Shown: positions 1 to 64,000 of the stretch, in pieces
Layout of the letters: the number at the start of each line of letters is the position of its first letter
Numbering within the stretch: position 1 is the stretch's first letter
Origin: Sphingobium arseniciresistens
Lineage (GTDB): Bacteria; Pseudomonadota; Alphaproteobacteria; Sphingomonadales; Sphingomonadaceae
Assembly: GCA_029167225.1 (NCBI GenBank)
Contig: JARFNK010000017.1
Coordinates: forward strand, 56,350 to 120,349
Direction: 5' to 3'
DNA length: 64,000 nt
Program-made: the position numbers and the translations under genes
Notes under the pieces: generated by a model
Databases searched by the model: none
What the model was told of the DNA's origin: nothing
The model's input: only the letters and a program-made list of their open reading frames with translations

Positions 1-1106
1 AGGCTGCCGTCCTCGCGCTCCACCAGGTCGGGCTCGTCGTCGATCGCGCGGTCTGAGGCGAATTCGCCCGCGATGGCGGAGAGCAGGTCGGCGGGGGTCA
101 CGATCCCCTCGAAATGCCCATATTCGTCATGCACCATGACCATCGGCACTTCGGACCGGCGCAGCACGTCCAGCGCATCCATCGCATCGACCTGATCGGG
201 CACGACCTCCGCCTTGCGCAGCAGCGCGGTGAGGTTCAACGCCTCGCCGCGGAACAGCGCCGCCATGATGTCGCGCGCCTGCACCACGCCGATGATGTCC
301 TCCACCGATCCGCGCCCCACGGGCAGACGGGTATGGGGCGTTTCCAGCAGGCGTTCGCGGATGGCCTCTGCATCGGCATCCACGTCGATCCAGTCGACGT
401 CCATGCGCTGGGTCATCACCTCGCGCACCGGGCGATCGGCAAGCCGCACCACGCCGGAGATGATCGCGCGCTCGCTTTCCTCGATCACGCCAGACTTGCT
501 GGCCTCCGCGACGATCAGGTGCAGTTCCTCCGCCGTCACATGGCTTTCCGATTCGCGGGCGAGGCCGAGCAGACGGAAGATGACGCCGGTGCTGCCGTCG
601 AGCAGCCAGACGAGCGGCGCGGTGAGGCGGGCGATCCACGACATCGCCGGCGCGACCAGCGCCGCGATCGCTTCGGGCGCCCGCAGCGCGAACTGCTTGG
701 GCACCAGCTCGCCCACCACCAGCGAGGCATAGGTGGTGAGGCCGATGACGAGGATGAGCGAGAGATTGTCCGCATGCCGTGGCGGAATCCCCAGCCATTC
801 CAGCCGCTGCGCGACCGGCGTGCCCAGGCTCGCGCCCGAATAGGCACCGGCGATGATACCGATCAGCGTGATGCCGATCTGCACCGAGGAGAGGAACTTG
901 CCGGGATCGCCCGCCAGCCTGATCGCCACGCGCGCGCCGCGGCTGCCGGCTTTCTCCATCGCGGCGAGGCGCGGCTTGCGCGCCGAGACAATCGCGAGTT
1001 CCGACATCGAAAAGACGCCGTTCAACGCCACCAATGCGAGAATGATGACAAGATCAACCCAGGGAAAGGGCGTGAGGGGGCTCTGCGGGGATGGAAGATT
1101 GGCCAT
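1..1106 (-). CDS. Hemolysin-like CNNM/CBS-domain membrane protein (partial, C-terminus beyond left edge)
   Basis: The reverse strand stays open from the ATG at 1106 to base 1, giving about 368 residues. The N-terminus has hydrophobic segments typical of the CNNM (DUF21) membrane domain (PFPWVDLVIILALVALNG, then around residues 60-110). Two CBS-type regions follow (for example REVMTQRMDVDWIDVDAD and EVVPDQVDAMDALDVL). The missing end should carry the CorC/HlyC C-terminal domain. Family members are inner-membrane proteins linked to magnesium/cobalt transport or tolerance; the haemolysin name is historical. A purine-rich GAGGGGGA lies seven bases before the chosen ATG. An in-frame ATG 18 bases upstream is a weaker alternative. 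Confidence is high for the family and low for the exact ion. Confidence 0.85.
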   Translation of the reverse strand, partial: MANLPSPQSPLTPFPWVDLVIILALVALNGVFSMSELAIVSARKPRLAAMEKAGSRGARVAIRLAGDPGKFLSSVQIGITLIGIIAGAYSGASLGTPVAQRLEWLGIPPRHADNLSLILVIGLTTYASLVVGELVPKQFALRAPEAIAALVAPAMSWIARLTAPLVWLLDGSTGVIFRLLGLARESESHVTAEELHLIVAEASKSGVIEESERAIISGVVRLADRPVREVMTQRMDVDWIDVDADAEAIRERLLETPHTRLPVGRGSVEDIIGVVQARDIMAALFRGEALNLTALLRKAEVVPDQVDAMDALDVLRRSEVPMVMVHDEYGHFEGIVTPADLLSAIAGEFASDRAIDDEPDLVEREDGS

Positions 1107-1290
1107 GGCGGTCTTCCCCCTCATGCCGACAATCTGTCGATTTCACAACAACAACATCAGCAAAGGTTCAGTTCGCATGTGGAACAAACTGGCGCGACGG
1201 GCGCTGATGCGGCAAGCGGCCATATGATCTGGCCGCATCCTGGAGAGCGCTTTGGTGCGACGCTTGAGTAGAAGGCAAGGGAGACTATCG

Positions 1291-1974
1291 ATGAATACCG
1301 CACGCAAACTGATCTGTGTCGCAGGGCTGGGCGCCATGCTCGCCACCACCGCCGCCTGCACCACCGATCCGCAGACGGGCGAGCGCCGAATATCGAAAGC
1401 TGCGATCGGCGGCATCGGCGGCGCGCTTGGCGGCTATCTGCTCGGCGATGTGGTCGGCGGACGGCATGACCGTACGGAAAAGATCCTTGGTGCGGGCATA
1501 GGCGCGGTCGCTGGCGCCGGCATCGGCTCCTATATGGACGCGCAGGAGCGCAAGCTGCGCGAGCAGACCGCGGGCAGCGGCGTCGACGTGATCCGCGATG
1601 GCGACAGTCTGTTGCTCCGCATGCCCTCGGGCATCACCTTCGCCTTCAACGATGCGAGCGTCCAGCCGCAGTTCCAGCCGACGCTGAACGAGGTCGCCTC
1701 CACGCTGGCGCAATATCCAAAGACCTATATCGACGTGTACGGCCATACCGACAGCGACGGCACCGACGCCTATAACCAGGCCCTGTCGGAGCGCCGGGCG
1801 CAATCGGTCGCCAATTACCTCAGCAGCCATGGCGTGCAGTCCGCCCGCATCGCCACGCGCGGTTTCGGCGAGAGCCAGCCGATCGCATCGAACGACACGG
1901 TCGAGGGCAAGGCGCAGAACCGCCGCGTCGAGATCAAGATCGTGCCGGTGACGGAAGGCGACGTGCGCAATTGA
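1291..1974 (+). CDS. OmpA-family lipoprotein with glycine-zipper region
   Basis: The 227-residue protein starts with a lipoprotein signal peptide ending at Cys23 (LATTAAC). A glycine-rich segment at about residues 43-85 (GGIGGALGGYLLGDVVGG and a second GAGIGAVAGAGIGSY) resembles glycine-zipper domains. The OmpA C-terminal peptidoglycan-binding domain covers about residues 105-220 and shows the family helix NQALSERRAQSVANYL. Such proteins anchor the outer membrane to peptidoglycan (YfiB/Pal-like). The ATG at 1291 follows AAGGGAGA; an upstream GTG at 1252 in frame lacks a signal-peptide fit. It stands alone, divergent from the CNNM gene on the left and convergent with marC on the right. Confidence 0.9.
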   Translation: MNTARKLICVAGLGAMLATTAACTTDPQTGERRISKAAIGGIGGALGGYLLGDVVGGRHDRTEKILGAGIGAVAGAGIGSYMDAQERKLREQTAGSGVDVIRDGDSLLLRMPSGITFAFNDASVQPQFQPTLNEVASTLAQYPKTYIDVYGHTDSDGTDAYNQALSERRAQSVANYLSSHGVQSARIATRGFGESQPIASNDTVEGKAQNRRVEIKIVPVTEGDVRN

Positions 1975-2042
1975 TCAGGCCGCACATCCCGCCGTCGCCC
2001 GTCACCAGCGGGCGGCGGCGGGATAGGCGTCGTCAAATCACA

Positions 2043-2108
2043 CCGTTCGCCCTGAGCGTGTCGAAGGGCCATCTTTCTTTTCAGCTTCGACACGCTCAGC
2101 CGGAACGG
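2043..2108. repeat. Long inverted repeat between convergent genes (REP-like element, possible terminator)
   Basis: A perfect 15-bp inverted repeat (CTGAGCGTGTCGAAG at 2052-2066, its complement at 2085-2099) is extended by outer arms CCGTT (2043-2047) and AACGG (2104-2108). It lies between the stop codons of the OmpA gene and marC, so it may end transcription from both sides. The left arm belongs to the same repeat family as the element at 28054-28081, which argues for a dispersed repeat rather than a one-off terminator. Confidence 0.75.
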
Positions 2109-2140
2109 AGGAGGGATATCTCCCCAAGCGGCGAGATGCC

Positions 2141-2758
2141 CTAAAAGCTCGCCTTCAGCCCATCGATGACGAACTGCGCCGCGAGCGCGGCGAGCAGCAC
2201 GCCCAGCAGGCGGGTAATCACCGCCTCGATCTTCTTGCCCAGCAACGCCATCAGCGGGCCGGCGGCAAGCAGCGCGCCGAGCATCAGCAGCAGCACGGTG
2301 AGCATCGCGCCGATCACCACCATCCGCTGCTGCAGGCCGTCCGCCCGCGCCATCAGCAGCATGACCGTCGCGATGGAGCCCGGCCCCGCGATCATCGGCA
2401 TGGCCATGGGGAAGACGGAAACGTCCTCCACCTCCGGCGTCTCGGCGATCTTCTGCGCCCTATCCTCCCGGCGCTGGGTGCGCTTTTCGAACACCATGTC
2501 CATCGCGATCAGGAACAGCATGATGCCGCCGGCGATGCGGAAGCTGTCGAGCTGGATGCCCAGCACGCCGAGCAGCTGCTTGCCCCACAGCGCGAAGACG
2601 ATGAGGATGGCAGTGGCGATGCAGACGGCGCGGATCGCCATGGCGCGCCGCTGCTCGCCGCTCGCCCCGGTCGTGATGCTCGCATAGATCGGCGCGCAGC
2701 CCGGCGGGTCGATCACCACGAACAGGGTGATGAAGGCGGAGATGAACAGCGCCATCAT
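2141..2758 (-). CDS. MarC family integral membrane protein
   Basis: The 205-residue protein has about six hydrophobic segments and begins directly with a membrane helix ([20 protein letters not shown]). The VVIDPPG motif near residue 15 and AMPMIAGPGSIATVM near residue 118 are typical of the MarC/UPF0056 family. The name comes from the multiple-antibiotic-resistance region of E. coli, but a resistance role was not borne out and the true substrate is unknown. The start codon overlaps the stop of the upstream DUF4440-like gene by four bases (ATGA), so it is probably translated as the last gene of the reverse-strand run that includes folD. Confidence 0.9.
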   Translation of the reverse strand: MMALFISAFITLFVVIDPPGCAPIYASITTGASGEQRRAMAIRAVCIATAILIVFALWGKQLLGVLGIQLDSFRIAGGIMLFLIAMDMVFEKRTQRREDRAQKIAETPEVEDVSVFPMAMPMIAGPGSIATVMLLMARADGLQQRMVVIGAMLTVLLLMLGALLAAGPLMALLGKKIEAVITRLLGVLLAALAAQFVIDGLKASF

Positions 2759-3501
2759 GACGGCGCGCCCACCTTGTCGTCGAGGATCACGACATCCTTG
2801 TCCCCCTGCCGCATCCGCACGACCAGATGGCGCGAGAGATCCGGCGCGACCGTCATCTTCCAGCTGAGCGTGCCATCGGGCGACCGCCCCTCGCCCGGTA
2901 TGGGCAGCGCGACCGGCGTGGCGGCTGGCACCGGGCCACCCTGTCGCGACCGCTTGCCAGCGCCTGGCGGCGGCGGGCCGCCCTCGCCATCCGGTCCGCG
3001 TGCGCCACGGGGCGGGCAGGTCGCGACCTTGCCCGTCAGCATTTCTGGCGGCTCACGCGGCGTCTCCAGAAAATCGCCATGGTCCAGTATCCACTGCCAG
3101 CCCCGCTTGGGGTCACGCCGCCAGACCGTGGAATAATAGCCCTGCCGGCCGTTGGGCCATTGCGACGCGCCGGTGGTCACGCCGATCGTCCCGTCACAGG
3201 AAACATAGGAGGAAAAGGGCTGCCACCTGACCGCAGCCGGCGGATCCTTGCGGCCTTTCAGCCAGACCTGCGCGCTCACCTGTTGCGGGACATACATCAC
3301 CGCATCCTTGGCGGCAGCCTCACGGAAAGCCGTCCACTGGCCGCGTTCCTGCGCGGCGCGGGCAAAGGCCAGTTCGGCGGCGATCACCGCGCTGGGATTG
3401 GGCGCGACATTCTCCGGCGCGCGCCGCGCAAAGGCCATGGGCGCGGCGAGCATCGCCGCCGCCATCGCGCCAAGACAGGCTGCCCGCGCGGCGCCCCTCA
3501 C
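2755..3501 (-). CDS. Exported DUF4440/NTF2-like protein
   Basis: The protein has 248 residues with a GTG start that overlaps the folD stop (GTGA). A signal peptide is evident at residues 1-25 ([19 protein letters not shown]). Residues about 35-150 look like a SnoaL/DUF4440 fold ([22 protein letters not shown], then the tryptophan-rich [19 protein letters not shown]). A Pro/Gly-rich linker (about 165-200) precedes a small beta-rich C-terminal part. I do not know its function; DUF4440 proteins are small beta-barrel folds of mixed activity. It sits in a four-base-overlap run between folD and marC, so it is probably co-translated with them. Confidence is high that it is a real gene and moderate for the fold. 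Confidence 0.75.
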
Positions 3502-4391
3502 AGCCCCTCGGGCGCGGGGAGGCCGGCGCGCCTATGGGCGGCGACCAGCGTATTGCGCAGCAGCACGGCAATGGTCATCGGGCCGACGCCACCGGGGACC
3601 GGCGTGATCGCGCGGGCATGGCTGATCGCCTCCGCCGTCGCCACGTCGCCGACGATCCGGCTCTTGCCCGGCTCCTCGGCCGGCACGCGGTTGATGCCGA
3701 CGTCGATGACGGTCGCGCCCGGCTTGATCCATTCGCCGCGCACCATCTCGGCGCGGCCTACGGCGGCGACGACGATGTCCGCGCGATGCACGACCGAGGC
3801 GAGATCACGGGTGCGGCTGTGGGCGATCGTCACGGTGCAGCTTTCGGCGAGCAGCAGCTGCGCCATCGGCTTGCCTACGATGTTGGACCGGCCGATCACC
3901 ACCGCTTCCAGCCCGGACAGGTCACCCAGTTCGTCCTTCAGCAGCATCAGGCAGCCGAGCGGCGTGCAGGGTACCATCCCCGGCGCCCCCACCGCCAGCT
4001 TGCCGCTGTTGACGACATGGAAGCCGTCGACGTCCTTGGCCGGATCGATCGCCGCGATTACGGCGGCTTCATCGATATGGGCGGGCAGCGGCAGCTGGAC
4101 GAGGATGCCATCCACGCGGTCATCGGCGTTCAGTTCCTCGATCAGGTCGAGCAGGTCTTCCTGCCCCATGCTGGCGGGGCGCCGGAACTCGAAGCTCTCC
4201 ATGCCGACCTCGACGGTCATGCGCCCCTTGTTGCGCACATAGACGGCGCTGGCCGGGTCTTCGCCCACCAGCACCACGGCGAGGCCGGGCCGCCGCCCTT
4301 GCCGTTCGGCGAACGCTCCCACGGCTTCGGCCACCTGCACGCGCAGGCCCGCCGCATATCCCTTGCCGTCGATGATCTTGCCGATTGTCAT
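3498..4391 (-). CDS. folD: Bifunctional methylenetetrahydrofolate dehydrogenase/cyclohydrolase
   Basis: The 297-residue protein interconverts 5,10-methylene-THF and 10-formyl-THF in the cytoplasm, supplying one-carbon units. Family hallmarks are present: Y51 and K55 in YVRNKGRMT (catalytic lysine), [20 protein letters not shown], and the NADP-binding loop [11 protein letters not shown]. The length matches the usual 280-300. The ATG at 4391 overlaps the stop of the DUF167 gene by four bases; a longer upstream reading frame lies inside that neighbour and is not used. The position in the yggT-DUF167-folD run implies translational coupling. Confidence 0.97.
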
Positions 4392-4705
4392 TGCTGTCCC
4401 GCGAGTAAATCTATTGCCTGGGCCAGTGCTTCGGGCTCGCCCATGATCCTCAACCGCTTTAGCCGGTTGGTGTCCCCTGCCGCCAGAGAAATCGCGCGCG
4501 GCGGCACATCCAGCACCCTGGCCATCAACTGCATCAGCGCCTCGTTTGCGCGACCCTTTTCCGGCACCGCGCGCACCTGTGCCTTCAGCCAGAGCGCGCC
4601 GGCCTCGTCGGTCCACACGCCACCCACGCCCTCGCGCGCGCTGCGCGCGGTCAGGCGGACCGAAAGCAGCAGTTCACCGCCGCCATCCGCCCGCCAGCAG
4701 CTCAC
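4388..4705 (-). CDS. DUF167 (YggU-type) protein
   Basis: This small protein has 105 residues and the YggU/DUF167 pattern: an N-terminal strand pair ([16 protein letters not shown]), then [22 protein letters not shown], and [16 protein letters not shown]. These are the conserved positions of the family, whose function is unknown although the structure is known. The start is GTG, overlapping the YggT stop (GTGA). YggT-DUF167 pairing is common in proteobacteria, which supports both calls. Confidence 0.9.
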
Positions 4706-4995
4706 ATCATCGACATGAACAGCGGCGGCAGGATCGCCTGACGCAGGATGACGATGGCCAGCAACACGACCATCGGCGACAGGTCGAGCGCGCCCAGATC
4801 CGGCATGATCCGGCGGATCGGCGCGTAGATGGGCTGGGTCATCCGGTCGAGCGCGACCATGACGGTGCGGACGAAATCATTGCTGGTGTTGATGACGTTG
4901 AACGCGATCAGCCAGCTGAGCACCGCCTGGATGATGATGATCCACCACAGCACGTCCAGCAGGATGACAATGATCTGATAGAGCGCGTAGGCCAT
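4702..4995 (-). CDS. YggT family membrane protein
   Basis: The 97-residue protein has two hydrophobic stretches (ALYQIIVILLDVLWWIIIIQ and DLSPMVVLLAIVILRQAIL) separated by the conserved DRMTQPIYAPIRRIMPDLG segment. YggT proteins are small inner-membrane proteins implicated in osmotic or cation tolerance and cell-division-related processes; the exact role is not settled. It heads the reverse-strand overlap run YggT-DUF167-FolD-DUF4440-MarC, and the promoter should lie in the 213-base gap to argB, which also contains two hairpins. Confidence 0.92.
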   Translation of the reverse strand: MAYALYQIIVILLDVLWWIIIIQAVLSWLIAFNVINTSNDFVRTVMVALDRMTQPIYAPIRRIMPDLGALDLSPMVVLLAIVILRQAILPPLFMSMM

Positions 4996-5027
4996 GCAGT
5001 CTCCAATATCTCTCGCAATTGCTTAGA

Positions 5028-5125
5028 GCGATTTCCAATCAGATGGCATCATCTGATGACTCGGAAATCGCGTAAAACCAAAAAGCCGGAGCGGTTGATC
5101 CGATGCAATCGGATCGCAAGCCGCT
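5028..5125. repeat. Two adjacent nested palindromes in the argB-yggT gap
   Basis: The first element has outer arms GCGATTTCC (5028-5036) and GGAAATCGC (5063-5071) enclosing an inner perfect hairpin ATCAGATG-gcat-CATCTGAT (5038-5057). The second has outer arms AGCGG (5090-5094) and CCGCT (5121-5125) around GATCCGAT-gca-ATCGGATC (5097-5115). Both lie after the argB stop and before yggT. They could end argB transcription or be copies of a dispersed intergenic palindrome; a genome-wide count would tell. Confidence 0.7.
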
Positions 5126-5208
5126 CTAGCCGAGGGGATAGCCGGCCGACAAGCGGCCGACACAGCTTATTCCATGAATATAGCAACAGGTTCGGCAGAG
5201 GGCGTTTT

Positions 5209-6114
5209 TCAGCGCCGAACAAGCGTGCCCGCGCCGCGATCGGTAAAGACTTCCAGCAGCATCGCATGGGGTACGCGGCCATCCAGGATGACGGCAGCGT
5301 CGACGCCGCCCTCCACCGCCTTCACGCAGGTTTCCAGCTTGGGAATCATGCCGCCGCTGATCGTGCCATCGGCGCGCAGGCCGTGGATCGCCGCGGGATC
5401 GAGATCGGTGAGCAGCTGCCCCTGCTTGTCGAGCACGCCCGCCACGTCCGTCAGCAGGAAGAAGCGCGACGCCTTGAGCTCGGACGCGATCGCACCCGCC
5501 ATGGTGTCGGCGTTGATATTATAGGTATGGCCGTCCGCGCCGATGCCGACGGGCGCGACCACCGGAATTATGCCGTCCTTCGACAGGCTGTCGAGAATGC
5601 GCCGGTCCACCTTCACCGGATCGCCGACAAAGCCCAGGTCGACATGGCGCTCGATGCCCGAATTGGGGTCCGGCGCGCGGGTGCCGCCCACCTTCTCGCA
5701 GATGACGAGGCCGCCATCCTTGCCGGAAATGCCCACGGCGCGGCCACCCGCACCGGCGATCCAGCCGACGATTTCCTTGTTGATGGACCCCGCCAGCACC
5801 ATTTCGGCGATCTGCGCGGTTTCCGCGTCCGTCACGCGCAGGCCGTTCACGAAATGCGATTCGACGCCCAGCTTCTTGAGCATCGCACCGATCTGCGGCC
5901 CGCCGCCATGCACGACGATGACGTTAATGCCCACCGCCTTCATCAGCACGACATCCTCGGCGAAGTCGCGCGCGGCCTCCGGATCGCCCATGGCGTGGCC
6001 GCCATATTTCACGACGAAGGTCTTGCCCGCATAGCGCTGCATATAGGGCAGCGCCTCGACGAGGGTCTCTGCCTTGGCAAGGAGGGCGGGGTCTGGATCG
6101 TGCTTGCTGGTCAT
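5209..6114 (-). CDS. argB: Acetylglutamate kinase
   Basis: The 301-residue enzyme phosphorylates N-acetyl-L-glutamate, the second step of arginine synthesis. Signature segments include [13 protein letters not shown] (phosphate-binding lysine and GG), [42 protein letters not shown] and [13 protein letters not shown]. Length and motifs match the arginine-inhibited hexameric type. I chose the ATG at 6114 (MTSKHD); an in-frame ATG at 6135 would add seven residues that are not typical. The gene is monocistronic here, between palindromes downstream and the YhhQ gene upstream. Confidence 0.95.
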
Positions 6115-6183
6115 GGGCTGCGCCCATAGGGCCAAGCGGCGATTATCGCAAGTTGGTGACTGCGCCGGTCAGCGATCCAGGCG

Positions 6184-6834
6184 TTAGCGATCGAGGCGAC
6201 GGCCGATGGCGACGCAAGCGGTGATGAGCAGCGGCACCAGCACGATCGACAGCACCACCTTGGTCAGCATCTGCCCGGCCATCAGCTCGACGATCGGGCG
6301 CTCGCCATAGAAGGAAATGGTGATGAACAGCACCGTGTCGACGATCTGCGAGACGACGCTGGCGATCATGCCGCGCAGCCAGACGAGCCTGCCCTTCCCC
6401 TGCGACAGCTTGGAGAAGATGAGCACATTGAGCGTCTGGGAAATGCCGTAGGAGATGAGCCCGGCGAGCATCATCCGCGCGCCCTGCCCCACCACGATGG
6501 GAAAGGCATCGATCGCGGGGGGATACATGCCCGGATCATGTGGCAGCGCGATCACCAGCTGGATCAGTGCGGCGGACACCAGCAGCGGGATGAAACCCAG
6601 CCGCACCAGCGCGGTCGCGACCTTCTGCCCATGCAGTTCCGCCATCGCGCTGGAAATCACCACCAGCAGCAGGAAGGCGAAGATGCCTGCCTCCACCGCG
6701 AGCGGCCCCAGCGCCACCTGCTTCACGCCCAGCACGCCGGCGATGCACACCATGCCGCCGTAGAGCACCGAGAAGACGAAAAGCGAGCGGGAAATGCCGG
6801 ATACAGGCGCGGCGGGCGATGCGGAAGCTGTCAT
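6184..6834 (-). CDS. Queuosine precursor transporter (YhhQ/VUT family)
   Basis: The 216-residue membrane protein has about six hydrophobic helices. Features of the VUT_1/YhhQ family are visible: an early SVLYGGMVCIAGVLGVKQV, the ISSAMAELHGQKVATA segment, and WLRGMIASVVSQIVDTVLFI with the conserved S-x2-D near residue 160. Family members import queuine or 7-cyano/aminomethyl-7-deazaguanine for tRNA queuosine modification. It follows the alcohol dehydrogenase by 89 bases on the same strand. I looked for a preQ1 riboswitch in that gap and saw none that fits. Confidence 0.88.
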   Translation of the reverse strand: MTASASPAAPVSGISRSLFVFSVLYGGMVCIAGVLGVKQVALGPLAVEAGIFAFLLLVVISSAMAELHGQKVATALVRLGFIPLLVSAALIQLVIALPHDPGMYPPAIDAFPIVVGQGARMMLAGLISYGISQTLNVLIFSKLSQGKGRLVWLRGMIASVVSQIVDTVLFITISFYGERPIVELMAGQMLTKVVLSIVLVPLLITACVAIGRRLDR

Positions 6835-6923
6835 CCGCCGGGCTTATCCAGTTTTGCACCGGCTGGAAAGAGTTGGCACTGGAAAGGGGCAGCCATGTGC
6901 CGCCCCTCTCCTTTTCATGCGCG

Positions 6924-7982
6924 TCAGGCGGCGGTGTCGAGGGTCGCCATGTCGATGACGAAGCGATATTTGACGTCGCTTTTCTGCATCCGGTCAAAGG
7001 CAGCGTCGATATCAGCCATCGGGATCGTCTCGATGTCCGACAGGATGCCATGCTCGGCGCAGAAATCGAGCATCTCCTGCGTCTCGGCGATCCCGCCGAT
7101 CAGCGACCCGGCGATGCTCTTGCGGCCGAAGATCAGCTGGCCGATATTCGGGCTGGGGTGCGGATGCTCAGGCACGCCGCACAGCGTCATCGTGCCGTCG
7201 CGCTTGAGCAGCGCCACGAACGCATCCAGATCATGGCTCGCGGCAACCGTGTTCAGGATGAAATCGAAGCTGCGGCCATGGGCGGCCATCTCGTCCGGGT
7301 TGCGGGAGACGACGACCTCGTCCGCGCCCAGATCCAGTGCATCCTGACGCTTGGATTCGGACGTGGTGAAGGCCACGACATGGGCGCCCAGTGCATGGGC
7401 GAGCTTCACCCCCATATGGCCAAGGCCACCGATGCCGACAATGCCGACCTTCTTGCCCGGCCCGACATTCCAGTGCCGCAGCGGCGACCATGTGGTGATG
7501 CCCGCGCAGAGCAGCGGCGCCACCGCCGCCAGATCCTTCTCGTCATGCCGGATCGTCAGCACGAAGTCCTCGCGCACCACGATATGGTCGGAATAGCCGC
7601 CAAGGGTATGGCCGAAATCGGCGTCCGGCCCATTATAGGTGCCGACGAAGCCCTGCTCGCAATATTGCTCAAGCCCTTCGTTGCAGGACTCGCACTGCTT
7701 GCAGCTGTCGACCATGCAGCCGACGCCGACGATATCGCCGACCGCGAACCGGCTTACATCGCTACCGACGGCCGTCACCTTGCCGACGATCTCATGGCCC
7801 GGCACGCAGGGGTAGAGCGTGCCGCCCCATTCGCTGCGCGCCTGATGCAGGTCGGAATGGCAGACGCCGCAGTGCAGGATATCGATCGCGACGTCATTGG
7901 CGCGCGGTGCGCGGCGCTCGAAGGTGAAGGGCGCGAGCGGCTGATCGCCGGCAGGCGCAGCATAGCCACGGGCTGTTGTCAT
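6924..7982 (-). CDS. NAD(P)-dependent zinc alcohol dehydrogenase (YahK/CAD-like)
   Basis: The 352-residue enzyme belongs to the medium-chain dehydrogenase superfamily, cinnamyl-alcohol/YahK branch. The catalytic zinc ligands appear in HCGVCHSDLH and PGHEIVG. Four structural-zinc cysteines occur in GCMVDSCKQCESCNEGLEQYC. The nucleotide fold has VGIVGIGGLGHMGVKLA, and the following TTSESKRQDALDLGAD segment fits NADP(H) preference. It probably reduces aldehydes broadly. The ATG at 7982 gives the family length; the reading frame is open further upstream but has no family residues there. Confidence 0.93.
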   Translation of the reverse strand: MTTARGYAAPAGDQPLAPFTFERRAPRANDVAIDILHCGVCHSDLHQARSEWGGTLYPCVPGHEIVGKVTAVGSDVSRFAVGDIVGVGCMVDSCKQCESCNEGLEQYCEQGFVGTYNGPDADFGHTLGGYSDHIVVREDFVLTIRHDEKDLAAVAPLLCAGITTWSPLRHWNVGPGKKVGIVGIGGLGHMGVKLAHALGAHVVAFTTSESKRQDALDLGADEVVVSRNPDEMAAHGRSFDFILNTVAASHDLDAFVALLKRDGTMTLCGVPEHPHPSPNIGQLIFGRKSIAGSLIGGIAETQEMLDFCAEHGILSDIETIPMADIDAAFDRMQKSDVKYRFVIDMATLDTAA

Positions 7983-8317
7983 GGGGGGCCTCCATTGGAA
8001 TATGGTCTTATCTGGGAAGACGCCCTCGCGAGGAAGAGGGGCAAAAGCGTCACGCAGAATCTTGGGTGCGTCGCAGCAAAATTCAAGGACAGGCGATATT
8101 CTTCTCGCCGGAGCGAGGGGTTTGGTCCCACCCGCCTTGACCCCAGGGGCGTTCCCATGCGGATTGCGCGCCACCGCACGTTCCGGCTTTTCGGCTCGCC
8201 TTCTTACATCCGCCGTCTGATTTCGCCTGCCGTCAAAACGCGCTGGCGGCCCATGGTGCGGCGTGTATAGATTGGCCGCTTGGGCCGGGGGCACCGGCAT
8301 GTCCAAGAAAGTACGCC

Positions 8318-9547
8318 ATGAAGTTGCTGATCGGCCTTGCCGGCATCCTGCTGATCCTCGCCATTGCCTTTGCCCTGTCCTCCAACCGCCGCGCCATCCG
8401 CCCGCGCGTCGTCGGCGCCGCCTTCGCGCTGCAGGCGGGCATCGCGCTGCTGGTGCTCTATGTGCCGGCGGGCAAGGCCGTCATCGCCACCATGTCGCGC
8501 GGGGTCGCCAATCTGCTGGGCTATGCGCAGGCGGGCACGGACTTCATCTTCGGCCCGCTGGCGAGGCCCGAGATCGGTGGCGCGAGCTTCGCCATCGCCG
8601 CCCTGCCGGTCATCATCTTCTTCGCCGCGCTCGTCTCCATCCTCTACCATCTGGGCGTCATGCAGCAGATCGTGAAATGGGTCGGCGGCGCCATTCAGGC
8701 GGTGACGGGAGTGTCGAAGGTCGAATCGCTGTGCGCCGCCGCGAACATCTTCGTGGGGCAGAGCGAAAGCCCCCTCGTCATCCGCCCCTATCTCGCCAGC
8801 CTGACGCCGGCGCAGCTGTTCCTGGTGATGACCAGCGGCATGGCGGGCGTGGCGGGCACCATCCTCGCCGCCTATGCCTCCATGGGGATCAAGATCGACT
8901 ATCTGCTGGCGGCGAGCTTCATGGCCGCGCCCGGTGGCATCCTGATGGCCAAGATCATGATGCCCGACAATCCCGACGACCCGGAGATCGAGCCCGTCAT
9001 CCTGCCCGACGCGCATGACGAGGAGAAGCCCGCCAACCTCATCATGGCCGCCTCGCAGGGCGCGCAGACCGGCGTGAAGCTGGCGGTGGCGGTCGGCGCG
9101 ATGGTGCTGGCCTTCGTCGCGCTGGTCGCGCTGGCGAACGGCATCCTTGGCGGCATCGGCAGCTGGTTCGGCCTGCATGGCCTCAGCTTCCAGACGATCA
9201 TCGGCTGGCTGTTCGCGCCGGTCATGTACCTGCTCAACATCCCCTGGCATGAAGCGGGGCAGGCCGGCGGCCTGTTCGGCACCAAGATCGTGCTCAATGA
9301 ATTCGTCGCCTATATCGAGCTGGGCAAGGAACAGGCGGGGCTCTCACCCAACACCGTCGCCATCGTCACCTTCGCGCTGTGCGGCTTCGCCAATTTCTCG
9401 TCGATCGCTATCCAGATGGCGGTGACGGGCAACCTTGCCCCAAACCAGCGCCCGGTGATCGCGCGGCTGGGCCTGAAAGCACTGGTCGCCGGCAGCCTTG
9501 CCAACCTGATGAGTGCCGCGCTCGCAGGACTGATGCTGAGTATCTAG
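8318..9547 (+). CDS. Concentrative nucleoside transporter (NupC-type CNT)
   Basis: The 409-residue membrane protein has the CNT family plan: an N-terminal helix block (LIGLAGILLILAIAFALS), the gate loop KVESLCAAANIFVGQSESPL, and the conserved NEFVAYIEL and ALCGFANFSSIAIQ segments. CNT proteins import nucleosides with sodium or protons across the inner membrane. The length is typical (about 400). No partner gene adjoins it: upstream lies the divergent alcohol dehydrogenase, downstream a repeat-rich gap. Confidence 0.95.
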   Translation: MKLLIGLAGILLILAIAFALSSNRRAIRPRVVGAAFALQAGIALLVLYVPAGKAVIATMSRGVANLLGYAQAGTDFIFGPLARPEIGGASFAIAALPVIIFFAALVSILYHLGVMQQIVKWVGGAIQAVTGVSKVESLCAAANIFVGQSESPLVIRPYLASLTPAQLFLVMTSGMAGVAGTILAAYASMGIKIDYLLAASFMAAPGGILMAKIMMPDNPDDPEIEPVILPDAHDEEKPANLIMAASQGAQTGVKLAVAVGAMVLAFVALVALANGILGGIGSWFGLHGLSFQTIIGWLFAPVMYLLNIPWHEAGQAGGLFGTKIVLNEFVAYIELGKEQAGLSPNTVAIVTFALCGFANFSSIAIQMAVTGNLAPNQRPVIARLGLKALVAGSLANLMSAALAGLMLSI

Positions 9548-9612
9548 GGGGGCATGGCCAGGCGAGACCTGAGAGCATGTCCGAAATGAATGGGAATCAA
9601 TAACTCCATCTC

Positions 9613-9825
9613 GTCATGCCAGCGCAGGCTGGCATCGCTATCGAGAGGCCGCGCGACTTGGCCTCACGGAATCTCAACCTTCGCTGGCATGACAATAAGC
9701 GTGGGCAGCGGATCTGAGAGCCCTTCCCCTTCAGGGCAGGGGTTGGGGACGGGACGATCCCCCGCAATCCAGCATTTGCGCCTGTGGCACGCCCCCACCT
9801 TCGACCCCCTCCCCTGAAGGGAAGG
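9613..9825. repeat. Cluster of inverted repeats in the 343-base gap after the nucleoside transporter
   Basis: The gap 9548-9890 has no gene. It contains a perfect 12-bp inverted repeat GTCATGCCAGCG (9613-9624) and CGCTGGCATGAC (9682-9693), with an internal GCCAGCGCAGGCTGGC hairpin in the left copy. A second, imperfect pair of about 20 bases follows: CCTTCCCCTTCAGGGCAGGG near 9722-9741 and its near-complement around 9804-9825. These look like dispersed palindromic repeats, and one of them may end the flanking convergent transcripts. Confidence 0.65.
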
Positions 9826-9890
9826 AGAGTAAGGACATCCCAAGCTGGCCGGTCCTGACCCGGCTCGGGACATCGCACCAATCCCGCCGC

Positions 9891-10460
9891 CTAACGTGAA
9901 GCGCCGGGCACCCATTTGATGTCGGCCGCGCCATTGCCGTTGAGGCGGCGGGCGAGCACGAACAGGTGATCGGACAGGCGGTTGATATAGGCCAGCGCCT
10001 GCGGGTTGAGGCGCGCCTCCTCCGCGGCGGCGGTCGCGCTGCGTTCGGCACGGCGCGCGATGGCGCGAGCGAGGTGTATCGCGGCGGCGGCGGCCGATCC
10101 GCCCGGCAGGATGAAGCTGTCGAGCGGCGAGAGATCGGCGTTCATCGCGTCGATCTCCTGCTCCAGCCGCGCGACCTGGCTTGCCACGATGCGCAGCGCC
10201 CAGGCCGGCTCCTCGCCATCGCCGATCGGCGTCGCCAGGTCCGCGCCCAAATCGAACAGGTCGTTCTGGATCATCCGCAGCATCGCCGCTTCGAGCCTGT
10301 CCCCCAATGCGACGACGGCCAGGCCGATGCTGCTGTTCGTTTCATCCACGTCGCCCACCGCCTGCATGCGCCGATCATGCTTGGCGATGCGCGATCCGTC
10401 GACAAGGCCGGTCGTGCCGCCATCGCCGGTGCGGGTGTAGATCTTGTTGAGCTTGACCAC
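9891..10460 (-). CDS. PduO-type cob(I)yrinic acid a,c-diamide adenosyltransferase
   Basis: The 189-residue enzyme transfers the adenosyl group of ATP to corrinoid cobalt. The ATP-binding motif IYTRTGDGGTTGLVDGSR sits at residues 6-24. The C-terminal signature RRAERSATAAAEEARLNPQALAYINRLSDHLFVLARR is present. The start is GTG (MVKLNKIY). It is the first part of a reverse-strand group with the small twin-TM protein upstream (27-base gap). A B12-dependent enzyme is not in the window, so the gene serves the cell in general. Confidence 0.95.
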   Translation of the reverse strand: MVKLNKIYTRTGDGGTTGLVDGSRIAKHDRRMQAVGDVDETNSSIGLAVVALGDRLEAAMLRMIQNDLFDLGADLATPIGDGEEPAWALRIVASQVARLEQEIDAMNADLSPLDSFILPGGSAAAAAIHLARAIARRAERSATAAAEEARLNPQALAYINRLSDHLFVLARRLNGNGAADIKWVPGASR

Positions 10461-10487
10461 GGGCGAACCTTGGCTGGAGGGATGCCC

Positions 10488-10724
10488 TTACTGGCTGCCG
10501 CCGTTCATCAGCAGGAGCAGCGCGATGAACAGCACGGCAGCGGCCTGAAAGCCGACGCGCGCGAACATCATCTTGTTCTGCTTCAGGCTGGAGGCGCTCG
10601 GGCCCATATTGCCCGATTTCAGGTCTTCCTCGGTCGTCTTGAGAAAGGCGATGACGCCGCGGACGAGCGCGACCACGGTCGCGATGGCGGCAGCGATGAT
10701 GCACAGGACGAGAAAGGTGTTCAT
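10488..10724 (-). CDS. Small twin-transmembrane protein (HIG1-like)
   Basis: The 78-residue protein has two membrane helices (LVLCIIAAAIATVVALVRGVI and GFQAAAVLFIALLLLMNG) joined by a polar loop with SSLKQNKMMFARV. That loop is the pattern of the HIG1/twin-transmembrane family found in alphaproteobacteria and related to respiratory supercomplex factors of mitochondria. Its role in bacteria is not established. It lies between gluQRS (10-base gap) and the adenosyltransferase (27-base gap) and is likely co-transcribed. Confidence 0.85.
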   Translation of the reverse strand: MNTFLVLCIIAAAIATVVALVRGVIAFLKTTEEDLKSGNMGPSASSLKQNKMMFARVGFQAAAVLFIALLLLMNGGSQ

Positions 10725-10733
10725 GCGGCCAAT

Positions 10734-11624
10734 CTATGCCTGTGCGAGGGAGATTCCAACCGGAAAGCGCCCCGCCCGCAGATCGGCGGCCAAATCCGCC
10801 GGGGCGACGCCGGCCTCGCGCAGTTCCGCCAGCGCGATGCCGCCACTACGCTTGGCGAGCCGCTTGCCGTCCGGCCCGACGAGCAGTGGATGGTGGCGAT
10901 AGCGCAGCACCGGCAGGCCGAGCAGCGCCTGGAGCAGCCGGTGGACATGGGTTGCCGCCAGCAGATCGTCCCCGCGCAGGACGAGCGTGATGCCCATGTC
11001 GGCATCGTCCACCGTGGCGGCGAGATGATAGCTGACCGGCGCATCCTTGCGGGCCAGTACCACATCCCCCGCCCCGCGCGGATCGGCGAGGATCGTCCCG
11101 CGCCGTTCGTCGATCCAGTCGAGCGGCCCGGCACGATCGGCGGCGCGGGCCATGTCGATGCGCCAGGCATGGGCTTCGCGCGCCATCCGCGACACCCGCT
11201 CGTCGGCAGAGAGGGCGCGACAGGTGCCGGGATAATGGGCGCCGTCCGGCCCATGCGGGGCGGACGCGCTGGCGGCGATCTCCGCCGCGATCTCGGCGCG
11301 GGTGCAGAAGCAAGGATAGAGCAGCCCCATCGCCCGCAACCGGTCCAGCGCCGCCTCGTACAGCGCCAGCCGCCGCGATTGCACGACGACCGGCCCGTCC
11401 CATGCGAGGCCCAGCCATTGCAGGTCGGCCAATATCCCCTCGACATGTTCGGGCCTGCTGCGCGCGCCGTCGATATCCTCGATGCGCAGGCGGAACAGTC
11501 CGCCAGCGGCGTGGGCCGCGTCCATTGCCATCAGCGCCGACCAGCCATGGCCGATATGCAGCCTGCCGGTGGGGCTGGGCGCAAATCGCGTCACAATATG
11601 CGGTGTTTGGTCGTATTGCGTCAT
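10734..11624 (-). CDS. gluQ: Glutamyl-Q tRNA(Asp) synthetase
   Basis: The 296-residue protein is a shortened glutamyl-tRNA synthetase that charges queuosine of tRNA(Asp) with glutamate. The HIGH signature appears as HIGHG at about residue 18, and the KMSKS-like loop as RLAKRSGG near 255. A zinc site of the family is visible: CFCTRAE with the later Tyr and Cys in AHYPGTC. The anticodon-binding domain of full GluRS is missing, as expected. Together with the YhhQ gene this fits a cell that makes and modifies queuosine. Confidence 0.93.
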   Translation of the reverse strand: MTQYDQTPHIVTRFAPSPTGRLHIGHGWSALMAMDAAHAAGGLFRLRIEDIDGARSRPEHVEGILADLQWLGLAWDGPVVVQSRRLALYEAALDRLRAMGLLYPCFCTRAEIAAEIAASASAPHGPDGAHYPGTCRALSADERVSRMAREAHAWRIDMARAADRAGPLDWIDERRGTILADPRGAGDVVLARKDAPVSYHLAATVDDADMGITLVLRGDDLLAATHVHRLLQALLGLPVLRYRHHPLLVGPDGKRLAKRSGGIALAELREAGVAPADLAADLRAGRFPVGISLAQA

Positions 11625-11716
11625 ACCGACTCTTGACGACGATGATCTGTTGGTGCTGTCATGCTGTTGTCACGCTTATCGCCGATCAGCGTGGCAGTCA
11701 GGGGGTAGAGCAGTTT

Positions 11717-12283
11717 ATGTATCATCCCGATATCATCCGGCACCCGGAAAATTGCCCGGCGCTGGTTCTGAATGCCGATTACACGCCGCTGAGCTACTAT
11801 CCGTTGAGCCTGTGGCCGTGGCAGACTGCGATCAAGGCGGTATTCCTCGACCGGGTGGACATCGTCGCCACCTATGCCCGCGAAGTCCATTCGCCCAGCC
11901 TGCAGATGAAGATCCCGTCGGTCATCGCGCTGAAGCAATATGTGAAGCCGTCGGAACATCCCGCCTTCACCCGCTTCAACCTGTTCCTGCGCGATCGCTT
12001 CGCCTGCCAATATTGCGGCTCGCCAAACGACCTGACGTTCGACCATGTCGTGCCGCGCCGCGCCGGTGGCCGCACGACATGGGAAAATGTCGCGACCGCC
12101 TGCTCGCCATGCAACCTGCGCAAGGGTGGCCGGACGCCGAAGGAAGCGCATATGCAGCTGCACGTCCAGCCGATCCGCCCGACCAGCTGGCAGTTGCAGG
12201 AACATGGCCGCGCCTTCCCGCCGGGCTATCTGCACGAAAGTTGGCACGACTGGCTCTATTGGGACGTCGAACTGCTCGCCTGA
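11717..12283 (+). CDS. HNH endonuclease family protein
   Basis: The 188-residue protein carries an HNH domain near residues 95-145: two zinc-binding CxxC pairs (CQYCG and CSPCN) flank DHVVPRRAGGRTTWENVATA, with DHV as the catalytic His region. The N-terminal part (LVLNADYTPLSYYPLSLWPW) is conserved in a widespread stand-alone group of bacterial HNH proteins of unknown biological role. The ATG at 11717 follows GGGGGTAGAG; the open frame continues upstream into gluQRS antisense and is not used. No mobile-element context is seen. Confidence 0.88.
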   Translation: MYHPDIIRHPENCPALVLNADYTPLSYYPLSLWPWQTAIKAVFLDRVDIVATYAREVHSPSLQMKIPSVIALKQYVKPSEHPAFTRFNLFLRDRFACQYCGSPNDLTFDHVVPRRAGGRTTWENVATACSPCNLRKGGRTPKEAHMQLHVQPIRPTSWQLQEHGRAFPPGYLHESWHDWLYWDVELLA

Positions 12284-12299
12284 GTTCAGGCGACAGGGC

Positions 12300-13040
12300 T
12301 CATGCCGCCGGCAGCCAGTCCAGGTCGAGATCGCGGTAGCGATTGGTGAAGTGGCCGATCTCTTCCAGCTTGCGCTCGTCAAGCAGCGTGATGGTGCCGT
12401 TATTCCGCGAGATCAGGCCCTCCGTCTCCATCTGCCGGATCATGCGGTTCACATGCACCGACGTCAGGCCGACGGCGTCGCCAATCTCCTCCTGAGTCAG
12501 CTTCAGGTCGAAACTGTCCGCGATATTGTCGTCCATCACCCGCAGCCGCGAAACGATGTCGAGCAGGAAGGCAGCGACGCGCGCCTTGGCCGATGTCCGC
12601 CCCAGCGAGGCGAGACGGTCGGTCAGCGCCACGCGCTCCGTCTGCGAGATCACGAACATCAGCGCCGCGACGCGCGGATGCTCGTCCAGCAGGATGCGCA
12701 GCGCATGCTTGTCGAACGGGCACAGCACCGCATCGGACAATGCCACCAGGCTTTCCGGCGACCGCTTGTAGACGGTGCTCGCGGAACCGATGAAATCGCC
12801 GGGGAAGAACACGCGCAGGATCTGGCGGCTGCCGTCGGGCAGGATCACGAAACTCATGACCCGGCCCTGACGCAGCACGAACAGTTCCGTCACCGGCTCG
12901 TTCGCCCGCTGGATCATCGCGCCGCGCTTTACCTTGCGCAGGTTTTCCTCCAGCCGGGCAAGCGCCCTGCGTTCCGCCTCATTCAGCGCAATATGCTTTT
13001 CCAGTCTCTCTGCGAAACAACTTCCTGACACGCCAATCAT
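12300..13040 (-). CDS. Crp/Fnr family transcriptional regulator
   Basis: The 246-residue protein has an N-terminal cyclic-nucleotide-type effector domain (residues about 25-140, with GRVMSFVILPDGSRQILRVFFPGDFIG) and a C-terminal winged helix (LTQEEIGDAVGLTSVHVNRMIRQMETEGLI). There is no N-terminal cysteine cluster as in Fnr, so it is probably not an oxygen-sensing iron-sulfur protein. The start is uncertain: TTG at 13046, ATG at 13040 or GTG at 13028 are possible, and a GGAG at 13041-13044 best suits the GTG. It faces murA across a 200-base gap. Confidence 0.88.
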   Translation of the reverse strand: MIGVSGSCFAERLEKHIALNEAERRALARLEENLRKVKRGAMIQRANEPVTELFVLRQGRVMSFVILPDGSRQILRVFFPGDFIGSASTVYKRSPESLVALSDAVLCPFDKHALRILLDEHPRVAALMFVISQTERVALTDRLASLGRTSAKARVAAFLLDIVSRLRVMDDNIADSFDLKLTQEEIGDAVGLTSVHVNRMIRQMETEGLISRNNGTITLLDERKLEEIGHFTNRYRDLDLDWLPAA

Positions 13041-13246
13041 CTCCAAAAAAGTCAGTGTCGTTACGTAGGCAAAACGCCCTGGACGCCATTTGGCTGCATT
13101 GTTGCGGGATCACACTAAACTCGATCAAGGAAAGGCGTCTGGATTCCAATTTTGTGTCAACGCCTTACCGGAAATCGCGCGGACACATTTTTTTGGGTGA
13201 AAACGCCGCCTTGCGCGTCGCGCAATAGCCATTAAGAAGCGGCGGG

Positions 13247-14530
13247 ATGGACCGCATTCACATCCGCGGGGGAACCCCGCTCAAAGGCCGCCTTCCCATT
13301 TCCGGCGCAAAGAATGCGGCTTTGACGCTGCTGCCCTGCGCCCTGCTGACCGACGAGCCGGTAACGCTGCGCAACCTGCCGCGCCTTGCCGATGTCGACA
13401 GCTTCGGCCATCTGCTCAACCAACTGGGCGTCTCGACCATGATCGAGGGCGCACGGCCCGAGGATTTCGGCCGGGTGATGACGATGCGCGCGGGCCGCGT
13501 GACCTCTACCGAGGCGCCCTATGACATCGTGCGCAAGATGCGCGCGTCGATCCTGGTGCTGGGGCCGCTGCTGGCGCGGGCCGGCGAAGCGACCGTATCC
13601 CTGCCCGGCGGCTGCGCCATCGGCAACCGTCCGATCGACCTGCACCTGAAGGTGCTGGAAGCCTTTGGCGCCACCATCGAACTCGCCGCCGGCTATGTGA
13701 AGGCGACGGCGCCCGATGGCGGCCTGCCGGGCGGCAGCTACACCTTCCCCGTGGTGTCCGTCGGCGCGACCGAGAATGCGCTGATGGCGGCCAGCCTCGC
13801 CAGCGGCACCTGCATCATGGAAAATGCCGCGCGCGAGCCCGAGATCGTCGATCTATGCCGGCTGCTCGTCGCCATGGGAGCCGACATCGAGGGCATCGGC
13901 ACGGACCGGCTGATCGTCCACGGCCGCGACCGGCTGCATGGCGCGACCTATCGCGTGATGCCCGACCGCATCGAGGCGGGCAGCTATGCCTGTGCCGCCG
14001 CCATCACCGGCGGATCGGTGGAGCTGGTGGGCGCCGAGGAGGGCGACATGCACGCGATCCTGGCGGCGCTGCGCGAGGCCGGTGTCCATGTCGAACAGAA
14101 GAAAGACGCCATACTGGTCGCGGCGGACGGCAAGTTGAGGCCGCTGACCATATCCACGGCGCCCTTCCCTGCGTTTCCCACCGATATGCAGGCACAGTTC
14201 ATGGCGATGCTGACCCTGGCCGACGGGGCGAGCGTGCTGACCGAGACGATCTTCGAGAACCGCTACATGCATGTGCCGGAACTGGCGCGCATGGGCGCGG
14301 ACATTTCCGTCAATGGCCGCACGGCGGTCGTGCGCGGGGTCGAGAAGCTGACCGGCGCGCCGGTGATGGCGACCGACCTGCGCGCGTCGATGAGCCTGGT
14401 GCTCGCCGGGCTCGCGGCACAGGGCGAGACACAGGTGCAGCGCGTCTATCATCTCGACCGTGGCTATGAGCGGCTGGAGGAAAAGCTGTCCGCCGTCGGC
14501 GCCGACATCGAACGGGTCAGCGATGGCTGA
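13247..14530 (+). CDS. murA: UDP-N-acetylglucosamine 1-carboxyvinyltransferase
   Basis: The 427-residue enzyme adds enolpyruvate to UDP-GlcNAc, the first committed step of peptidoglycan synthesis. The catalytic, fosfomycin-targeted cysteine is Cys123 in the loop [15 protein letters not shown]. The ISGAKNAAL motif lies at residues 18-26 and the late [17 protein letters not shown] is present. Length and motifs are standard. Its last eight bases overlap the start of the downstream sensor kinase gene, an uncommon pairing that may couple their translation. Confidence 0.97.
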
Positions 14531-16040
14531 GTGGTGCGGCAACGAGGAGAGCCGGGCGGCGATCCTCGCCGAATATGATCTGGACGATCATGGCTTCGAA
14601 ACGCTCGACGCCATTACGGGATTTGCCGCAAAACTCTGTGAAACCAAGATTGCGCTGGTCAGCATCGTCGAGACGGAGCGCCAGCGCTTCCTCTCCCGCA
14701 CCGGCCTGAACGCCCAGGAAACCCCAAGGGATGTTTCCTTCTGCGCCCATGCGATGATCGGCGACGGGCTGTTCGTCGTTCCCGATGCCACGCTGGACCC
14801 GCGCTTTGTCGACAATGGCCTGGTGACGGGGCCGCCTCATATCCGCTTCTATGCCGGCGCCCCGCTTATCTCGGACGAGGGCGTGCCGCTGGGCGCGCTG
14901 TGCGTGATCGACGACATGCCGCGCGCGGCACTGACGCCCCTGCAGGCGGAGGGGCTCCATCTGCTGGGCCGTCAAGTGATGGAACTGCTTGCCGGGCGAC
15001 GGCGCGACCGCGCCACGACGCGGGAGGCCGCCGTGGCCGCGCTCGCGCTGGCCGAGAGCACGAGTCGCTTCCGCATCCTCGCCGACACCATGCCACAGAT
15101 GGTCTGGTCGACCCTGCCCGACGGCTTCCACGATTATTACAATGCGCGCTGGTATGAATTTACCGGCGTTCCCACGGGCTCGACCGATGGGGAGGGCTGG
15201 AACGGCATGTTCCATCCCGACGATCAGGACCGCGCGTGGACGGTCTGGCGCCATTCGCTGGAAACCGGCGAGCCCTATGAGATCGAATATCGGCTGAGGC
15301 ATCATAGCGGGGAGTATCGCTGGACGCTGGGCCGCGCGCTGCCGATGCTGGATGATGACGGCAGGATCATGCGCTGGTTCGGCACCTGCACGGACATCCA
15401 TGAGCAGAAGCTCGCCATGGAGGAGCGCGAAGTCGTCGCGCATGAGCTCAGCCATCGGATCAAGAACATCTTTTCGGTGATTGGCGGGCTTATCGGCCTA
15501 TCGGCGCGCGAGCATCCCGAATTGACCGGCGTGGCCGAAGACCTGCGCGAGCGGGTCATGGCGCTGGGCCGCGCCCATGACTATGTGCGGCCGCACAGCT
15601 CGCGCTCGATGCCGCCACAGGGCACCAACAGCCTGCACGGTCTGCTGAGCCAGATTTTCGCGCCCTATCATGTTGCGGGCACGCCGCGCGTCGCATTGTC
15701 GGGCGAAGACCGGCGGATCGACGATCGCTCGGCGACGCCCATCGCCATGCTGTTCCACGAACTGGCGACCAACGCCGCAAAATATGGCGCGTTGTCCGTC
15801 GATACCGGCCATGTCACCGTTCATGTCGCCCGGCAGGACGACATCTGCGTCATCGACTGGCGTGAAGCGGGCGGACCAGCGGTCGCCGGGGCGCCCAATG
15901 AGGAAGGGTTTGGCAGCCGGTTGATGCTGCTGGCCGCCGAGCGTCAACTGGGCGGGCGGATCGCACGGACCTGGGCGCCGGGCGGACTGGCCGTCAGGCT
16001 GAGTATCCCTGATCCCGCATTGAACCGAAAGTCGGCATAA
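14523..16040 (+). CDS. HWE-family sensor histidine kinase (GAF-PAS-HWE)
   Basis: The 505-residue cytoplasmic protein has a GAF-type sensor at about residues 15-165 ([21 protein letters not shown] is the typical exit), a PAS domain at about 185-300 ([24 protein letters not shown]), and an HWE kinase core. His311 in [11 protein letters not shown] is the phosphorylation site. The family-defining residues are in the N-box [16 protein letters not shown] and in [12 protein letters not shown] (the W-x-E). No membrane segment is seen. HWE kinases are frequent in alphaproteobacteria and often sense light, oxygen or general stress. The convergent response regulator overlaps its 3' end by 47 bases and is the obvious partner candidate. 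Confidence 0.93.
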
Positions 16041-16428
16041 ACGGCGTAAAGCCCATGATGTCCGCGGCCGTGGGATCGGGGTCTTCCTGAGCGGCGAGCC
16101 GCAGGGTGTCGCGAATGGTGGCATCCCGAAATGGCTTGGTGATGGCACCGAGCGCGCCCACCGATGCGCCGCCGATCTGCGAGGGGTTGGCGGTCACGTA
16201 AATGACCCGAACGCCGCGCTCGGCAAGCGCCTGGCCGATTTGCGGTCCGGTCGGTCCGTCACGCAGGTTGAGATCGACCAGCGCGATGTCGCAATAATCC
16301 GCCGCCTCGAACGCCGCGGCACGATCGGCCGCGATCGCGCAGACCTCAAGCCCGGCGTTCTGGACGATATGCTCGATTTCCAGCGCGACGAAAATTTCGT
16401 CTTCGACAATGAGAACCCGCTTTTTCAT
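15994..16428 (-). CDS. Single-domain response regulator
   Basis: The 144-residue protein consists of one receiver domain: acidic pocket VEDE at residues 8-11, phosphoacceptor Asp52 in ALVDLNL, the conserved Thr in VIYVTAN and Lys in ITKPF. There is no output domain, so it acts by protein interaction or as a phosphate sink. It is encoded convergently with the HWE kinase and overlaps its last 47 coding bases. Single-domain regulators paired with HWE kinases are common in alphaproteobacteria. Confidence 0.92.
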   Translation of the reverse strand: MKKRVLIVEDEIFVALEIEHIVQNAGLEVCAIAADRAAAFEAADYCDIALVDLNLRDGPTGPQIGQALAERGVRVIYVTANPSQIGGASVGALGAITKPFRDATIRDTLRLAAQEDPDPTAADIMGFTPFMPTFGSMRDQGYSA

Positions 16429-16600
16429 TCCAATCTACCTAGATGCGAGTCCCTCAATGCGTCAAAGCGCGTCCGGTTCCGCAAACCGATTCACAGGGAC
16501 AAGCAATGTGTCCAAAACGGCGCAGTTTGCAACCGTACCCGATCGGAACCACTGCGCATCCCGCGCCTGCGCATCCCACATATCATTGTAGAGGAAAGAG

Positions 16601-16801
16601 TCAGGAACGCCGCTTGGTGTAGAGCAGCGCGGCGACGATCGCCGCAGAGCCGATGCCGACGGCAGTGCCCATCCAGATCTTGCCATTCCCCTTTGCAGCG
16701 GTCTTCGCCGCATCGGTGGAGCCAGGGGCAGGGACCGCCTTGGTATCGGCGGGGGTGGCGGTCGGCGCGCTCTGGGGCGCCGGTGTCTTCTCGTCAGCCA
16801 T
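16601..16801 (-). CDS. Small membrane-anchored hypothetical protein
   Basis: The 66-residue product starts with a Pro/Ala/Thr-rich soluble stretch (MADEKTPAPQSAPTATPADT) and ends in one membrane helix (MGTAVGIGSAAIVAALLYTKRRS). The positive end suggests an N-outside or tail-anchored protein. I recognise no family. The ATG at 16801 is preferred; an in-frame ATG at 16822 would add seven residues. The Ala/Pro-rich tail-anchor pattern recurs in small sphingomonad proteins of unknown role. Confidence 0.6.
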   Translation of the reverse strand: MADEKTPAPQSAPTATPADTKAVPAPGSTDAAKTAAKGNGKIWMGTAVGIGSAAIVAALLYTKRRS

Positions 16802-16888
16802 GTGCATCCTATGGAACATCATGCGCCCAGATGGAAGACCCCAGCGTTCCTCCTGTCGTCGAACCGCCCTGTCCGTCCGCCATTCCCG

Positions 16889-19762
16889 TCAGAAGAACAG
16901 CTTCCTGAAACTGATCATGACGGTGCGGCCCAAGGGATCGAGATAGCCCTGCTGATAGCGCAGCGGCGTTGCGCCGGTCCCGTCGTTCACGGTCTGGCGC
17001 GTGTTGAACAGGTTCGTCACCGATAGCGACACCCGCGATCCGCGCAGGAAGGGATGATTGCGCACCAATGCCGGCATTTGCCCGATATTGGCGAACAGGC
17101 GCAGGTCCGCCGTCGCCAGGCTGGAGAAATGCAGCGTCTGGTTGGCCGCGCCCAGCGCGCCGTTCACTTCCGTCCCGCTCTGCCAGTTGGCGGAGAGGCG
17201 TGCGCCAAGGCCATTGTTGAAATAGCCCGCCTGTGCCTGAATCTCGTGCCGGGACTGGCCGCCGTTGGACGCGACCGCATCGCCGTTCAGCAGGTCCAGC
17301 CGGGGAATGCCGGGCGCGATCAGGATATCGTCGGTGAAGTGCCAGGTGTGGAACAGCGCGAACTGCAGGCGACCGCCGCCGCCTCCACCGCCAGGGCCTC
17401 GCCCACCACCGCCGGGGCCGCCAAAGGGGCCACCCCCGCCGGGGCCACGCTGACCGCCGCCTGGCCCTGCGCCTGGCCCCGCGCCTTCGCCGCCACCGGG
17501 AGGGCCGCCCTCCCGTCCCTGGCCTTCATCCTGCGGACGATTGCCGCCATCCTGGCCGGCGCGACGCTCCCCGCCCTGCCCCTGACCATCTCGCCCCTGA
17601 CCATCTCGGCCCTGACCGCCGGGACGCATGCCGAACAAGGCCCCGATATCGGGCCGCTCCTCCGGCTTCGCACCATTGGCGCGCCAGTTTTCCATCAGCT
17701 TCTGGACATGCGACTTGAGCGGGACGGAGAAATTGAAGCCCCAGCGCAGCTGCGAGCTGCGCGACGAGGCGAAGTTGATCGGCCGCGCATCGATGCTCAG
17801 CAGATTGCCATCCGCGTCGCGCATGAAACGCTGTGGGAAAGCATTCTCGATCTGCGGCGTCGGGCTCGGGAAGGATGCGATGGGGTTATCCGTGCGGGTC
17901 CGGCTGTAGCTGGCGGTGAAGGTGAGGTCCTTCGCATCGATCGGCTTGACGGTCGCGCTGATCCGCAGCTGGTGGCGCTCGCTGTCGCGCAGCAACGGAT
18001 TGCCACCGCTGGTCTGCGACACGAAGACACTCTGCCCAGTGGCATAGTCGAAGACGGAAACGTTGGGCGTGACCACCAGCGGATTGTTGATCTGTTGCCC
18101 GGTCGCGGCCTGCTGGTCGTCCGTCATGGATGCGATCAGGCGGACCTGCGGAATGGGCGTCCAGCGCAGGCCATAGCCGATCGTCGTCAGCGTGCCCGCG
18201 TCGGACAGCTGCTTCACCGCGACATTGCCGTTGATCGCCACATCACCGATCGCCGAGAGCACGCCCTGCCGGCGGCTGGTCAGTGGAATGTCGACATTGG
18301 CCTGTCCGCCGCCGATATTGCGGGTGAATTCGGCGGAACTGGCGAGCCCCGAGCGCAGCGAACTGCTCTCGAAGCTGTTGGTCGATCCGCTCAGGGTGAC
18401 ACTGCTCGTCACCGGCCCTGCCGGCAGGTCGAAAAGCGGGCCGCTCATCAGCAGGTCCGCGGTGGCAGCTGAGGTCTTGCCCCGCGCCCGATCGTCCGGG
18501 CGCGCCGTCAGCAGCGCGCCCGGCAGCTCGGCATAGGGATTGACGCTCGCATCGCCTGCATTGAGCGCCGCCTGCACGTCCGACAGATCAAACCCGCGAT
18601 CGGTGCGCGTCTTGCTCTCCGAATAGTCGTAATTGCTGGTCAGCGACCATTGCCAGCGGTTGAGCTGGCCGTTCAGGGTCAGCCCGACATGGCCGGTGAC
18701 GCCGCGCACGCTCTGCCCCAGCGGTCCAGCCTGATCGAGATAACGATAGAGCGTCGTGCTGCCGGCGAAGGGAGAATAGGGATTGCCGGCGGGCACCGTC
18801 ATGGTGGCCGAGGGCAGGCCCTGCAGCGAATCGCTGTTGATCAGCTCGACCCGGCCATTGAGCGATGCCGAAACCCCGCCCAGCGCGCGGGCAAGCGTGC
18901 TGTTGATGGCGAGATTGCTCGTCGAGGGGCTGAGCGTGCGGTAGCGCCCGAGATTATCGACCGTTGTCGTATTGGCGCCAGCGACGAAGTCGGACAGCGC
19001 CGGGCGGCCCGATGCGGCGGACGCGGGCACGGCGGCGGTCGTCACGGTGCTGCCTACCAGGGTGGAGAGCGCCGGATCGATTTCCCCGTTCGTGCCGAGG
19101 CCCACGATATTGCCGAGCAGCGAGTAAGGGTTGGACGGCGCGGTCGGAATAATGTCCCGCTCGCTTTCCTTCAGGCTGTCGGCCGCGCTGTATTTGATGT
19201 CCAATGTGAAGCGATTGTCGTTGCGGATGCGCAGCACCGTTGCGTTCAGCGTGCCGTTCTCGCGCCCGCCGTCGGTCGTGGTGCCGCCGCGAACCTCACC
19301 GGAATAAGCGCGAAAGCGCTGGCGCAGTACGATGTTAACGACCTTCTGCGAGGCCGAGTAGCCGTAACTGAGCGACACTTCCTCCGGCAGGATGTCGACC
19401 CGGGCGATCGCTTCGGTGGGGATGTCCTGGATTTCGGAGAAGGAGGATATCCGCTTGCCGTTCAGCAGGATGACGGGCGTGCCGCCGGCCGCATTGGTCT
19501 GCGGCGCCAGCGCGCTCACCAGTTCACTGATCGAGGTAACGCCATAGGAGCGGACATCTGCTGGCGAAAGCTGCTGTTCGGGCTTGATGGTGCCGACCAC
19601 TGCGCCGCGCTCCCGCTCGCCAGTGACGACGATTTCCTCGTCGCCCAACTCCTGGGCCGCGCTGCCCTGCTGCGAGGAACTCCTGACGGCTTGGGCCTGC
19701 AACGCGCTCGGAGCCGCGCCCAGCATCAGTCCCACCAGCACCGCCGAACGCGCTTTCCCCAT
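16889..19762 (-). CDS. TonB-dependent receptor with Gly/Arg-rich insert
   Basis: The 957-residue outer-membrane protein has a signal peptide (LVGLMLGAAPSALQAQA), a plug domain (about 45-150; VILLNGKRISSFSEIQDIP) and a beta-barrel ending in the aromatic SFRKLFF. It belongs to a sphingomonad-type receptor group with a plug of the SISELVSALAPQT kind. Residues about 707-797 form a low-complexity block of Gly, Arg, Gln, Pro and Asp (repeats such as GRDGQ and GPGGGG) placed within the barrel, probably as an extracellular loop. The ligand is unknown. It is transcribed alone; the 162-base gap upstream should hold its promoter. Confidence 0.92.
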   Translation of the reverse strand: MGKARSAVLVGLMLGAAPSALQAQAVRSSSQQGSAAQELGDEEIVVTGERERGAVVGTIKPEQQLSPADVRSYGVTSISELVSALAPQTNAAGGTPVILLNGKRISSFSEIQDIPTEAIARVDILPEEVSLSYGYSASQKVVNIVLRQRFRAYSGEVRGGTTTDGGRENGTLNATVLRIRNDNRFTLDIKYSAADSLKESERDIIPTAPSNPYSLLGNIVGLGTNGEIDPALSTLVGSTVTTAAVPASAASGRPALSDFVAGANTTTVDNLGRYRTLSPSTSNLAINSTLARALGGVSASLNGRVELINSDSLQGLPSATMTVPAGNPYSPFAGSTTLYRYLDQAGPLGQSVRGVTGHVGLTLNGQLNRWQWSLTSNYDYSESKTRTDRGFDLSDVQAALNAGDASVNPYAELPGALLTARPDDRARGKTSAATADLLMSGPLFDLPAGPVTSSVTLSGSTNSFESSSLRSGLASSAEFTRNIGGGQANVDIPLTSRRQGVLSAIGDVAINGNVAVKQLSDAGTLTTIGYGLRWTPIPQVRLIASMTDDQQAATGQQINNPLVVTPNVSVFDYATGQSVFVSQTSGGNPLLRDSERHQLRISATVKPIDAKDLTFTASYSRTRTDNPIASFPSPTPQIENAFPQRFMRDADGNLLSIDARPINFASSRSSQLRWGFNFSVPLKSHVQKLMENWRANGAKPEERPDIGALFGMRPGGQGRDGQGRDGQGQGGERRAGQDGGNRPQDEGQGREGGPPGGGEGAGPGAGPGGGQRGPGGGGPFGGPGGGGRGPGGGGGGGRLQFALFHTWHFTDDILIAPGIPRLDLLNGDAVASNGGQSRHEIQAQAGYFNNGLGARLSANWQSGTEVNGALGAANQTLHFSSLATADLRLFANIGQMPALVRNHPFLRGSRVSLSVTNLFNTRQTVNDGTGATPLRYQQGYLDPLGRTVMISFRKLFF

Positions 19763-19924
19763 CGTCGAATCTTCCCTGCATGAGGCGCGATGGCCCCGTT
19801 TTTCCGTTGCGCCATGACGGCGATGAAACGGGGTTAGAGGCGGGATGTCGCCAAATTATGGCAAACTATTCCGCATATTGTCGCAAATTGTAGCAACGAC
19901 GTCAGTGCCGAAAAGCGCGATCGG

Positions 19925-20245
19925 TCAGGGATCGATCAGGCAGCCGAAACCCGGCTTGAAGCGCGCCGTACGCGAGGCGAGCATCGGCACGCTGGCCGTC
20001 ACCGCCTTGTCCTCGGGCGAATCGGTCAGGCGGACGGAGGGAGACGGACCAGCGGCGGCATCGGCCGCGCAGCTCCCGATGCCGCGCCCCTCGATATGGC
20101 GACAACCACACGCCACGCGCGCGCCATAAGCCGCGCCCACCTGCGCGCGCGCACGCCATACCCCCCAGTTCCACACCAGGAAGCCGACCAGCGCCAGCGC
20201 CACAACACTCATCGCGAGGCGAACCGCCCCGGCGCGCATCTTCAT
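19925..20245 (-). CDS. Small membrane-anchored protein resembling the N-terminal part of class C beta-lactamase-like hydrolases
   Basis: The 106-residue protein has one N-terminal membrane helix (LAMSVVALALVGFLVWNWGVW), then GARVACGCRHIEGRGIGSC and a C-terminal KAVTASVPMLASRTARFKPGFGC. From memory, a similar arrangement (a Cys-rich GR motif, a VTAS segment and a closing PGLGC) forms the N-terminal extension of many class C beta-lactamase-related hydrolases. Here it stands as a separate gene, back to back with such a hydrolase 85 bases away. A strong Shine-Dalgarno (GAAAGAGGGGAG) precedes the ATG. Function unknown. Confidence 0.65.
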   Translation of the reverse strand: MKMRAGAVRLAMSVVALALVGFLVWNWGVWRARAQVGAAYGARVACGCRHIEGRGIGSCAADAAAGPSPSVRLTDSPEDKAVTASVPMLASRTARFKPGFGCLIDP

Positions 20246-20330
20246 CGCTCCCCTCTTTCGGAACCCATGCTAAGGGACGCGCCATGAAGACGAATATACG
20301 CCCGCACGCAAGCCCGAGCGGGGAAGATTG

Positions 20331-21497
20331 ATGCAGGAAAAACTCGTGCGCCGAATGCCCGCGCAGGGACGGCTGATGCGCGGAAAGCCGGTGATCCCGG
20401 CGCTGATGCTGGCCGCGCTGGCACTACCTGCATTCCTGCTGGCGCGCGCGGTTGCCGGCGGCCCGGCCGATTCGGGCATGGAAACCCATATCGCGGCCAA
20501 TGCCGGCGCCGATGAAAGCGCCCTGCGCGCCGCGATCGACCCGCTTTTTTCCGACAAGACACTCGGCACCACCCGCGCGCTGCTCATCATGCGCGACGGC
20601 GATATCGTGGCCGAGCGCTATGCACCGGGCTTCAGCGCGCAGAGCCGCCTGCCCTCCGGCACCATCGCCGGCGGCGTCACCGCGCTGCTGGTGGGCTTCA
20701 TGGTCTCGGACGGACGGCTGGCGCTCGACATGCCGGCGCCGGTGCCGGGATGGAACCAGCCGGGCGATCCGCGCGGCAAGATCACCCTGCGCCAGTTGCT
20801 CACCATGTCCTCTGGCATCGACATGGTCGACGATCCCGACCTGCCCTTCGCCCGGCGCGACAGCATGCGCATGATGTTCACCGACGGCGCGCAGGACATC
20901 GCGGCCTATGCGCAGGGCAAGCCCATCGGCGCGCGTCCGGGCAGCGGCTTTGCCTGGAGCCCGGTCGGCACCACGCTGCTCGCCGATGCGGTCACGCGGA
21001 TGCTGACCGACAGCACCGAACCGGAAAGACGGCGCGCGGCCATGGCGCAGTTCATCGAGGGGCGGCTGGCGACGCCGGTGGGCCTGTCCAGCCTGGTGCC
21101 CGAATATGATGCCAAAGGCACGCTGATCGGCGGCGACTTCATGCACATGACCGCGCGCGACTATGGCAAGCTGGGTGAGTTCCTGCGCCGTGGCGGGCGG
21201 GCGAACGGGCGACAGATCCTCTCGCAGCGCTGGGTCGCGTTCATGACCCAGCCGTCACGGCGCAACCGCGCCTATGGCGGCCACCTCTGGCTCAATCGCG
21301 ATGGCGGCGAAGGTGCGCTGATGCCCGATGCCGCGCCTTCGACCCTCTATGGGCTGACCGGGGCGGGCGGGCAGTATCTGCTGGTATCACCGGCCCAGCG
21401 GCTGGTGGTCGTGCGCCTTGGCCTTGCCGACGACGAGCAGGAAAAGCCCCTGCATGAGGCGATGACCCGGCTGGTCAGGCTCTTCCCCAGAGGGTGA
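20331..21497 (+). CDS. Serine-hydrolase (class C beta-lactamase) fold protein lacking catalytic motifs
   Basis: The 388-residue protein has an N-terminal anchor (MLAALALPAFLLARAVAGG) and the whole body of the beta-lactamase/penicillin-binding protein-like family: PRGKITLRQLLTMSSGIDM, GSGFAWSPVGTTLLADAV, and LTGAGGQYLLVSPAQRLVVVRLG. The usual SxxK box should lie just before VTALLVG, but the sequence is SGTIAGGVTALLVG, so both Ser and Lys are replaced. The YxN box is WSP. It is therefore probably catalytically dead, or uses other residues. It is divergent from the small gene at 19925-20245. Confidence 0.8.
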   Translation: MQEKLVRRMPAQGRLMRGKPVIPALMLAALALPAFLLARAVAGGPADSGMETHIAANAGADESALRAAIDPLFSDKTLGTTRALLIMRDGDIVAERYAPGFSAQSRLPSGTIAGGVTALLVGFMVSDGRLALDMPAPVPGWNQPGDPRGKITLRQLLTMSSGIDMVDDPDLPFARRDSMRMMFTDGAQDIAAYAQGKPIGARPGSGFAWSPVGTTLLADAVTRMLTDSTEPERRRAAMAQFIEGRLATPVGLSSLVPEYDAKGTLIGGDFMHMTARDYGKLGEFLRRGGRANGRQILSQRWVAFMTQPSRRNRAYGGHLWLNRDGGEGALMPDAAPSTLYGLTGAGGQYLLVSPAQRLVVVRLGLADDEQEKPLHEAMTRLVRLFPRG

Positions 21498-21635
21498 CTG
21501 TTCCCCACCGGCGCGTCACAGTGGCGCACCGCCAAAGCTGGAGAGGCCGAAGCCGGAGAATGCTGGGGAGCGGCATCGGATTTCAGGCGACCTGTTCAGA
21601 AATCCGACATCCTGCCGCAAAGGGTAGGCTTGTGT

Positions 21636-21908
21636 TCAGCCCTGGCAGTCCGCGCCCTGATCGAATGATCTGTCGGGCGACCGGCCATCATGTCGCATCG
21701 AGACGACATGCTTGTGCAGAGAGCTATAGCCGGTCCGGTATTTTTCCAGCCATATCCATGTGCCGTTGCTGAGGCGGACGGGCCGCCACGCAAATTTCAC
21801 GTCATCGGGTCGTCTGCTTCGTCTTCGTTCCCTGGTTTTCAATCGAAAGCGCACTGGCCCATCCCCCAAAAAAGGATTGATTCGGCCTCTCCTCTGATTT
21901 TCCCCCAC
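21636..21908 (-). CDS. Possible small hypothetical protein in a gene-poor gap
   Basis: The gap 21498-22034 (537 bases) has one ORF that may be real: 90 codons reading FAWRPVRLSNGTWIWLEKY, a tryptophan-rich pattern I have seen in short uncharacterised proteobacterial proteins. The residues after WLEKYRTGYSSL do not look conserved, and the region is less GC-rich than its surroundings, so a broken or recently acquired gene is possible. The start at the ATG at 21908 has no clear Shine-Dalgarno. The rest of the gap shows nothing I can name. Confidence 0.35.
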   Translation of the reverse strand: MGENQRRGRINPFLGDGPVRFRLKTRERRRSRRPDDVKFAWRPVRLSNGTWIWLEKYRTGYSSLHKHVVSMRHDGRSPDRSFDQGADCQG

Positions 21909-22034
21909 TAAATTATCCGAACTGGATCAATGTCCATCAAAAAGAAACGCTTTCGTATCAATCGCTTCGATTGAAGACAGATTCGCGCTGATGCAAAGGT
22001 TTGAAGCCGGCGGGATGACCGTTCCGCGCGTGGA

Positions 22035-22841
22035 CTACAGGCGGAACATGCCCTCGATGACCGTCCGGCACCGCCCGCCGAGCACCACGCGGTCCCCCTC
22101 CAGGACGCAATCGAGCAACCCGCCGCGCGCCGATGCCTGACGCGCAGTGAAGCGCGTGCGGCCAAGGCGATCCGCCCAATAGGGCACCAGCGTACAATGC
22201 GCGGACCCCGTCACCGGATCTTCGTCGATCCCGGCATAGGGCACGAAGACGCGGCTCACGACGTCGGTGGCCGTGCCCGGCGCCGTGGCGATCAGCAGGA
22301 ACTCGCCCATGCCCCGCAGCGTGGCGAAATCGGGCGTCAGCGCCAGCACCGCCGCCTCGTCGGGATAGACGAACAGCAGATAGCCACGCTCATGGCCGTG
22401 GGTTTCGACGACGGGGCCACCCATCGCCGCCGCCAGATCGTCGAGCGACAAGGGAACCGGTGGATAGGCAGGCAGCGACAGCGCATAGCCCTGCCCCTCA
22501 TCCTGACGCCGCACCTCCAGGATGCCGGCCTTGCGCGTGCGGAAGCGCACCGAATCCGCACCCTGCGCCATCAGCACATGGCCGCTCGCCAGCGAAGCGT
22601 GGCCGCAGAGCTGCACCTCCACCTCCGGCGTAAACCAGCGCAGCTCATAATCCGCCTCGCCGCTCGCATCGGGGATGGTGAAGGCGGTTTCGGACAGGTT
22701 GTTCTCGGCCGCGATCGCCTGCAGCACGTCGTCGGGCAGCCAGGCGTCGAGCGGCATCACGGCCGCCGGATTGCCGGTGAATGGCGCGTCGGCGAAGGCA
22801 TCCACCTGAACGAAGGGCAGTTGCTGGGAAGGCTGGGTCAT
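22035..22841 (-). CDS. PhzF family isomerase
   Basis: The 268-residue protein has the two-fold PhzF/diaminopimelate-epimerase-like fold: LPFVQVDAFADAPFTGNPAAVM at the start, the catalytic glutamate in AENNLSETAF (about residue 46), CGHASLASGHVLMAQG, and GIDEDPVTGSAHCTLVPYWADRLG. In Pseudomonas PhzF isomerises a phenazine precursor; most homologues, including probably this one, have unknown substrates and no phenazine genes nearby. It is followed by pdxH upstream on the same strand (101-base gap). Confidence 0.93.
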   Translation of the reverse strand: MTQPSQQLPFVQVDAFADAPFTGNPAAVMPLDAWLPDDVLQAIAAENNLSETAFTIPDASGEADYELRWFTPEVEVQLCGHASLASGHVLMAQGADSVRFRTRKAGILEVRRQDEGQGYALSLPAYPPVPLSLDDLAAAMGGPVVETHGHERGYLLFVYPDEAAVLALTPDFATLRGMGEFLLIATAPGTATDVVSRVFVPYAGIDEDPVTGSAHCTLVPYWADRLGRTRFTARQASARGGLLDCVLEGDRVVLGGRCRTVIEGMFRL

Positions 22842-22942
22842 GGAAGGGCTCCTGTGTCTGCCCCCTCAACTGCCACGCAATGACAGCCGTTCCAAAGGCC
22901 GGCCACGTCGAAATGGCCCGCTCCTGTCCAGCCAAGAGACGA

Positions 22943-23518
22943 TCAGGGGTAGAGCATGCCTTCCGTCCATCCGTCGCCGTCGCGGACGTAAAGATGGCGT
23001 TCGTGCAGGCGATGCTCGCGGTCCTGCCAGAATTCGATCCGGTCTGGCACGACGCGCAGGCCCGACCAGTGCGGCGGGCGGGGCACATCCTGCCCGGCGA
23101 ACCGCGCCTGCACTTCCTCGAAGCGCGCCATGAACACCTCGCGCGAGGGCAAGGGCCGGGACTGGTCCGATGCCCAGGCGCCCAGCTGCGAATCGCGCGA
23201 CCGGGTCGCGAAATAGGCGTCGGCGGTCGCATCATCGACCGGCACGACGGCGCCCTCGATGCGGATCTGCCGGCGCAGAGACTTCCAGTGGAAGAGCAGC
23301 GCGGCCTGCGCATTTTCCATCAGTTCGGCGGCCTTGCGCCCTTCGAAATTGGTGTAGAAGACAAAGCCGTCCGGCCCGTGCCCCTTCAGCAGCACCATGC
23401 GGACGGACGGCCTGCCGTTCGCGTCCGCCGTGGCCAGCGCCATGGCGTTGCTGTCGTTGATTTCGGTCTGGCGTGCCTCGGCAAACCATTCGTCGAACAG
23501 GGGAAAGGGGTCGATCAT
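22943..23518 (-). CDS. pdxH: Pyridoxamine 5'-phosphate oxidase
   Basis: The 191-residue FMN enzyme oxidises pyridoxine/pyridoxamine 5'-phosphate to pyridoxal phosphate. The FMN and substrate segments are visible: [22 protein letters not shown], the catalytic-site [12 protein letters not shown], and the C-terminal family signature [17 protein letters not shown] with the final WTEGMLYP. Length is slightly short for the family (about 200-220) but complete. The gene lies upstream of phzF on the reverse strand. Confidence 0.95.
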
Positions 23519-23654
23519 GGCGCTGCATGTAAGCCCGCCGCGCAGCGCTGTCGATACGCACAGCTACGGGCTGGTAACGATCCGCGCTTGAACGCATGGT
23601 CCGCTTTCGCCACATAGCGGACAATCTTTCTTCAAGACCAGTTCAAGGGCAGTG

Positions 23655-24605
23655 ATGGCCGATCCATACAGCATATTGGGTGTTGCGCGCAGCGCGAGCG
23701 AGGCAGAGATCAAATCCGCCTATCGCAAGCTCGCCAAACAGCATCATCCCGACAAGAATAGCGATGATCCCAAGGCGGCGGACAAGTTCGCGCAGATTAC
23801 CCATGCCTATGATCTGCTGGCGGACAAGGACAAGCGTGCGCAGTTCGACCGGGGCGAGATCGACGGGGACGGCAATCCGGCCATGCCCTTCGGCTTTGGC
23901 GGCGGCGGGCGCGGCGGTCCGGGCGGCTTTGGCGGCCATCCCGGCGGTGGCAGCGCGAATTTCGAGTTCAACCAGGGCGGCGCCGATTTCGGCGACATTT
24001 TCGAGGGCCTGTTCGGCGGCGCCCGCGGCGGCGGTGCAGGCGGCGGCTTCGGCGGGTTTGGCCGCGGTCGCGGCGCGCCGCAGCCCAAGGGCGCCAATGT
24101 CGCCTATCGCCTCGCCGTGCCCTTTATCGATGCCGCGATCTTGGCACCGCAGCGCATCACCCTGCAGGACGGCAAGACCATCGACCTCAAGCTGCCCGCC
24201 GGCCTTGAGCATGGCACGCAGATGCGCCTTTCCGGCAAGGGCCAGCCCGGCCCCGGCGGCGCTGGCGACGCGATCGTCACCATCGACATCGGCCCCCACC
24301 CCTTCTTCACCCGCGACGGCGACAATGTGCGGCTGAACCTGCCCGTCACGCTGGACGAGGCGGTGAAGGGCGCGAAGGTCAAGGTGCCGACCGTCGATGG
24401 CCCGGTGATGCTGGGCGTCCCGGCCGGTAGCGGATCGGGAAAGACCCTGCGCCTCAAGGGCCGGGGTTTCACCACGAAGAACGGGACACGCGCCGACCAG
24501 CTCGTCACCCTGATGGTCGACGTGCCACGGGACGACGCAGCCCTGAGCGCCTTCGTCGAGGAATGGCAGGACAAACGGGCCGTGCGCGGACATTTGGGCG
24601 TGTGA
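23655..24605 (+). CDS. DnaJ-type co-chaperone (CbpA-like)
   Basis: The 316-residue protein has a J domain at residues 1-68 (YSILGVARSASEAEIKSAYRKLAKQHHPDKN, with the HPD motif), a Gly-rich linker at about 80-150, and the DnaJ C-terminal substrate-binding domains (for example LPAGLEHGTQMRLSGKG and PVTLDEAVKGAKVKVPTVDG). The zinc-finger domain of true DnaJ is absent, so it is of the CbpA/class II type and stimulates DnaK. The ATG at 23655 directly follows an in-frame GTG. It starts a forward run with yihY, fabI and aroC. Confidence 0.93.
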   Translation: MADPYSILGVARSASEAEIKSAYRKLAKQHHPDKNSDDPKAADKFAQITHAYDLLADKDKRAQFDRGEIDGDGNPAMPFGFGGGGRGGPGGFGGHPGGGSANFEFNQGGADFGDIFEGLFGGARGGGAGGGFGGFGRGRGAPQPKGANVAYRLAVPFIDAAILAPQRITLQDGKTIDLKLPAGLEHGTQMRLSGKGQPGPGGAGDAIVTIDIGPHPFFTRDGDNVRLNLPVTLDEAVKGAKVKVPTVDGPVMLGVPAGSGSGKTLRLKGRGFTTKNGTRADQLVTLMVDVPRDDAALSAFVEEWQDKRAVRGHLGV

Positions 24606-24621
24606 GCGCGTTGGGCGCTGC

Positions 24622-25590
24622 ATGAGGGATATCTCACCACAGTCGCCGGAAGCCCGGCGCCATCGCCTGACCGACGATGCGCGCCGCCGAATGAAGCGCA
24701 GCATCGCGCGCGTCCGGCCGGGCACCTACCCGTTCGAGATCGCCAAGCGCGTCGCGGTGGGCGTCTATACCGACGGGTTCATCCACGCCGGGAACCTCGC
24801 CTATCTGTCGCTGATGACGCTGTTTCCCTTCTTCATCGTGGCGGCGGCGGTGGCGAGCGTCTTTGGCCGCACGCAGGACGGGCTGGCCAGCGTCAACGCC
24901 TTCCTGCTCACCGTGCCGCCCGGCGTTGCCGACGTGCTGCGCCAGCCGATCAGCGACGTGCTCAACGCCCGCACCGGGCCGCTGCTCTGGTTCGGCGGCC
25001 TTGTCGGCCTGTGGAGCGTGGGCAGCCTGATCGAGACGATTCGCGACATCCTGCGCCGCGCCTATGGCACGCAGAGCAGCAAGCCGTTCTGGCGCTATCG
25101 CCTCGGCTCCATCGGCATCACGCTGGTCAGCATCTTCGCGGCGATGTTTGCCTTTTCGCTTCAGGTCGTCATCGCGGGCGTCGACCAGTTCCTGCACCAG
25201 ATCCTGCCCTTTGCCGATGATGTGATCCGCATCGTCTCGCTGCTCAAGCTGGTGCCGATGGCGATTTTGTGCGTCGCGCTCTACTATCTGTTCCTGTCGC
25301 TGACCCCCAGCCATTATCGCGACGGGCGCTATCCCAAATGGCCCGGCGCGGTGCTGACGGCGCTGTGGTGGTACGGCACGACATTGCTGCTTCCGGTCAC
25401 GCTGTCACAGCTTGGCAACTATGATCTGACCTATGGCAGCCTTGCCGGCGTGATGATCACGCTCATTTTTTTCTTTCTCGTCGGGCTCGGCGTGGTAATT
25501 GGCGCCGAACTCAACGCGGCGCTGGCTGATTTTCCCGACGAGGAAGACATGCCCAAGACGCCGGCCACTCAGGAGGCTGAACCTACATGA
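24622..25590 (+). CDS. YihY/BrkB family inner-membrane protein
   Basis: The 322-residue protein has six hydrophobic helices and family segments: an early AGNLAYLSLMTLFPFFIVAAAV, FGGLVGLWSVGSLIETIRDILRRAYGT, and the C-terminal GTTLLLPVTLSQLGNYDLTYGSLAGVMITLIFFFLVGLGVVIGAELN. The family was once called RNase BN by mistake; its role is unknown, probably envelope-related. It lies 16 bases after the dnaJ-like gene, and its last bases overlap the fabI start (ATGA), so the two are translationally coupled. Confidence 0.93.
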   Translation: MRDISPQSPEARRHRLTDDARRRMKRSIARVRPGTYPFEIAKRVAVGVYTDGFIHAGNLAYLSLMTLFPFFIVAAAVASVFGRTQDGLASVNAFLLTVPPGVADVLRQPISDVLNARTGPLLWFGGLVGLWSVGSLIETIRDILRRAYGTQSSKPFWRYRLGSIGITLVSIFAAMFAFSLQVVIAGVDQFLHQILPFADDVIRIVSLLKLVPMAILCVALYYLFLSLTPSHYRDGRYPKWPGAVLTALWWYGTTLLLPVTLSQLGNYDLTYGSLAGVMITLIFFFLVGLGVVIGAELNAALADFPDEEDMPKTPATQEAEPT

Positions 25591-26408
25591 CCGGCTCTAA
25601 CCAGGGCTCCTTGATGAAGGGCAAAAGGGGCCTCATCATGGGCCTTGCCAATGACAAGTCCCTTGCCTGGGGCATCGCCAAGGCGCTCCATTCGCAGGGC
25701 GCGGAACTGGCCTTCTCCTATCAGGGCGAGGCGCTGGAAAGGCGCGTGCGCCCGCTAGCGGCCGAGCTTGGCTCCGAATTGCTGATCGACTGCGACGTCA
25801 GCGACATGGAAAAGCTGGACGAGACCTTTGCGACCCTGGCGCAGACATGGGACACGCTGGACTTCGTCGTCCACGCGATCGGCTTTTCGGACAAGAACGA
25901 GCTGCGCGGGAAATATCTCGACACCAGCCTCGAGAATTTCCTGATGACGATGAACATCTCCGCCTACAGTTTCGTCGCCGTCGCCAAGCGCGCCACCGCC
26001 ATGATGCCCAATGGCGGATCGCTGCTGACCTTGAGCTATTATGGCGCCGAGAAGGTCATTCCCCATTATAACGTCATGGGCGTGGCCAAGGCGGCGCTGG
26101 AAACCAGCGTCAAATATCTGGCGATGGACCTGGGGCCGGACAATATCCGCGTCAACGCGATTTCCGCCGGGCCGATCAAGACGCTGGCCGCCAGCGGCAT
26201 CGGCGATTTCCGCTACATCCTGAAGTGGAACGAGCTGAACTCGCCGCTGCGCCGCAACGTCACCATCGACGATGTCGGCGGAGCGGGCCTGTACCTGCTG
26301 TCGGACCTCGCATCGGGCGTGACGGGCGAGATCCACCATGTCGACGCCGGCTACAACGTCATCGGCATGAAGGCCGAGGACGCACCGGACATCGCCCTGG
26401 ACAAATAG
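25587..26408 (+). CDS. fabI: Enoyl-[acyl-carrier-protein] reductase (NADH)
   Basis: The 273-residue enzyme carries out the last reduction of each fatty-acid elongation cycle. The FabI pattern is clear: [20 protein letters not shown] at the N-terminus, [30 protein letters not shown] with the catalytic pair Tyr161 and Lys168 (Y-x6-K), and the loop [16 protein letters not shown]. FabI is the triclosan target. An AGGAGG lies ten bases before the ATG, which overlaps the yihY stop. The aroC gene follows by 92 bases. Confidence 0.97.
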
Positions 26409-26500
26409 GGCGGTATAATCAGGCGCGCACCGGGCGCGGGGCACGTCGCCCCGCGTGCCGGGCGGGCATCGATCCGCTCGGGCGGACATCGGGGGTTTTC

Positions 26501-27598
26501 GTGTCGTTCAACACATTCGGCCGCGTGCTGCGCTTCACCACCTGGGGGGAAAGCCATGGCCCCGCCATCGGCACGGTCGTGGACGGCTGCCCTCCCGGCC
26601 TGCCGCTGAGCGAGGACGACATCCAGCCCTGGCTGGACCAGCGCAAGCCCGGCACGTCGAAATTCACCACCCAGCGGCGCGAGCCCGATCAGGTCCGCAT
26701 CCTCTCCGGCGTATTCGAGGGGAAGACCACCGGCACCCCGATCAGCCTGATGATCGAGAATGTCGACCAGCGATCGAAGGATTATTCCGACGTCGCCAAG
26801 GCCTATCGCCCCGGCCATGCCGACTATGCCTATGACGCGAAATACGGCTTTCGCGACTATCGCGGCGGCGGCCGGTCGAGCGCGCGCGAAACCGCGAGCC
26901 GGGTGGCGGCGGGCGCGGTCGCGCGGCTGGTAATCCCGGAGGTCGATGTCTTCGCCTATGTCAGCGAGATCGGCGGCGACGCCATCGACATGGCCAATTT
27001 CGATCCGTCCGAGATCGCCAACAACCCCTTCTTCTGTCCCGATGCACAGGCGGCCAAGCGCTGGGAAATCCTGGTGGACGAGGCCCGCAAGGCCGGATCG
27101 TCGCTGGGCGCGGTCGTGGAATGCGTCGCCAGCGGCGTCCCCGCCGGCTGGGGCGCGCCCCTCTATGCCAAGCTCGACAGCGAACTGGCGTCGGCCTGCA
27201 TGAGCATCAACGCGGTCAAGGGCATCGAGATCGGCGACGGTTTCGCCGCGGCGCGGCTGCGCGGCGAGCAGAATGCGGACCCGATGCGGCCTGGAGCGGA
27301 TGGGGGCCATGACGGCCCCGTCTTCCTTGCCAATCATGCAGGCGGCATCGCCGGCGGCATCTCCACCGGACAGCCGATCAAGCTGCGGGTGGCCTTCAAG
27401 CCGACCAGTTCCATCCTCATCCCGGTCGAGACCGTGACCCGCGAGGGCGAGGCAAGCGAGATCATCACCAAGGGACGACACGACCCCTGCGTGGGCATTC
27501 GCGGCGTGCCGGTGGTCGAGGCGATGGTCGCCTTCGTGCTCGCAGACCAGAAGCTGCTCGATCGGGCCCAGTGCGGCGAACGCCCCGGCCCCGCCTGA
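26501..27598 (+). CDS. aroC: Chorismate synthase
   Basis: The 365-residue FMN-dependent enzyme makes chorismate, the branch point to aromatic amino acids. All three family signatures are present: [38 protein letters not shown], and the late [17 protein letters not shown]. The start is a GTG at 26501 ([19 protein letters not shown]) preceded by TCGGGGG; no ATG gives the correct N-terminus. It follows fabI and is the last gene before a 660-base gap. Confidence 0.96.
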
Positions 27599-27812
27599 CC
27601 GCTTGGGGCGAGCCCCGGATACCCCCTGCGCCATCGGCAGACCGCACCGCATTTCCGGTAAAGCGGGCGATGCGGCACGACAGCGCGCCCAATTTGCGCT
27701 AAGATCCGAGTCGGCTTTTTCCTTCAGGATGCAGGGCAAAGCGAGAGCATGGGGAACGCCATCTGCCTCAGCGCAGTGGCTATAAAATGTCCCCTTTACG
27801 CCAGCATCCTCC

Positions 27813-27840
27813 GGGCCGGTCATCCATGGATGACCGGCCC
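27813..27840. terminator. Perfect 28-base palindrome, likely terminator after aroC
   Basis: GGGCCGGTCATCCA at 27813-27826 is followed immediately by its exact reverse complement to 27840, and then TTTACCTTT. This is a strong GC-rich hairpin with a short T-rich tail, 215 bases after the aroC stop. The surrounding gap 27599-28258 (660 bases) has no convincing gene; it also holds the repeat at 28054-28081 and the promoter region of the symporter gene. Confidence 0.6.
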
Positions 27841-28053
27841 TTTACCTTTGGGTCGGAACGGCAGTCCAGCCCATGACCTCATCCCTGCCACGCACCGCAC
27901 TGGCCATGATGATGCGATGGCCATTTCATGCCTGCATTTGGCACTCACCACCGTTGCAGCCCATTGAGCCTTGAAACAGAACCGTTCGGGCTGTCTGGAC
28001 GAGGCGGTACGCGTCCAGATGTCGGAGCCTCGCCCTTCGTCAAAGGAAGAACG

Positions 28054-28081
28054 GCCCTTCGACCAGTTCAAGGGCGAACGG
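28054..28081. repeat. Second copy of the dispersed repeat family seen at 2043
   Basis: Arms GCCCTT (28054-28059) and AAGGGC (28070-28075) form a hairpin. Read on the reverse strand the element is CCGTTCGCCCTTGAACTGG then TCGAAGGGC, almost the same as CCGTTCGCCCTGAGCGTG then TCGAAGGGC at 2043-2069. This shared sequence, not just the hairpin, marks the two as one family. Confidence 0.65.
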
Positions 28082-28258
28082 AAAAGGTGATCTCGATAAA
28101 AGGCGAGATGCTGCGGCCTCCCGTTTCAAGCAGCACTCAACCCAAGGACAACGCAACCCGCCTACTCCCAATAGTGGCTTGCGTTGCGACAACCGTTCTC
28201 CCTTGCTAGGTGTCGGGCCAAGGGCGCCGCATCCAAACATCATCGGGGTACATTCTGC

Positions 28259-29602
28259 ATGGCCAAAAGGCTGACTTCCTTCATCCTCATCGGCATGCTT
28301 CTGGGTATCCTGGTCGGCTATGTGACGAACCTGATGATTGGCGACAACGCCGCGCTGGCCAAGCAGGTGGCGGGTTATTTCCATTTGCTTGCGGATGTCT
28401 TCCTGCACCTCATCAAGATGATCATCGCGCCGCTGGTCTTCTCCACCCTCGTCGCCGGTATCGCGCATATGGGCGATAGCACCGCGCTGGGCCGCATCGG
28501 CGGGCGGGCGCTGGCATGGTTCATCATCGCCAGCCTGATCTCGCTGTCCATCGGCCTGATCTTCGTCAACCTGTTCGCGCCGGGCGAGGGACTGAACCTT
28601 GTCCGCAATGGCGTGGACGCGGGCGTCAGCACCGAGGGGCTGAACCTCAAGGACTTCATCCTCCACATCTTCCCGACATCGATGATCCAGGCGATGGCGG
28701 ACAACCAGATCCTGCAGATCGTGGTCTTCTCGCTGTTCGTGGGCGTCGCGCTCACCGCCATCGGCGACAAGGGCAAGCCGATCGTCACCGTCATCGAATC
28801 ACTCGTCGAGCTGATGCTGCAGGTGACGGGCTATGTGATGCGCGTCGCGCCCTTCGCCGTGTTCGGGGCGCTCGCCTCCTCGGTCACGGAGCGCGGCCTT
28901 GGCGTGCTCGTCACCTTCGGGCAGTTGATCGGCGAATTCTACCTGTCGCTGGCGGTGCTGTGGTGCGTGCTGGCCTTTGCGGGCTTCATCTTCCTGGGCA
29001 AGCGCATGCTCACGCTGATGCGCTACATCCGCGAGCCCGCGCTGATCGCCTTCTCCACCGCCTCGTCCGAAGCGGCCTATCCAAAGATGCTGGAGCAGCT
29101 TGACCGCTTCGGCGTGCCGCGCCGCATCTACAGCTTCGTGCTGCCGCTCGGCTACAGCTTCAACCTGGACGGGTCGATGATGTACGCCGCCTTCGCGACG
29201 ATCTTCATCGCGCAGGCCTATGGCATCGCGCTCGGCATCGGCACGCAGATCACCATCCTGCTGGTGCTGATGGTGACGAGCAAGGGCATCGCCGCCGTCC
29301 CCCGCGCCTCGCTGGTCGTCGTCGCCGCGACGCTGGGCCAGTTCAACCTGCCGGTCGAGGGCGTCGCCTTCATCCTGGCGGTCGATCACTTCATGGACAT
29401 GGGCCGCACCTGCACCAACGTCATCGGCAACGCCATCGCCACCGCCGTCATCACCAAGTGGGAAGGCATGCTGGAGGTCGAGGAGCCGATTTCGGTCGAA
29501 CGCCCCCATGCCCCCGCCCATACCGCCTCCCATGGCAAGGCCGGGCTTGAACTGGCGGAAGACATGGTGCGGGACGAGCGCGGCGGGCCGCACGGGGCAT
29601 GA
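28259..29602 (+). CDS. Dicarboxylate/amino acid:cation symporter (DAACS family)
   Basis: The 447-residue protein has the DctA/GltP fold: eight helices and two hairpin loops. Visible signatures are KMIIAPLVFSTLVAGIAHM, the serine-rich hairpin FSTASSEAAYPKMLEQLD, the central YSFNLDGSMMYAAFATIFIAQAYG (NxDG region), and GVAFILAVDHFMDMGRTCTNVIGNAIAT (DxxxDxxRTxxNVxGN). It imports a C4-dicarboxylate or glutamate/aspartate with cations. The ATG at 28259 begins with a membrane helix. Its stop overlaps the start of the next gene (ATGA). Confidence 0.94.
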   Translation: MAKRLTSFILIGMLLGILVGYVTNLMIGDNAALAKQVAGYFHLLADVFLHLIKMIIAPLVFSTLVAGIAHMGDSTALGRIGGRALAWFIIASLISLSIGLIFVNLFAPGEGLNLVRNGVDAGVSTEGLNLKDFILHIFPTSMIQAMADNQILQIVVFSLFVGVALTAIGDKGKPIVTVIESLVELMLQVTGYVMRVAPFAVFGALASSVTERGLGVLVTFGQLIGEFYLSLAVLWCVLAFAGFIFLGKRMLTLMRYIREPALIAFSTASSEAAYPKMLEQLDRFGVPRRIYSFVLPLGYSFNLDGSMMYAAFATIFIAQAYGIALGIGTQITILLVLMVTSKGIAAVPRASLVVVAATLGQFNLPVEGVAFILAVDHFMDMGRTCTNVIGNAIATAVITKWEGMLEVEEPISVERPHAPAHTASHGKAGLELAEDMVRDERGGPHGA

Positions 29603-30213
29603 AGACGTCCGGCCTCGCCCGGCCGGCTGCGGCGCTGGTCGCGGCGGTCGCCTGGATCGGGCTGGGCGCGCAGATCAATGCGACCTTCGTTGCGACCGGC
29701 GATATCGGCGCGACGCTGTGGATTTTGCTGCGCTTCTTCACGATCATCGCCAATCTTTCGATAGCTGTCGTCTTCAGCCTCATCGCCGCCGATACGGCGC
29801 GCAAGGCCGCATGGCAGCTGGTACCGGCATTGACACTCGCGATCCTGCTGGTCGGCGTCGTCTATGCGGTGCTGCTGGAAGGGCTGGAACATCTGACCGG
29901 CACGGCGGTCTTCGCCAATTTCGTGATGCACAAGGTCACGCCCGTCCTTGTGCCGCTGTGGTGGCTGTTCTTCATGCCCAAGGGCAAGCTCACGCGGGGC
30001 GCGCCTTTGCGCTGGACGATCTTTCCGCTCGCCTATCTGCCCTATGGCATCTGGCGGGGCATGACCGACGGCAGATATCCCTACCCCTTTCTCAATGTCG
30101 AGAAGATCGGCTGGCTGCAGGTCGCAGGCACCTGCCTCGTGATCGCCGCAGGCTTCATCGCCGCCGGCTATGCGCTGGTCGTGCTCGACCGCATCCTAGG
30201 CCGGCGCTTCTAA
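29599..30213 (+). CDS. Pr6Pr family membrane protein
   Basis: The 204-residue protein has six hydrophobic helices. It resembles the Pr6Pr family (distantly like the FAR-17a/AIG1 proteins) in FFTIIANLSIAVVFSL, NFVMHKVTPVLVPLWWLFF and YPYPFLNVEKIGWLQ. The function is unknown. Its start overlaps the stop of the symporter by four bases, so it is co-translated with it. Confidence 0.85.
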   Translation: MKTSGLARPAAALVAAVAWIGLGAQINATFVATGDIGATLWILLRFFTIIANLSIAVVFSLIAADTARKAAWQLVPALTLAILLVGVVYAVLLEGLEHLTGTAVFANFVMHKVTPVLVPLWWLFFMPKGKLTRGAPLRWTIFPLAYLPYGIWRGMTDGRYPYPFLNVEKIGWLQVAGTCLVIAAGFIAAGYALVVLDRILGRRF

Positions 30214-30226
30214 CACGGCCTTCAGT

Positions 30227-30442
30227 TCAGGCCGGCGCGACGCCGTCCGCCTCCACCACGCCATCGCCAATATAATAGCCCTGCACCCGCACCCGTTTTT
30301 CAACATGGTCGACGGGCACGCGGTGCAGACTGAGCCGCCACTGGCCGCCACGATCCCGCTTCAGGACGAAGCCGCCGCTGTCGCGCAGCAGGCGGCCCGT
30401 CTCGTTCACTTCAGCGCCGATGGCGATATCCTGTGCATCCAT
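30227..30442 (-). CDS. Small DUF5818-type protein
   Basis: The 71-residue protein has the sequence GRLLRDSGGFVLKRDRGGQWRLSLHRVPVDHVEKRVRVQGYY. This pattern (G-L-x-R-D-x-G-G-F-x-L-x-R-D-x-G-G-x-W-x-L, then a KRVRVxG strand) is what I know as DUF5818, short proteins frequent in sphingomonads. It is probably a small OB-like beta barrel of unknown function. The ATG at 30442 lies five bases after the DUF1328 stop. Confidence 0.7.
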   Translation of the reverse strand: MDAQDIAIGAEVNETGRLLRDSGGFVLKRDRGGQWRLSLHRVPVDHVEKRVRVQGYYIGDGVVEADGVAPA

Positions 30443-30447
30443 GCACG

Positions 30448-30633
30448 TCAGTCTATCGCGTTCTTGATGCCCTTGCCAGCGATCAGCCCCAGCACGAGGA
30501 AGATGGCGAACAGCGCGATCGCCAGGAAGAACAGGAATTTGGCGATACCGACGAACGTGCCGGCCGCGCCGCCGAAGCCCAGGATGGCAAGCACCGCGGC
30601 GATGATGAGGGCAATGATGGCTAGACGGATCAT
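30448..30633 (-). CDS. DUF1328 (UPF0391) small membrane protein
   Basis: The 61-residue protein consists of two membrane helices (AIIALIIAAVLAILGFGGAAG and AKFLFFLAIALFAIFLVLGLIAG) ending in KGIKNAID. This is the YtjA/DUF1328 pattern. Such proteins are often induced by stress, though no promoter of the EcfG type was seen here. It is five bases upstream of the DUF5818 gene and the two should share a transcript. Confidence 0.88.
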   Translation of the reverse strand: MIRLAIIALIIAAVLAILGFGGAAGTFVGIAKFLFFLAIALFAIFLVLGLIAGKGIKNAID

Positions 30634-30722
30634 GGAAACATCCTCTCAGGCAATGTGATGCCAGGGAAATGTCCGAACCGGCCGGCTTGTTCCGCCCGCC
30701 CCCGCGCGCGGGGCCGATATGC

Positions 30723-31652
30723 CTATGCAGGCTTACGCCGCACCGGCACCCGGATCGAGCAGATATCCGCGCCATCCGCCGGAACCGTGAAGAAATCATC
30801 GTCCCGGTGGCGCATCCGCTCGGCATAGGCAGCGAAGGTCGCGCTGCCGGTATCGAACATCTGGAAACGGGGCTGCTCGGCTGGCGGCAGTTCGCTGGCG
30901 AGCCGTACCGAGACGATCGGCGTGGGCGCCTGTTCCTTGCCGTAGAAGCCCATATTGCCCGTGCCGCGCGGCAGGCTGGAGAGAAAGGCTATTCCCTCGA
31001 TCACGCGGCCGACCAGCGCGATGTTGCGATCGAGCCCGCGTGGCGCATGGCCGATCACCGCGTAGAGCTCCGCCCCACTGCCCGAATCGGGCTTCAGGTT
31101 TCGCCCGACGCCCACCGCGCCATAGCAATGGGTCGGCCACCAGTTCGTGCCATCCCCCGCGACCGGCCAGCCGTTGAGGAAGCCGGTACGCTTGGCAAAG
31201 GAATCCGGGCTGGCCGCAGGGACGACCTTCGGCAGGACGCTTGCAGGCTGGCTGTAATCTTCCGGCAGAGTTTCTGGCACGCCCGCGGGCAGTGGCTTCT
31301 TCTCGGTCACGTCGCCCCATTGCGCGACATAATTGTCCTGGATGCGATAGACGCTGGTGCCGTCCCACCAATGCGCTTTGGCGAGCGCCTTCATGCTCGC
31401 GACATGGGCTTGGGAAAAATGCGGCGCAAGCTGGATGAAGACTTGCCGGTCGCCAGCAAGCGTCATCACCAAAATGTCCTGCGGCGCAATGTCGACCCAG
31501 GCGGAAGCCGGTGCGGCGGCGGTGATCTCCGCCGGCGTGCGTGGCGGCTTGGCGGCCTCCTGCGCAGCAAGAGGCGAGGTTGCCAGCGCCAGAAGCGCGA
31601 CGATGGCGGGGGCAAGCGCATGGCGCAGCGGGTCGGTGCGGGACAAAATCAT
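30723..31652 (-). CDS. Periplasmic cyclophilin-type peptidylprolyl isomerase
   Basis: The 309-residue protein has a signal peptide (ALAPAIVALLALATSPLAAQEA) and a cyclophilin domain: VFIQLAPHFSQAHVASMKALAKAHWWDGTSVYRIQDNYVAQWGD, and later YAVIGHAPRGLDRNIALVGRVIEG. Segments are longer than in small cyclophilins (an insert around 95-140), as in several sphingomonad versions. It should help folding in the periplasm. The open frame extends beyond the ATG at 31652 through the tRNA-Ser, which is chance. Confidence 0.9.
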   Translation of the reverse strand: MILSRTDPLRHALAPAIVALLALATSPLAAQEAAKPPRTPAEITAAAPASAWVDIAPQDILVMTLAGDRQVFIQLAPHFSQAHVASMKALAKAHWWDGTSVYRIQDNYVAQWGDVTEKKPLPAGVPETLPEDYSQPASVLPKVVPAASPDSFAKRTGFLNGWPVAGDGTNWWPTHCYGAVGVGRNLKPDSGSGAELYAVIGHAPRGLDRNIALVGRVIEGIAFLSSLPRGTGNMGFYGKEQAPTPIVSVRLASELPPAEQPRFQMFDTGSATFAAYAERMRHRDDDFFTVPADGADICSIRVPVRRKPA

Positions 31653-31742
31653 GCCGATGATAAGAGCGCGGCACATTCTCAAAGTAAAGCACCTTGCCCT
31701 TCGGGGAATCACACGATAGGGAGCCAGCCTTCCAGTGCATGC

Positions 31743-31833
31743 GGAGCGGTGGCCGAGTGGTCGAAGGCGCTCGCCTGGAAAGTGAGTATACGCCAAAAGC
31801 GTATCCAGGGTTCGAATCCCTGCCGCTCCGCCA
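31743..31833 (+). tRNA. tRNA-Ser (anticodon GGA)
   Basis: A complete class II tRNA: acceptor arms GGAGCGG (31743-31749) and CCGCTCC (31823-31829), discriminator G, encoded CCA to 31833. The anticodon loop CTGGAAA has GGA at 31777-31779. The long variable arm TATACGC-CAAAA-GCGTATC and the T-arm CAGGGTTCGAATCCCTG identify tRNA-Ser. It marks the left border of the accessory block with the nic genes; tRNA-Ser genes are common integration sites, but I did not find a duplicated 3' end on the right. Confidence 0.97.
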
Positions 31834-32250
31834 TTCCGCCCTTCGCCGGCGTTCACCGCAGCCCGGAAAATCAAAATAAATATCTGAAAAACGGGAGTTT
31901 TTACCACTCGCGTTCGACATCATTCGCTGCAGTCTGGAAACTGGTGTGGGGCTGGGTGAACTCGGCATGCGAGCCTTCACGAGGGGCGGCTTGAGGCGGC
32001 GGCGTTCATGAAGCGCCTGCGCGCACGCGGGCTCAGCAGCAGTCGGCTGGCGCTGTAGGCTATCCTTGGCCCAACCGATTGCAGATTGTGCTCCTTCAGT
32101 TGTGACAACGCCCCGCAACTTTGGAGGAGATAGCCTACATGATGGAAGCGGATGACGGAGCCAGCGGCAGGCAGCTAATCGGTATAGAATGAACGCCCCT
32201 AATTTCTAGACGCCTTGGACACATCCACGCTGGCAGAGCGGTCGCCGGCT
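31834..32250. other. Gene-free stretch between tRNA-Ser and nicB, with a long inverted repeat
   Basis: No convincing gene occupies these 417 bases. An 11-bp perfect inverted repeat TGTAGGCTATC (32054-32064) and GATAGCCTACA (32129-32139) is separated by 64 bases. A strong Shine-Dalgarno GGAGGAGA at 32123-32130 lies in front of ATGATG at 32139, which opens a frame of only 17 codons ending at 32192. It looks like the stub of an interrupted gene or the end of a lost mobile element. Convergent transcription of nicB ends at 32251. Confidence 0.5.
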
Positions 32251-35200
32251 TCAGGGATGCAGGCGTGCTGCCGCGACCGCGCGCTCGATGTCGGTCCATT
32301 CGGGCTGGTCCGGGGCGAAGCGCGCGCGGACATATCGCGCGATCTGCGCCACCTGCCGGTCGCTCATGGCGCGGGCGAAGCCGGGCATCATCCCCCGCTC
32401 GGGAAAGGCCTGGCTCTGCGCGCCCTCCAGGATCGTACGCACGAGGTTGTCGGGCACCGGCGCGCGCACCGCGCTATTCGTGGCGAGCGGCGGCCGCAGC
32501 CCGAAACCGGGAACCGGGCCGGGCGTGTGGCACACGGCGCAGGCCGCCTCGAATGCCCTCGCCCCTGCACCCTTCAGCCCCACGGCGCGCTCCTGAGCCC
32601 GCGTCTCCAACTGACGCGCCACAGCTGCCTGCCATTCGGCGGTCATGTCGCCGTGCCCAAGCGAGGCCAGATAAATCGCCATCGCGCGCAGATCGGTATC
32701 GGGCAGGCTACCCAGTTCGGCGATGACCGGGGCCATGGGGCCGCCGGCAACGCCGTGCCGTGCCGACTGCCCATGGCGCAGGTATTCGTAGAAGTCCTGC
32801 TCCGACCACGGCACCCCGTCGGCATGCGTGGCGGAGAGCGCCGGGGCCCACCAGCCGTCCACCAGCGCGCCGGCGTACCGACCGCTGCCCTTGACCTCGG
32901 CCCCGGCCGCATTGCGCGGCGTGTGGCACGCGCCGCAGTGCCCCACCCCCTCGACAAGGTAGGCCCCGCGGTTCCATTCGGGCGAGCGGGCCGGATCGTC
33001 CTGCCAGGCACGCGGATCGTGGAAGGCAGCGTTCCATAGCGCCAGCCCGGCGCGCTGGTTGAACGGAAACGGCAGCCGCGTTGGCGGCGGCGCGTGGCTC
33101 ACGGCCGGCTGGCTGGTCAGGTAGGCATAGAGCGCCCCGATGTCGGTATCGGTCAGCTTGGCGAACGCGGTATAGGGAAACGCCGGATAGAGATGTCGTC
33201 CGTCACGCGAAATCCCCTCGCGCATGGCGCGCGTGAACGCGGCAAGCGACCAGGTGCCGATCCCATGGACCGGATCGGGAGTGATGTTGGTGGAATAGAC
33301 GGTCCCGAACGGCGTTTCCATCGCCCGCCCACCGGCATTTACCTTGCCGCCGGGCGCGGTGTGGCACACCGCGCAGTCGCCGGCGGCGGCCACCTGCCGC
33401 CCGCGTTCGATCGTCGCCGCGCTATAGAAGCCGGCCGGTGGGGGCACGGCTGGCGCCAGCGCCGAGCGCCACGGCATTGCGATCGCCATGCCCGCCGCCA
33501 GCCCGGCGCCGATGCCCGAGAGGTTCCAGCGCCACTTGCGCCCGATCCCCGGCCGCGCCTCCGTCCAGGCCGGAGCCTGCGCCGGCGGCTCGGGCGCCAG
33601 CAGCAATCCCTTTTCGGCAAGCGCCTCGCGGACCTTTTCGGGCGTGAAGGGCGGCTCGCGAAAGCGGATACCGGTGGCATCGTAAAGCGCGTTGGCGATC
33701 GCCGCCGCACTGGGGACCGATGCGCTTTCCCCCGCGCCCAGCGGCGGCTCGTCGGGCTGGGGCAGCATCAGCACGTCGATCTCGGGCACCTCGGGGAAGG
33801 TGATGAGCGGATAGTTGCCCCACTCCAGCGCAGCGACGCCACGCTCGTCGAAGGGCACCTGTTCCACCAACGCGCGCGAGGCGGACTGCACAACATTGCC
33901 ATGGATCTGATGGCGCACCCCGTCGGGGTTTATCATCAGGCCGGCATCATGGCCCACCGTGACCTTTTCCACGCGGACCTCGCCCGTGCGCGCGTTGACT
34001 GCGACATCGGCGACCCAGGCGGCCCATGCCGCGCCATAGCCGGGAAACTTCGAATGTACGTAAAGCGCATAGGCGAAGCCGCGCCCGCGCAGCCAGTCCC
34101 CCTCGCGCGGGACCGTCTGCGGCCGCGTGTGCGGCGTCCAGCCCGCGCGTTCGGCTGTGGCCTCGACCACCGCGATGCCGCGCTTGTCGGTGAGGTAGCG
34201 CAGTCTGTACTCGACCGCATCGACGCCCGCCATCGCCGCCGCCTCGTCGATCCAGCTTTCGTGCGCGAAGCTGTTGGGCAGGGCCGACACGCCGCGCAGC
34301 CAGGACGCACGAACGATTGGCGCCGTATCGTGGATCACCACGCGCTTGTTGGGAAAGTCGTAGGGAGCGACCGAGGTGCGATCGCCCATCTCCCACATCT
34401 CCGGCTGGTTGGACACCTTGCCGGTCAGCAACAACGCCAGCGTGGGTGAGCCGTTGGACGGATAGCGCGAGGAATAGTCGTAGGCGAGCGCCTCTCCAGC
34501 CTCGTCCAACGCGCCGCGCACCTGCATCAGCTGCCCGGCGCCCTTGGGCTCCCACAAATGCTCCTGCTCGCGGGTGAGTTGCACGCGCACCGGGGCACCC
34601 ACCGCGCGGGCCAGGAGTGCGGCATCCGCAGTCACGTCGTCGGCGCAGTTGCGGCCATAGCAGCCGGCCGCTTCCATGCGCACCACGTCCACTTGCTCGA
34701 CCGGGATGTCCAGCAATCCGGCAAGGTCGGCGCGCATTGGATATGGATTCTGCGTGCCACTCCACACCCGCAGGAACCCGTCCTGCCAGTCGGCGACGGC
34801 GCATGAGGGACCGATGGAGGCGTGCATCTGGTAGGGCCACACATATGTGCGGTCCATCGGCATCGCCGCATCGGCGATAGCGGCATCGACGTCGCCCTGC
34901 TCATGCAGATAGCGCGGGCGCGTGTCACTGGCTCCGATCGCCTCGGCTAGGTTCTCCATGTCGCGCAGCGCGGGCGCGGGTTTCCATTCCACCGCCAGCA
35001 GATGCATCGCCAGCTCGGCGATCTCCTCGCGCTGCGCCACAACGCCCACGAAGTCGCCCTGGGTGACGATCGCGACGATGCCCGGCAGATGGGCGATCGA
35101 GGCGCGGTCCACGGCGATGAGGCTGGTGCCGACGAAGTCTCCCCCGTCGATGCCGGCGTAAGGCGGACGCACCACCCGGCCGTGCAGCATCCCGTCCACA

Positions 35201-35787
35201 CGCAGGTCGTGCACGAAGGTCAGTTCGCCGGTAACCTTGGCGGGAATGTCCACGCGCGGCGCGGACCTGCCCACGACCGAATAGCGGCGGGGATCCTTCA
35301 CCGGATGATCGCGGTCCAGCGGCAGGCGGACGCGCTGCCCGGCGAGCAGTTCAGCGAAGGACAAGCCACGGTTGCCGTGCATCACTACCCCATCCTCGAT
35401 GCGCAGTTCGTCAGCCCCCACGTCCAGTCGTCGGGCGGCCATCTCGATCAGCGCGGTGCGCGCCTGCGCCGCGGCGGCGCGCAGCGGGACGGCGGCGGTC
35501 TGGATGGTGTCGCTCGCGATCGTCGCGCCCTGGTTGGGTGCGCGCGCGGTGTCGCCAAGGTACATCCGCACGCCGGCGGGATCGACGTCGAGTTCCTCGG
35601 CTACGATCTGTGCCAGCGCAGTACGGATTCCCGTTCCCAGATCGACATGGCCGTTGAAGCCGTGGACCACTCCTTGCGCATCGACCAGCACGTAGGGAAG
35701 CTCACGCCCATCGTCTTCGCGCTCGCTCACGAGCAGACTGTCGGGCATGCCAATGATCTCGTCGAGGGCAAGGCTCGCCGCGCTCAC
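32251..35787 (-). CDS. nicB: Nicotinate dehydrogenase, molybdopterin/cytochrome c subunit
   Basis: The 1178-residue subunit hydroxylates nicotinate at C6. Residues 1 to about 740 are an isoquinoline-oxidoreductase-like molybdopterin domain, starting with GFNGHVDLGTGIRTALAQIVAEELDV and including the hammerhead part KVTGELTFVHDLRVDGMLHGRVV; GAGESASVP carries the expected catalytic Glu. One membrane helix (about 754-773) follows, then three cytochrome c domains with CxxCH at Cys805, Cys951 and Cys1083. The length matches NicB of Pseudomonas putida. The GTG start overlaps the nicA stop. Electrons should pass from molybdenum through NicA iron-sulfur centres to the haems and the respiratory chain. 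Confidence 0.93.
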   Translation of the reverse strand: MSAASLALDEIIGMPDSLLVSEREDDGRELPYVLVDAQGVVHGFNGHVDLGTGIRTALAQIVAEELDVDPAGVRMYLGDTARAPNQGATIASDTIQTAAVPLRAAAAQARTALIEMAARRLDVGADELRIEDGVVMHGNRGLSFAELLAGQRVRLPLDRDHPVKDPRRYSVVGRSAPRVDIPAKVTGELTFVHDLRVDGMLHGRVVRPPYAGIDGGDFVGTSLIAVDRASIAHLPGIVAIVTQGDFVGVVAQREEIAELAMHLLAVEWKPAPALRDMENLAEAIGASDTRPRYLHEQGDVDAAIADAAMPMDRTYVWPYQMHASIGPSCAVADWQDGFLRVWSGTQNPYPMRADLAGLLDIPVEQVDVVRMEAAGCYGRNCADDVTADAALLARAVGAPVRVQLTREQEHLWEPKGAGQLMQVRGALDEAGEALAYDYSSRYPSNGSPTLALLLTGKVSNQPEMWEMGDRTSVAPYDFPNKRVVIHDTAPIVRASWLRGVSALPNSFAHESWIDEAAAMAGVDAVEYRLRYLTDKRGIAVVEATAERAGWTPHTRPQTVPREGDWLRGRGFAYALYVHSKFPGYGAAWAAWVADVAVNARTGEVRVEKVTVGHDAGLMINPDGVRHQIHGNVVQSASRALVEQVPFDERGVAALEWGNYPLITFPEVPEIDVLMLPQPDEPPLGAGESASVPSAAAIANALYDATGIRFREPPFTPEKVREALAEKGLLLAPEPPAQAPAWTEARPGIGRKWRWNLSGIGAGLAAGMAIAMPWRSALAPAVPPPAGFYSAATIERGRQVAAAGDCAVCHTAPGGKVNAGGRAMETPFGTVYSTNITPDPVHGIGTWSLAAFTRAMREGISRDGRHLYPAFPYTAFAKLTDTDIGALYAYLTSQPAVSHAPPPTRLPFPFNQRAGLALWNAAFHDPRAWQDDPARSPEWNRGAYLVEGVGHCGACHTPRNAAGAEVKGSGRYAGALVDGWWAPALSATHADGVPWSEQDFYEYLRHGQSARHGVAGGPMAPVIAELGSLPDTDLRAMAIYLASLGHGDMTAEWQAAVARQLETRAQERAVGLKGAGARAFEAACAVCHTPGPVPGFGLRPPLATNSAVRAPVPDNLVRTILEGAQSQAFPERGMMPGFARAMSDRQVAQIARYVRARFAPDQPEWTDIERAVAAARLHP

Positions 35788-36287
35788 AGCTTTCCCCCCC
35801 GCGCGAGCGCCTCTACCGCCAGTTCCACGGACCGGACGATCTCCACATGGGTGCCGCAGCGGCAGAGGTTGTGCCGCAGCGCGTCGACGATCGTGGCGCG
35901 GCTGGGCGCGGGATCGTGGCGCAGCAGCGCCTGCGCGGTCATGACCATGCCGTTGAGGCAATAGCCGCACTGGGCCCCCTGCCCTTCAATGAAAGCGCGC
36001 TGCACAAGTCCTGGCGCCTCACGGGTGCCCAATCCCTCCAGCGTCGCGACGCTGCGCCCCTCGACCGCAGCGACGCTCAACGTGCAGGCACGCGCGGCCA
36101 GATCGTCCACCAGCACCGCGCAGGCACCGCACTGGCCGTAGCCGCAGCCGTATTTGGGGCCATTCAGCCCGGCATCGTTGCGCAGAACTTCAAGCAGGCG
36201 CGTGTGCGGCGCCACCTCCAGCGAGAAGGGGGACCCGTTGAGCGTGAACCCGATCGTCCGGGCTGGGGTTGCGTGGGGCGGGTTCAT
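35784..36287 (-). CDS. nicA: Nicotinate dehydrogenase, [2Fe-2S] subunit
   Basis: The 167-residue protein has the two [2Fe-2S] clusters of xanthine-oxidase small subunits: plant-ferredoxin type in YGCGYGQCGACAVLVDD with the later Cys in AARACTLSV, and the helical type in GAQCGYCLNGMVM and NLCRCGTHVEIV. It relays electrons from the NicB molybdenum site. The ATG at 36287 gives MNPPHATPARTIGFTLNG. It lies four bases after the flavin reductase gene and overlaps nicB by four bases. Confidence 0.95.
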   Translation of the reverse strand: MNPPHATPARTIGFTLNGSPFSLEVAPHTRLLEVLRNDAGLNGPKYGCGYGQCGACAVLVDDLAARACTLSVAAVEGRSVATLEGLGTREAPGLVQRAFIEGQGAQCGYCLNGMVMTAQALLRHDPAPSRATIVDALRHNLCRCGTHVEIVRSVELAVEALARGGKL

Positions 36288-36291
36288 GATC

Positions 36292-36936
36292 TCAATCCTG
36301 CGGGATCCGGGGTGGGCGGGACATGGAGAAGAAGCTGGCAGGCATAGCCTCGGCGTACTGGTCGGCATAACCGGCCCGCTGGATGATGCCGGCATGGGTG
36401 GTGTCGAACAGGCCATCGACGAGGTGCATTCGGGCCAGATGGACGCCCACGATCTCGCCGATCACGAGCCAGGCCCCCGCCTCCCGGCCATCATGGCCGC
36501 GCAGCCGGTGCACATCGACCAGCCGGCATTCCAGCGCTGCGGGGCTTGCCGCGACCCGTGGGCAGGACACCGCCGTTCCCGGCAACCGTTCGAGGCCGGC
36601 GGCGGCGAACTCGTCGATCCCTGCGGAATGCATGGCTGCAGTGACGTTCATCGGATCGGCCAGGTCGCGGGTGGCCAGATTGCACGTGAACTCGCCGGTG
36701 GCCTCGGCATTGCGCAAGGTATCCTTGCGCCCGATGCTGGAGAACGCGACCAGCGGCGGCGCGTCGCAGACCATGTTGAAGAAGCTGTAGGGCGCGAGAT
36801 TGGCAGTGCCATCGGCTGCCAGAGTGGAAATCCACCCGATCGGGCGCGGGGCGATCACCGCCTTGAGCGGATCCCGGCGAAGACCGGAGCCTTCGGCGGG
36901 GCGATAGAAGTGAAACGCGCCCGCATACCCGGTCAT
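36292..36936 (-). CDS. Flavin reductase-like FMN-binding protein within the nic operon
   Basis: The 214-residue protein is of the DIM6/NTAB flavin reductase family: RDPLKAVIAPRPIGWISTLAADGTANLAPYSFFNMVCDAPPLVAFSS is the FMN-binding split barrel, and EFTCNLATRDLADPMNVTA follows. Such proteins either reduce FMN for a two-component oxygenase or act on their own substrate. It overlaps the nicF stop by four bases (ATGA) and is four bases from nicA, so it is a full member of the operon. The classical nic clusters I know lack it, and NicC should not need a separate reductase, so its role is open. Confidence 0.85.
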   Translation of the reverse strand: MTGYAGAFHFYRPAEGSGLRRDPLKAVIAPRPIGWISTLAADGTANLAPYSFFNMVCDAPPLVAFSSIGRKDTLRNAEATGEFTCNLATRDLADPMNVTAAMHSAGIDEFAAAGLERLPGTAVSCPRVAASPAALECRLVDVHRLRGHDGREAGAWLVIGEIVGVHLARMHLVDGLFDTTHAGIIQRAGYADQYAEAMPASFFSMSRPPRIPQD

Positions 36937-37550
36937 CGCGCGACGACCCGCAGCAGGTCGTCGAGCATCATCACTTCGGCGTTCTTCTGTCGCATGTCGA
37001 ACAGGTTGGCCTCGTGCGGAGCGATCGCGCGGTCTCCCACGCAGTCCTCCACTACCACAGGGCGCAGGCCATGACACATCGCATCGACCACGCTGGCGCG
37101 CACGCAGCCCGATGTCACGCAGCCCGCGACCACCAGCGTACGCACCTGGCGGGCAGCGTACCAGGCGGCCAGATCAGTGCCGAAGAAGGCCGACGGAACA
37201 GTCTTGCGAACCACATATTCGCCCGCAGCGGGCGCAAGTTCCTCGACGATCTGGCTGCCGTGGCTGTCTTCGGTCAGCGCCAGCAAGCTGGGCACCTTCT
37301 CTGCGAAGATGTTCGCGTTGGCGCCATCGCCGGCGAACACGATCCGCGTGTGGGCAATGGGCCAGCCTGCCTCGCGGGCGTGCGCCAGGAGATTGACGCT
37401 GCGGGCGATAGCGGGGCCGATATTGCCGCCACCAAAAGCGCCCGGATTGGCAAAGCCATTGACGAAGTCGATCAACAGCAGGCCATAGGGCGGCGCGATC
37501 CGCAGCGCGGTGCCGAAGCCCTGCCGGGCGTAGATGTCGGGCGCGCTCAT
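36933..37550 (-). CDS. nicF: Maleamate amidohydrolase
   Basis: The 205-residue isochorismatase-like hydrolase should convert maleamate to maleate and ammonia. The cysteine-hydrolase triad is visible as Asp28 (GLLLIDFVNGF), Lys116 (YVVRKTVPSAFFGT) and Cys149 (VAGCVTSGCVRASVVDA). Length and sequence fit NicF. Isochorismatases as a family have many substrates; the call depends on the surrounding complete nic pathway. Its start overlaps the nicX stop by four bases. Confidence 0.9.
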   Translation of the reverse strand: MSAPDIYARQGFGTALRIAPPYGLLLIDFVNGFANPGAFGGGNIGPAIARSVNLLAHAREAGWPIAHTRIVFAGDGANANIFAEKVPSLLALTEDSHGSQIVEELAPAAGEYVVRKTVPSAFFGTDLAAWYAARQVRTLVVAGCVTSGCVRASVVDAMCHGLRPVVVEDCVGDRAIAPHEANLFDMRQKNAEVMMLDDLLRVVAR

Positions 37551-38590
37551 ACCGAGATCTCCTCGACCAGTCGGCCGTTCTCGACCACCACCGTCTGGTC
37601 GAGCTTCACGGTGCAGTGTCGCAGCGGTATGTCAATGTGGCACGCGGTGTTGCGCTCGCCGCCGACCTCAGTGTTGGGGCCCAGCGAGAACAGGAAGTTG
37701 CCGGCGAAGGCACGCGCGTCCATGGCTATGGTCTGCTCCTTGTCGTACAGCCCCATGGTCGACCAGCGCGCCCGCTTCTGAAGGCCCCAGCCGATGTGCG
37801 AGATGGCATAGCCTTCCGGGTCGCCGAAGCCTTCCATGTAGTCGCTGAGCAGATCGGCATCGAGCCCGCCCCCGATGCGCGTAACGTACCCCTTCTCCAC
37901 CGTCAGCGTGATCGGGGCGGAGGCATAGGACTTCTGGGGCAGCAGGATGTCGCCTCGGTCGATGACGATCGTGCCTGAGGTTGCGTGCTCGTTCGGCCAG
38001 GTCAGCACGAAGCCGGAGGGCCAGTGGTCCCAGCGCCCGCGTTCGTCGACGAAACCATATTCGAGGACGGCGGGGTACTGCCCTAAAGGACAGGTCAGGT
38101 CAGTGCCCGCCGCCGAGGTCACGCGCATCGTCGAGGACCGTTCGATCAGTCGCGCGCCGGCCTGGACCGCGCTGCGATCGTCGAGCGTGGGGACCATGCG
38201 GGCCAGCACTTCCGGCGGCTCGACCGCGAGAAGGATGCTGGTGCCAGATTCGAGGATTTCGGCCTGTTCGGGGGAGAACAGCAGCAGCATGAGATCGAGC
38301 ACCAGGTCGCTGGCCTTGCACATCTCCATCGCAGCGCGATTTCCGGTGAGCGGCGTCGTCCCGACGTAGGCCAGCGGATCGCGGCTGTGCGACAGCGCGC
38401 CGTTCACCGGCAGCATGTCGAGCCGGTTGACGAACGCACCAGCGGCCTGCGCGGCCTGGATCGCGCAGCGCAGGGTCTGCGGATGCGTGAGCGGCCCGGT
38501 GAGGATGGTCACGCTTTGCCCCGGCGCAAGACGGCTCAGTTCAAGCACCCGGCGCCAGGCGCCGGTCAATTCGTAGTCGCTGATGGGCAC
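37547..38590 (-). CDS. nicX: 2,5-dihydroxypyridine 5,6-dioxygenase
   Basis: The 347-residue non-haem iron enzyme opens the pyridine ring to N-formylmaleamate. The family iron ligands, which I recall as His265, His318 and Asp320 in Pseudomonas putida, are found at exactly these positions here: His265 in AISHIGWGLQ, His318 and Asp320 in ACHIDIPL. This makes the call firm. The start is GTG, supported by GAAGGAG eight bases upstream. It is the first gene of the reverse operon nicX-nicF-flavin reductase-nicA-nicB and diverges from nicE across 134 bases. Confidence 0.95.
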   Translation of the reverse strand: MPISDYELTGAWRRVLELSRLAPGQSVTILTGPLTHPQTLRCAIQAAQAAGAFVNRLDMLPVNGALSHSRDPLAYVGTTPLTGNRAAMEMCKASDLVLDLMLLLFSPEQAEILESGTSILLAVEPPEVLARMVPTLDDRSAVQAGARLIERSSTMRVTSAAGTDLTCPLGQYPAVLEYGFVDERGRWDHWPSGFVLTWPNEHATSGTIVIDRGDILLPQKSYASAPITLTVEKGYVTRIGGGLDADLLSDYMEGFGDPEGYAISHIGWGLQKRARWSTMGLYDKEQTIAMDARAFAGNFLFSLGPNTEVGGERNTACHIDIPLRHCTVKLDQTVVVENGRLVEEISV

Positions 38591-38639
38591 TCGGGCGTCT
38601 CCTTCGGGGCAGCTTCACAAAAGGTCTGGACAACGTCAG

Positions 38640-38657
38640 ATTTGTATGTTTACAAAT
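38640..38657. promoter_or_regulatory. Perfect inverted repeat in the nicX-nicE divergent promoter region, candidate NicR operator
   Basis: ATTTGTA (38640-38646), spacer TGTT, TACAAAT (38651-38657): a perfect 7-bp inverted repeat, AT-rich in a GC-rich background, of the size bound by MarR dimers. It lies 50 bases from the nicX start and 67 from the nicE start, so one bound dimer could control both operons. The binding protein is inferred from the neighbouring marR-type gene. Confidence 0.6.
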
Positions 38658-38724
38658 GAATAAACGTCAAGCGCATCGGCTTGTCAATCGCCTTTCGCTC
38701 GCGGTCCCACCCAAGGAGACAAAC

Positions 38725-39477
38725 TTGAGCAAGTCCTTCAAGATCGGGCAGATTGTCCCGAGTTCCAATACCACTATGGAGACCGAGATCCCAGCGATGC
38801 TGCGCGCCCGAGAGCTGGTCTACCCCGAGAGATTCACCTTCCATTCCAGCCGTATGCGTATGAAAAAGGTGGTGAAGGAAGAATTGGCCGCGATGGACGC
38901 CGAGTCCGATCGCTGCGCGGTCGAGCTCAGCGACGCTCAGGTCGATATCCTGGGCTATGCTTGCCTCGTGGCGATCATGGCGATGGGGCCCGGCTATCAC
39001 CGCCAGTCGCAGGCCCGCCTGCAGGGACGCACGCAGGAGACCGGCACCGACATCCGTGTGATCACCAGCGCCGGCGCGCTGGTCGACAGCCTTCACCACA
39101 TGGGGGTCAAGAAGGTCGCGCTGGTGGCGCCCTACATGAAGCCGCTCACCCAGCTCGTCGTCGATTACATCGACGCGGAAGGGATCGAGGTGGTGGACCA
39201 TGTCGCCCTCGAGATCCCCGACAACCTTGATGTCGCACGGCACGATCCGGCAAAGTTGCCGGACATCGTCGCCAGCCTGAACATCGCCGATGCCGAGGCG
39301 ATCGTCCTGTCAGCCTGCGTGCAGATGCCTTCGCTGCCGGCGGTGGCGACCGTCGAGGCGCGCTTTGGCAAACCCGTCGTCACCGCCGCCGTGGCGACGA
39401 CCTTCCAGATGTTGCGCGCGCTCGATCTCAAACCCGTGGCGCCCGGCGCCGGCGCGCTGCTTTCCGGCGCATACTGA
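38725..39477 (+). CDS. nicE: Maleate isomerase
   Basis: The 250-residue Asp/Glu-racemase-superfamily enzyme converts maleate to fumarate, the last step of the pathway. The two catalytic cysteines are Cys80 (DILGYACLVAIMAMGPG) and Cys198 (EAIVLSACVQMPS), two positions off the Cys82/Cys200 I recall for Pseudomonas enzymes. The start is decided by the ribosome site: AAGGAG at 38712-38717 is seven bases before TTG at 38725, and this gives the family length of 250. The ATG at 38656 would add 23 residues without family match. Confidence 0.94.
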   Translation: MSKSFKIGQIVPSSNTTMETEIPAMLRARELVYPERFTFHSSRMRMKKVVKEELAAMDAESDRCAVELSDAQVDILGYACLVAIMAMGPGYHRQSQARLQGRTQETGTDIRVITSAGALVDSLHHMGVKKVALVAPYMKPLTQLVVDYIDAEGIEVVDHVALEIPDNLDVARHDPAKLPDIVASLNIADAEAIVLSACVQMPSLPAVATVEARFGKPVVTAAVATTFQMLRALDLKPVAPGAGALLSGAY

Positions 39478-39488
39478 GGAAACGGATC

Positions 39489-40289
39489 ATGGACAGCAGA
39501 TACCTGGGCGGCTTCCACGTTCACGCCAACGGCATCCGCCAGCACATCCTGCGCTATGGGGGCGCGGGAACGCCGCTGCTGCTGGTGCCCGGCATCACCA
39601 GCCCGGCGATCACCTGGGGCTTCGTCGCCGAGGAACTCGCCGCCACCCATGACGTCCACGTGCTCGACGTCCGCGGACGTGGGCTGTCGCAGTCGGGCTC
39701 GCAGATCGACTACCGGCTTGATGCCTGCGCGAGCGACGTCAACGCCGTCGCCGAGGTCCTGGGCTGGAACGACGCGGCGCTAATGGGGCACTCGATGGGA
39801 GCGCGTCACGCGATCCGCGCCTGCCGCATCGACGGCTCGCGCTTCGGCCGCGTGGTGCTGGTGGATCCGCCCATGTCAGGGCCGGGCCGCCGCCCCTACC
39901 CTTCGAAGCTGCCCTGGTACATCGATTCCATGGCGCTCGCCCGGCATGGCGCTGACCTGGAGACGCTGCGCGCCTTCACGCCGACCTGGACTGACGAGCA
40001 GATCGCCCTGCGCGCGCAGTGGCTGCACACCTGCGACCAGGCCGCGATCCTGTCGTCCTTCGCGAGCTTCCACGACGACGACGTTCACGCTGATCTGCCG
40101 GCACTGAGGCAACCTGCCCTGCTCGTCTCCGCCGAACATGGCGACGTGGTGCGCGACGTGGATGCAGATGAGTGCATCGCGCTCGCTCCGGCGCTCTCGC
40201 ATGTGCGCGTTCTCGATGCCGGACACATGATCCCTTGGGACAATCTCCCAGGCTTCCTTGCCGCAGTGCGGCCCTTTCTCGCGGCCTGA
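39489..40289 (+). CDS. nicD: N-formylmaleamate deformylase
   Basis: The 266-residue alpha/beta hydrolase should cleave N-formylmaleamate to formate and maleamate. The triad is Ser102 (MGHSMGARHA), Asp126 (VLVDPPMSG) and His246 (DAGHMIPWDN), each one residue from the Ser101, Asp125 and His245 I recall for NicD. The oxyanion region VPGITSPAITWGF is present. GAGGAAAC precedes the ATG. It is 11 bases after nicE in the forward operon. Confidence 0.93.
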   Translation: MDSRYLGGFHVHANGIRQHILRYGGAGTPLLLVPGITSPAITWGFVAEELAATHDVHVLDVRGRGLSQSGSQIDYRLDACASDVNAVAEVLGWNDAALMGHSMGARHAIRACRIDGSRFGRVVLVDPPMSGPGRRPYPSKLPWYIDSMALARHGADLETLRAFTPTWTDEQIALRAQWLHTCDQAAILSSFASFHDDDVHADLPALRQPALLVSAEHGDVVRDVDADECIALAPALSHVRVLDAGHMIPWDNLPGFLAAVRPFLAA

Positions 40290-40322
40290 CCGCGCCGTTC
40301 CGTTCCATATTGGAGACCGATC

Positions 40323-41465
40323 TTGAAACAGACTGAAATCGCGATCGTGGGCGCGGGACTGGGCGGCCTCGCGGCTGGCCTGGCACTGCTCAAGCGCGGC
40401 TACGACGTCCACGTCTATGAGCAGGCGGAGACCTTTTCCCGCACCGGCGCGGGCATCCAGCTCGGGCCCAACGTGCTCAAAATCATGCGCCACCTCGGCC
40501 TGGAAGCGGCAGTCGAGGCGATGGGCTTCAAGCCCGACGCCTGGCTGAGCTACAGCGAGGAGGCCGAGTTGCTGGCCGACATCCCCCTCAACCGCCGCCG
40601 CCAGGACTATGGCGCCGCCTACGTCACCATTCACCGCGGCGACTTCCACGCCGTCCTCGTCGATCACTTCCCCGCCGACCGGCTGCACTTCGGCTGCCGC
40701 CTAGTCGGCCTGACGCAGGACGCGGACGGGGCGACGCTGTCGTTCGCGGATGGCGAGCCGATACGTACGCGGCTGGTGGTCGGCGCCGACGGAGTCAACT
40801 CCGCGGTGCGCGAGGCACTGCTGGGGGCCGAAGCGCCGCTTTACACCGGCTATGTCGGGCACCGCGCCATCTTCCCCGCCGAACGGTTCAGGCAAAGCGG
40901 CTTCGAGTTCCTTGGCAACGAGAAATGGTGGTCCAAGGACCGGCACTTCGTGGTCTACTTCCTCGACGACGCGGCCAAGGAGATGTACTTCGTCACCGGC
41001 GCACCCGAGGCGGAATGGAACCACGGCGCCTCGTTCGCGCCCTGCACCAAGGAGGAATTGCGCGAGGCGTTCGCGGACTATCACCCCAAGGTCCAAGCGA
41101 TGATCGACGCTGCCGGGGAAATCACCAAGTGGCCGCTGCTGACGCGGCCGCCGCTTGCCCTGTGGAGTGAAGGCCGGGTGGTGCTGCTCGGCGATGCCTG
41201 CCATCCCATGAAGCCGCACATGGCGCAGGGCGCGGCCATGGCGATCGAGGATTCGGCGATGCTCGACCGCTGCCTTGCCGAAGTCGGCGGCCTCGACGGC
41301 TTCGCCGCCGGCTTCGCACTTTACGAGGCGAACCGCCGCGAGCGCGCCTCGCGGGTGCAGGCCACTTCCAACGCCAACACTTGGCTGCGTACGCAAGAGG
41401 ACCCCGACTGGGTCTACGGCTACGACGTCTTCACCGTGCCGCTGGTCGAAGCGCAGCCGGCCTGA
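40323..41465 (+). CDS. nicC: 6-hydroxynicotinate 3-monooxygenase
   Basis: The 380-residue FAD enzyme decarboxylates and hydroxylates 6-hydroxynicotinate to 2,5-dihydroxypyridine using NADH and oxygen. The Rossmann motif IVGAGLGGLAAGLALL is at residues 8-23, TRLVVGADGVNSAVRE is the DG motif, and VVLLGDACHPMKPHMAQGAAMAIED the GD motif. The start is TTG, with GGAGA upstream. The active-site stretch reads GAGIQLGPN; I recall a histidine (His47) in the Pseudomonas enzyme where Gln46 stands here. DRHFVVYF with His208 probably matches the second active-site histidine. Confidence 0.92.
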   Translation: MKQTEIAIVGAGLGGLAAGLALLKRGYDVHVYEQAETFSRTGAGIQLGPNVLKIMRHLGLEAAVEAMGFKPDAWLSYSEEAELLADIPLNRRRQDYGAAYVTIHRGDFHAVLVDHFPADRLHFGCRLVGLTQDADGATLSFADGEPIRTRLVVGADGVNSAVREALLGAEAPLYTGYVGHRAIFPAERFRQSGFEFLGNEKWWSKDRHFVVYFLDDAAKEMYFVTGAPEAEWNHGASFAPCTKEELREAFADYHPKVQAMIDAAGEITKWPLLTRPPLALWSEGRVVLLGDACHPMKPHMAQGAAMAIEDSAMLDRCLAEVGGLDGFAAGFALYEANRRERASRVQATSNANTWLRTQEDPDWVYGYDVFTVPLVEAQPA

Positions 41466-41471
41466 CGCGCT

Positions 41472-41499
41472 GCGGGGCGCGCCTGCCGGCGCGCCCCGC
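41472..41499 (+). terminator. Strong hairpin after nicC
   Basis: GCGGGGCGCGCC (41472-41483), loop TGCC, GGCGCGCCCCGC (41488-41499): a perfect 12-bp GC stem starting seven bases after the nicC stop. There is no T-run, so it may attenuate rather than end transcription, or protect the mRNA 3' end; nicR lies 85 bases further. Confidence 0.6.
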
Positions 41500-41584
41500 G
41501 CATCTGCGTGAAATTCGCGGGCAAGGCTGGCCACCTGCCGGCAAAGGCGTTAAGCGCTGCGTCAACTGTTTGAGGACGCATGAA

Positions 41585-42091
41585 ATGTCAGCCACCAACC
41601 GATCATCGCACCAGAGCGCGGGCAAGGCGAATGCGGTGAACGCCGCAGCACAGCCGGCAACCGTCGAGCATCTGCCCGGCGATTACCGCATCGATCAACA
41701 GATCGGCCTCTTCATCCGCCGCGCGCACCAGCGGGCGAGCGCCATCTTCGCCGGCCATTTCAGCGCCTCCGGACTCAGTCCGCTCCAGTTCACCGCACTG
41801 GTGAAGGTCCGCGACGAAGGCCGGGTCTCGCAAAACCATCTGGGCCGGCTCGTCCATGCGGACCCGGCGACGATCATGGGCGTGGTCAACCGCCTGTCCA
41901 ATCGCGGACTCCTGCGCCGGCTGCCGGATTCGAACGACCGGCGGCGGACACAGCTGGCGATCACCTCGGACGGCCTGCGTCTGATCGAGGACCTGGAAGC
42001 GGCCGGCCATGCGGTGACGCGCGAGACGCTTTCCCCCCTCGATCCCGGCGAACAAGCCGAACTGTACCGTTTGCTGGACAAGATTGTCTGA
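41585..42091 (+). CDS. nicR: MarR family regulator of nicotinate catabolism
   Basis: The 168-residue protein has the MarR winged-helix plan: dimer helix RIDQQIGLFIRRAHQRASAIF, recognition region VSQNHLGRLVHADPATIMGVVNRLSNRGLLRR, and the wing LPDSNDRRRTQLAIT. By position and family it matches NicR, the repressor of nic genes whose known effector is 6-hydroxynicotinate. The likely operator is at 38640-38657. A weaker inverted repeat TGCGTC/GACGCA at 41557-41579 just before its start could serve autoregulation. It converges on the AraC gene, four bases apart. Confidence 0.88.
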   Translation: MSATNRSSHQSAGKANAVNAAAQPATVEHLPGDYRIDQQIGLFIRRAHQRASAIFAGHFSASGLSPLQFTALVKVRDEGRVSQNHLGRLVHADPATIMGVVNRLSNRGLLRRLPDSNDRRRTQLAITSDGLRLIEDLEAAGHAVTRETLSPLDPGEQAELYRLLDKIV

Positions 42092-42095
42092 CCGC

Positions 42096-43091
42096 TCAAT
42101 GAAGCGCGGCCGTGCCAGAGTGAAGGGCGCAGACCGTGACAAGGTCCGGACTGGCCGACATGTCCGTCAATTCGCGCAGGAACATGTCATTGTCACGCGC
42201 CAGTTCGAGCAGCAGAGGGCGATAAGTGCTGAGCAACGGGGCCTCGACCGGCGCCTCGGCGGTGTTCCGCCGCTGGCGGTATTCGAGGGGTGTACAGCCG
42301 AACCGCTCACGGAACTTGGCATAGAAATGGCTGCCACTGGAAAACCCCTCGTCAAGCGCGATGTCGAGGATGCTGAGGTCGCTGTCGCGCAGTTGCTCGA
42401 CGGTTCGGTCAAGCCGCAGGTTCTGCGCATAGTCGCGAAAGCACAGACCGGAGTGGCGGCGGAACATGCGCGAAAGGTGCGTCACCGACAGCCGCTCGCG
42501 CTTGGCGAAATAGTCGAGCGACAGCCGCGCGTCCTTGATGTCCCGCATCTCGCGCATGATCCGCATGATCACCGATGATCCGCTGCCCTGCCCGACCGGC
42601 ATCTGCCGCCGTTCCTCGAACGGGACATGCTTGTGGATGTGATAGCAGAGCAGTCCGGCCAGGCAGTTGCGCAGCATCGTATCCTCCGGTTTTCCCGTCG
42701 AGAGAAGCAGGCGCGCGATGGACGCGCGCATGGGGACGATGACGTCATCGTAGAAGTGGCGGGCGGACAGGAAGCTCTTGCACAAGAAATAGCGCCCGGC
42801 GAACCCGGTCAGGCCCTGCCGCTCGGCGTGGCTCGCATCGATGTGAACGCCGCACATGATGGTGTCGCGATCCTGGCTGATCGAGTTGTGCGGGCTCTGG
42901 GCATTGATGATCATCAGATCGCCGGCGCATAGCTCGCACTCCTGCCCGTCCACGATCATCCGTGCGCGACCGCGCACGACCATCAGCACCTCCATGTGCT
43001 CATGCCAGTGGAACGGCGCCTGCAGCGCCCCATGCACGAAAGGGCGCACCCCGCCATCAAGCGCGCCGAGGTCCTCGAATCCGTAGTCCAT
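42096..43091 (-). CDS. AraC family transcriptional regulator with cupin sensor domain
   Basis: The 331-residue protein has an AraC-type cupin at residues about 20-110 (FHWHEHMEVLMVVRGRARM, then CAGDLMIINAQSPHNS) and a C-terminal double helix-turn-helix (LSLDYFAKRERLSVTHLSRMFRRHSG, LDIALDEGFSSGSHFYAKFRERFGCTPLEYRQ). This arrangement is common among regulators of sugar use. GGGGAAG eight bases before the ATG at 43091 supports the start. It lies downstream of the TonB receptor, GPH symporter and GH3 genes on the same strand and probably controls them. Confidence 0.9.
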   Translation of the reverse strand: MDYGFEDLGALDGGVRPFVHGALQAPFHWHEHMEVLMVVRGRARMIVDGQECELCAGDLMIINAQSPHNSISQDRDTIMCGVHIDASHAERQGLTGFAGRYFLCKSFLSARHFYDDVIVPMRASIARLLLSTGKPEDTMLRNCLAGLLCYHIHKHVPFEERRQMPVGQGSGSSVIMRIMREMRDIKDARLSLDYFAKRERLSVTHLSRMFRRHSGLCFRDYAQNLRLDRTVEQLRDSDLSILDIALDEGFSSGSHFYAKFRERFGCTPLEYRQRRNTAEAPVEAPLLSTYRPLLLELARDNDMFLRELTDMSASPDLVTVCALHSGTAALH

Positions 43092-43348
43092 CAACCGCTT
43101 CCCCGAGTATTTTTGTTTGCCTACGTGCGAATGTGCATCATTGTCGCCGTAATGCAATTGTCATTTTTGCCCGTCAGCGGAACAGGTGCATGCAAAAAAG
43201 GCGGGACACCGCGAAGTGTCCCGCCAAGAGTCAGCCGTCGAGCTGTTGGCTCCGGCCGCCGCGCCGCACCGTTGGGCATGCAGGCGACGGCCAGGGCCGT
43301 GATCCGGCGGGGCGGGAGGAGATCGCGTCCCGCCGGATCGGAGGGAGG

Positions 43349-45529
43349 TCAGAAGGTGACCGAGAAGCGCGCGCCGTAAGTGCGCGGTGCCGCGAACTGG
43401 TACAGCCAGTTGCCCGTGAAGTTGGGCGTAGCGGCGGTCAGGATGCGTTTGTTTTCCAGGTTGCGACCGAAGACCGAGAAACGCACCGAGCTGCCGTCCG
43501 GAGCATAGCTCAGCACAACGTCGGTCCGGGTGTAGGCTTCCTGCACGTCGGGTGCGTAGTTGTAGATCGACAGGTGCGACGCGCTCTGGAACTGGGTCTG
43601 GACACGCGCGTTCAGTTTGCCGCCGAACACGGTGAAGTCGTGTTCCAGCCCCGAGTTGATGCTGATCGCAGGCGACTGCACCGGACGGTTGCCCGCCAAC
43701 TGCGCATTGCCGTTGCCATCGGTGGAGGCCACGAAGTTGGTGCGGACAAGGAAGTCCTCGAACTTGGCGTTGAGCCATGCGACCGACGCGGTGAAGCGGG
43801 TGACCGAATCGATGGCGAAGGTCGTTTCCAGTTCGGCACCGTACATGCGCGACCGGCCGGCGTTGGCGACCAGCAGTTGGTTGTCGATGAACTGCGAGAT
43901 CTGCTGGCCCTGGTACTTGTAGTAGAAGGCCGAGATGTTCGCCTGGATCCGATTGCCTGCGAAGCGGTTCTTCGAGCCGATCTCCCACGCCTTGATCGTT
44001 TCGGGATCGTACGGCGCCACTTCGGTGAAGCCCCCCGCCTTATAGCCGGTATCGAACTTGGCGTAGACCATATTCGTGGGCGTCAACTGGTAGTTGGCAC
44101 CCAAATGATAGGTGACCTTTCCGAAGCTGGCATGGCTGTTCTGCGGCGAGGTGCCAGTGATGACCAGCTCGCCGCTCGCCTCGGTAGCAGCGGGATCGAC
44201 GCTGACGACCTGACCCAGGCGCGTCTTGGTGTCTTTGGTGTAGCGGATTCCGGCTTCCAGCTTGAAGTCGGGGAGCACTTCATAGCCGAACTGCGCGAAG
44301 GCGGCCTTGGACGTCGTCTGGATCTTGAACCCAGGCTGCGAGTAGTAGTCGTAGAGCTCATCGGGGGCGTAATCGTACGGGCCTTCGGTGAAGGCGCTGT
44401 CGAGGTGCTCCAATTCCTTGAAGTAGAACACGCCCAGCTGATAGGTGAACGGCTGGGTGGCCGCCGAAACCAGGCGCAGTTCGTGGTTGGTGGTCCAGAT
44501 CTGCGAGTTCTGCGGGAAGCCGTAGCCCGGTTCGGCGGTGCCTTCATAGTCCTCGTCATGGTCGACGTGGGCGTGGCGGAAGGCGCCCGTATAGGTCAAG
44601 CTGGCCGGTCCGAAGTCATAGCTGATCGTACCGCGCACAGCCTGCACGTCGATGTTGTTGAAGCCCTTCTTGTCCAGATCCCAGGCATTGCTGCTGGGGA
44701 TGTTGGACTTGACGTCCGCCATGTAGCCATCGGGCGTGCGCGTGAACGGTACGCCAAGACGCACGGGGCCGATGCCGCGCTGGCGGACCACCTCGCCGGT
44801 GAGCGTGGCGCTGAGCGCGCTGGTGGGATCGAACTGCAGCGACAGGCGGCCGGCCAGCACGTCCTCGTCGTCACCGCGCCCGGCGGTCCCATTGTCGGTA
44901 TAGCCCTCGTGGTAGGAGCGCAGGCCGGCAGCGCGCACCGCCAGCGTGTCGGTCACGGGCAGGTTGATCATCGCCTCGAAACGCTGCGAATCGTAGTTGC
45001 CGGCTTCGGCCGATGCCGAGGCGGCGAACGCGTGCACCGGCTTGGCGGTGACGATGTTGATCGCCCCGCCCGTCGCGTTGCGGCCGTAAAGCGTGCCTTG
45101 CGGGCCGCGCAGGACTTCGACGCGGGAAATGTCGAACATGCTGGCGTTCAGGGTGACCGCGCGCTGGATGTAAGCACCGTCGATGTTGATCGCGACGGCC
45201 GGATCGCCGATCTCCGAATAGTCACGGCTGGACACGCCGCGAATGGCGATCAACGTGGAGTTGGCATTCGTGCTCAGGTTCAGGCCGGGCGCGATCTTCG
45301 ACAGCTCGGCGACATTGCCGGTGCCGGACTTGAGCAGGTCGTCCCCGGTCAGCACCGAGACGGCGACGGCGGCCTTCTGCAGCGGCTCGGGACGCTTGTT
45401 GGCGGTCACGACGATGTCGCCCAATCCTTCCTGGGCGGCCGGGACCGGCTCGCTCTCGGCCTGGGCATAGGCGGTTGTGCAATAAAGCAGGGGCAGCAGC
45501 GCTGCGATTGCCTTGCGCGATAGCTTCAT
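43349..45529 (-). CDS. TonB-dependent receptor (catabolic type)
   Basis: The 726-residue protein has a signal peptide (IAALLPLLYCTTAYAQA), the TonB box-like GDIVVTANKRPEPLQKAA, the plug (ISRVEVLRGPQGTLYGRNATGGAINIVTAKP) and a 22-strand-type barrel ending in YGARFSVTF. Receptors of this subclass in sphingomonads often take up plant compounds or oligosaccharides rather than siderophores. It is downstream of the GPH symporter and GH3 genes, separated from them by 157 bases that hold an inverted repeat. Confidence 0.93.
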   Translation of the reverse strand: MKLSRKAIAALLPLLYCTTAYAQAESEPVPAAQEGLGDIVVTANKRPEPLQKAAVAVSVLTGDDLLKSGTGNVAELSKIAPGLNLSTNANSTLIAIRGVSSRDYSEIGDPAVAINIDGAYIQRAVTLNASMFDISRVEVLRGPQGTLYGRNATGGAINIVTAKPVHAFAASASAEAGNYDSQRFEAMINLPVTDTLAVRAAGLRSYHEGYTDNGTAGRGDDEDVLAGRLSLQFDPTSALSATLTGEVVRQRGIGPVRLGVPFTRTPDGYMADVKSNIPSSNAWDLDKKGFNNIDVQAVRGTISYDFGPASLTYTGAFRHAHVDHDEDYEGTAEPGYGFPQNSQIWTTNHELRLVSAATQPFTYQLGVFYFKELEHLDSAFTEGPYDYAPDELYDYYSQPGFKIQTTSKAAFAQFGYEVLPDFKLEAGIRYTKDTKTRLGQVVSVDPAATEASGELVITGTSPQNSHASFGKVTYHLGANYQLTPTNMVYAKFDTGYKAGGFTEVAPYDPETIKAWEIGSKNRFAGNRIQANISAFYYKYQGQQISQFIDNQLLVANAGRSRMYGAELETTFAIDSVTRFTASVAWLNAKFEDFLVRTNFVASTDGNGNAQLAGNRPVQSPAISINSGLEHDFTVFGGKLNARVQTQFQSASHLSIYNYAPDVQEAYTRTDVVLSYAPDGSSVRFSVFGRNLENKRILTAATPNFTGNWLYQFAAPRTYGARFSVTF

Positions 45530-45597
45530 CTTGGAACTCCCCGTGATGTCTGCCGGTCACCTCGGCGCCCGACTTGCATTTCCGTTTTCAGACGGCG

Positions 45598-45640
45598 GTA
45601 CACTAATCCCTCTGCACCACCTGAAATCACGTTAGTGTAC
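45598..45640. promoter_or_regulatory. Inverted repeat upstream of the TonB receptor gene, candidate operator
   Basis: GTACACTAA (45598-45606) and TTAGTGTAC (45632-45640) form a perfect 9-bp inverted repeat with a 25-base spacer, 69-111 bases upstream of the receptor start. Each arm has a GTAC core. The spacing suits two bound subunits or a DNA loop; the AraC protein at 42096 is the nearest candidate. Confidence 0.5.
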
Positions 45641-45686
45641 ATATGAATTTGCGAAAGAGGCGCTCTTGCTCGTTCATCGCGTCAGT

Positions 45687-47042
45687 TTATGCCGCGCGCA
45701 GGCCGCCGGCCTTGCAGTCCTCGATCTCGGCGTCGCGCGGGTAGGCGAAGGTCGCCAAACCCGAGAGGATCAGCAGCGCGGCCGGTAGCAGCGCCAGGCC
45801 GAGCCGGATCGCCAGTATCGCACTGTCCGGCTGGACCGCCGCGCCGGCCTGATAGCCCGAATGCGCAAGGAGCGCGGCCAGCAGAGCCCCGCCCACGCCG
45901 GCCGCCACCTTGTAGGCGGCCGAAGCGATGGCATAGCCCAATCCCATGGCGTCCACGCCGGTACGCGCCACGCCATAGTCCAGCGTATCGGACAGCATCG
46001 CGTAGGTGACGGGATCGCGCATGCCGATCATCAGCCCGATTCCGGCCAGCAGCGCGATAATGCCCACAGGGTGCGCGGGTACCACGGCAAGCCCGAGGAA
46101 CATGCAGGCTTGCGCGAAGTTCGTGATCCGCACCGAAGCGCGGCTGCCCAGCAGGCGGACGAGCGCCGGCGCGATCCAGCAGCCGATGAAGCTGGCGGCA
46201 GTAATCGTCGCAATCATGGTGCCACCGAAGGCCGCGCCGAACCGGTATTCATAGATCGCTGCAAAGGTCACGCTGCCCAGCGAAAGCGTGTTGGCGGTGC
46301 TGTTGAGGAACTTGATGGCGGTCAGCACGAGCCAGGGTCGGTTGGCCATCAGCGCGCGGGCCAAGCCGCGCCGCCCGGGCGCGGCGACCTGCGCGGTCGC
46401 CGGCCTTACGGTCTCGCGGCAAAAGCGATGAGTCACCAGGAACGCCAGCGCGACCACCACGCCGATAATGCTCATGAACAGCAGGAAGCCCTCGCGCGAA
46501 TCGCCTGCGCCGAGCCAGCCCACCGCCGTCAGCGTGATCCAGCCGATCAGTACCGAACCCACATTCGCGCCGATCAGGCGTGCCGAGGTGAGCTGGATGC
46601 GCTGTGCGGTCGATGCCGTCATCAGGTTCGTCAGCATGCCGTAGGCGGTGTTGACGAAGCTGTAGGTCACGCTCAACAGCATGAACGTGCCCGCCGCCCA
46701 CAGCACCTTGAACAGGTGCGAGCCTTCCAACGGCAGGAACACCAGTGCGGTGGTCACGGCCAAGGGCAGCGCCCCCCACTTCAGGAACGGACGCGCGCGT
46801 TCACCGTGGGCATGGCGCTTGTCTATGGCGATGCCGATCAGCGGGTCGATGGCGGCATTGGCGATGCGGCAGAACAGCAGGATCCCCGCCACCGACGCGG
46901 CCGGGATGCGATAGATGTCCGTGTAGAAGAAAACGATGTAGGTGAGCGTAGTCGCCCAGATCAGGTTGGAGGCGAAATCGCCCAGCCCGTAAGCGGCTTT
47001 TTCCCTGATACCGAGCGTGCCCGGCGATGCCTGCGTGGCCAT
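45687..47042 (-). CDS. GPH family glycoside:cation symporter
   Basis: The 451-residue protein has 12 hydrophobic segments and starts with REKAAYGLGDFASNLIWATTLTYIVFFYTDIY, the signature of glycoside-pentoside-hexuronide symporters (MelB/XynB type). The loop DPLIGIAIDKRHAHGERARPFLKWGALPL is the conserved DxxxGxxxDR(T) motif region. It imports sugars or glycosides with H+ or Na+. It starts 12 bases after the GH3 stop and shares its transcript. Confidence 0.93.
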   Translation of the reverse strand: MATQASPGTLGIREKAAYGLGDFASNLIWATTLTYIVFFYTDIYRIPAASVAGILLFCRIANAAIDPLIGIAIDKRHAHGERARPFLKWGALPLAVTTALVFLPLEGSHLFKVLWAAGTFMLLSVTYSFVNTAYGMLTNLMTASTAQRIQLTSARLIGANVGSVLIGWITLTAVGWLGAGDSREGFLLFMSIIGVVVALAFLVTHRFCRETVRPATAQVAAPGRRGLARALMANRPWLVLTAIKFLNSTANTLSLGSVTFAAIYEYRFGAAFGGTMIATITAASFIGCWIAPALVRLLGSRASVRITNFAQACMFLGLAVVPAHPVGIIALLAGIGLMIGMRDPVTYAMLSDTLDYGVARTGVDAMGLGYAIASAAYKVAAGVGGALLAALLAHSGYQAGAAVQPDSAILAIRLGLALLPAALLILSGLATFAYPRDAEIEDCKAGGLRAA

Positions 47043-47054
47043 GGCGCTTTCTCC

Positions 47055-49421
47055 TTAGTGCCGGGTGGCGCCGGCCGCGTCTGCGGCGACGGCGACGTCC
47101 ATGGTGGACAGCTGATCCAGAAAACTGCGGAGTTCCTCGGGCGGCAGACGATCGCCGATGAACCAGCAGATTGTCTTGTGGATGCCCAGGAACGAGGTGG
47201 AGCAGCGATCGAGCAAGGCATCGGCAGCGACCACCCCGATGCCGAGGCGATCGGCGAGGAACGCAGCCAACGCCTCGCGCACACCGGGCCAGTCGAACAG
47301 GACGGCCGGCTGGGTGTCGATGTCGAAGCGCGGCGGCGGCGCGGGATCAGGCACGGTGACAAGCGATGCCGCCAGGCGGATGTCGCGACTCGACGCACCC
47401 ACCTCGATGGTCGTGGTGCCGTCGTCGAGCTGCCACTTGCCGAGCGCAGGATCGTAATACGCCAAATCCCTGCCGCTGACCGGAATCGTGATCCGGCGGG
47501 TTTCGCCTTTGCGCAGGAAAACCTTGGCAAATCCCTTCAGTTCGCGCGGCGGCCGGCGCAGGCGCGAACCATTGGGCCGCGCATAGAGCTGTACCGTCTC
47601 GGCACCGTCGCACGGACCGGTGTTGATCACCGAAAGCGAAACCGCCAGAACGTCGTCCATGCCCAGCGACTGGCGGTCGAGCGCGAGACCGTCATAGGCG
47701 AAGCTCGTGTAGCTCAGCCCGAACCCGAATGGATACAGCGGCTCGATTGCCCTGGCATCATACCCGCGATAGCCCACGAAGATGCCCTCACCATAGTCGT
47801 GGCGGCCGTTCTCACCCGGGTAACTGAGCCAGCCGGGAACGTCCTCGACCCGGCGCGGGAACGTGGTGGTGAGCTTGCCGCCGGGATTGGCGGCGCCGAA
47901 CAGCGTTCGCGCTACGGCATGGCCCATCCCCTGCCCGGCATAGAAGGTCATGAGGATCGCGCCCACTTCCGGCTCCCACGGCATCACCACTGCATCCGGC
48001 GCGGCGAGCACGATCACGCAATTGGCGTTGGCGCCGGCCAACGCGGCAATCGCTTCGGCCTGGCCAGGCTCCAGTTCCAGATTGCGCCGGTCGGCCCGTT
48101 CGCCATCGCCGCTGATCTCGCTGTTGGCGAACACGATCACGGCGTCGGCGGCGCGCGCCTCGTCCAGCATTTGGGCAAAGCCGGCAGGGTCGGTCGCCTC
48201 GCGATGAACGATCGACACATCCGGCCCGGCAATGGCACGAATCTCGTCCAGCGGGATATCGCGGGCCGTGGGGTGGGTCGTGGCCGATCCGGATCCCTGG
48301 ATGATCGGGTTGATCGCCCCTGCGCCGACGACGAGCAGCCGCTTGTGCCGCGCAGGATCGAGCGGGAGCAGGGATTTCCGGTTCTTGAGCAGCACGAGCG
48401 ACTGCGCCGCGATGCGTCGGGCCAGCTCATGATGCGCCGGGGCGTCGTAGCGCGCGCCACGATCCTCACCGGCACGCGCCTGGCGCACCAGGCGAAGCAT
48501 CCGCATGCAACTGGCGTCCACATCGACCATGTCCACCCGGCCCTCGGCAATGGCCTGGAGCAGTTCGGCCCGCCGCACGCTGCTTTCAGGCATGTCGAGG
48601 TCGTTTCCGGCCGACATCGAGGCGGCACGGTCCTTGATGCCGTGCCAGTCGGAGACGACCACGCCCTCATATCCCCACTCGCCGCGCAGCACATCGGTCA
48701 GCAGCCAGCGGTGCTCGGCGGCCTGGACCCCGTTGATGCGGTTGTAGGCGCTCATCACCGTCCATGGCCGGCCGCCGGCAATGGCCCGCTCGAAGCCCTT
48801 GAGATAGATTTCCCGCAGCGCCCGCTCGCTCACCTCGCTGCTCATGGTGGTGCGTTCGATTTCCGAGTTGTTGCAGGCGAAATGCTTGAGCGAGGCGCCG
48901 ACGCCGTTGTCCTGAAGCCCGGTGATCAGCGCTGCGGCAAGGTCGCCCGACAGCACCGGATCCTCGGAGTAATATTCGTACGACCGACCTTGCAGTGGAG
49001 TGCGGCGGATGTTGATGCCCGGACCAAGCAACAGATGGACACCCAGACTGCGACACTCGCGCGCCAGCGCGGCGCCGAACTCGCGGGCCAGATCCATGTC
49101 CCACGAACAAGCGAAGGCAGAACCGTTGGGAAAGCAGGTAGCAGGCACGGAATCGCCCAGCATGGCATCCGCGTCGTTCGTCTGATTCACGACCTCCATG
49201 AACTGAGCCAGGCTGTCACGCTCGTCGGTAACGCCTTCCACCTGGGACGGCGAATAGCGCACGCCATGCGTGCCGTCGGTCATGACCAGTTCGGGAATGT
49301 TCAGCCGGAAGTTCATGGCCGTCTTCCACAGATGGCGACCGTTGAGCAGCGCCACCTTCTCTTCCAGCGTCATTTGCGCATGCAGGGCTTCCAGGTTGCT
49401 ATCGGTCACATTCCAGGGCAT
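47055..49421 (-). CDS. Glycoside hydrolase family 3 beta-glycosidase
   Basis: The 788-residue enzyme has the GH3 N-terminal barrel (TLEEKVALLNG, GPGINIRRTPLQGRSYEYYSEDP, SLKHFACNN) with the nucleophile Asp in GVVVSDWHG (about residue 255), the second alpha/beta domain (LVLLKNRKSLLPLDP) and a C-terminal fibronectin-III-like domain. There is no signal peptide, so it should act in the cytoplasm after import by the GPH symporter. ATG at 49421 is preferred; a TTG at 49433 lies in frame. GH3 enzymes cleave beta-glucosides or beta-xylosides; the aglycone cannot be read from sequence. Confidence 0.94.
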   Translation of the reverse strand: MPWNVTDSNLEALHAQMTLEEKVALLNGRHLWKTAMNFRLNIPELVMTDGTHGVRYSPSQVEGVTDERDSLAQFMEVVNQTNDADAMLGDSVPATCFPNGSAFACSWDMDLAREFGAALARECRSLGVHLLLGPGINIRRTPLQGRSYEYYSEDPVLSGDLAAALITGLQDNGVGASLKHFACNNSEIERTTMSSEVSERALREIYLKGFERAIAGGRPWTVMSAYNRINGVQAAEHRWLLTDVLRGEWGYEGVVVSDWHGIKDRAASMSAGNDLDMPESSVRRAELLQAIAEGRVDMVDVDASCMRMLRLVRQARAGEDRGARYDAPAHHELARRIAAQSLVLLKNRKSLLPLDPARHKRLLVVGAGAINPIIQGSGSATTHPTARDIPLDEIRAIAGPDVSIVHREATDPAGFAQMLDEARAADAVIVFANSEISGDGERADRRNLELEPGQAEAIAALAGANANCVIVLAAPDAVVMPWEPEVGAILMTFYAGQGMGHAVARTLFGAANPGGKLTTTFPRRVEDVPGWLSYPGENGRHDYGEGIFVGYRGYDARAIEPLYPFGFGLSYTSFAYDGLALDRQSLGMDDVLAVSLSVINTGPCDGAETVQLYARPNGSRLRRPPRELKGFAKVFLRKGETRRITIPVSGRDLAYYDPALGKWQLDDGTTTIEVGASSRDIRLAASLVTVPDPAPPPRFDIDTQPAVLFDWPGVREALAAFLADRLGIGVVAADALLDRCSTSFLGIHKTICWFIGDRLPPEELRSFLDQLSTMDVAVAADAAGATRH

Positions 49422-49433
49422 TTTCCAGTTCAA

Positions 49434-50138
49434 CTCCGCTGTTCGCCATATGCTGGGTCCACTGCGGTATACCCATTAGGGATCGGGCACGTGAGATCGT
49501 GGATGGCCCCATTCGCCGCGTCATTTGTTGCGCACGATGGCGGCTATGTCTCTCGCCGAGGTCTGCTATGCGCTAACACTGGCCGTAGCTCGTCCGAGCG
49601 GGTTGGAAGGTGCGTGCTGGACCGGTCTCGGAGAATTTGAAAGCGACAAGGCGCGCCACTTCATGGGCTGCGTGGAATCGATCTTCACGATCGCGTCGGG
49701 CGTGGGACGGATGCCTTCACCGCCCCCTTCGATCATGTTCAGGCCCAGCCTGCCGATCGGGATATAATGGCTCGCCCATCGATGCCGTCGACGATCACAA
49801 GACCTTTCTGGGGCGGTACTCAAGAGATTTATTTCGTCATAAAAACATAGACTTATGAAGCCACCATGGACAGCTCTGGCATGCTTTTGATTCGTGAAAG
49901 AGACTGGACCTGAATGGATCGGGAGGTTCGGCTCCCTTTCCTTCTCTAGCGACGTCGCCGTCGCGCCTTCGATTGCGAAACCGGACCATCATCGTTCCGC
50001 GGCGAGCGCCGCGTGTCGGGACCGCACGATCGCTGCGCCCATACGCCATCTGCATCGCCGCAACCGTCACCTTCCGGCTCTGATCTATGGGTTCTGATCG
50101 TAGCTCAACACGATCCAGAATTCGGAATGCAGGTCACC
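49434..50138. other. Gene-poor stretch between GH3 and diguanylate cyclase genes
   Basis: These 705 bases contain only short ORFs without Shine-Dalgarno sites or family resemblance. One on the reverse strand (49566-49823, with YIPIGRLGLNMIEGGGEGIRP) is the least unlikely to be a remnant. Parts are clearly less GC-rich than the nic block. I see no tRNA and no terminal repeats. Confidence 0.5.
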
Positions 50139-51359
50139 CTATGGGCGCACCGAAAGTTCGGTCCAGCCATTGTCAACCGGCTCAACCGGAGGCGGCGTTT
50201 CAACCCTGTTGCGGCCGAGATGCTTGGCGCAATAAAGGGCGCGGTCGGCGCTGCTGACCAGGCTCTCCCAATTCTGCGCATCCTGACGGAAGAAGCTCAT
50301 GCCCACGCTGATGGTGCAGCGCAGGATCCCCCCTCCTTCCAATGGGAATTCCAGATTTTCGACCGCGGTCCGCAACCGGTCGGCCGCGTAAAGCGCTTCT
50401 TCGGGGTTGGTTCTGGGTAACAGGACCATAAATTCCTCGCCGCCGACACGCGCCACGGTGTCGGTCTCCCGAACGTTGGCGGCTAGGGTTGCCGCGATGC
50501 CGCTCAGCACGTCATCGCCAACGCAATGGCCGAACCTGTCATTTACCGACTTGAAGTGATCCACATCCATCATCAGAATCCCCGTGGTCCAGTTGCCGCG
50601 CTCAGCCGCTGCAACGGCGCGTCGACCGGCGTCCCACATGACCCGGCGGTTTGCGACGCCGGTGAGCGGATCCTGCTTGGCCAGCTGAAAAAGCTCCTGA
50701 TCCAGTTCTCTGGTAAGCATCCACAGATAGCTTGGCGTCACCGCAAAGGTCAGGACGATCCGCATCAGCAGCGCATAGGTTGTGGTAGGATCCTGATCCA
50801 CAAGTTTAAATTGACTGAATATCCACCAGGCCACCCTGCTGATAAGCATCGCCGCCCACGCGAAATGGAACATGGCCGAAAGCCCGGATGCGGGCCGGGA
50901 ATAGGGTTTACTGTGGCGCCACAACTGCCATCCGGCTCCGATCGTGACGAGCGCCCGGGCACTCGCGCCCAACGGGACCATCTTGCCCATGTCCAGTCCG
51001 GACCAGAAAAAATGGCCGATCTCGATCGCCATCAGACACAGGCCGGGAAGGATCGGCCACAAGGCGCGGCGTGGTTGCTCGAGGAACTGAACCACTGCGA
51101 TGAGCACCAGAATAGCCCCAAGATCAATCAAGAGGTTGGGAATCAGAACGGAAGCATAATATGGAAGGTGCATCCAGCGGTGGAGGAGCAAGAAGAAGCC
51201 GACAGCAAAACAGATGTTACTGCATGCCCAGCACCAGAGGCCTCGCGCTTTGCGATTGCCCGAATAGAGCGCAAACATGACCAGTGCCGAGACCGCGCTC
51301 AGCAAAAAGTTCATAAACATGAGCGTTTCGGTGTCGATTAACGACCCCATGACAAACAC
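50139..51359 (-). CDS. Membrane-bound diguanylate cyclase
   Basis: The 406-residue protein has about seven N-terminal membrane helices (residues 10-215) and a GGDEF domain at about 235-395. The active site reads GGEEF and a product-inhibition site RETD lies five residues before it, so it should make cyclic di-GMP and be feedback-inhibited. DVDHFKSVNDRFGH is the metal-binding segment. The start is GTG at 51359 because AGGAG is eight bases upstream; an in-frame ATG at 51350 is nine bases on. It is a lone gene in a gene-poor region. Confidence 0.93.
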   Translation of the reverse strand: MFVMGSLIDTETLMFMNFLLSAVSALVMFALYSGNRKARGLWCWACSNICFAVGFFLLLHRWMHLPYYASVLIPNLLIDLGAILVLIAVVQFLEQPRRALWPILPGLCLMAIEIGHFFWSGLDMGKMVPLGASARALVTIGAGWQLWRHSKPYSRPASGLSAMFHFAWAAMLISRVAWWIFSQFKLVDQDPTTTYALLMRIVLTFAVTPSYLWMLTRELDQELFQLAKQDPLTGVANRRVMWDAGRRAVAAAERGNWTTGILMMDVDHFKSVNDRFGHCVGDDVLSGIAATLAANVRETDTVARVGGEEFMVLLPRTNPEEALYAADRLRTAVENLEFPLEGGGILRCTISVGMSFFRQDAQNWESLVSSADRALYCAKHLGRNRVETPPPVEPVDNGWTELSVRP

Positions 51360-51735
51360 AATGCCTGCTCCTCTCCCGGTCGAATGAACGACCGAACCGA
51401 TTTGTGGAAATCAGCCGACACTGCCCCGATTACGTGCCTCGTTACGCCATAGAACCAATCCTTTAATGATTTTCATAGTCGTCAGCTCCGGCCGATTTAT
51501 CCAAGGCTATTATAGAAAATTATAGGCGACATGGTTCAATTCGAACTCACCGGCAGAGAGTTTGAAGCAAGTAATTTCCATGTGCCTAAGATCAGGATCT
51601 GCAATTTGCAGGCGCCTGGCCGGACATGACGAGAGATCGAACGCTTGAGCTGCACGAGTTGGTCTGGACCGGATGAGTAGCGCACTCGCTTCCTATCTCG
51701 ATCAGGCCAAGCACGTAATCGTCACACGTCGTTAC

Positions 51736-51843
51736 TCAGTTCGGCGGCCGGTCCCACGGCAGCAGTTCGTCAATCCGTTTGATTGGGTGGCCTTTGATCC
51801 AGTCGAGCACATCAGTCAGCCAGGTCTTCAGATGGCGACTGCG
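51736..51843 (-). pseudogene. C-terminal remnant of an IS66-family transposase
   Basis: Thirty-odd codons on the reverse strand read HLKTWLTDVLDWIKGHPI then KRIDELLPWDR and stop. This is the usual C-terminus of IS66 TnpC (pattern ADVL-x-RI-x-DH-x2-NRIDELLPW). No other part of the transposase is found upstream, so only the 3' tip survives. The 722-base gap 51360-52081 otherwise holds nothing I can name. Confidence 0.7.
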
Positions 51844-52081
51844 TGGACTGACATGGGACGAAGCTTGGCTATCTTGCGGAGGTTTGGATGGTAGCTGCGA
51901 AAAGCAACTCGTCTCGAGCACTCTTCGGACATCGGAGACGCAGGCGATCGAGCCTCAGAATCCGTTTAAGGTGGGCGATGAGCGAATTTTAGGGCAGCGG
52001 CGCGCCGCTTGGTCCAAAATATGTCTATAATGAGGGCATGGGAAGCCGCAGTGCGCCCAATCGAGTAGAGGGATCAGCGCT

Positions 52082-52660
52082 GTGGCCGCAATCGATGGCA
52101 ATGCGACGCCTGTGGCAACGCGCCCGTTCTGCGGGATCAGGCGCCTGGGCCGCGAGCTATGCGGCAATCAGCGCGGTGCTACTCTTATTGAATTCGCTGT
52201 CGTTTCGGCACCGTTCATCGCATTGCTTCTTGCCGTGGTACAGACGACGCTGACAATGTTTACGCAGCAGGTGCTCGAAACCGTCGCGGAAAAATCCAAT
52301 CGCTTGATCCAGACCGGGGCCGTCCAGCGGGCCACCCTGTCGCAATCCGCATTCAGAAATCAGGTCTGCAGCAAGCTCCCAGCCTACCTGAAATGCCAGA
52401 ATCTCATGGTGGATGTCCAGGTTTCGAACAGCTTCGGCGAGGTCAGCACGAACCTTCCGGCATTGACCTACGACAATTCCGGCAACGTCACGAACACATG
52501 GTCATTCAATCCCGGAGGGCCGGGAGACGTCGTCGTCGTGCGGCTGATGTATCTGTTTCCCGTCGTGGTCGGGCCTCTTGGCTTCAATCTTTCCAATATG
52601 CGCGGCGGTAAGCATCTGCTGGTTGCGACCGCCGCCTTCAAGAACGAGACCTACCAATGA
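52082..52660 (+). CDS. TadE-like pilus assembly protein
   Basis: The 192-residue protein has the TadE pattern: NQRGATLIEFAVVSAPFIALLLAVVQTTL, a Glu five residues into the helix as in pseudopilins, and a periplasmic remainder. TadE/TadF proteins are minor pseudopilins of Flp (Tad) pili. The start is GTG at 52082; no suitable ATG exists in frame before the helix. Its stop overlaps the next start (ATGA). The rest of the tad locus (secretin, ATPase, prepilin peptidase) is not in the window. Confidence 0.8.
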   Translation: MAAIDGNATPVATRPFCGIRRLGRELCGNQRGATLIEFAVVSAPFIALLLAVVQTTLTMFTQQVLETVAEKSNRLIQTGAVQRATLSQSAFRNQVCSKLPAYLKCQNLMVDVQVSNSFGEVSTNLPALTYDNSGNVTNTWSFNPGGPGDVVVVRLMYLFPVVVGPLGFNLSNMRGGKHLLVATAAFKNETYQ

Positions 52661-53223
52661 GCCGGGGCATCAGGCACGCCATGGGGCGGCTCCATCTGCT
52701 CGGAAAAGGCTGCGCACGAGGTGTGGCGGCCACCGAATTTGCGCTGGTGGCACCCTTCCTCATCTTGCTTTACGTTGGAAGTTTCCAAATGGCGGATGCC
52801 ATTTCGGCCCAGCGCAAAGTCACCAAAACGGCGCGGACCCTGGCTGATCTGACCTCTCAGTACAGTTCGATAACCCTGTCCGATGCCGACAATATCTTGA
52901 GGACGGCGAGCCTGGTCATGGCGCCCTACGCGTCATCGTCCGGGAGTTTCACCATTACACAGGTGAAGACCGATAGCGCGGGCATATCGACCGTCGACTG
53001 GAGCCGAAAGTTCGACGGTAGCAATACCAGTGCCGGCTATGCATCCGCAAAAACACTGTCTCTTCCGATTAACGTCGGTGTCCCGAACACATCCGTTATC
53101 CTGGCGGAGATCCAATATACGTACCGGCCGATCGTCGCTCCGGCCATGATCGGCTCGATGAGCTTCAGCGACAGCATCTACATGTTCCCCCGCCGATCGG
53201 CGTCCATTCCTTTGAATCTCTAG
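52657..53223 (+). CDS. TadE-like pilus assembly protein
   Basis: The 188-residue protein again has the TadE N-terminus, ARGVAATEFALVAPFLILLYVGSFQMADAI, followed by a periplasmic domain with KVTKTARTLADLTSQYSS. It overlaps the previous gene by four bases and precedes the TadG-like gene by seven, so the three form one operon. A role as a minor pseudopilin is inferred from family only. Confidence 0.82.
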   Translation: MSRGIRHAMGRLHLLGKGCARGVAATEFALVAPFLILLYVGSFQMADAISAQRKVTKTARTLADLTSQYSSITLSDADNILRTASLVMAPYASSSGSFTITQVKTDSAGISTVDWSRKFDGSNTSAGYASAKTLSLPINVGVPNTSVILAEIQYTYRPIVAPAMIGSMSFSDSIYMFPRRSASIPLNL

Positions 53224-53230
53224 TTTCAAG

Positions 53231-54571
53231 ATGATGCGGAAGCCCGCCATGACGCTGGTCGAAATGATCCGCCGCTTCCGTGACGACAGTCGCGGAAATG
53301 TGCTCATGATATTTGCATTTTCCGTCATTCCGCTCATCTTCGCGGCTGGCATGGTGATCGATTATTCCCGTGCTGCCCGGCTCCAGACGAAGATGAATGC
53401 GATTGCGGATGCCGCAGCATTATACGCGGTGAGCGAGCCGATGCTCAAAGTCAGCAGCACGATAGCCAAGTCGAAGGCCATGGGCTTTTTCAACGCTCAG
53501 GCTACCGGCTTGAATGGACTTATCTATTCCGGCGATGTCAGCGTTGTTGTCACGGACACTTCGCCCGCGGCACTCGAACGCAATGTGACCGTGTCGTACC
53601 AAGCGCAATCATTCAATATCTTCGGCAAGATCCTGTCCCGGCGGACGATCGAAATAGGCGGAACGGCGATCGCAAACGCCAAGACGGCGCCCAATATCGA
53701 TTTCTACATGCTCCTCGACACCTCTCCATCGATGGCGCTGCCCGCGACCAGTCTCGGCCTTACGCAGCTCAGTAAGGCAACCAAGGGCTGCGCTTTCGCA
53801 TGCCACCAGACCAGCACCACTTCGACCGATCCCGGGAATACCAGGCAGGTCAACGGCAAATATGTAGACTATTACTATGTCGCCAAAAATGACCTCGGAC
53901 TGGTTTTAAGAAGCGATCTCGTGACTGAGGCCGTCGAAGATCTGGCTGATGTCGCCAAAACCGCGGCCCAACAGAATAATGCCGTATACAGAATGGCGAT
54001 CGGGAGCTTTGACTGGGACTATCATTCGATCCAGGATGCCCCGACGACTATGGACATCGCAAAGGGCATGGTCGGGCAGGCGCAAAATCTCGTTGTGTGT
54101 CGAAACAACCAGAGGGTTTGCGGGAAGGGTGACGGTGACATGCACACCAATTTCACCAAGGCACTGTCCGGCATGGATTCCCGCCTTCCCGTGGCGCCCG
54201 GAAACGGCACGAATATCTCGGGGGATACACCTCAGGCGATCATGTTCCTCATCACCGACGGGATGCGCGATGAGAATGATGGCGCGCGGCGGCTGGGGCC
54301 GATGCCTACTGTCACATGTGACAAGATCAAGAACAGAGGCATCAAGATTGCGGTCCTGTATACGGAATATCTATGGGAATCTGCCTCGGATGCCTGGTCG
54401 ATAAGCAACGTCAGGACTCCCTATCTCGACAGCCCGGAAAAGATAAGCCCGCCGCTGCTCAGCTGTGCGTCTCCGGGGCTATATTACAGGGTTACGACGG
54501 ACAGCGATATTTCCGCGGCTTTGGGAAATCTGTTCCAGAGGGCGGTTCAGTCTGCGCATTTGACCGGGTGA
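53231..54571 (+). CDS. TadG-like protein with von Willebrand A-type domain
   Basis: The 446-residue protein starts with the TadG helix RGNVLMIFAFSVIPLIFAAGMVIDYSRAARLQTKMNAIADAAALYA. A vWA-type domain begins near residue 157 with the metal-binding motif LLDTSPSMALP (DxSxS) and continues to ITDGMRDENDG. A CAFAC pair near residue 190 may form a disulfide. Proteins like this are exported with Flp pili and may aid adhesion. Codon composition is less GC-rich than the flanking core genes. Confidence 0.82.
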   Translation: MMRKPAMTLVEMIRRFRDDSRGNVLMIFAFSVIPLIFAAGMVIDYSRAARLQTKMNAIADAAALYAVSEPMLKVSSTIAKSKAMGFFNAQATGLNGLIYSGDVSVVVTDTSPAALERNVTVSYQAQSFNIFGKILSRRTIEIGGTAIANAKTAPNIDFYMLLDTSPSMALPATSLGLTQLSKATKGCAFACHQTSTTSTDPGNTRQVNGKYVDYYYVAKNDLGLVLRSDLVTEAVEDLADVAKTAAQQNNAVYRMAIGSFDWDYHSIQDAPTTMDIAKGMVGQAQNLVVCRNNQRVCGKGDGDMHTNFTKALSGMDSRLPVAPGNGTNISGDTPQAIMFLITDGMRDENDGARRLGPMPTVTCDKIKNRGIKIAVLYTEYLWESASDAWSISNVRTPYLDSPEKISPPLLSCASPGLYYRVTTDSDISAALGNLFQRAVQSAHLTG

Positions 54572-54637
54572 TTTCGCCGGATTTGAATTTCACGTCCCAT
54601 GTAATCTGCAGAGTTCAATCACGGTTTTGGCTGAGAC

Positions 54638-55192
54638 TCAGAACAGGTCGGGCCGCTCGATCTTCAGCGCCATCAGCAGGATCACCAGCTTGCCGTCGTT
54701 GATCTGCTTGCGCTGATGCATCGTCCACAGATCGGCCAGCGCCAATTCGTGGACGGTGATGTTTTCCTGCTCATCGGGATGCCCGCCGCCTTCCGCGATG
54801 CGGTCTTCCTGCGCATAGGGCGCCAGGAAATAGTCGATCTTCTCGGTCGATACGCTCGGGATGCTCCAGATCTGTCCGACATGCTGCAGGGATGCGAGGC
54901 GCACCCCCGCTTCCTCCATCGCCTCGCGGCGCGCGCAGGATTCGGGGTCGTCTTCCATGATCCCGGCAATGGCCTCCAGCATGTCCGGCAATCCTGCCAG
55001 CACGACCGGGGCGCGGGGCATGGAGACGACCAGCGCCACCCGCCGCTCCGGATCATAGGGCAGCACGGCGATGGCGCGCGCCATCTCGACCACATGATGA
55101 TCGAACACGTCGCCGTTCCGGGCGCGGACCGTGGCCATCGTCAGCTTCAGCCACCCCTCATAGATGCGCCGGGTGGAGAGGATGGTCGTCAT
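54638..55192 (-). CDS. Nudix hydrolase (ADP-sugar pyrophosphatase-like)
   Basis: The 184-residue protein resembles nucleoside-diphosphate-sugar pyrophosphatases: ATVRARNGDVFDHHVVEMARAIAVLPYDPERRVALVVSMPRAP, then the Nudix helix in GIMEDDPESCARREAMEEAGV. The catalytic REAMEE is intact, but the loop before it is about two residues shorter than the consensus. The ATG at 55192 is chosen; AAGGAA lies nine bases upstream. The upstream 320-base gap (55193-55512) shows nothing clear besides the promoter region of the divergent TetR gene. Confidence 0.88.
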   Translation of the reverse strand: MTTILSTRRIYEGWLKLTMATVRARNGDVFDHHVVEMARAIAVLPYDPERRVALVVSMPRAPVVLAGLPDMLEAIAGIMEDDPESCARREAMEEAGVRLASLQHVGQIWSIPSVSTEKIDYFLAPYAQEDRIAEGGGHPDEQENITVHELALADLWTMHQRKQINDGKLVILLMALKIERPDLF

Positions 55193-55512
55193 CGGGAGAA
55201 GTTCCTTTGCTTGGCATATGCGGCCAGGATGGTGAGGGAGGGGAAAGCAGGATGGTGATGCTATCGCCATGGATGAACCCCGTCGATGCCTGACACGGGT
55301 CGCCGCGCACGTTCAGCGCCTTCGTCGGCGAACCCCTGCGGAAAATTCCGCGTACATCCTAGCGAATGGCGCTTGCGCGCAGCGACTGCATTGCGTTTGG
55401 CGGGCGAGACATGCCAGACCCGCGGGAGAGCGCCGGCAAGGCCTGCGCCAGGGCATGCCGCACGGGTGATCCCCGCTCCGGTGGTTCGCAGAGACTTATG
55501 GGAAGGACACAG

Positions 55513-56127
55513 ATGGTCGCACCTCGCAGACTTGGCGCAGAAGGATCGCAGATGCGGGCCCGCTTCGTGGACGCAGCCGAGGCGATCCTCTCCGAAGTCG
55601 GCGAACATGGCATTTCCGCCCGCCTCATCGCCCAGCGTGCAGAACTCAAGACGCAGCTTCTCTATTATTATTTCCGCACGATGGACGACCTCCTCCGTGC
55701 CGTGGTCCAGCGGGTGAACGAACGGCGCTTGGCGCGATTCGAGGAAGCGCTCGCCGCGCCGGAGCCACTGCGTGCGCTGTGGGAGTTGATGAGCGATCCT
55801 TCGGCAGCCGCGCTCGCGGCCGAACTCAGTTCGATCGCCAATCATCGCGAGGCCGTGCGCGACGAGATCGTGAGCGCGGCGCGGGAGTTCCGCATCCTCC
55901 AAACGCAGGCGGTCGAAGCGCTGCTGCCGGCACAGGCGGAAAATGACAGCCCCCATGGCGCCGCCGGAGTGGTGATGATCGCGGCCAGCCTTGCCCGCAT
56001 GATCGTCAACGAAACCGCCCTTGGCCTGACCGAAGGCCATGCCGAGGCGCTGGCCATCGTCGAGCATATGCTTGCCCGCTTCCGCCAGGACGGGGCGGCA
56101 CAACCGGCCACGCCGCCAGCCACATGA
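55513..56127 (+). CDS. TetR family transcriptional regulator
   Basis: The 204-residue protein has the TetR DNA-binding domain at residues 12-60 (MRARFVDAAEAILSEVGEHGISARLIAQRAELKTQLLYYYFRTMDDL) and a C-terminal ligand/dimer domain. GGGAAGG six bases before the ATG at 55513 supports this start. It precedes two SDR genes and a TauD/TfdA gene on the same strand and probably controls them, sensing a substrate of that group. Confidence 0.9.
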   Translation: MVAPRRLGAEGSQMRARFVDAAEAILSEVGEHGISARLIAQRAELKTQLLYYYFRTMDDLLRAVVQRVNERRLARFEEALAAPEPLRALWELMSDPSAAALAAELSSIANHREAVRDEIVSAAREFRILQTQAVEALLPAQAENDSPHGAAGVVMIAASLARMIVNETALGLTEGHAEALAIVEHMLARFRQDGAAQPATPPAT

Positions 56128-56321
56128 AAGCTCTGTACCGGACGTAACGCCGTCATCCCTCTCCCGATGCTATCATAGCGTTCAGCATTGCCGTTGACCC
56201 TCCCCCCAGACGACTGCTAATAGAGTGTTCAGCAGCCACGGCCGAAACCCGGATCATGGCGGCCATGCGTGGCATTGCCCCGCGCTCCGGCAACAAGAAC
56301 ATGCAGGCGGAGGGGAAAGGA

Positions 56322-57077
56322 ATGACGAGGCTGAACGGCAAGGTCGCGCTGGTGACGGGCGCATCATCGGGTATTGGAGAAGCCGCAGCGCTGGCGCTGG
56401 CCGCCGATGGCGCGCTGGTCGCGGTGTCCGGTCGGCGCGGGGACAGGCTCGCCTCCCTTGTCGCGCGCATCGAGGCGGCCGGCGGCAAGGGCCTCGCCCT
56501 GCCCGGTGACGTCTCCATAGAGGCCGACGCCACCGCTTCCGTCACGGATACGGTCGCCGCCTTCGGCCGGCTCGACATCCTTATCAATTCGGCGGGCGTC
56601 AACGAAGCCGGCGGAATCGAGGCGCTGACGAGCAAGCAGTGGCAGCGGGTGATCGACATCAACCTGATGGGCACCATCCATGTCTGCCGCGCTGCCTTTC
56701 CGGTGATGAAGGCGCAGGGCAGCGGCGACATCATCAATATCTCCTCCACAGCCGGGCGACGCTCGGGCTGGCGCTTTGCCTCCTATTCCACCAGCAAGTT
56801 CGGGCTGACCGGCTTTACCGAGGCGCTGCGCCAGGAAGGCGGGCAGGTCGGCATCCGCGTGTCGATCGTGGAGCCGGGCGCGACTGCGACGGAGATCGCC
56901 AGCAGCATTTCCGACCCGCAATGGCGCGAGGCGATCCAGCAGCACACGCATAAGGACGGCGCGATGGCACCGTCCGACATCGTCGATGGGATCATGCTGG
57001 CCGTCCACCTGCCGCGCCGCGCCAATGTGACGCGCATCCTGATCCAGCCCACCATCGACACGGAGCCGATGCCATGA
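56322..57077 (+). CDS. Short-chain dehydrogenase/reductase
   Basis: The 251-residue classical SDR has the cofactor motif VTGASSGIGEAAAL at residues 12-20, the NSAG motif at about 90, and the catalytic Ser/Tyr/Lys in NISSTAGRRSGWRFASYSTSKFGL. GRRGDRL after the second strand suits NADP(H). The ATG at 56322 follows GGAGGGGAAAGG; an ATG 21 bases upstream is possible. It overlaps the next SDR gene (ATGA). The substrate is unknown. Confidence 0.92.
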   Translation: MTRLNGKVALVTGASSGIGEAAALALAADGALVAVSGRRGDRLASLVARIEAAGGKGLALPGDVSIEADATASVTDTVAAFGRLDILINSAGVNEAGGIEALTSKQWQRVIDINLMGTIHVCRAAFPVMKAQGSGDIINISSTAGRRSGWRFASYSTSKFGLTGFTEALRQEGGQVGIRVSIVEPGATATEIASSISDPQWREAIQQHTHKDGAMAPSDIVDGIMLAVHLPRRANVTRILIQPTIDTEPMP

Positions 57078-57853
57078 CTGGAAGGCTGGAAGGCAAGAGC
57101 GCGATCGTCACCGGCGCCGGCTCGGGCATGGGCAAGGCGATGGCGGAACGGTTCGCGCAGGAAGGCGCGCGGGTGCTCTGCGCCGACATCAGCGGCGCGC
57201 AGGATGCGGTCGCCCGCGACATCGGGGGCGGTGCCATCGCCCTGCAGGTCGACGTGGCCGAGGAAAGCGATGTGCGCGCGATGATCGACATCGCGCGCGA
57301 GCGCTTCGGCCGGGTCGACATCCTCGTCAACAATGCCGGTTTCGGCGGCGGCATCATGCCGCTGCACGAACAGTCGACCGAGAATTGGGATCGCATTCAC
57401 GCGGTCAACCTGAAGGGCGTGTTCCTGGGCATGAAATATGGCGTGATCGCGATGATGGAGACGGGGGGCGGCGCCATCGTCAACATCGGGTCGGCCACCG
57501 GCATGGTCGGCTGGAAGGGACACAGCGTCTATGGCGCGGCCAAGGCCGGGGTCAGCCAGCTGACCAAATGCGCCGCGCTCGACTATGCCACCCACAATAT
57601 CCGCGTGAACGCCATCCTTCCCGGCACGATCTGGACCGGCCTCGTCCCGCTCTCGAAGGAGCATCCGGAGCCACCGCCGGGCGTCTTCACCGTGCCCGGC
57701 ATCCCGATGGACCGCTGGGGCCTGGCGAGCGAGATCGCCAGCGCCGCGCTGTTCCTGGCAAGCGATGAGGCGTCCTATATCACGGGCACGCTACTGCCCG
57801 TCGACGGCGGCTATTGCATCGGTTTTTCCGGCATGGCGGCCGAACAGAAATGA
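57074..57853 (+). CDS. Short-chain dehydrogenase/reductase
   Basis: The 259-residue SDR shows VTGAGSGMGKAMAERF, NNAGFGGGI, the catalytic NIGSATGMVGWKGHSVYGAAKAGV, and the C-terminal LFLASDEASYITGTLLPVDGGY. An Asp at the end of the second strand (LCADIS) indicates NAD(H). Two tandem SDRs plus a 2-oxoglutarate dioxygenase suggest oxidation of a hydroxylated substrate in steps. Confidence 0.93.
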   Translation: MTGRLEGKSAIVTGAGSGMGKAMAERFAQEGARVLCADISGAQDAVARDIGGGAIALQVDVAEESDVRAMIDIARERFGRVDILVNNAGFGGGIMPLHEQSTENWDRIHAVNLKGVFLGMKYGVIAMMETGGGAIVNIGSATGMVGWKGHSVYGAAKAGVSQLTKCAALDYATHNIRVNAILPGTIWTGLVPLSKEHPEPPPGVFTVPGIPMDRWGLASEIASAALFLASDEASYITGTLLPVDGGYCIGFSGMAAEQK

Positions 57854-57917
57854 GCCATTCGCCCTTCCCGTCTCGGCGGGCAAGGCGATGACGGCAACAG
57901 GATGAGGAGCAGGACCG

Positions 57918-58763
57918 ATGAGCATCGACCAGAAAAGCCGTGTCACCTTCACGCCCGTAAAGCCCCTGATCGGCTCCATCGTCGAGGCGGACCGGGACGC
58001 CCTGTTCGATCCCGACGTCGCCCGCCAGTGCGCGGCGATGCTGGACGAATGCGCCGTACTCGTGCTGCCGCAGGTGCATTTCACCGACGAGGAGCAGCTT
58101 GCCTTCACCGACCTGATGGGCGGGCGCGTCAACCTGACCAGCAATGCCACCACCGACAGCAAGGAGGATGTCTACAAGGTCACGCTCGACAGCAAGATCA
58201 ACCGCGCGCCCGAATATGTGCTGGGCACCTTCTTCTGGCACATGGACGGCATGCCGATGGAAATGCCGCCGCCCCGCGCGACACTGCTTTCCGCGCGCAC
58301 GCTGGCACCCAAGGGCGGCCAGACCGAGTTCGCCAGCACCTTTGCCGCCTATGACCAGATGCCGGAGGCCGATCGGGCCGAGATCGAGGATCTGCGCATC
58401 GTCCACAGCGTAGCGTCCAGCCTGCGCTCGATCGCCGACGCCATTCCCGAGGCCGACCGGGGCAAGCTGTTCATCGGCGTCGAGAAGGAGCGGCCGCTGG
58501 TCTACACCCATGAAAGCGGGCGCAAGAGCCTGATCGTCGGGTCGACGGCCGACACCATCGTCGGCATGGAGCTGGCCTATGGGCGCGCGCTGATCGCCCG
58601 GCTCACCGAATGGGCGACGCAGCCGGACTTCGTCTATCGCCATTATTGGAACGAGGGCGATTTCGTTATCTGGAGCAATTGCGGCGCGCTGCACCGGGTC
58701 GTCCCCTATGCGGCGGATTCCGGGCGGATGATGCATCGCACGTCGATCGCCGGGCGCGACTGA
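57918..58763 (+). CDS. TauD/TfdA family 2-oxoglutarate-dependent dioxygenase
   Basis: The 281-residue protein has the Fe(II) facial triad: HxD in FFWHMDGMPMEMPPP (about residues 110-112) and the distal His in CGALHRVVPYAADSGRMMHRT, where the last Arg binds 2-oxoglutarate. LLSARTLAPKGGQTEFASTFAAYDQMP is close to TfdA, the 2,4-D dioxygenase, rather than to TauD. The substrate could be an aryloxy acid, but many family members act on other compounds. It follows the second SDR by 64 bases. Confidence 0.9.
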   Translation: MSIDQKSRVTFTPVKPLIGSIVEADRDALFDPDVARQCAAMLDECAVLVLPQVHFTDEEQLAFTDLMGGRVNLTSNATTDSKEDVYKVTLDSKINRAPEYVLGTFFWHMDGMPMEMPPPRATLLSARTLAPKGGQTEFASTFAAYDQMPEADRAEIEDLRIVHSVASSLRSIADAIPEADRGKLFIGVEKERPLVYTHESGRKSLIVGSTADTIVGMELAYGRALIARLTEWATQPDFVYRHYWNEGDFVIWSNCGALHRVVPYAADSGRMMHRTSIAGRD

Positions 58764-58825
58764 ACGATGCTGGGAGGGGCTGCGCGCCCTCCCCCGATCA
58801 TGCCCGCCCAGTCATGCCCGTCCGG

Positions 58826-60247
58826 TCATGCCGAAAGGGCGACCGCGCGCAGTCCCAACCAGCGCCGTACCCCCGGCAATCGGCGAAGCACCAGCCGCTC
58901 GGTGGCCAGCACCACGATCATCGACGCGCCAAGCAGCGGCAGGAACAGGCCAAGCACCACCAGCAACGCCATGAACCCCATGGCGACCGGCCGGCTCGCC
59001 AATGCAGGCGGCGCGCCAAGGGCGTCACCGGGCCGGCGACGCCACCACAGGACGACGCTGCTCACCGAAAGCAGCATCAGGCCGAGCGCGACCGCCAGGT
59101 TCAGAAGCTGGTTGGCGAGACCGAAAAACTGCCCTTCATGCAGCGCTACGCCATAGCCGACGAGCCGGTCGATCAGCCGCCGCTGGGCGAAATCCTTGCG
59201 GCTGAGGATGGCGCCGCTGCCCTCGTCCAAGGTCAGGTCGGTGCGCTCCGGGCGATTGGCCGCATCGGACTTCGCCGTCCAGGGCTGGCCATGGCCGGTT
59301 GGTGGCGCGATCAGCACCGGGGCGGAAAGCCCGAGCGGCGCGACCGTCGCCACCATGCGGTCGAGCGGCGCATAGTTCCCCATCGGATGCGACATCATCA
59401 TGCCGCCATGTTCGGCATGATCCGCCATCATCATGCGCGTGCCCATGTCCGCCTGGCCACGGTCCTTCAGTTCCTCCGAATGGCTGACCGTCCAATCCTG
59501 CCGCACCACCTTGCCCGTCGGGCTCTCCACCACCGAGCGGACAGCCTTGAGGTAGCTGCCCCAGCTCTTCGCCCATGGCAGGCCGGAGACCAGAAGGAAC
59601 AGCGCGAAGAAGGACACCCAGAAGCCGGTGACGCCGTGCAGGTCGCGCCAGAAGCGCCGCCGCCCCGATCGCAGCCGTGGGTAGAGGATGCCACCGAGCC
59701 CAGCGAAACCGCTGCCACCGCCGCGCGGCCACCACAGGAATAGGCCGGAGAGGATCATCACGATCGCCCAGGACGATGCCAACTCGACGACATTGCTGCC
59801 CATGTCCCCCGCCAGCAGCTCGCCATGCAGGCGGAAGATGATCCTCATCAAGCGGCTGTCCTCGTCCACCGTCTTCAGGATCGCGAGGGACCGGGGATGC
59901 ACATAGACGCGGGTTTCCCGCTGCCCGACGCCGACGATCACCTGCACCGCCTGCCCCTGCGTTTCGGGCAGCTGATAGCGATGCAGCACCGATCCGGGCA
60001 CCGCCCGCACCGCCGCCGCAACCTGATCGGCGGCGCTCGCGCGCATGACGCCATCGACCGCGACATACGCATAGGGCCGGTCGATCAGCGCCTCCACCTG
60101 CGGCCGGAAGAGATAGATCGATCCGGTCAGCGCCAGCCACAGCACGAAGGGAATGCACAGCAGCCCTGCATAGAAATGCCAGCGCCAGATGGCGTTGTAG
60201 CCAGGCCATGTGCGCGTGGCCGGCGCGGTGATGGTGGTATCCTGCAT
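58826..60247 (-). CDS. PepSY-associated membrane protein with Met/His-rich segment
   Basis: The 473-residue protein has the PepSY_TM architecture with four main membrane helices: an early WRWHFYAGLLCIPFVLWLALTGSIYLF, LHGVTGFWVSFFALFLLVSGLPW, and two near the C-terminus. PepSY domains lie in the external loops. Residues about 263-290 are rich in Met and His (RMMMADHAEHGGMMMSHPM), suggesting metal binding, probably copper. Relatives are iron-reductase-like partners of TonB receptors. It lies 16 bases downstream of the receptor gene. Confidence 0.88.
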   Translation of the reverse strand: MQDTTITAPATRTWPGYNAIWRWHFYAGLLCIPFVLWLALTGSIYLFRPQVEALIDRPYAYVAVDGVMRASAADQVAAAVRAVPGSVLHRYQLPETQGQAVQVIVGVGQRETRVYVHPRSLAILKTVDEDSRLMRIIFRLHGELLAGDMGSNVVELASSWAIVMILSGLFLWWPRGGGSGFAGLGGILYPRLRSGRRRFWRDLHGVTGFWVSFFALFLLVSGLPWAKSWGSYLKAVRSVVESPTGKVVRQDWTVSHSEELKDRGQADMGTRMMMADHAEHGGMMMSHPMGNYAPLDRMVATVAPLGLSAPVLIAPPTGHGQPWTAKSDAANRPERTDLTLDEGSGAILSRKDFAQRRLIDRLVGYGVALHEGQFFGLANQLLNLAVALGLMLLSVSSVVLWWRRRPGDALGAPPALASRPVAMGFMALLVVLGLFLPLLGASMIVVLATERLVLRRLPGVRRWLGLRAVALSA

Positions 60248-60263
60248 CGCCTGTCTCCCCCCT

Positions 60264-62645
60264 TCAGAACCGCGTCTTCACGCCGGCATAGACCGTGCGC
60301 GGCATGCCGGCGTAGATCGATCCGGTGCTGTTCATCAGCACGCTCGCCGGGTTCTGCTGGCCGGTGGCGGCGTTCAGGCTGTTCGCGATGACCGATGCGG
60401 AGCCGATATAGGTCTTGTCCCACAGGTTCTGGACAGACGCGAACAGGCTGATCCGCGACAGCCAGCCGTCGCCTGCGGGCGGATCATAATGGATGTTGAG
60501 GTTGGTGAGCGTATAGCCGGGGATCTTCAGCAGGTTGCCGTTGTCGATATAATAGCTGGACCTGTAGCTCAGCTCGACAAAGCCGCCGAGCCCCGCAACC
60601 GGCCCCTCGGGCTGGTCATATCCCACGCGGCCGTTGACGAAGTGGGGTACGACGCCGGGAATGTTGTTGCCGTCGCGATCGAAGAGCGCCGAGACGGCGC
60701 CGGAGGTCAGCCGCTCGGCAAAATCGGTATAATGATGGTCGTTATAGCTGTAGCTGGCATCGATCCGGGCGCCGGGCAGCAGGCCGGGCAATGGCCGCCA
60801 GTTCAGCCCCAGTTCGACTCCGCGATGCACCGATCGCGGCGCGTTGGCGGTATAGGCGAGCAGGTTGACGCCGGCCGACTGGCTGATCTGCTCGTTGCGG
60901 AACCACTCATAATAGCCGGTGATCTCGGCCTTCAGGTTTTGACCCAGCGTTACCTCCGCGCCGAGATCCAGGCCCGTATTCTTCTGCGCCTTGAGCGCGG
61001 CATTGTTCCCCGGCACGCCGGCCGACGTCACGAACAGCGCGCCAGCCTGAGGAATACCATAGCCCGTGCCGACCCGCGCATGCAGCCGCACCGCCCCGGT
61101 CGCCCGCCAGAACAAAGCGGCCTCCGGCGCGACATTCCAGAAATGGCGCTCCGCCGGGATCAGCGTGAGGACCGGGCTGGCGGCGAGTGGATAGCTGTAG
61201 GCGGTCTGGCGAACATTGATGATGGACCGCTCGCCACCGATCCCGGCGATCAGCTGGAGATCGTCGGTCAGCGAGAGTTCCTCGCGCAGCCTCACCCCCA
61301 TGTTGCGGATGTCGCCGAACACCGTTTGCGTCAGCGCGCCAAAGCCGTTGCGGCCGGCAGGTGTCTTGTTGAAGCTGAAGCTCTGATTATCGAGATAATT
61401 GTAGAAGACGCCGGCGAAGCTGGTCGCCTCCATCCCCAATAGCGTGCCGCGATGGGTGATGTCGCTGCTGAGGTTGTAGCTGTCCAGCGTGCCCTTGAAC
61501 GGCGTCGCGCTGGTCGGCTGGTTGACGACCCGGCTGTCGAAGGTCGCCTGCGTGCGCCAGGTGGTGGCGGGATCGAAATCATGCTCGTAGCGCAGCCCGG
61601 CGATGGTGCGGCGATCGTTGCGGGCAAGGTCGCCCTCCGTTGCGGTCTGCGCGATGCGGGCGCCGTTGACGCCGTTCACCAGCACGGAAATCATGCCGCA
61701 TCCCGCCGCCGCGCCAGCCGCCGCCTCGCATCCCCGTTGATAGGGGTTGGCGAGATACTGGTTCACCGACAGGCGTGTCGAGAGTGCAAACTCGCCCTCA
61801 TTGTAGATGATCTTGGCGGTCACGCGGTCGCGGTCCGACAGGGCGTAGGTCGCGAGACCGTTGAGCGTGCCGGTTTCATAATGGGTATGGCCGGTCGCGC
61901 CATCGGCCCGCACGAAGCTGCCGAACAGCGCATATTCGTAATTCGGCCCGGCGTCTCCGATTGTGCCGTAAAGATTGGCATAGCCGTCGCCGGCGACATC
62001 CACGCCCATCTCCGCGCCGTTGATGTCGCGCCCGCGCCGCGTGCGGAAATTGACCGCGCCGCCGATCGCATAATTGCCGTAGCGCGCGGAAGACGGCCCG
62101 CGCACGATGTCGACCGCGCCATAGGCATGGGGATCGGTCAGGTCGAAGCGGGCAAGGCCATCCGGCTGGGTGACGGGGAAATCATCCTCGAACACCTGGA
62201 TGTTGCGCGCGCCGAAGCTGTTGCGCGCATTCGATCCGCGCACCGAGACGCCCACGTCGCGCGGCCCGTTGCCCTGCATCACGACGACGCCGGGCGAGAG
62301 CTTCACGATGTCGGCGATGGTGGTCGCGGGCGTGTTGCGAAAGGCATCGGCACCGATGGTCGTCACCGTCTGGCCGGTGATCTGCGTGGTCAGCGACAGC
62401 GCCTTGCCGGTGACGATGATGTCGCCGTCCCGCGGGGATGTGGTCGCGAGCGAAGGCCTTTCCCCGCCGTGCGCGACGGTTTCGGGTGCAGCGTCATCAT
62501 CGCCGAGCGCCTGCAATTGCGCGTCGATGGCCGCGCGCTGGCGGAGCAGTTCGGCACGGCGAAGGTCTTGGGCCGTCTGGGCGGACGCGGCGGAAACGGA
62601 GAGGGCGACCAGCGGAATGCCGGCGGCCAGAAGGGATTTCAACAT
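60264..62645 (-). CDS. TonB-dependent receptor (metal or siderophore type)
   Basis: The 793-residue protein has a signal peptide (SLLAAGIPLVALSVSAASAQ), a short charged helical extension (LRRAELLRQRAAIDAQLQAL), the TonB box region DIIVTGKALS, a plug with GVSVRGSNARNSFGARNIQVF and YGNYAIGGAVNFRTRRGRD, and a barrel ending AGVKTRF. The ATG at 62645 is used; an upstream in-frame ATG lacks the signal peptide. With the PepSY protein and DUF2946 it forms a probable metal-uptake operon. Confidence 0.92.
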   Translation of the reverse strand: MLKSLLAAGIPLVALSVSAASAQTAQDLRRAELLRQRAAIDAQLQALGDDDAAPETVAHGGERPSLATTSPRDGDIIVTGKALSLTTQITGQTVTTIGADAFRNTPATTIADIVKLSPGVVVMQGNGPRDVGVSVRGSNARNSFGARNIQVFEDDFPVTQPDGLARFDLTDPHAYGAVDIVRGPSSARYGNYAIGGAVNFRTRRGRDINGAEMGVDVAGDGYANLYGTIGDAGPNYEYALFGSFVRADGATGHTHYETGTLNGLATYALSDRDRVTAKIIYNEGEFALSTRLSVNQYLANPYQRGCEAAAGAAAGCGMISVLVNGVNGARIAQTATEGDLARNDRRTIAGLRYEHDFDPATTWRTQATFDSRVVNQPTSATPFKGTLDSYNLSSDITHRGTLLGMEATSFAGVFYNYLDNQSFSFNKTPAGRNGFGALTQTVFGDIRNMGVRLREELSLTDDLQLIAGIGGERSIINVRQTAYSYPLAASPVLTLIPAERHFWNVAPEAALFWRATGAVRLHARVGTGYGIPQAGALFVTSAGVPGNNAALKAQKNTGLDLGAEVTLGQNLKAEITGYYEWFRNEQISQSAGVNLLAYTANAPRSVHRGVELGLNWRPLPGLLPGARIDASYSYNDHHYTDFAERLTSGAVSALFDRDGNNIPGVVPHFVNGRVGYDQPEGPVAGLGGFVELSYRSSYYIDNGNLLKIPGYTLTNLNIHYDPPAGDGWLSRISLFASVQNLWDKTYIGSASVIANSLNAATGQQNPASVLMNSTGSIYAGMPRTVYAGVKTRF

Positions 62646-62814
62646 GAACAGCGCTTTCGATGAGCGGCAGCGATCCACACAGGGGATCAGCAGGGCATGG
62701 GACATGGGCCACGCGACCGGCGGGCGGCGCGACAAGGCAGGGATCGTGACATGGGAGAGGAGGCTCGGCGGCGTGCATCAGCACGGCGGCGTGGCGCTCT
62801 CGCATGCGATCCGG

Positions 62815-63255
62815 TCAGGCGAGGGCGGGAGGTCCGCGCAGGGGTGGCCGCAAGAAGGCCCGGCGCAGGGCCATGGGCGGCGCGGCCGGCAGGAACGCAG
62901 CCGCAAGGATGAAGGCGATGGCCGCGGCCAGCAGCACCGCATCGGTCGCCGCCAGCGTAGGCGCGGTCAGGCCGGAGAAGGCGCAGGGCTGGTCGACCTT
63001 GCCATGCTGGTCCTGCCCGTCATGCTCGCCCGCCTTGTCCGGCAGCGCCATGGTCACTGTCTGCGGGCCCATGCCGGTACACAGTTGCACCGTCATGAAG
63101 CCTCCCGTCGCCGTCGGCATGAAGCCGGCCGGCACGAGGATCTTCATCATCAACGCCATCGCGACCAGCCATGCGGCCAGTATGGGACGACGAAGGACAA
63201 GGCGGCGGAACGCGTTCACACGCCTGCGCTTAATGCGGCCGGCGCGGGATGTCAT
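62815..63255 (-). CDS. DUF2946 family protein
   Basis: The 146-residue protein has two membrane helices (AAWLVAMALMMKILVPAGFMP and AVLLAAAIAFILAAAFLP) around a periplasmic loop with VQLCTGMGPQTVTMA, then HDGQDQHGKVDQPCAFSG. Paired Cys and His in this loop are the DUF2946 pattern. The family often adjoins TonB receptors and PepSY proteins in copper-related loci. It is 170 bases upstream of the receptor. Confidence 0.85.
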   Translation of the reverse strand: MTSRAGRIKRRRVNAFRRLVLRRPILAAWLVAMALMMKILVPAGFMPTATGGFMTVQLCTGMGPQTVTMALPDKAGEHDGQDQHGKVDQPCAFSGLTAPTLAATDAVLLAAAIAFILAAAFLPAAPPMALRRAFLRPPLRGPPALA

Positions 63256-63357
63256 TAGACATTAGGTCCTACCCTGGCAGGAATGGCGCGCTTGGGTGGG
63301 AAGGTGACCGTCTGGTTCGAACCAAAAATTAGATGGTAAGCGGTCGTTGACTAGCAA

Positions 63358-63861
63358 ATGTTTCTGTTGACAAATTCAGCTATGATATTGCGCACAATAA
63401 CGTCCTCCTTGACCCTTCTTTTTCTGGCTTCGACGGGATGCGCGAAAGGGCAGCCTCCATCGACAGCCGACGTGGATCGCACGGTTGCGGAGTTACAGGC
63501 GAGCCACATCGAGGCAAACGTGCGGTCCGAGGCAAGCTTCATTGAGCTATTGCAGCGCGATGTTCGAGCTTACCTCGTCACTAACCGTCTGCCTGCGAAA
63601 AGCGTTGAAATCGAACTGCTCCGGAAAGGGCCAACGCAAAGCGGAGTTTCATACCCTAAATACTATATCTGGATACGCGCGGCAGATGAAGCTAAGCACC
63701 ATGTAGACGGCGCTATGCTGATTGTTGCGATCGAACAGGCTCGTTTCGATATCACTGACTTTACGCTTGCTGGCTCTATCCGATCTGATCCTGAACAGTT
63801 GACTTCGATCTACCCTGCGCCTCTCATACCTGCCATCCTGCAGCGCGCAAACGCTGAATAG
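63358..63861 (+). CDS. Hypothetical exported protein
   Basis: The 167-residue product has an N-terminal hydrophobic segment (MILRTITSSLTLLFLASTGC) that could be a lipoprotein signal, though the lipobox is weak. The mature part is alpha/beta with VSYPKYYIWIRAADEAKHHVDGAMLIVAIEQARFDITDF. I recognise no family; its size and style recall immunity-type or stress lipoproteins. ATG at 63358 or 63382 are both possible; neither has a good Shine-Dalgarno. It is noticeably less GC-rich than the genes to its left and is followed by an IS element. Confidence 0.6.
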   Translation: MFLLTNSAMILRTITSSLTLLFLASTGCAKGQPPSTADVDRTVAELQASHIEANVRSEASFIELLQRDVRAYLVTNRLPAKSVEIELLRKGPTQSGVSYPKYYIWIRAADEAKHHVDGAMLIVAIEQARFDITDFTLAGSIRSDPEQLTSIYPAPLIPAILQRANAE

Positions 63862-63974
63862 GATGTCCGCTTGTGGCTGGTGTGCACCCCGTGCCGAACG
63901 GCAACAAATGGTCGAGGGTGTGTAAAAACGCGAGGATATGCTAAGGTTTTCGCGGATTTGCGGGAGGCTTTGGG

Positions 63975-64000
63975 ATGGGCCGTTTCGTTCAAGGGGAAGA
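63975..64000 (+). CDS. Start of a transposase gene, probably IS1182 family (cut by the right edge)
   Basis: Eight codons (MGRFVQGE) follow a GGGAGG site. Transposases of IS1182-type elements in sphingomonads commonly begin MGRFVEG, which is why I make this call. A segment TGTAAAAACGCGAGG at 63921-63935 may be the left inverted repeat of the element. Too little is visible to be firm. Confidence 0.45.

What the first reader, a model, noticed from the sequence alone, without database searches (positions are those of the whole stretch)
43349..49421. Glycosidase, sugar symporter and TonB receptor attached to a nicotinate degradation cluster: a possible nicotinate-glycoside pathway
Right behind the nic genes, tail to tail with nicR, lies a group made of an AraC regulator, a TonB receptor, a GPH symporter and a GH3 beta-glycosidase without signal peptide. 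The nicotinate importer NicT and porin NicP known from Pseudomonas are missing. Together this suggests that the natural substrate is a glycosylated pyridine, taken up through the receptor and symporter, cleaved in the cytoplasm by GH3, with the aglycone nicotinate entering NicAB. Plants do store nicotinate as glucosides. The alternative is two unrelated catabolic units transferred side by side.
Basis: partly seen in the sequence, partly recalled or inferred. Interest (0 to 1): 0.8.

Follow-up and report, generated by a model that had tools for sequence, protein, structure and literature searches.

The report
Bacterial gene block for nicotinate glycosides
A sugar-splitting enzyme with its own uptake genes sits with a complete vitamin B3 (nicotinate) breakdown pathway in soil bacteria of two groups, apparently joined to it separately in each, which suggests that these bacteria feed on the sugar-bound nicotinate that plant roots release.

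Summary
Observation confirmed: AraC, TonB receptor, GPH symporter and a GH3 without signal peptide (42096-49421, minus strand) end 4 nt behind nicR of a complete nicB-A-F-X|E-D-C-R cluster. Co-location is not confined to this strain. The 17-kb block, and nothing around it, recurs in Sphingobium sp. Sx8-8; all parts recur, rearranged, in Sphingomonas oleivorans. A palindrome with one genome-wide site here (nicX|nicE promoter) has its only S. oleivorans site, a perfect one, before araC-GH3-GPH-TonB. In 22 of 23 rhizobial genomes whose GH3 (about 53% identical) follows a NicR-like MarR gene, it ends one contiguous cluster of nicX-F-E-D-C|A-B, a GH106-like gene and an ABC importer; 0 of 25 genomes with other GH3 types have that cluster. 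NicX, NicB and NicC trees each reject one clade of GH3-linked clusters (p-AU 5e-47, 6e-6, 0.02), so two joinings are the simplest history. Arabidopsis makes nicotinate N-glycosides and releases them (PMC6776627). Best reading: nicotinate glycosides are imported intact, cleaved by GH3 in the cytoplasm, and the nicotinate enters NicAB. No activity was measured; sugar and linkage are open. Ten literature searches listed nothing similar.

The parts
32251..35787 (-). nicB, nicotinate dehydrogenase large subunit (molybdopterin plus cytochrome c); ORF open to 35970, true start near the end of nicA
   Evidence: 81% identical in Sphingobium Sx8-8 and 66% in S. oleivorans; 56% to rhizobial nicB
35784..36287 (-). 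nicA, 2Fe-2S subunit
   Evidence: Pfam Fer2 and Fer2_2
36292..36936 (-). flavin reductase-like protein
   Evidence: Pfam PF01613
36933..37550 (-). nicF, maleamate amidohydrolase (isochorismatase-type hydrolase)
   Evidence: 42% to rhizobial nicF
37547..38590 (-). nicX, 2,5-dihydroxypyridine dioxygenase
   Evidence: 7cn3, E 5e-122; 90% Sx8-8, 79% S. oleivorans, 70-71% Caballeronia
38640..38657 (.). palindrome ATTTGTATGTTTACAAAT, candidate NicR operator in the nicX|nicE promoter
   Evidence: only place with up to 2 mismatches to TTTGTATGCATACAAA in this genome
38725..39477 (+). nicE, maleate isomerase (Asp/Glu racemase superfamily); TTG start behind aaggag
   Evidence: 76% to rhizobial nicE
39489..40289 (+). 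nicD, N-formylmaleamate deformylase (alpha/beta hydrolase)
40323..41465 (+). nicC, 6-hydroxynicotinate 3-monooxygenase (FAD)
   Evidence: 51% to rhizobial nicC
41585..42091 (+). nicR, MarR-type regulator
   Evidence: stretch DPATIMGV kept in all three sphingomonad NicR
42096..43091 (-). AraC-type regulator with cupin domain
   Evidence: 83% Sx8-8, 64% S. oleivorans; 39-46% relatives beside GH3 in rhizobia and others
43111..43128 (-). degenerate palindrome before araC, at the place of the perfect site of S. oleivorans
   Evidence: 5 mismatches over 16 bases, weak on its own
43349..45529 (-). TonB-dependent receptor, signal peptide by eye
   Evidence: Pfam plug and barrel; 86% Sx8-8, 67% S. oleivorans
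45687..47042 (-). GPH-family sugar/cation symporter
   Evidence: TIGR00792 above cut-off; 84% Sx8-8, 70% S. oleivorans
47055..49421 (-). GH3 glycosidase without signal peptide by eye; motifs TDG, KHF, SAYNR, SDW, GDGER
   Evidence: 81% Sx8-8, 68% S. oleivorans

Best explanation
The block is one catabolic unit for a glycoside of nicotinate. The TonB receptor takes the glycoside across the outer membrane and the GPH symporter across the inner one. The cytoplasmic GH3 enzyme frees the sugar, and the nicotinate goes through NicAB, NicC, NicX, NicD, NicF and NicE to fumarate. AraC and the NicR-type regulator switch the glycoside and nic operons. Shown: gene content, conserved linkage in sphingomonads and in rhizobia, trees that favour two joinings of GH3 to nic clusters, and a shared operator sequence between species. 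Inferred: order of steps, substrate, regulation. Most likely substrates are the nicotinate N-glycosides (glucoside, xyloside, arabinoside) that plant roots make and release.
For: (1) The block 32288-49421 alone is conserved between this genome and Sphingobium Sx8-8 at 77-80% DNA identity in both halves; S. oleivorans keeps all parts at about 70-73% although order and orientation differ. (2) A GH3 at least 60% identical was found in 3 genomes, this one included, and all 3 have nic genes within 20 kb. (3) Palindrome TTTGTATGCATACAAA with up to 2 mismatches: 1 place in the window's genome (nicX|nicE), 1 in S. oleivorans (before araC-GH3, 0 mismatches), 3 in Sx8-8 (nicX|nicE and two elsewhere); reversed control 0; a simple base model expects 0.07-0.12 per genome. 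(4) Rhizobia: 22 of 23 genomes whose GH3 follows a NicR-like MarR gene have a contiguous nicX-F-E-D-C|A-B ... importer ... MarR-GH3 cluster (annotated examples); 0 of 25 genomes with other GH3 types do. (5) Trees of NicX, NicB and NicC each reject one clade of GH3-linked clusters, p-AU 5e-47, 6e-6 and 0.02; the GH3 tree rejects one clade of nic-linked GH3, p-AU 0.003. (6) The rhizobial clusters add a GH106-like protein. (7) PMC6776627 (passages and one section) reports nicotinate N-glucoside, O-glucoside, N-pentoside and a tentative N-rhamnoside in Arabidopsis, with conjugates found in the medium.
Against: No activity or expression data. GH3's nearest solved relatives are beta-glucosidases and its best NCBIfam model, an alpha-L-arabinopyranosidase, is far below cut-off, so specificity is unknown. 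The sphingomonad set has only 3 genomes. The window has no clear palindrome before GH3 itself, and homology ends at its start codon. S. oleivorans has a different palindrome in its nicX|nicE gap, and in rhizobia the nic and glycoside operons have different palindromes, so joint control is not shown within one genome. Many close GH3 relatives, with an AraC neighbour and sugar ABC genes, have no nic cluster, so this GH3 subfamily is not nicotinate-specific. One early joining with later losses is not excluded by the trees. The plant beta-glucosidase tested in PMC13184244 (passages) cleaved nicotine N-glucoside but not nicotinate N-glucoside.
Confidence: 0.7

Rival explanations
1. The glycoside's aglycone is another pyridine or an ester-linked nicotinate, for example a hydroxypyridine glycoside entering at NicC or NicX, or a nicotinoyl sugar ester, with GH3 only trimming sugars.
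For: The rhizobial clusters carry three glycosidase-like genes and an amidase-like cysteine hydrolase, more than a simple glucoside needs. Enzymes of the NicX, NicD, NicF, NicE type also serve nicotine breakdown (ndp genes of S. xenophagum).
Against: nicA and nicB, which act on nicotinate itself, are present in the three sphingomonad blocks and in all 22 rhizobial clusters fetched.
Confidence: 0.14
2. Two unrelated catabolic units, nicotinate use and a plant beta-glucoside or xyloside use locus, share one mobile block because both pay off near roots.
For: AraC-GH3 loci without a nic cluster are common in rhizobia. Six nicB-containing clusters examined have no GH3 nearby (L123, L124, L126, L182-L184). 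The block sits in different surroundings in the genomes compared, as mobile units do.
Against: The linkage survives rearrangement in S. oleivorans, recurs in rhizobia with other partners, and one rare operator is shared across species.
Confidence: 0.12
3. The glycoside genes feed on an ordinary plant sugar glycoside, and the nicotinate regulator merely uses pyridines as a sign that a root is near.
For: NicR-like regulators occur beside GH3 with a palindrome of their own in rhizobia.
Against: It does not explain why full nic pathways, not just the regulator, are linked in 22 rhizobial genomes.
Confidence: 0.04

Closest known systems
Nicotinate degradation (nic) cluster of Pseudomonas putida (gene names and layout recalled; NicX structure 7cn3)
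   Same: Complete nicA, B, C, D, E, F, X, R set; NicX matches the solved dihydroxypyridine dioxygenase at E 5e-122
   Different: No importer gene of the NicT or NicP type found in the block; instead GH3, GPH symporter, TonB receptor and AraC are attached
salCAB operon of Azospirillum irakense for salicin (PMC1790865, passages)
   Same: TonB receptor gene in an operon for using a plant aryl glycoside; the receptor was proposed to take the glycoside up
   Different: Repressed by a LacI-type regulator according to a reference title there; aglycone is not a pyridine; no linked aglycone pathway mentioned in the passages seen
Carbohydrate utilization loci with TonB receptors (CUT loci) of Xanthomonas and relatives (PMC1790865, passages)
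   Same: TonB receptor, transporter, carbohydrate enzymes and regulator together (partly recalled)
   Different: Those loci serve plant carbohydrates; here the unit is tied to a pyridine pathway
Rhizobial nic-GH3 clusters (found here; no publication seen in the ten searches)
   Same: Complete nic set plus a GH3 about 53% identical, without signal peptide by eye in the one N-terminus printed
   Different: ABC importer whose binding protein is PotD-like instead of TonB/GPH; extra GH106-like and GH63/GH37-like proteins and a cysteine hydrolase; NicX, NicB and NicC on other branches
Tobacco nicotine glucoside hydrolase NicGH (PMC13184244, passages)
   Same: A beta-glucosidase that removes glucose from a pyridine N-glucoside
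   Different: Plant enzyme in nicotine biosynthesis; reported not to accept nicotinate N-glucoside

Membership tests
nic nicotinate catabolic cluster | nicA plus nicB nicotinate dehydrogenase (2Fe-2S; molybdopterin with cytochrome c) | tested here: met
   same architecture in rhizobial nicB
nic nicotinate catabolic cluster | nicC, nicX, nicD, nicF, nicE for ring hydroxylation, ring opening and fumarate formation | tested here: met
nic nicotinate catabolic cluster | MarR-type regulator NicR in the cluster | tested here: met
nic nicotinate catabolic cluster | Dedicated nicotinate importer or porin (NicT, NicP) | tested here: not met
   None recognised in 32251-49421 apart from the GPH symporter and TonB receptor; an MFS gene is present in the S. 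oleivorans cluster
Glycoside hydrolase family 3 | GH3 N and C domains | tested here: met
   Pfam 140.9 and 167.2 bits, Fn3-like 81.9 bits
Glycoside hydrolase family 3 | Catalytic Asp (SDW) and acid/base Glu (GDGER) | tested here: met
   Aligned with solved beta-glucosidases; positions 258 and 441 counted from the ATG at 49421; the roles are recalled
Glycoside hydrolase family 3 | Activity on beta-glucosides, xylosides or arabinosides | not testable with these tools
   No assay
TonB-dependent carbohydrate utilization (CUT) locus | TonB receptor with inner-membrane sugar transporter, glycosidase and regulator together | tested here: met
   conserved in Sx8-8 and S. oleivorans
salCAB-type aryl glucoside operon | LacI-type repressor SalR | tested here: not met
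   AraC and MarR regulators instead

The most novel reading that the evidence does not exclude
These loci are the bacterial counterpart of plant nicotinate N-glycosylation: root bacteria of two orders have built, probably independently, clusters that import the N-glycosides secreted by roots and break the bond between sugar and pyridine nitrogen. GH3 would take the N-glucoside and N-pentosides, and in rhizobia a GH106-like enzyme the N-rhamnoside. That would be a sugar-nitrogen bond cleavage not reported, in the papers seen here, for these glycosidase families.
Probability: 0.38. Interest if true: 0.85.

Novelty: new variant of a known kind. Interest (0 to 1): 0.74.

Why it matters
Plants turn nicotinate into N- and O-glycosides, and in Arabidopsis these are found in the growth medium (PMC6776627, passages and one section), but in the papers seen here I found no organism shown to consume them. 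If the reading is right, these clusters name the consumers, give candidate enzymes for sugar-nitrogen cleavage on pyridines, and explain why this nic cluster has glycoside-type uptake genes. They would also be a marker for a nutritional link between roots and their bacteria, testable with a handful of enzymes and gene deletions.

Tried and rejected
Mobile-island ends: direct repeats in 31700-50200 gave only short chance-like matches. A tRNA-Ser lies at 31743-31833 just before the block, but no attachment repeat or integrase was shown and the empty site was not looked at. Part of the left flank matches many genomes of the genus (61 genomes).

NicR ligand: BpsR's four 6-hydroxynicotinate residues (PMC6837509, passages) are only half kept in the window's NicR (Tyr and Arg yes, two His no; my reading of the alignment). 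That paper says P. putida NicR does not keep them either, so nothing was concluded.

Rhizobial operator: a first scan suggested that rhizobia carry the same operator. A closer look shows a shorter palindrome, ATTTGTATACAAAT, before their glycoside operon and a different one, AAGCGTATACGCTT, between nicC and nicA in many of the 22. I dropped the claim of one shared operator in rhizobia.

Residues: three positions (Met87, Ala225, Ser379) are shared by both nic-linked GH3 lineages where at least 80% of 57 others have one other residue; control pairs gave 1 and 1. At 70% it was 4 against 7 and 1, and with another looser rule 7 against 13 and 12. Not used as evidence.

Independence of the two joinings: I first leaned on the NicX tree. 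On checking, the clusters beside the window's NicX (Caballeronia, Azospirillum) show no nicA or nicB in the stretches fetched and only a 35-37% nicC, so they are not full nicotinate clusters and NicX may have moved alone.

GH3 structure prediction was given up after two alignment calls failed on coordinates. A predicted structure would not settle the aglycone. The GH106-like call rests on a model with mean pLDDT 61 and weak profile hits (E 0.022 and 0.0022).
Full report
What is there. The window (contig C30 of genome G000; the genus group that holds G000 also holds G491, whose GH3 place and identity fit the Sphingobium sp. Sx8-8 genome) carries a complete nicotinate cluster: nicB, nicA, a flavin reductase-like gene, nicF and nicX on the minus strand, nicE, nicD, nicC and nicR on the plus strand. 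Four nucleotides behind nicR, tail to tail, ends an AraC-type gene, followed towards higher coordinates by a TonB receptor, a GPH symporter and a GH3 glycosidase, all on the minus strand. GH3 starts at ATG 49421 and shows no signal peptide by eye. The catalytic motifs match solved beta-glucosidases (residue roles recalled). The best NCBIfam model is an exo-alpha-L-arabinopyranosidase at 614.7 bits against a cut-off of 1300, so the sugar cannot be named from sequence.

Conservation within sphingomonads. In 61 genomes of relatives the best-scoring other GH3 match is 38% identical. In 397 genomes of the family, 3 pass E 1e-120: the own genome, G106 (68%) and G087 (55%). In 94 genomes of the genus 4 pass: own, G491 (81%) and two at 44%. 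In the collection of 84,980 species, 526 stretches encode a relative; of the best 76 loci kept, only two exceed 60%: Sphingobium Sx8-8 (81%) and Sphingomonas oleivorans (68%). All three genomes with a GH3 at least 60% identical, this one included, carry the nic genes within 20 kb. Between the window and Sx8-8 the DNA match begins at 32288 and ends at 49421 and nothing else in the compared stretches matches. In S. oleivorans the module is turned around relative to nic, araC is first in the operon, and an MFS gene and a second TonB receptor lie in between. G087, with the 55% GH3, has its nicX-like gene more than 1.5 Mb away on the same contig. Twelve stretches around nicX-like genes (10 other genomes and two further loci of the own genome) hold no GH3 (two were cut short by contig ends).

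A shared operator. The nicX|nicE gap of the window holds ATTTGTATGTTTACAAAT, and Sx8-8 a similar site. The promoter of araC-GH3-GPH-TonB in S. oleivorans holds the perfect palindrome AATTTGTATGCATACAAATT. Searching three whole genomes for TTTGTATGCATACAAA with up to 2 mismatches gave one place in the window's genome (the nicX|nicE gap), one in S. oleivorans (the araC-GH3 promoter, no mismatch) and three in Sx8-8 (the nicX|nicE gap and two places on another contig); the reversed control gave none. A simple base model expects 0.07-0.12 per genome. The window and Sx8-8 have only a degenerate version (5 mismatches) at the matching place before araC, which alone would not stand out (seventh-best score in the window). 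The NicR stretch DPATIMGV is identical in the three species. That NicR is the binder is inferred. In S. oleivorans the nicX|nicE gap carries another palindrome (ATCATATGTACGCATATGAT), so its own nic operon is not tied in by the same site.

The rhizobial clusters. The next GH3 relatives (49-56%) come mostly from rhizobia. In 23 of the 76 loci a MarR gene 39-44% identical to nicR lies directly before GH3. Annotated plasmids show why: in R. tumorigenes 1078, R. leguminosarum Ta9k and Rhizobium sp. CCGE532 the order is MarR - nicX (named leucyl aminopeptidase) - nicF - nicE - nicD - nicC, divergent from nicA - nicB - an 895-aa protein - a GH63/GH37-like protein - ABC importer - cysteine hydrolase - MarR - GH3 (the 895-aa gene is not listed in the R. 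leguminosarum table, and CCGE532 has one small extra ORF; the stretch of R. tumorigenes 932 ends inside the second MarR gene). I searched 50 of the 76 genomes for the rhizobial nicX: 22 of the 23 MarR-type genomes have it, the exception being the R. rhizogenes genome of L069. I fetched 20 kb beside nicX in each of the 22; all 22 contain the whole series from nicF to GH3 in the same order. Of 25 genomes with other GH3 types, 18 have no nicX-like match at E 1e-40 and none has the cluster: G540 has a lone 33-39% nicX-like gene about 17 kb from GH3 and G551 a lone 46% one about 40 kb away, each on a contig of the same length as the GH3 contig and without other nic genes in the stretches read; in the other five the match is far from GH3 by its coordinates or contig length. 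A Fisher test of 22/23 against 0/25 gives 8e-13, but the rows are related, so it is not a true probability. The remaining 26 loci were only scanned with window proteins in their short flanks (one partial nicB-like hit, L090), which would miss a cluster 15 kb away.

One joining or two. A careful tree of 22 NicX proteins puts the sphingomonad GH3-linked NicX beside Caballeronia and Azospirillum, and the rhizobial GH3-linked NicX with Agrobacterium vitis, Roseomonas, Pseudosulfitobacter, Paracoccus and a sphingomonad; one clade is rejected, p-AU 5e-47. The Caballeronia and Azospirillum clusters, however, show no nicA or nicB in the stretches and only a 35-37% nicC, so NicX may have moved on its own there. 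Trees of NicB (14 proteins) and NicC (16) also reject one GH3-linked clade, p-AU 6e-6 and 0.02, with Roseomonas (no GH3) beside the rhizobial NicB. A careful tree of 37 GH3 proteins rejects one clade for the nic-linked GH3 (p-AU 0.003), because two AraC-type GH3 without the MarR gene sit with the rhizobial ones; one of these genomes was searched and has no nicX (G546), the other was not. Two joinings are the simplest history; one early joining with losses is not excluded. Either way GH3 and nic have stayed together in two orders.

Clusters without GH3. No GH3 was found at E 1e-5 with two GH3 queries in the eight plasmid stretches around other nicX genes, in the S. xenophagum ndp stretch, in the twelve sphingomonad stretches, or in six further stretches (27 in all). 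Of the eight plasmid clusters three have nicB (Roseomonas, A. vitis, Pseudosulfitobacter), four do not (Caballeronia 2, Azospirillum 2), and the Paracoccus record starts 2.3 kb before nicX. Importers annotated near them: MFS, branched-chain-type ABC, other ABC, a sodium:solute symporter. Three sphingomonad stretches with nicB (L123, L124, L126) also lack GH3. So nicotinate clusters without GH3 exist, and GH3 is an addition to some.

Substrate. What the two versions share is nicotinate breakdown plus a GH3 without signal peptide plus an importer for larger or charged solutes (GPH and TonB receptor, or an ABC system with a PotD-like binding protein). PMC6776627 (passages and section 11) reports nicotinate N-glucoside, O-glucoside, N-pentoside (xylose or arabinose) and a tentative N-rhamnoside in Arabidopsis roots, and that all nicotinate conjugates except methyl nicotinate are found in the liquid medium. 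Glucose, xylose and arabinose are usual sugars of GH3 (established knowledge). The 895-aa protein that follows nicB in rhizobia has no Pfam match, a weak rhamnosidase jelly-roll match (E 0.0022), and its predicted structure (Shinella version, residues about 96-895, mean pLDDT 61) finds 6q2f, a Novosphingobium rhamnosidase, and 5mwk, BT_0986, first (E 6e-20 and 7e-14; that both belong to GH106 is recalled). That would fit the rhamnoside, but the model is poor. PMC13184244 (passages) shows that a plant beta-glucosidase can cleave nicotine N-glucoside and that nicotinate N-glucoside occurs in tobacco; that enzyme does not accept nicotinate N-glucoside. A PotD-like binding protein would suit a positively charged pyridinium glycoside; this is speculation.

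Limits. No enzyme, transport or expression data exist here. The AraC-type GH3 relatives next to sugar ABC importers show that the subfamily as a whole is not nicotinate-specific. The window's genome is a draft with 6% estimated contamination.

Literature. Ten searches of the held open-access library listed no paper whose title or abstract start describes a bacterial nicotinate-glycoside pathway or a GH3 gene in a nic cluster. Most papers were seen as listings only; PMC6837509, PMC6776627, PMC1790865 and PMC13184244 were read in passages, plus one section of PMC6776627. Most subscription papers are not in the library.

Verdict. The conserved linkage in two orders and the shared operator go well beyond what two neighbouring units would give. 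The substrate remains to be proved.

Noticed in passing
L122 (G000:C33:453000-472999) and L123 (G000:C51:19000-38999): The window's genome has two further nicX-like loci (52% and 43-49% identical), one with nicC- and nicF-like genes and one with nicB- and nicC-like genes, so this strain may degrade several pyridines.
   Followed up: partly
window 36933-41465: The nic block looks like a mosaic: nicX and nicF are closest to Caballeronia and Azospirillum (62-71%), while nicC is only 35-37% identical to theirs and 50-58% to alphaproteobacterial nicotinate clusters.
   Followed up: partly
L176-L179, L182-L185: NicX relatives on many alphaproteobacterial plasmids are annotated as leucyl aminopeptidase although they sit among nic genes; probable misannotation.
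   Followed up: partly
L100:20-3835 (S. oleivorans): An MFS gene and a second TonB receptor sit between nicR and the glycoside operon; the palindrome ATCATATG-4 nt-CATATGAT and a near copy occur in the nicX|nicE gap and before this receptor, perhaps a second regulator's site.
   Followed up: partly
window 31743-31833: tRNA-Ser directly before the block, a possible insertion point; no attachment repeat or integrase was shown.
   Followed up: partly
L143:309-629 (Sx8-8, just before GH3): By eye, the end of an IS5-like transposase and then an htpG-like gene precede GH3 in Sx8-8; the window has only degenerate sequence there, so the GH3 promoters differ.
   Followed up: partly
window 50000-54600: Stretch of low GC (about 56-57% against 65%) with a GGDEF gene and TadE/Tad-like pilus genes.
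   Followed up: no
L186-L207: Rhizobial clusters carry two different palindromes: AAGCGTATACGCTT or close between nicC and nicA in many, and ATTTGTATACAAAT-like sites before the ABC-MarR-GH3 operon; 11 of 26 loci had two such sites about 200 bp apart.
   Followed up: partly
L026, L028, L031, L032, L038: Mesorhizobium-type loci with two GH3 genes of this subfamily (in L026 around a sugar ABC importer), beside an AraC relative and without a nic cluster found; substrate unknown.
   Followed up: partly
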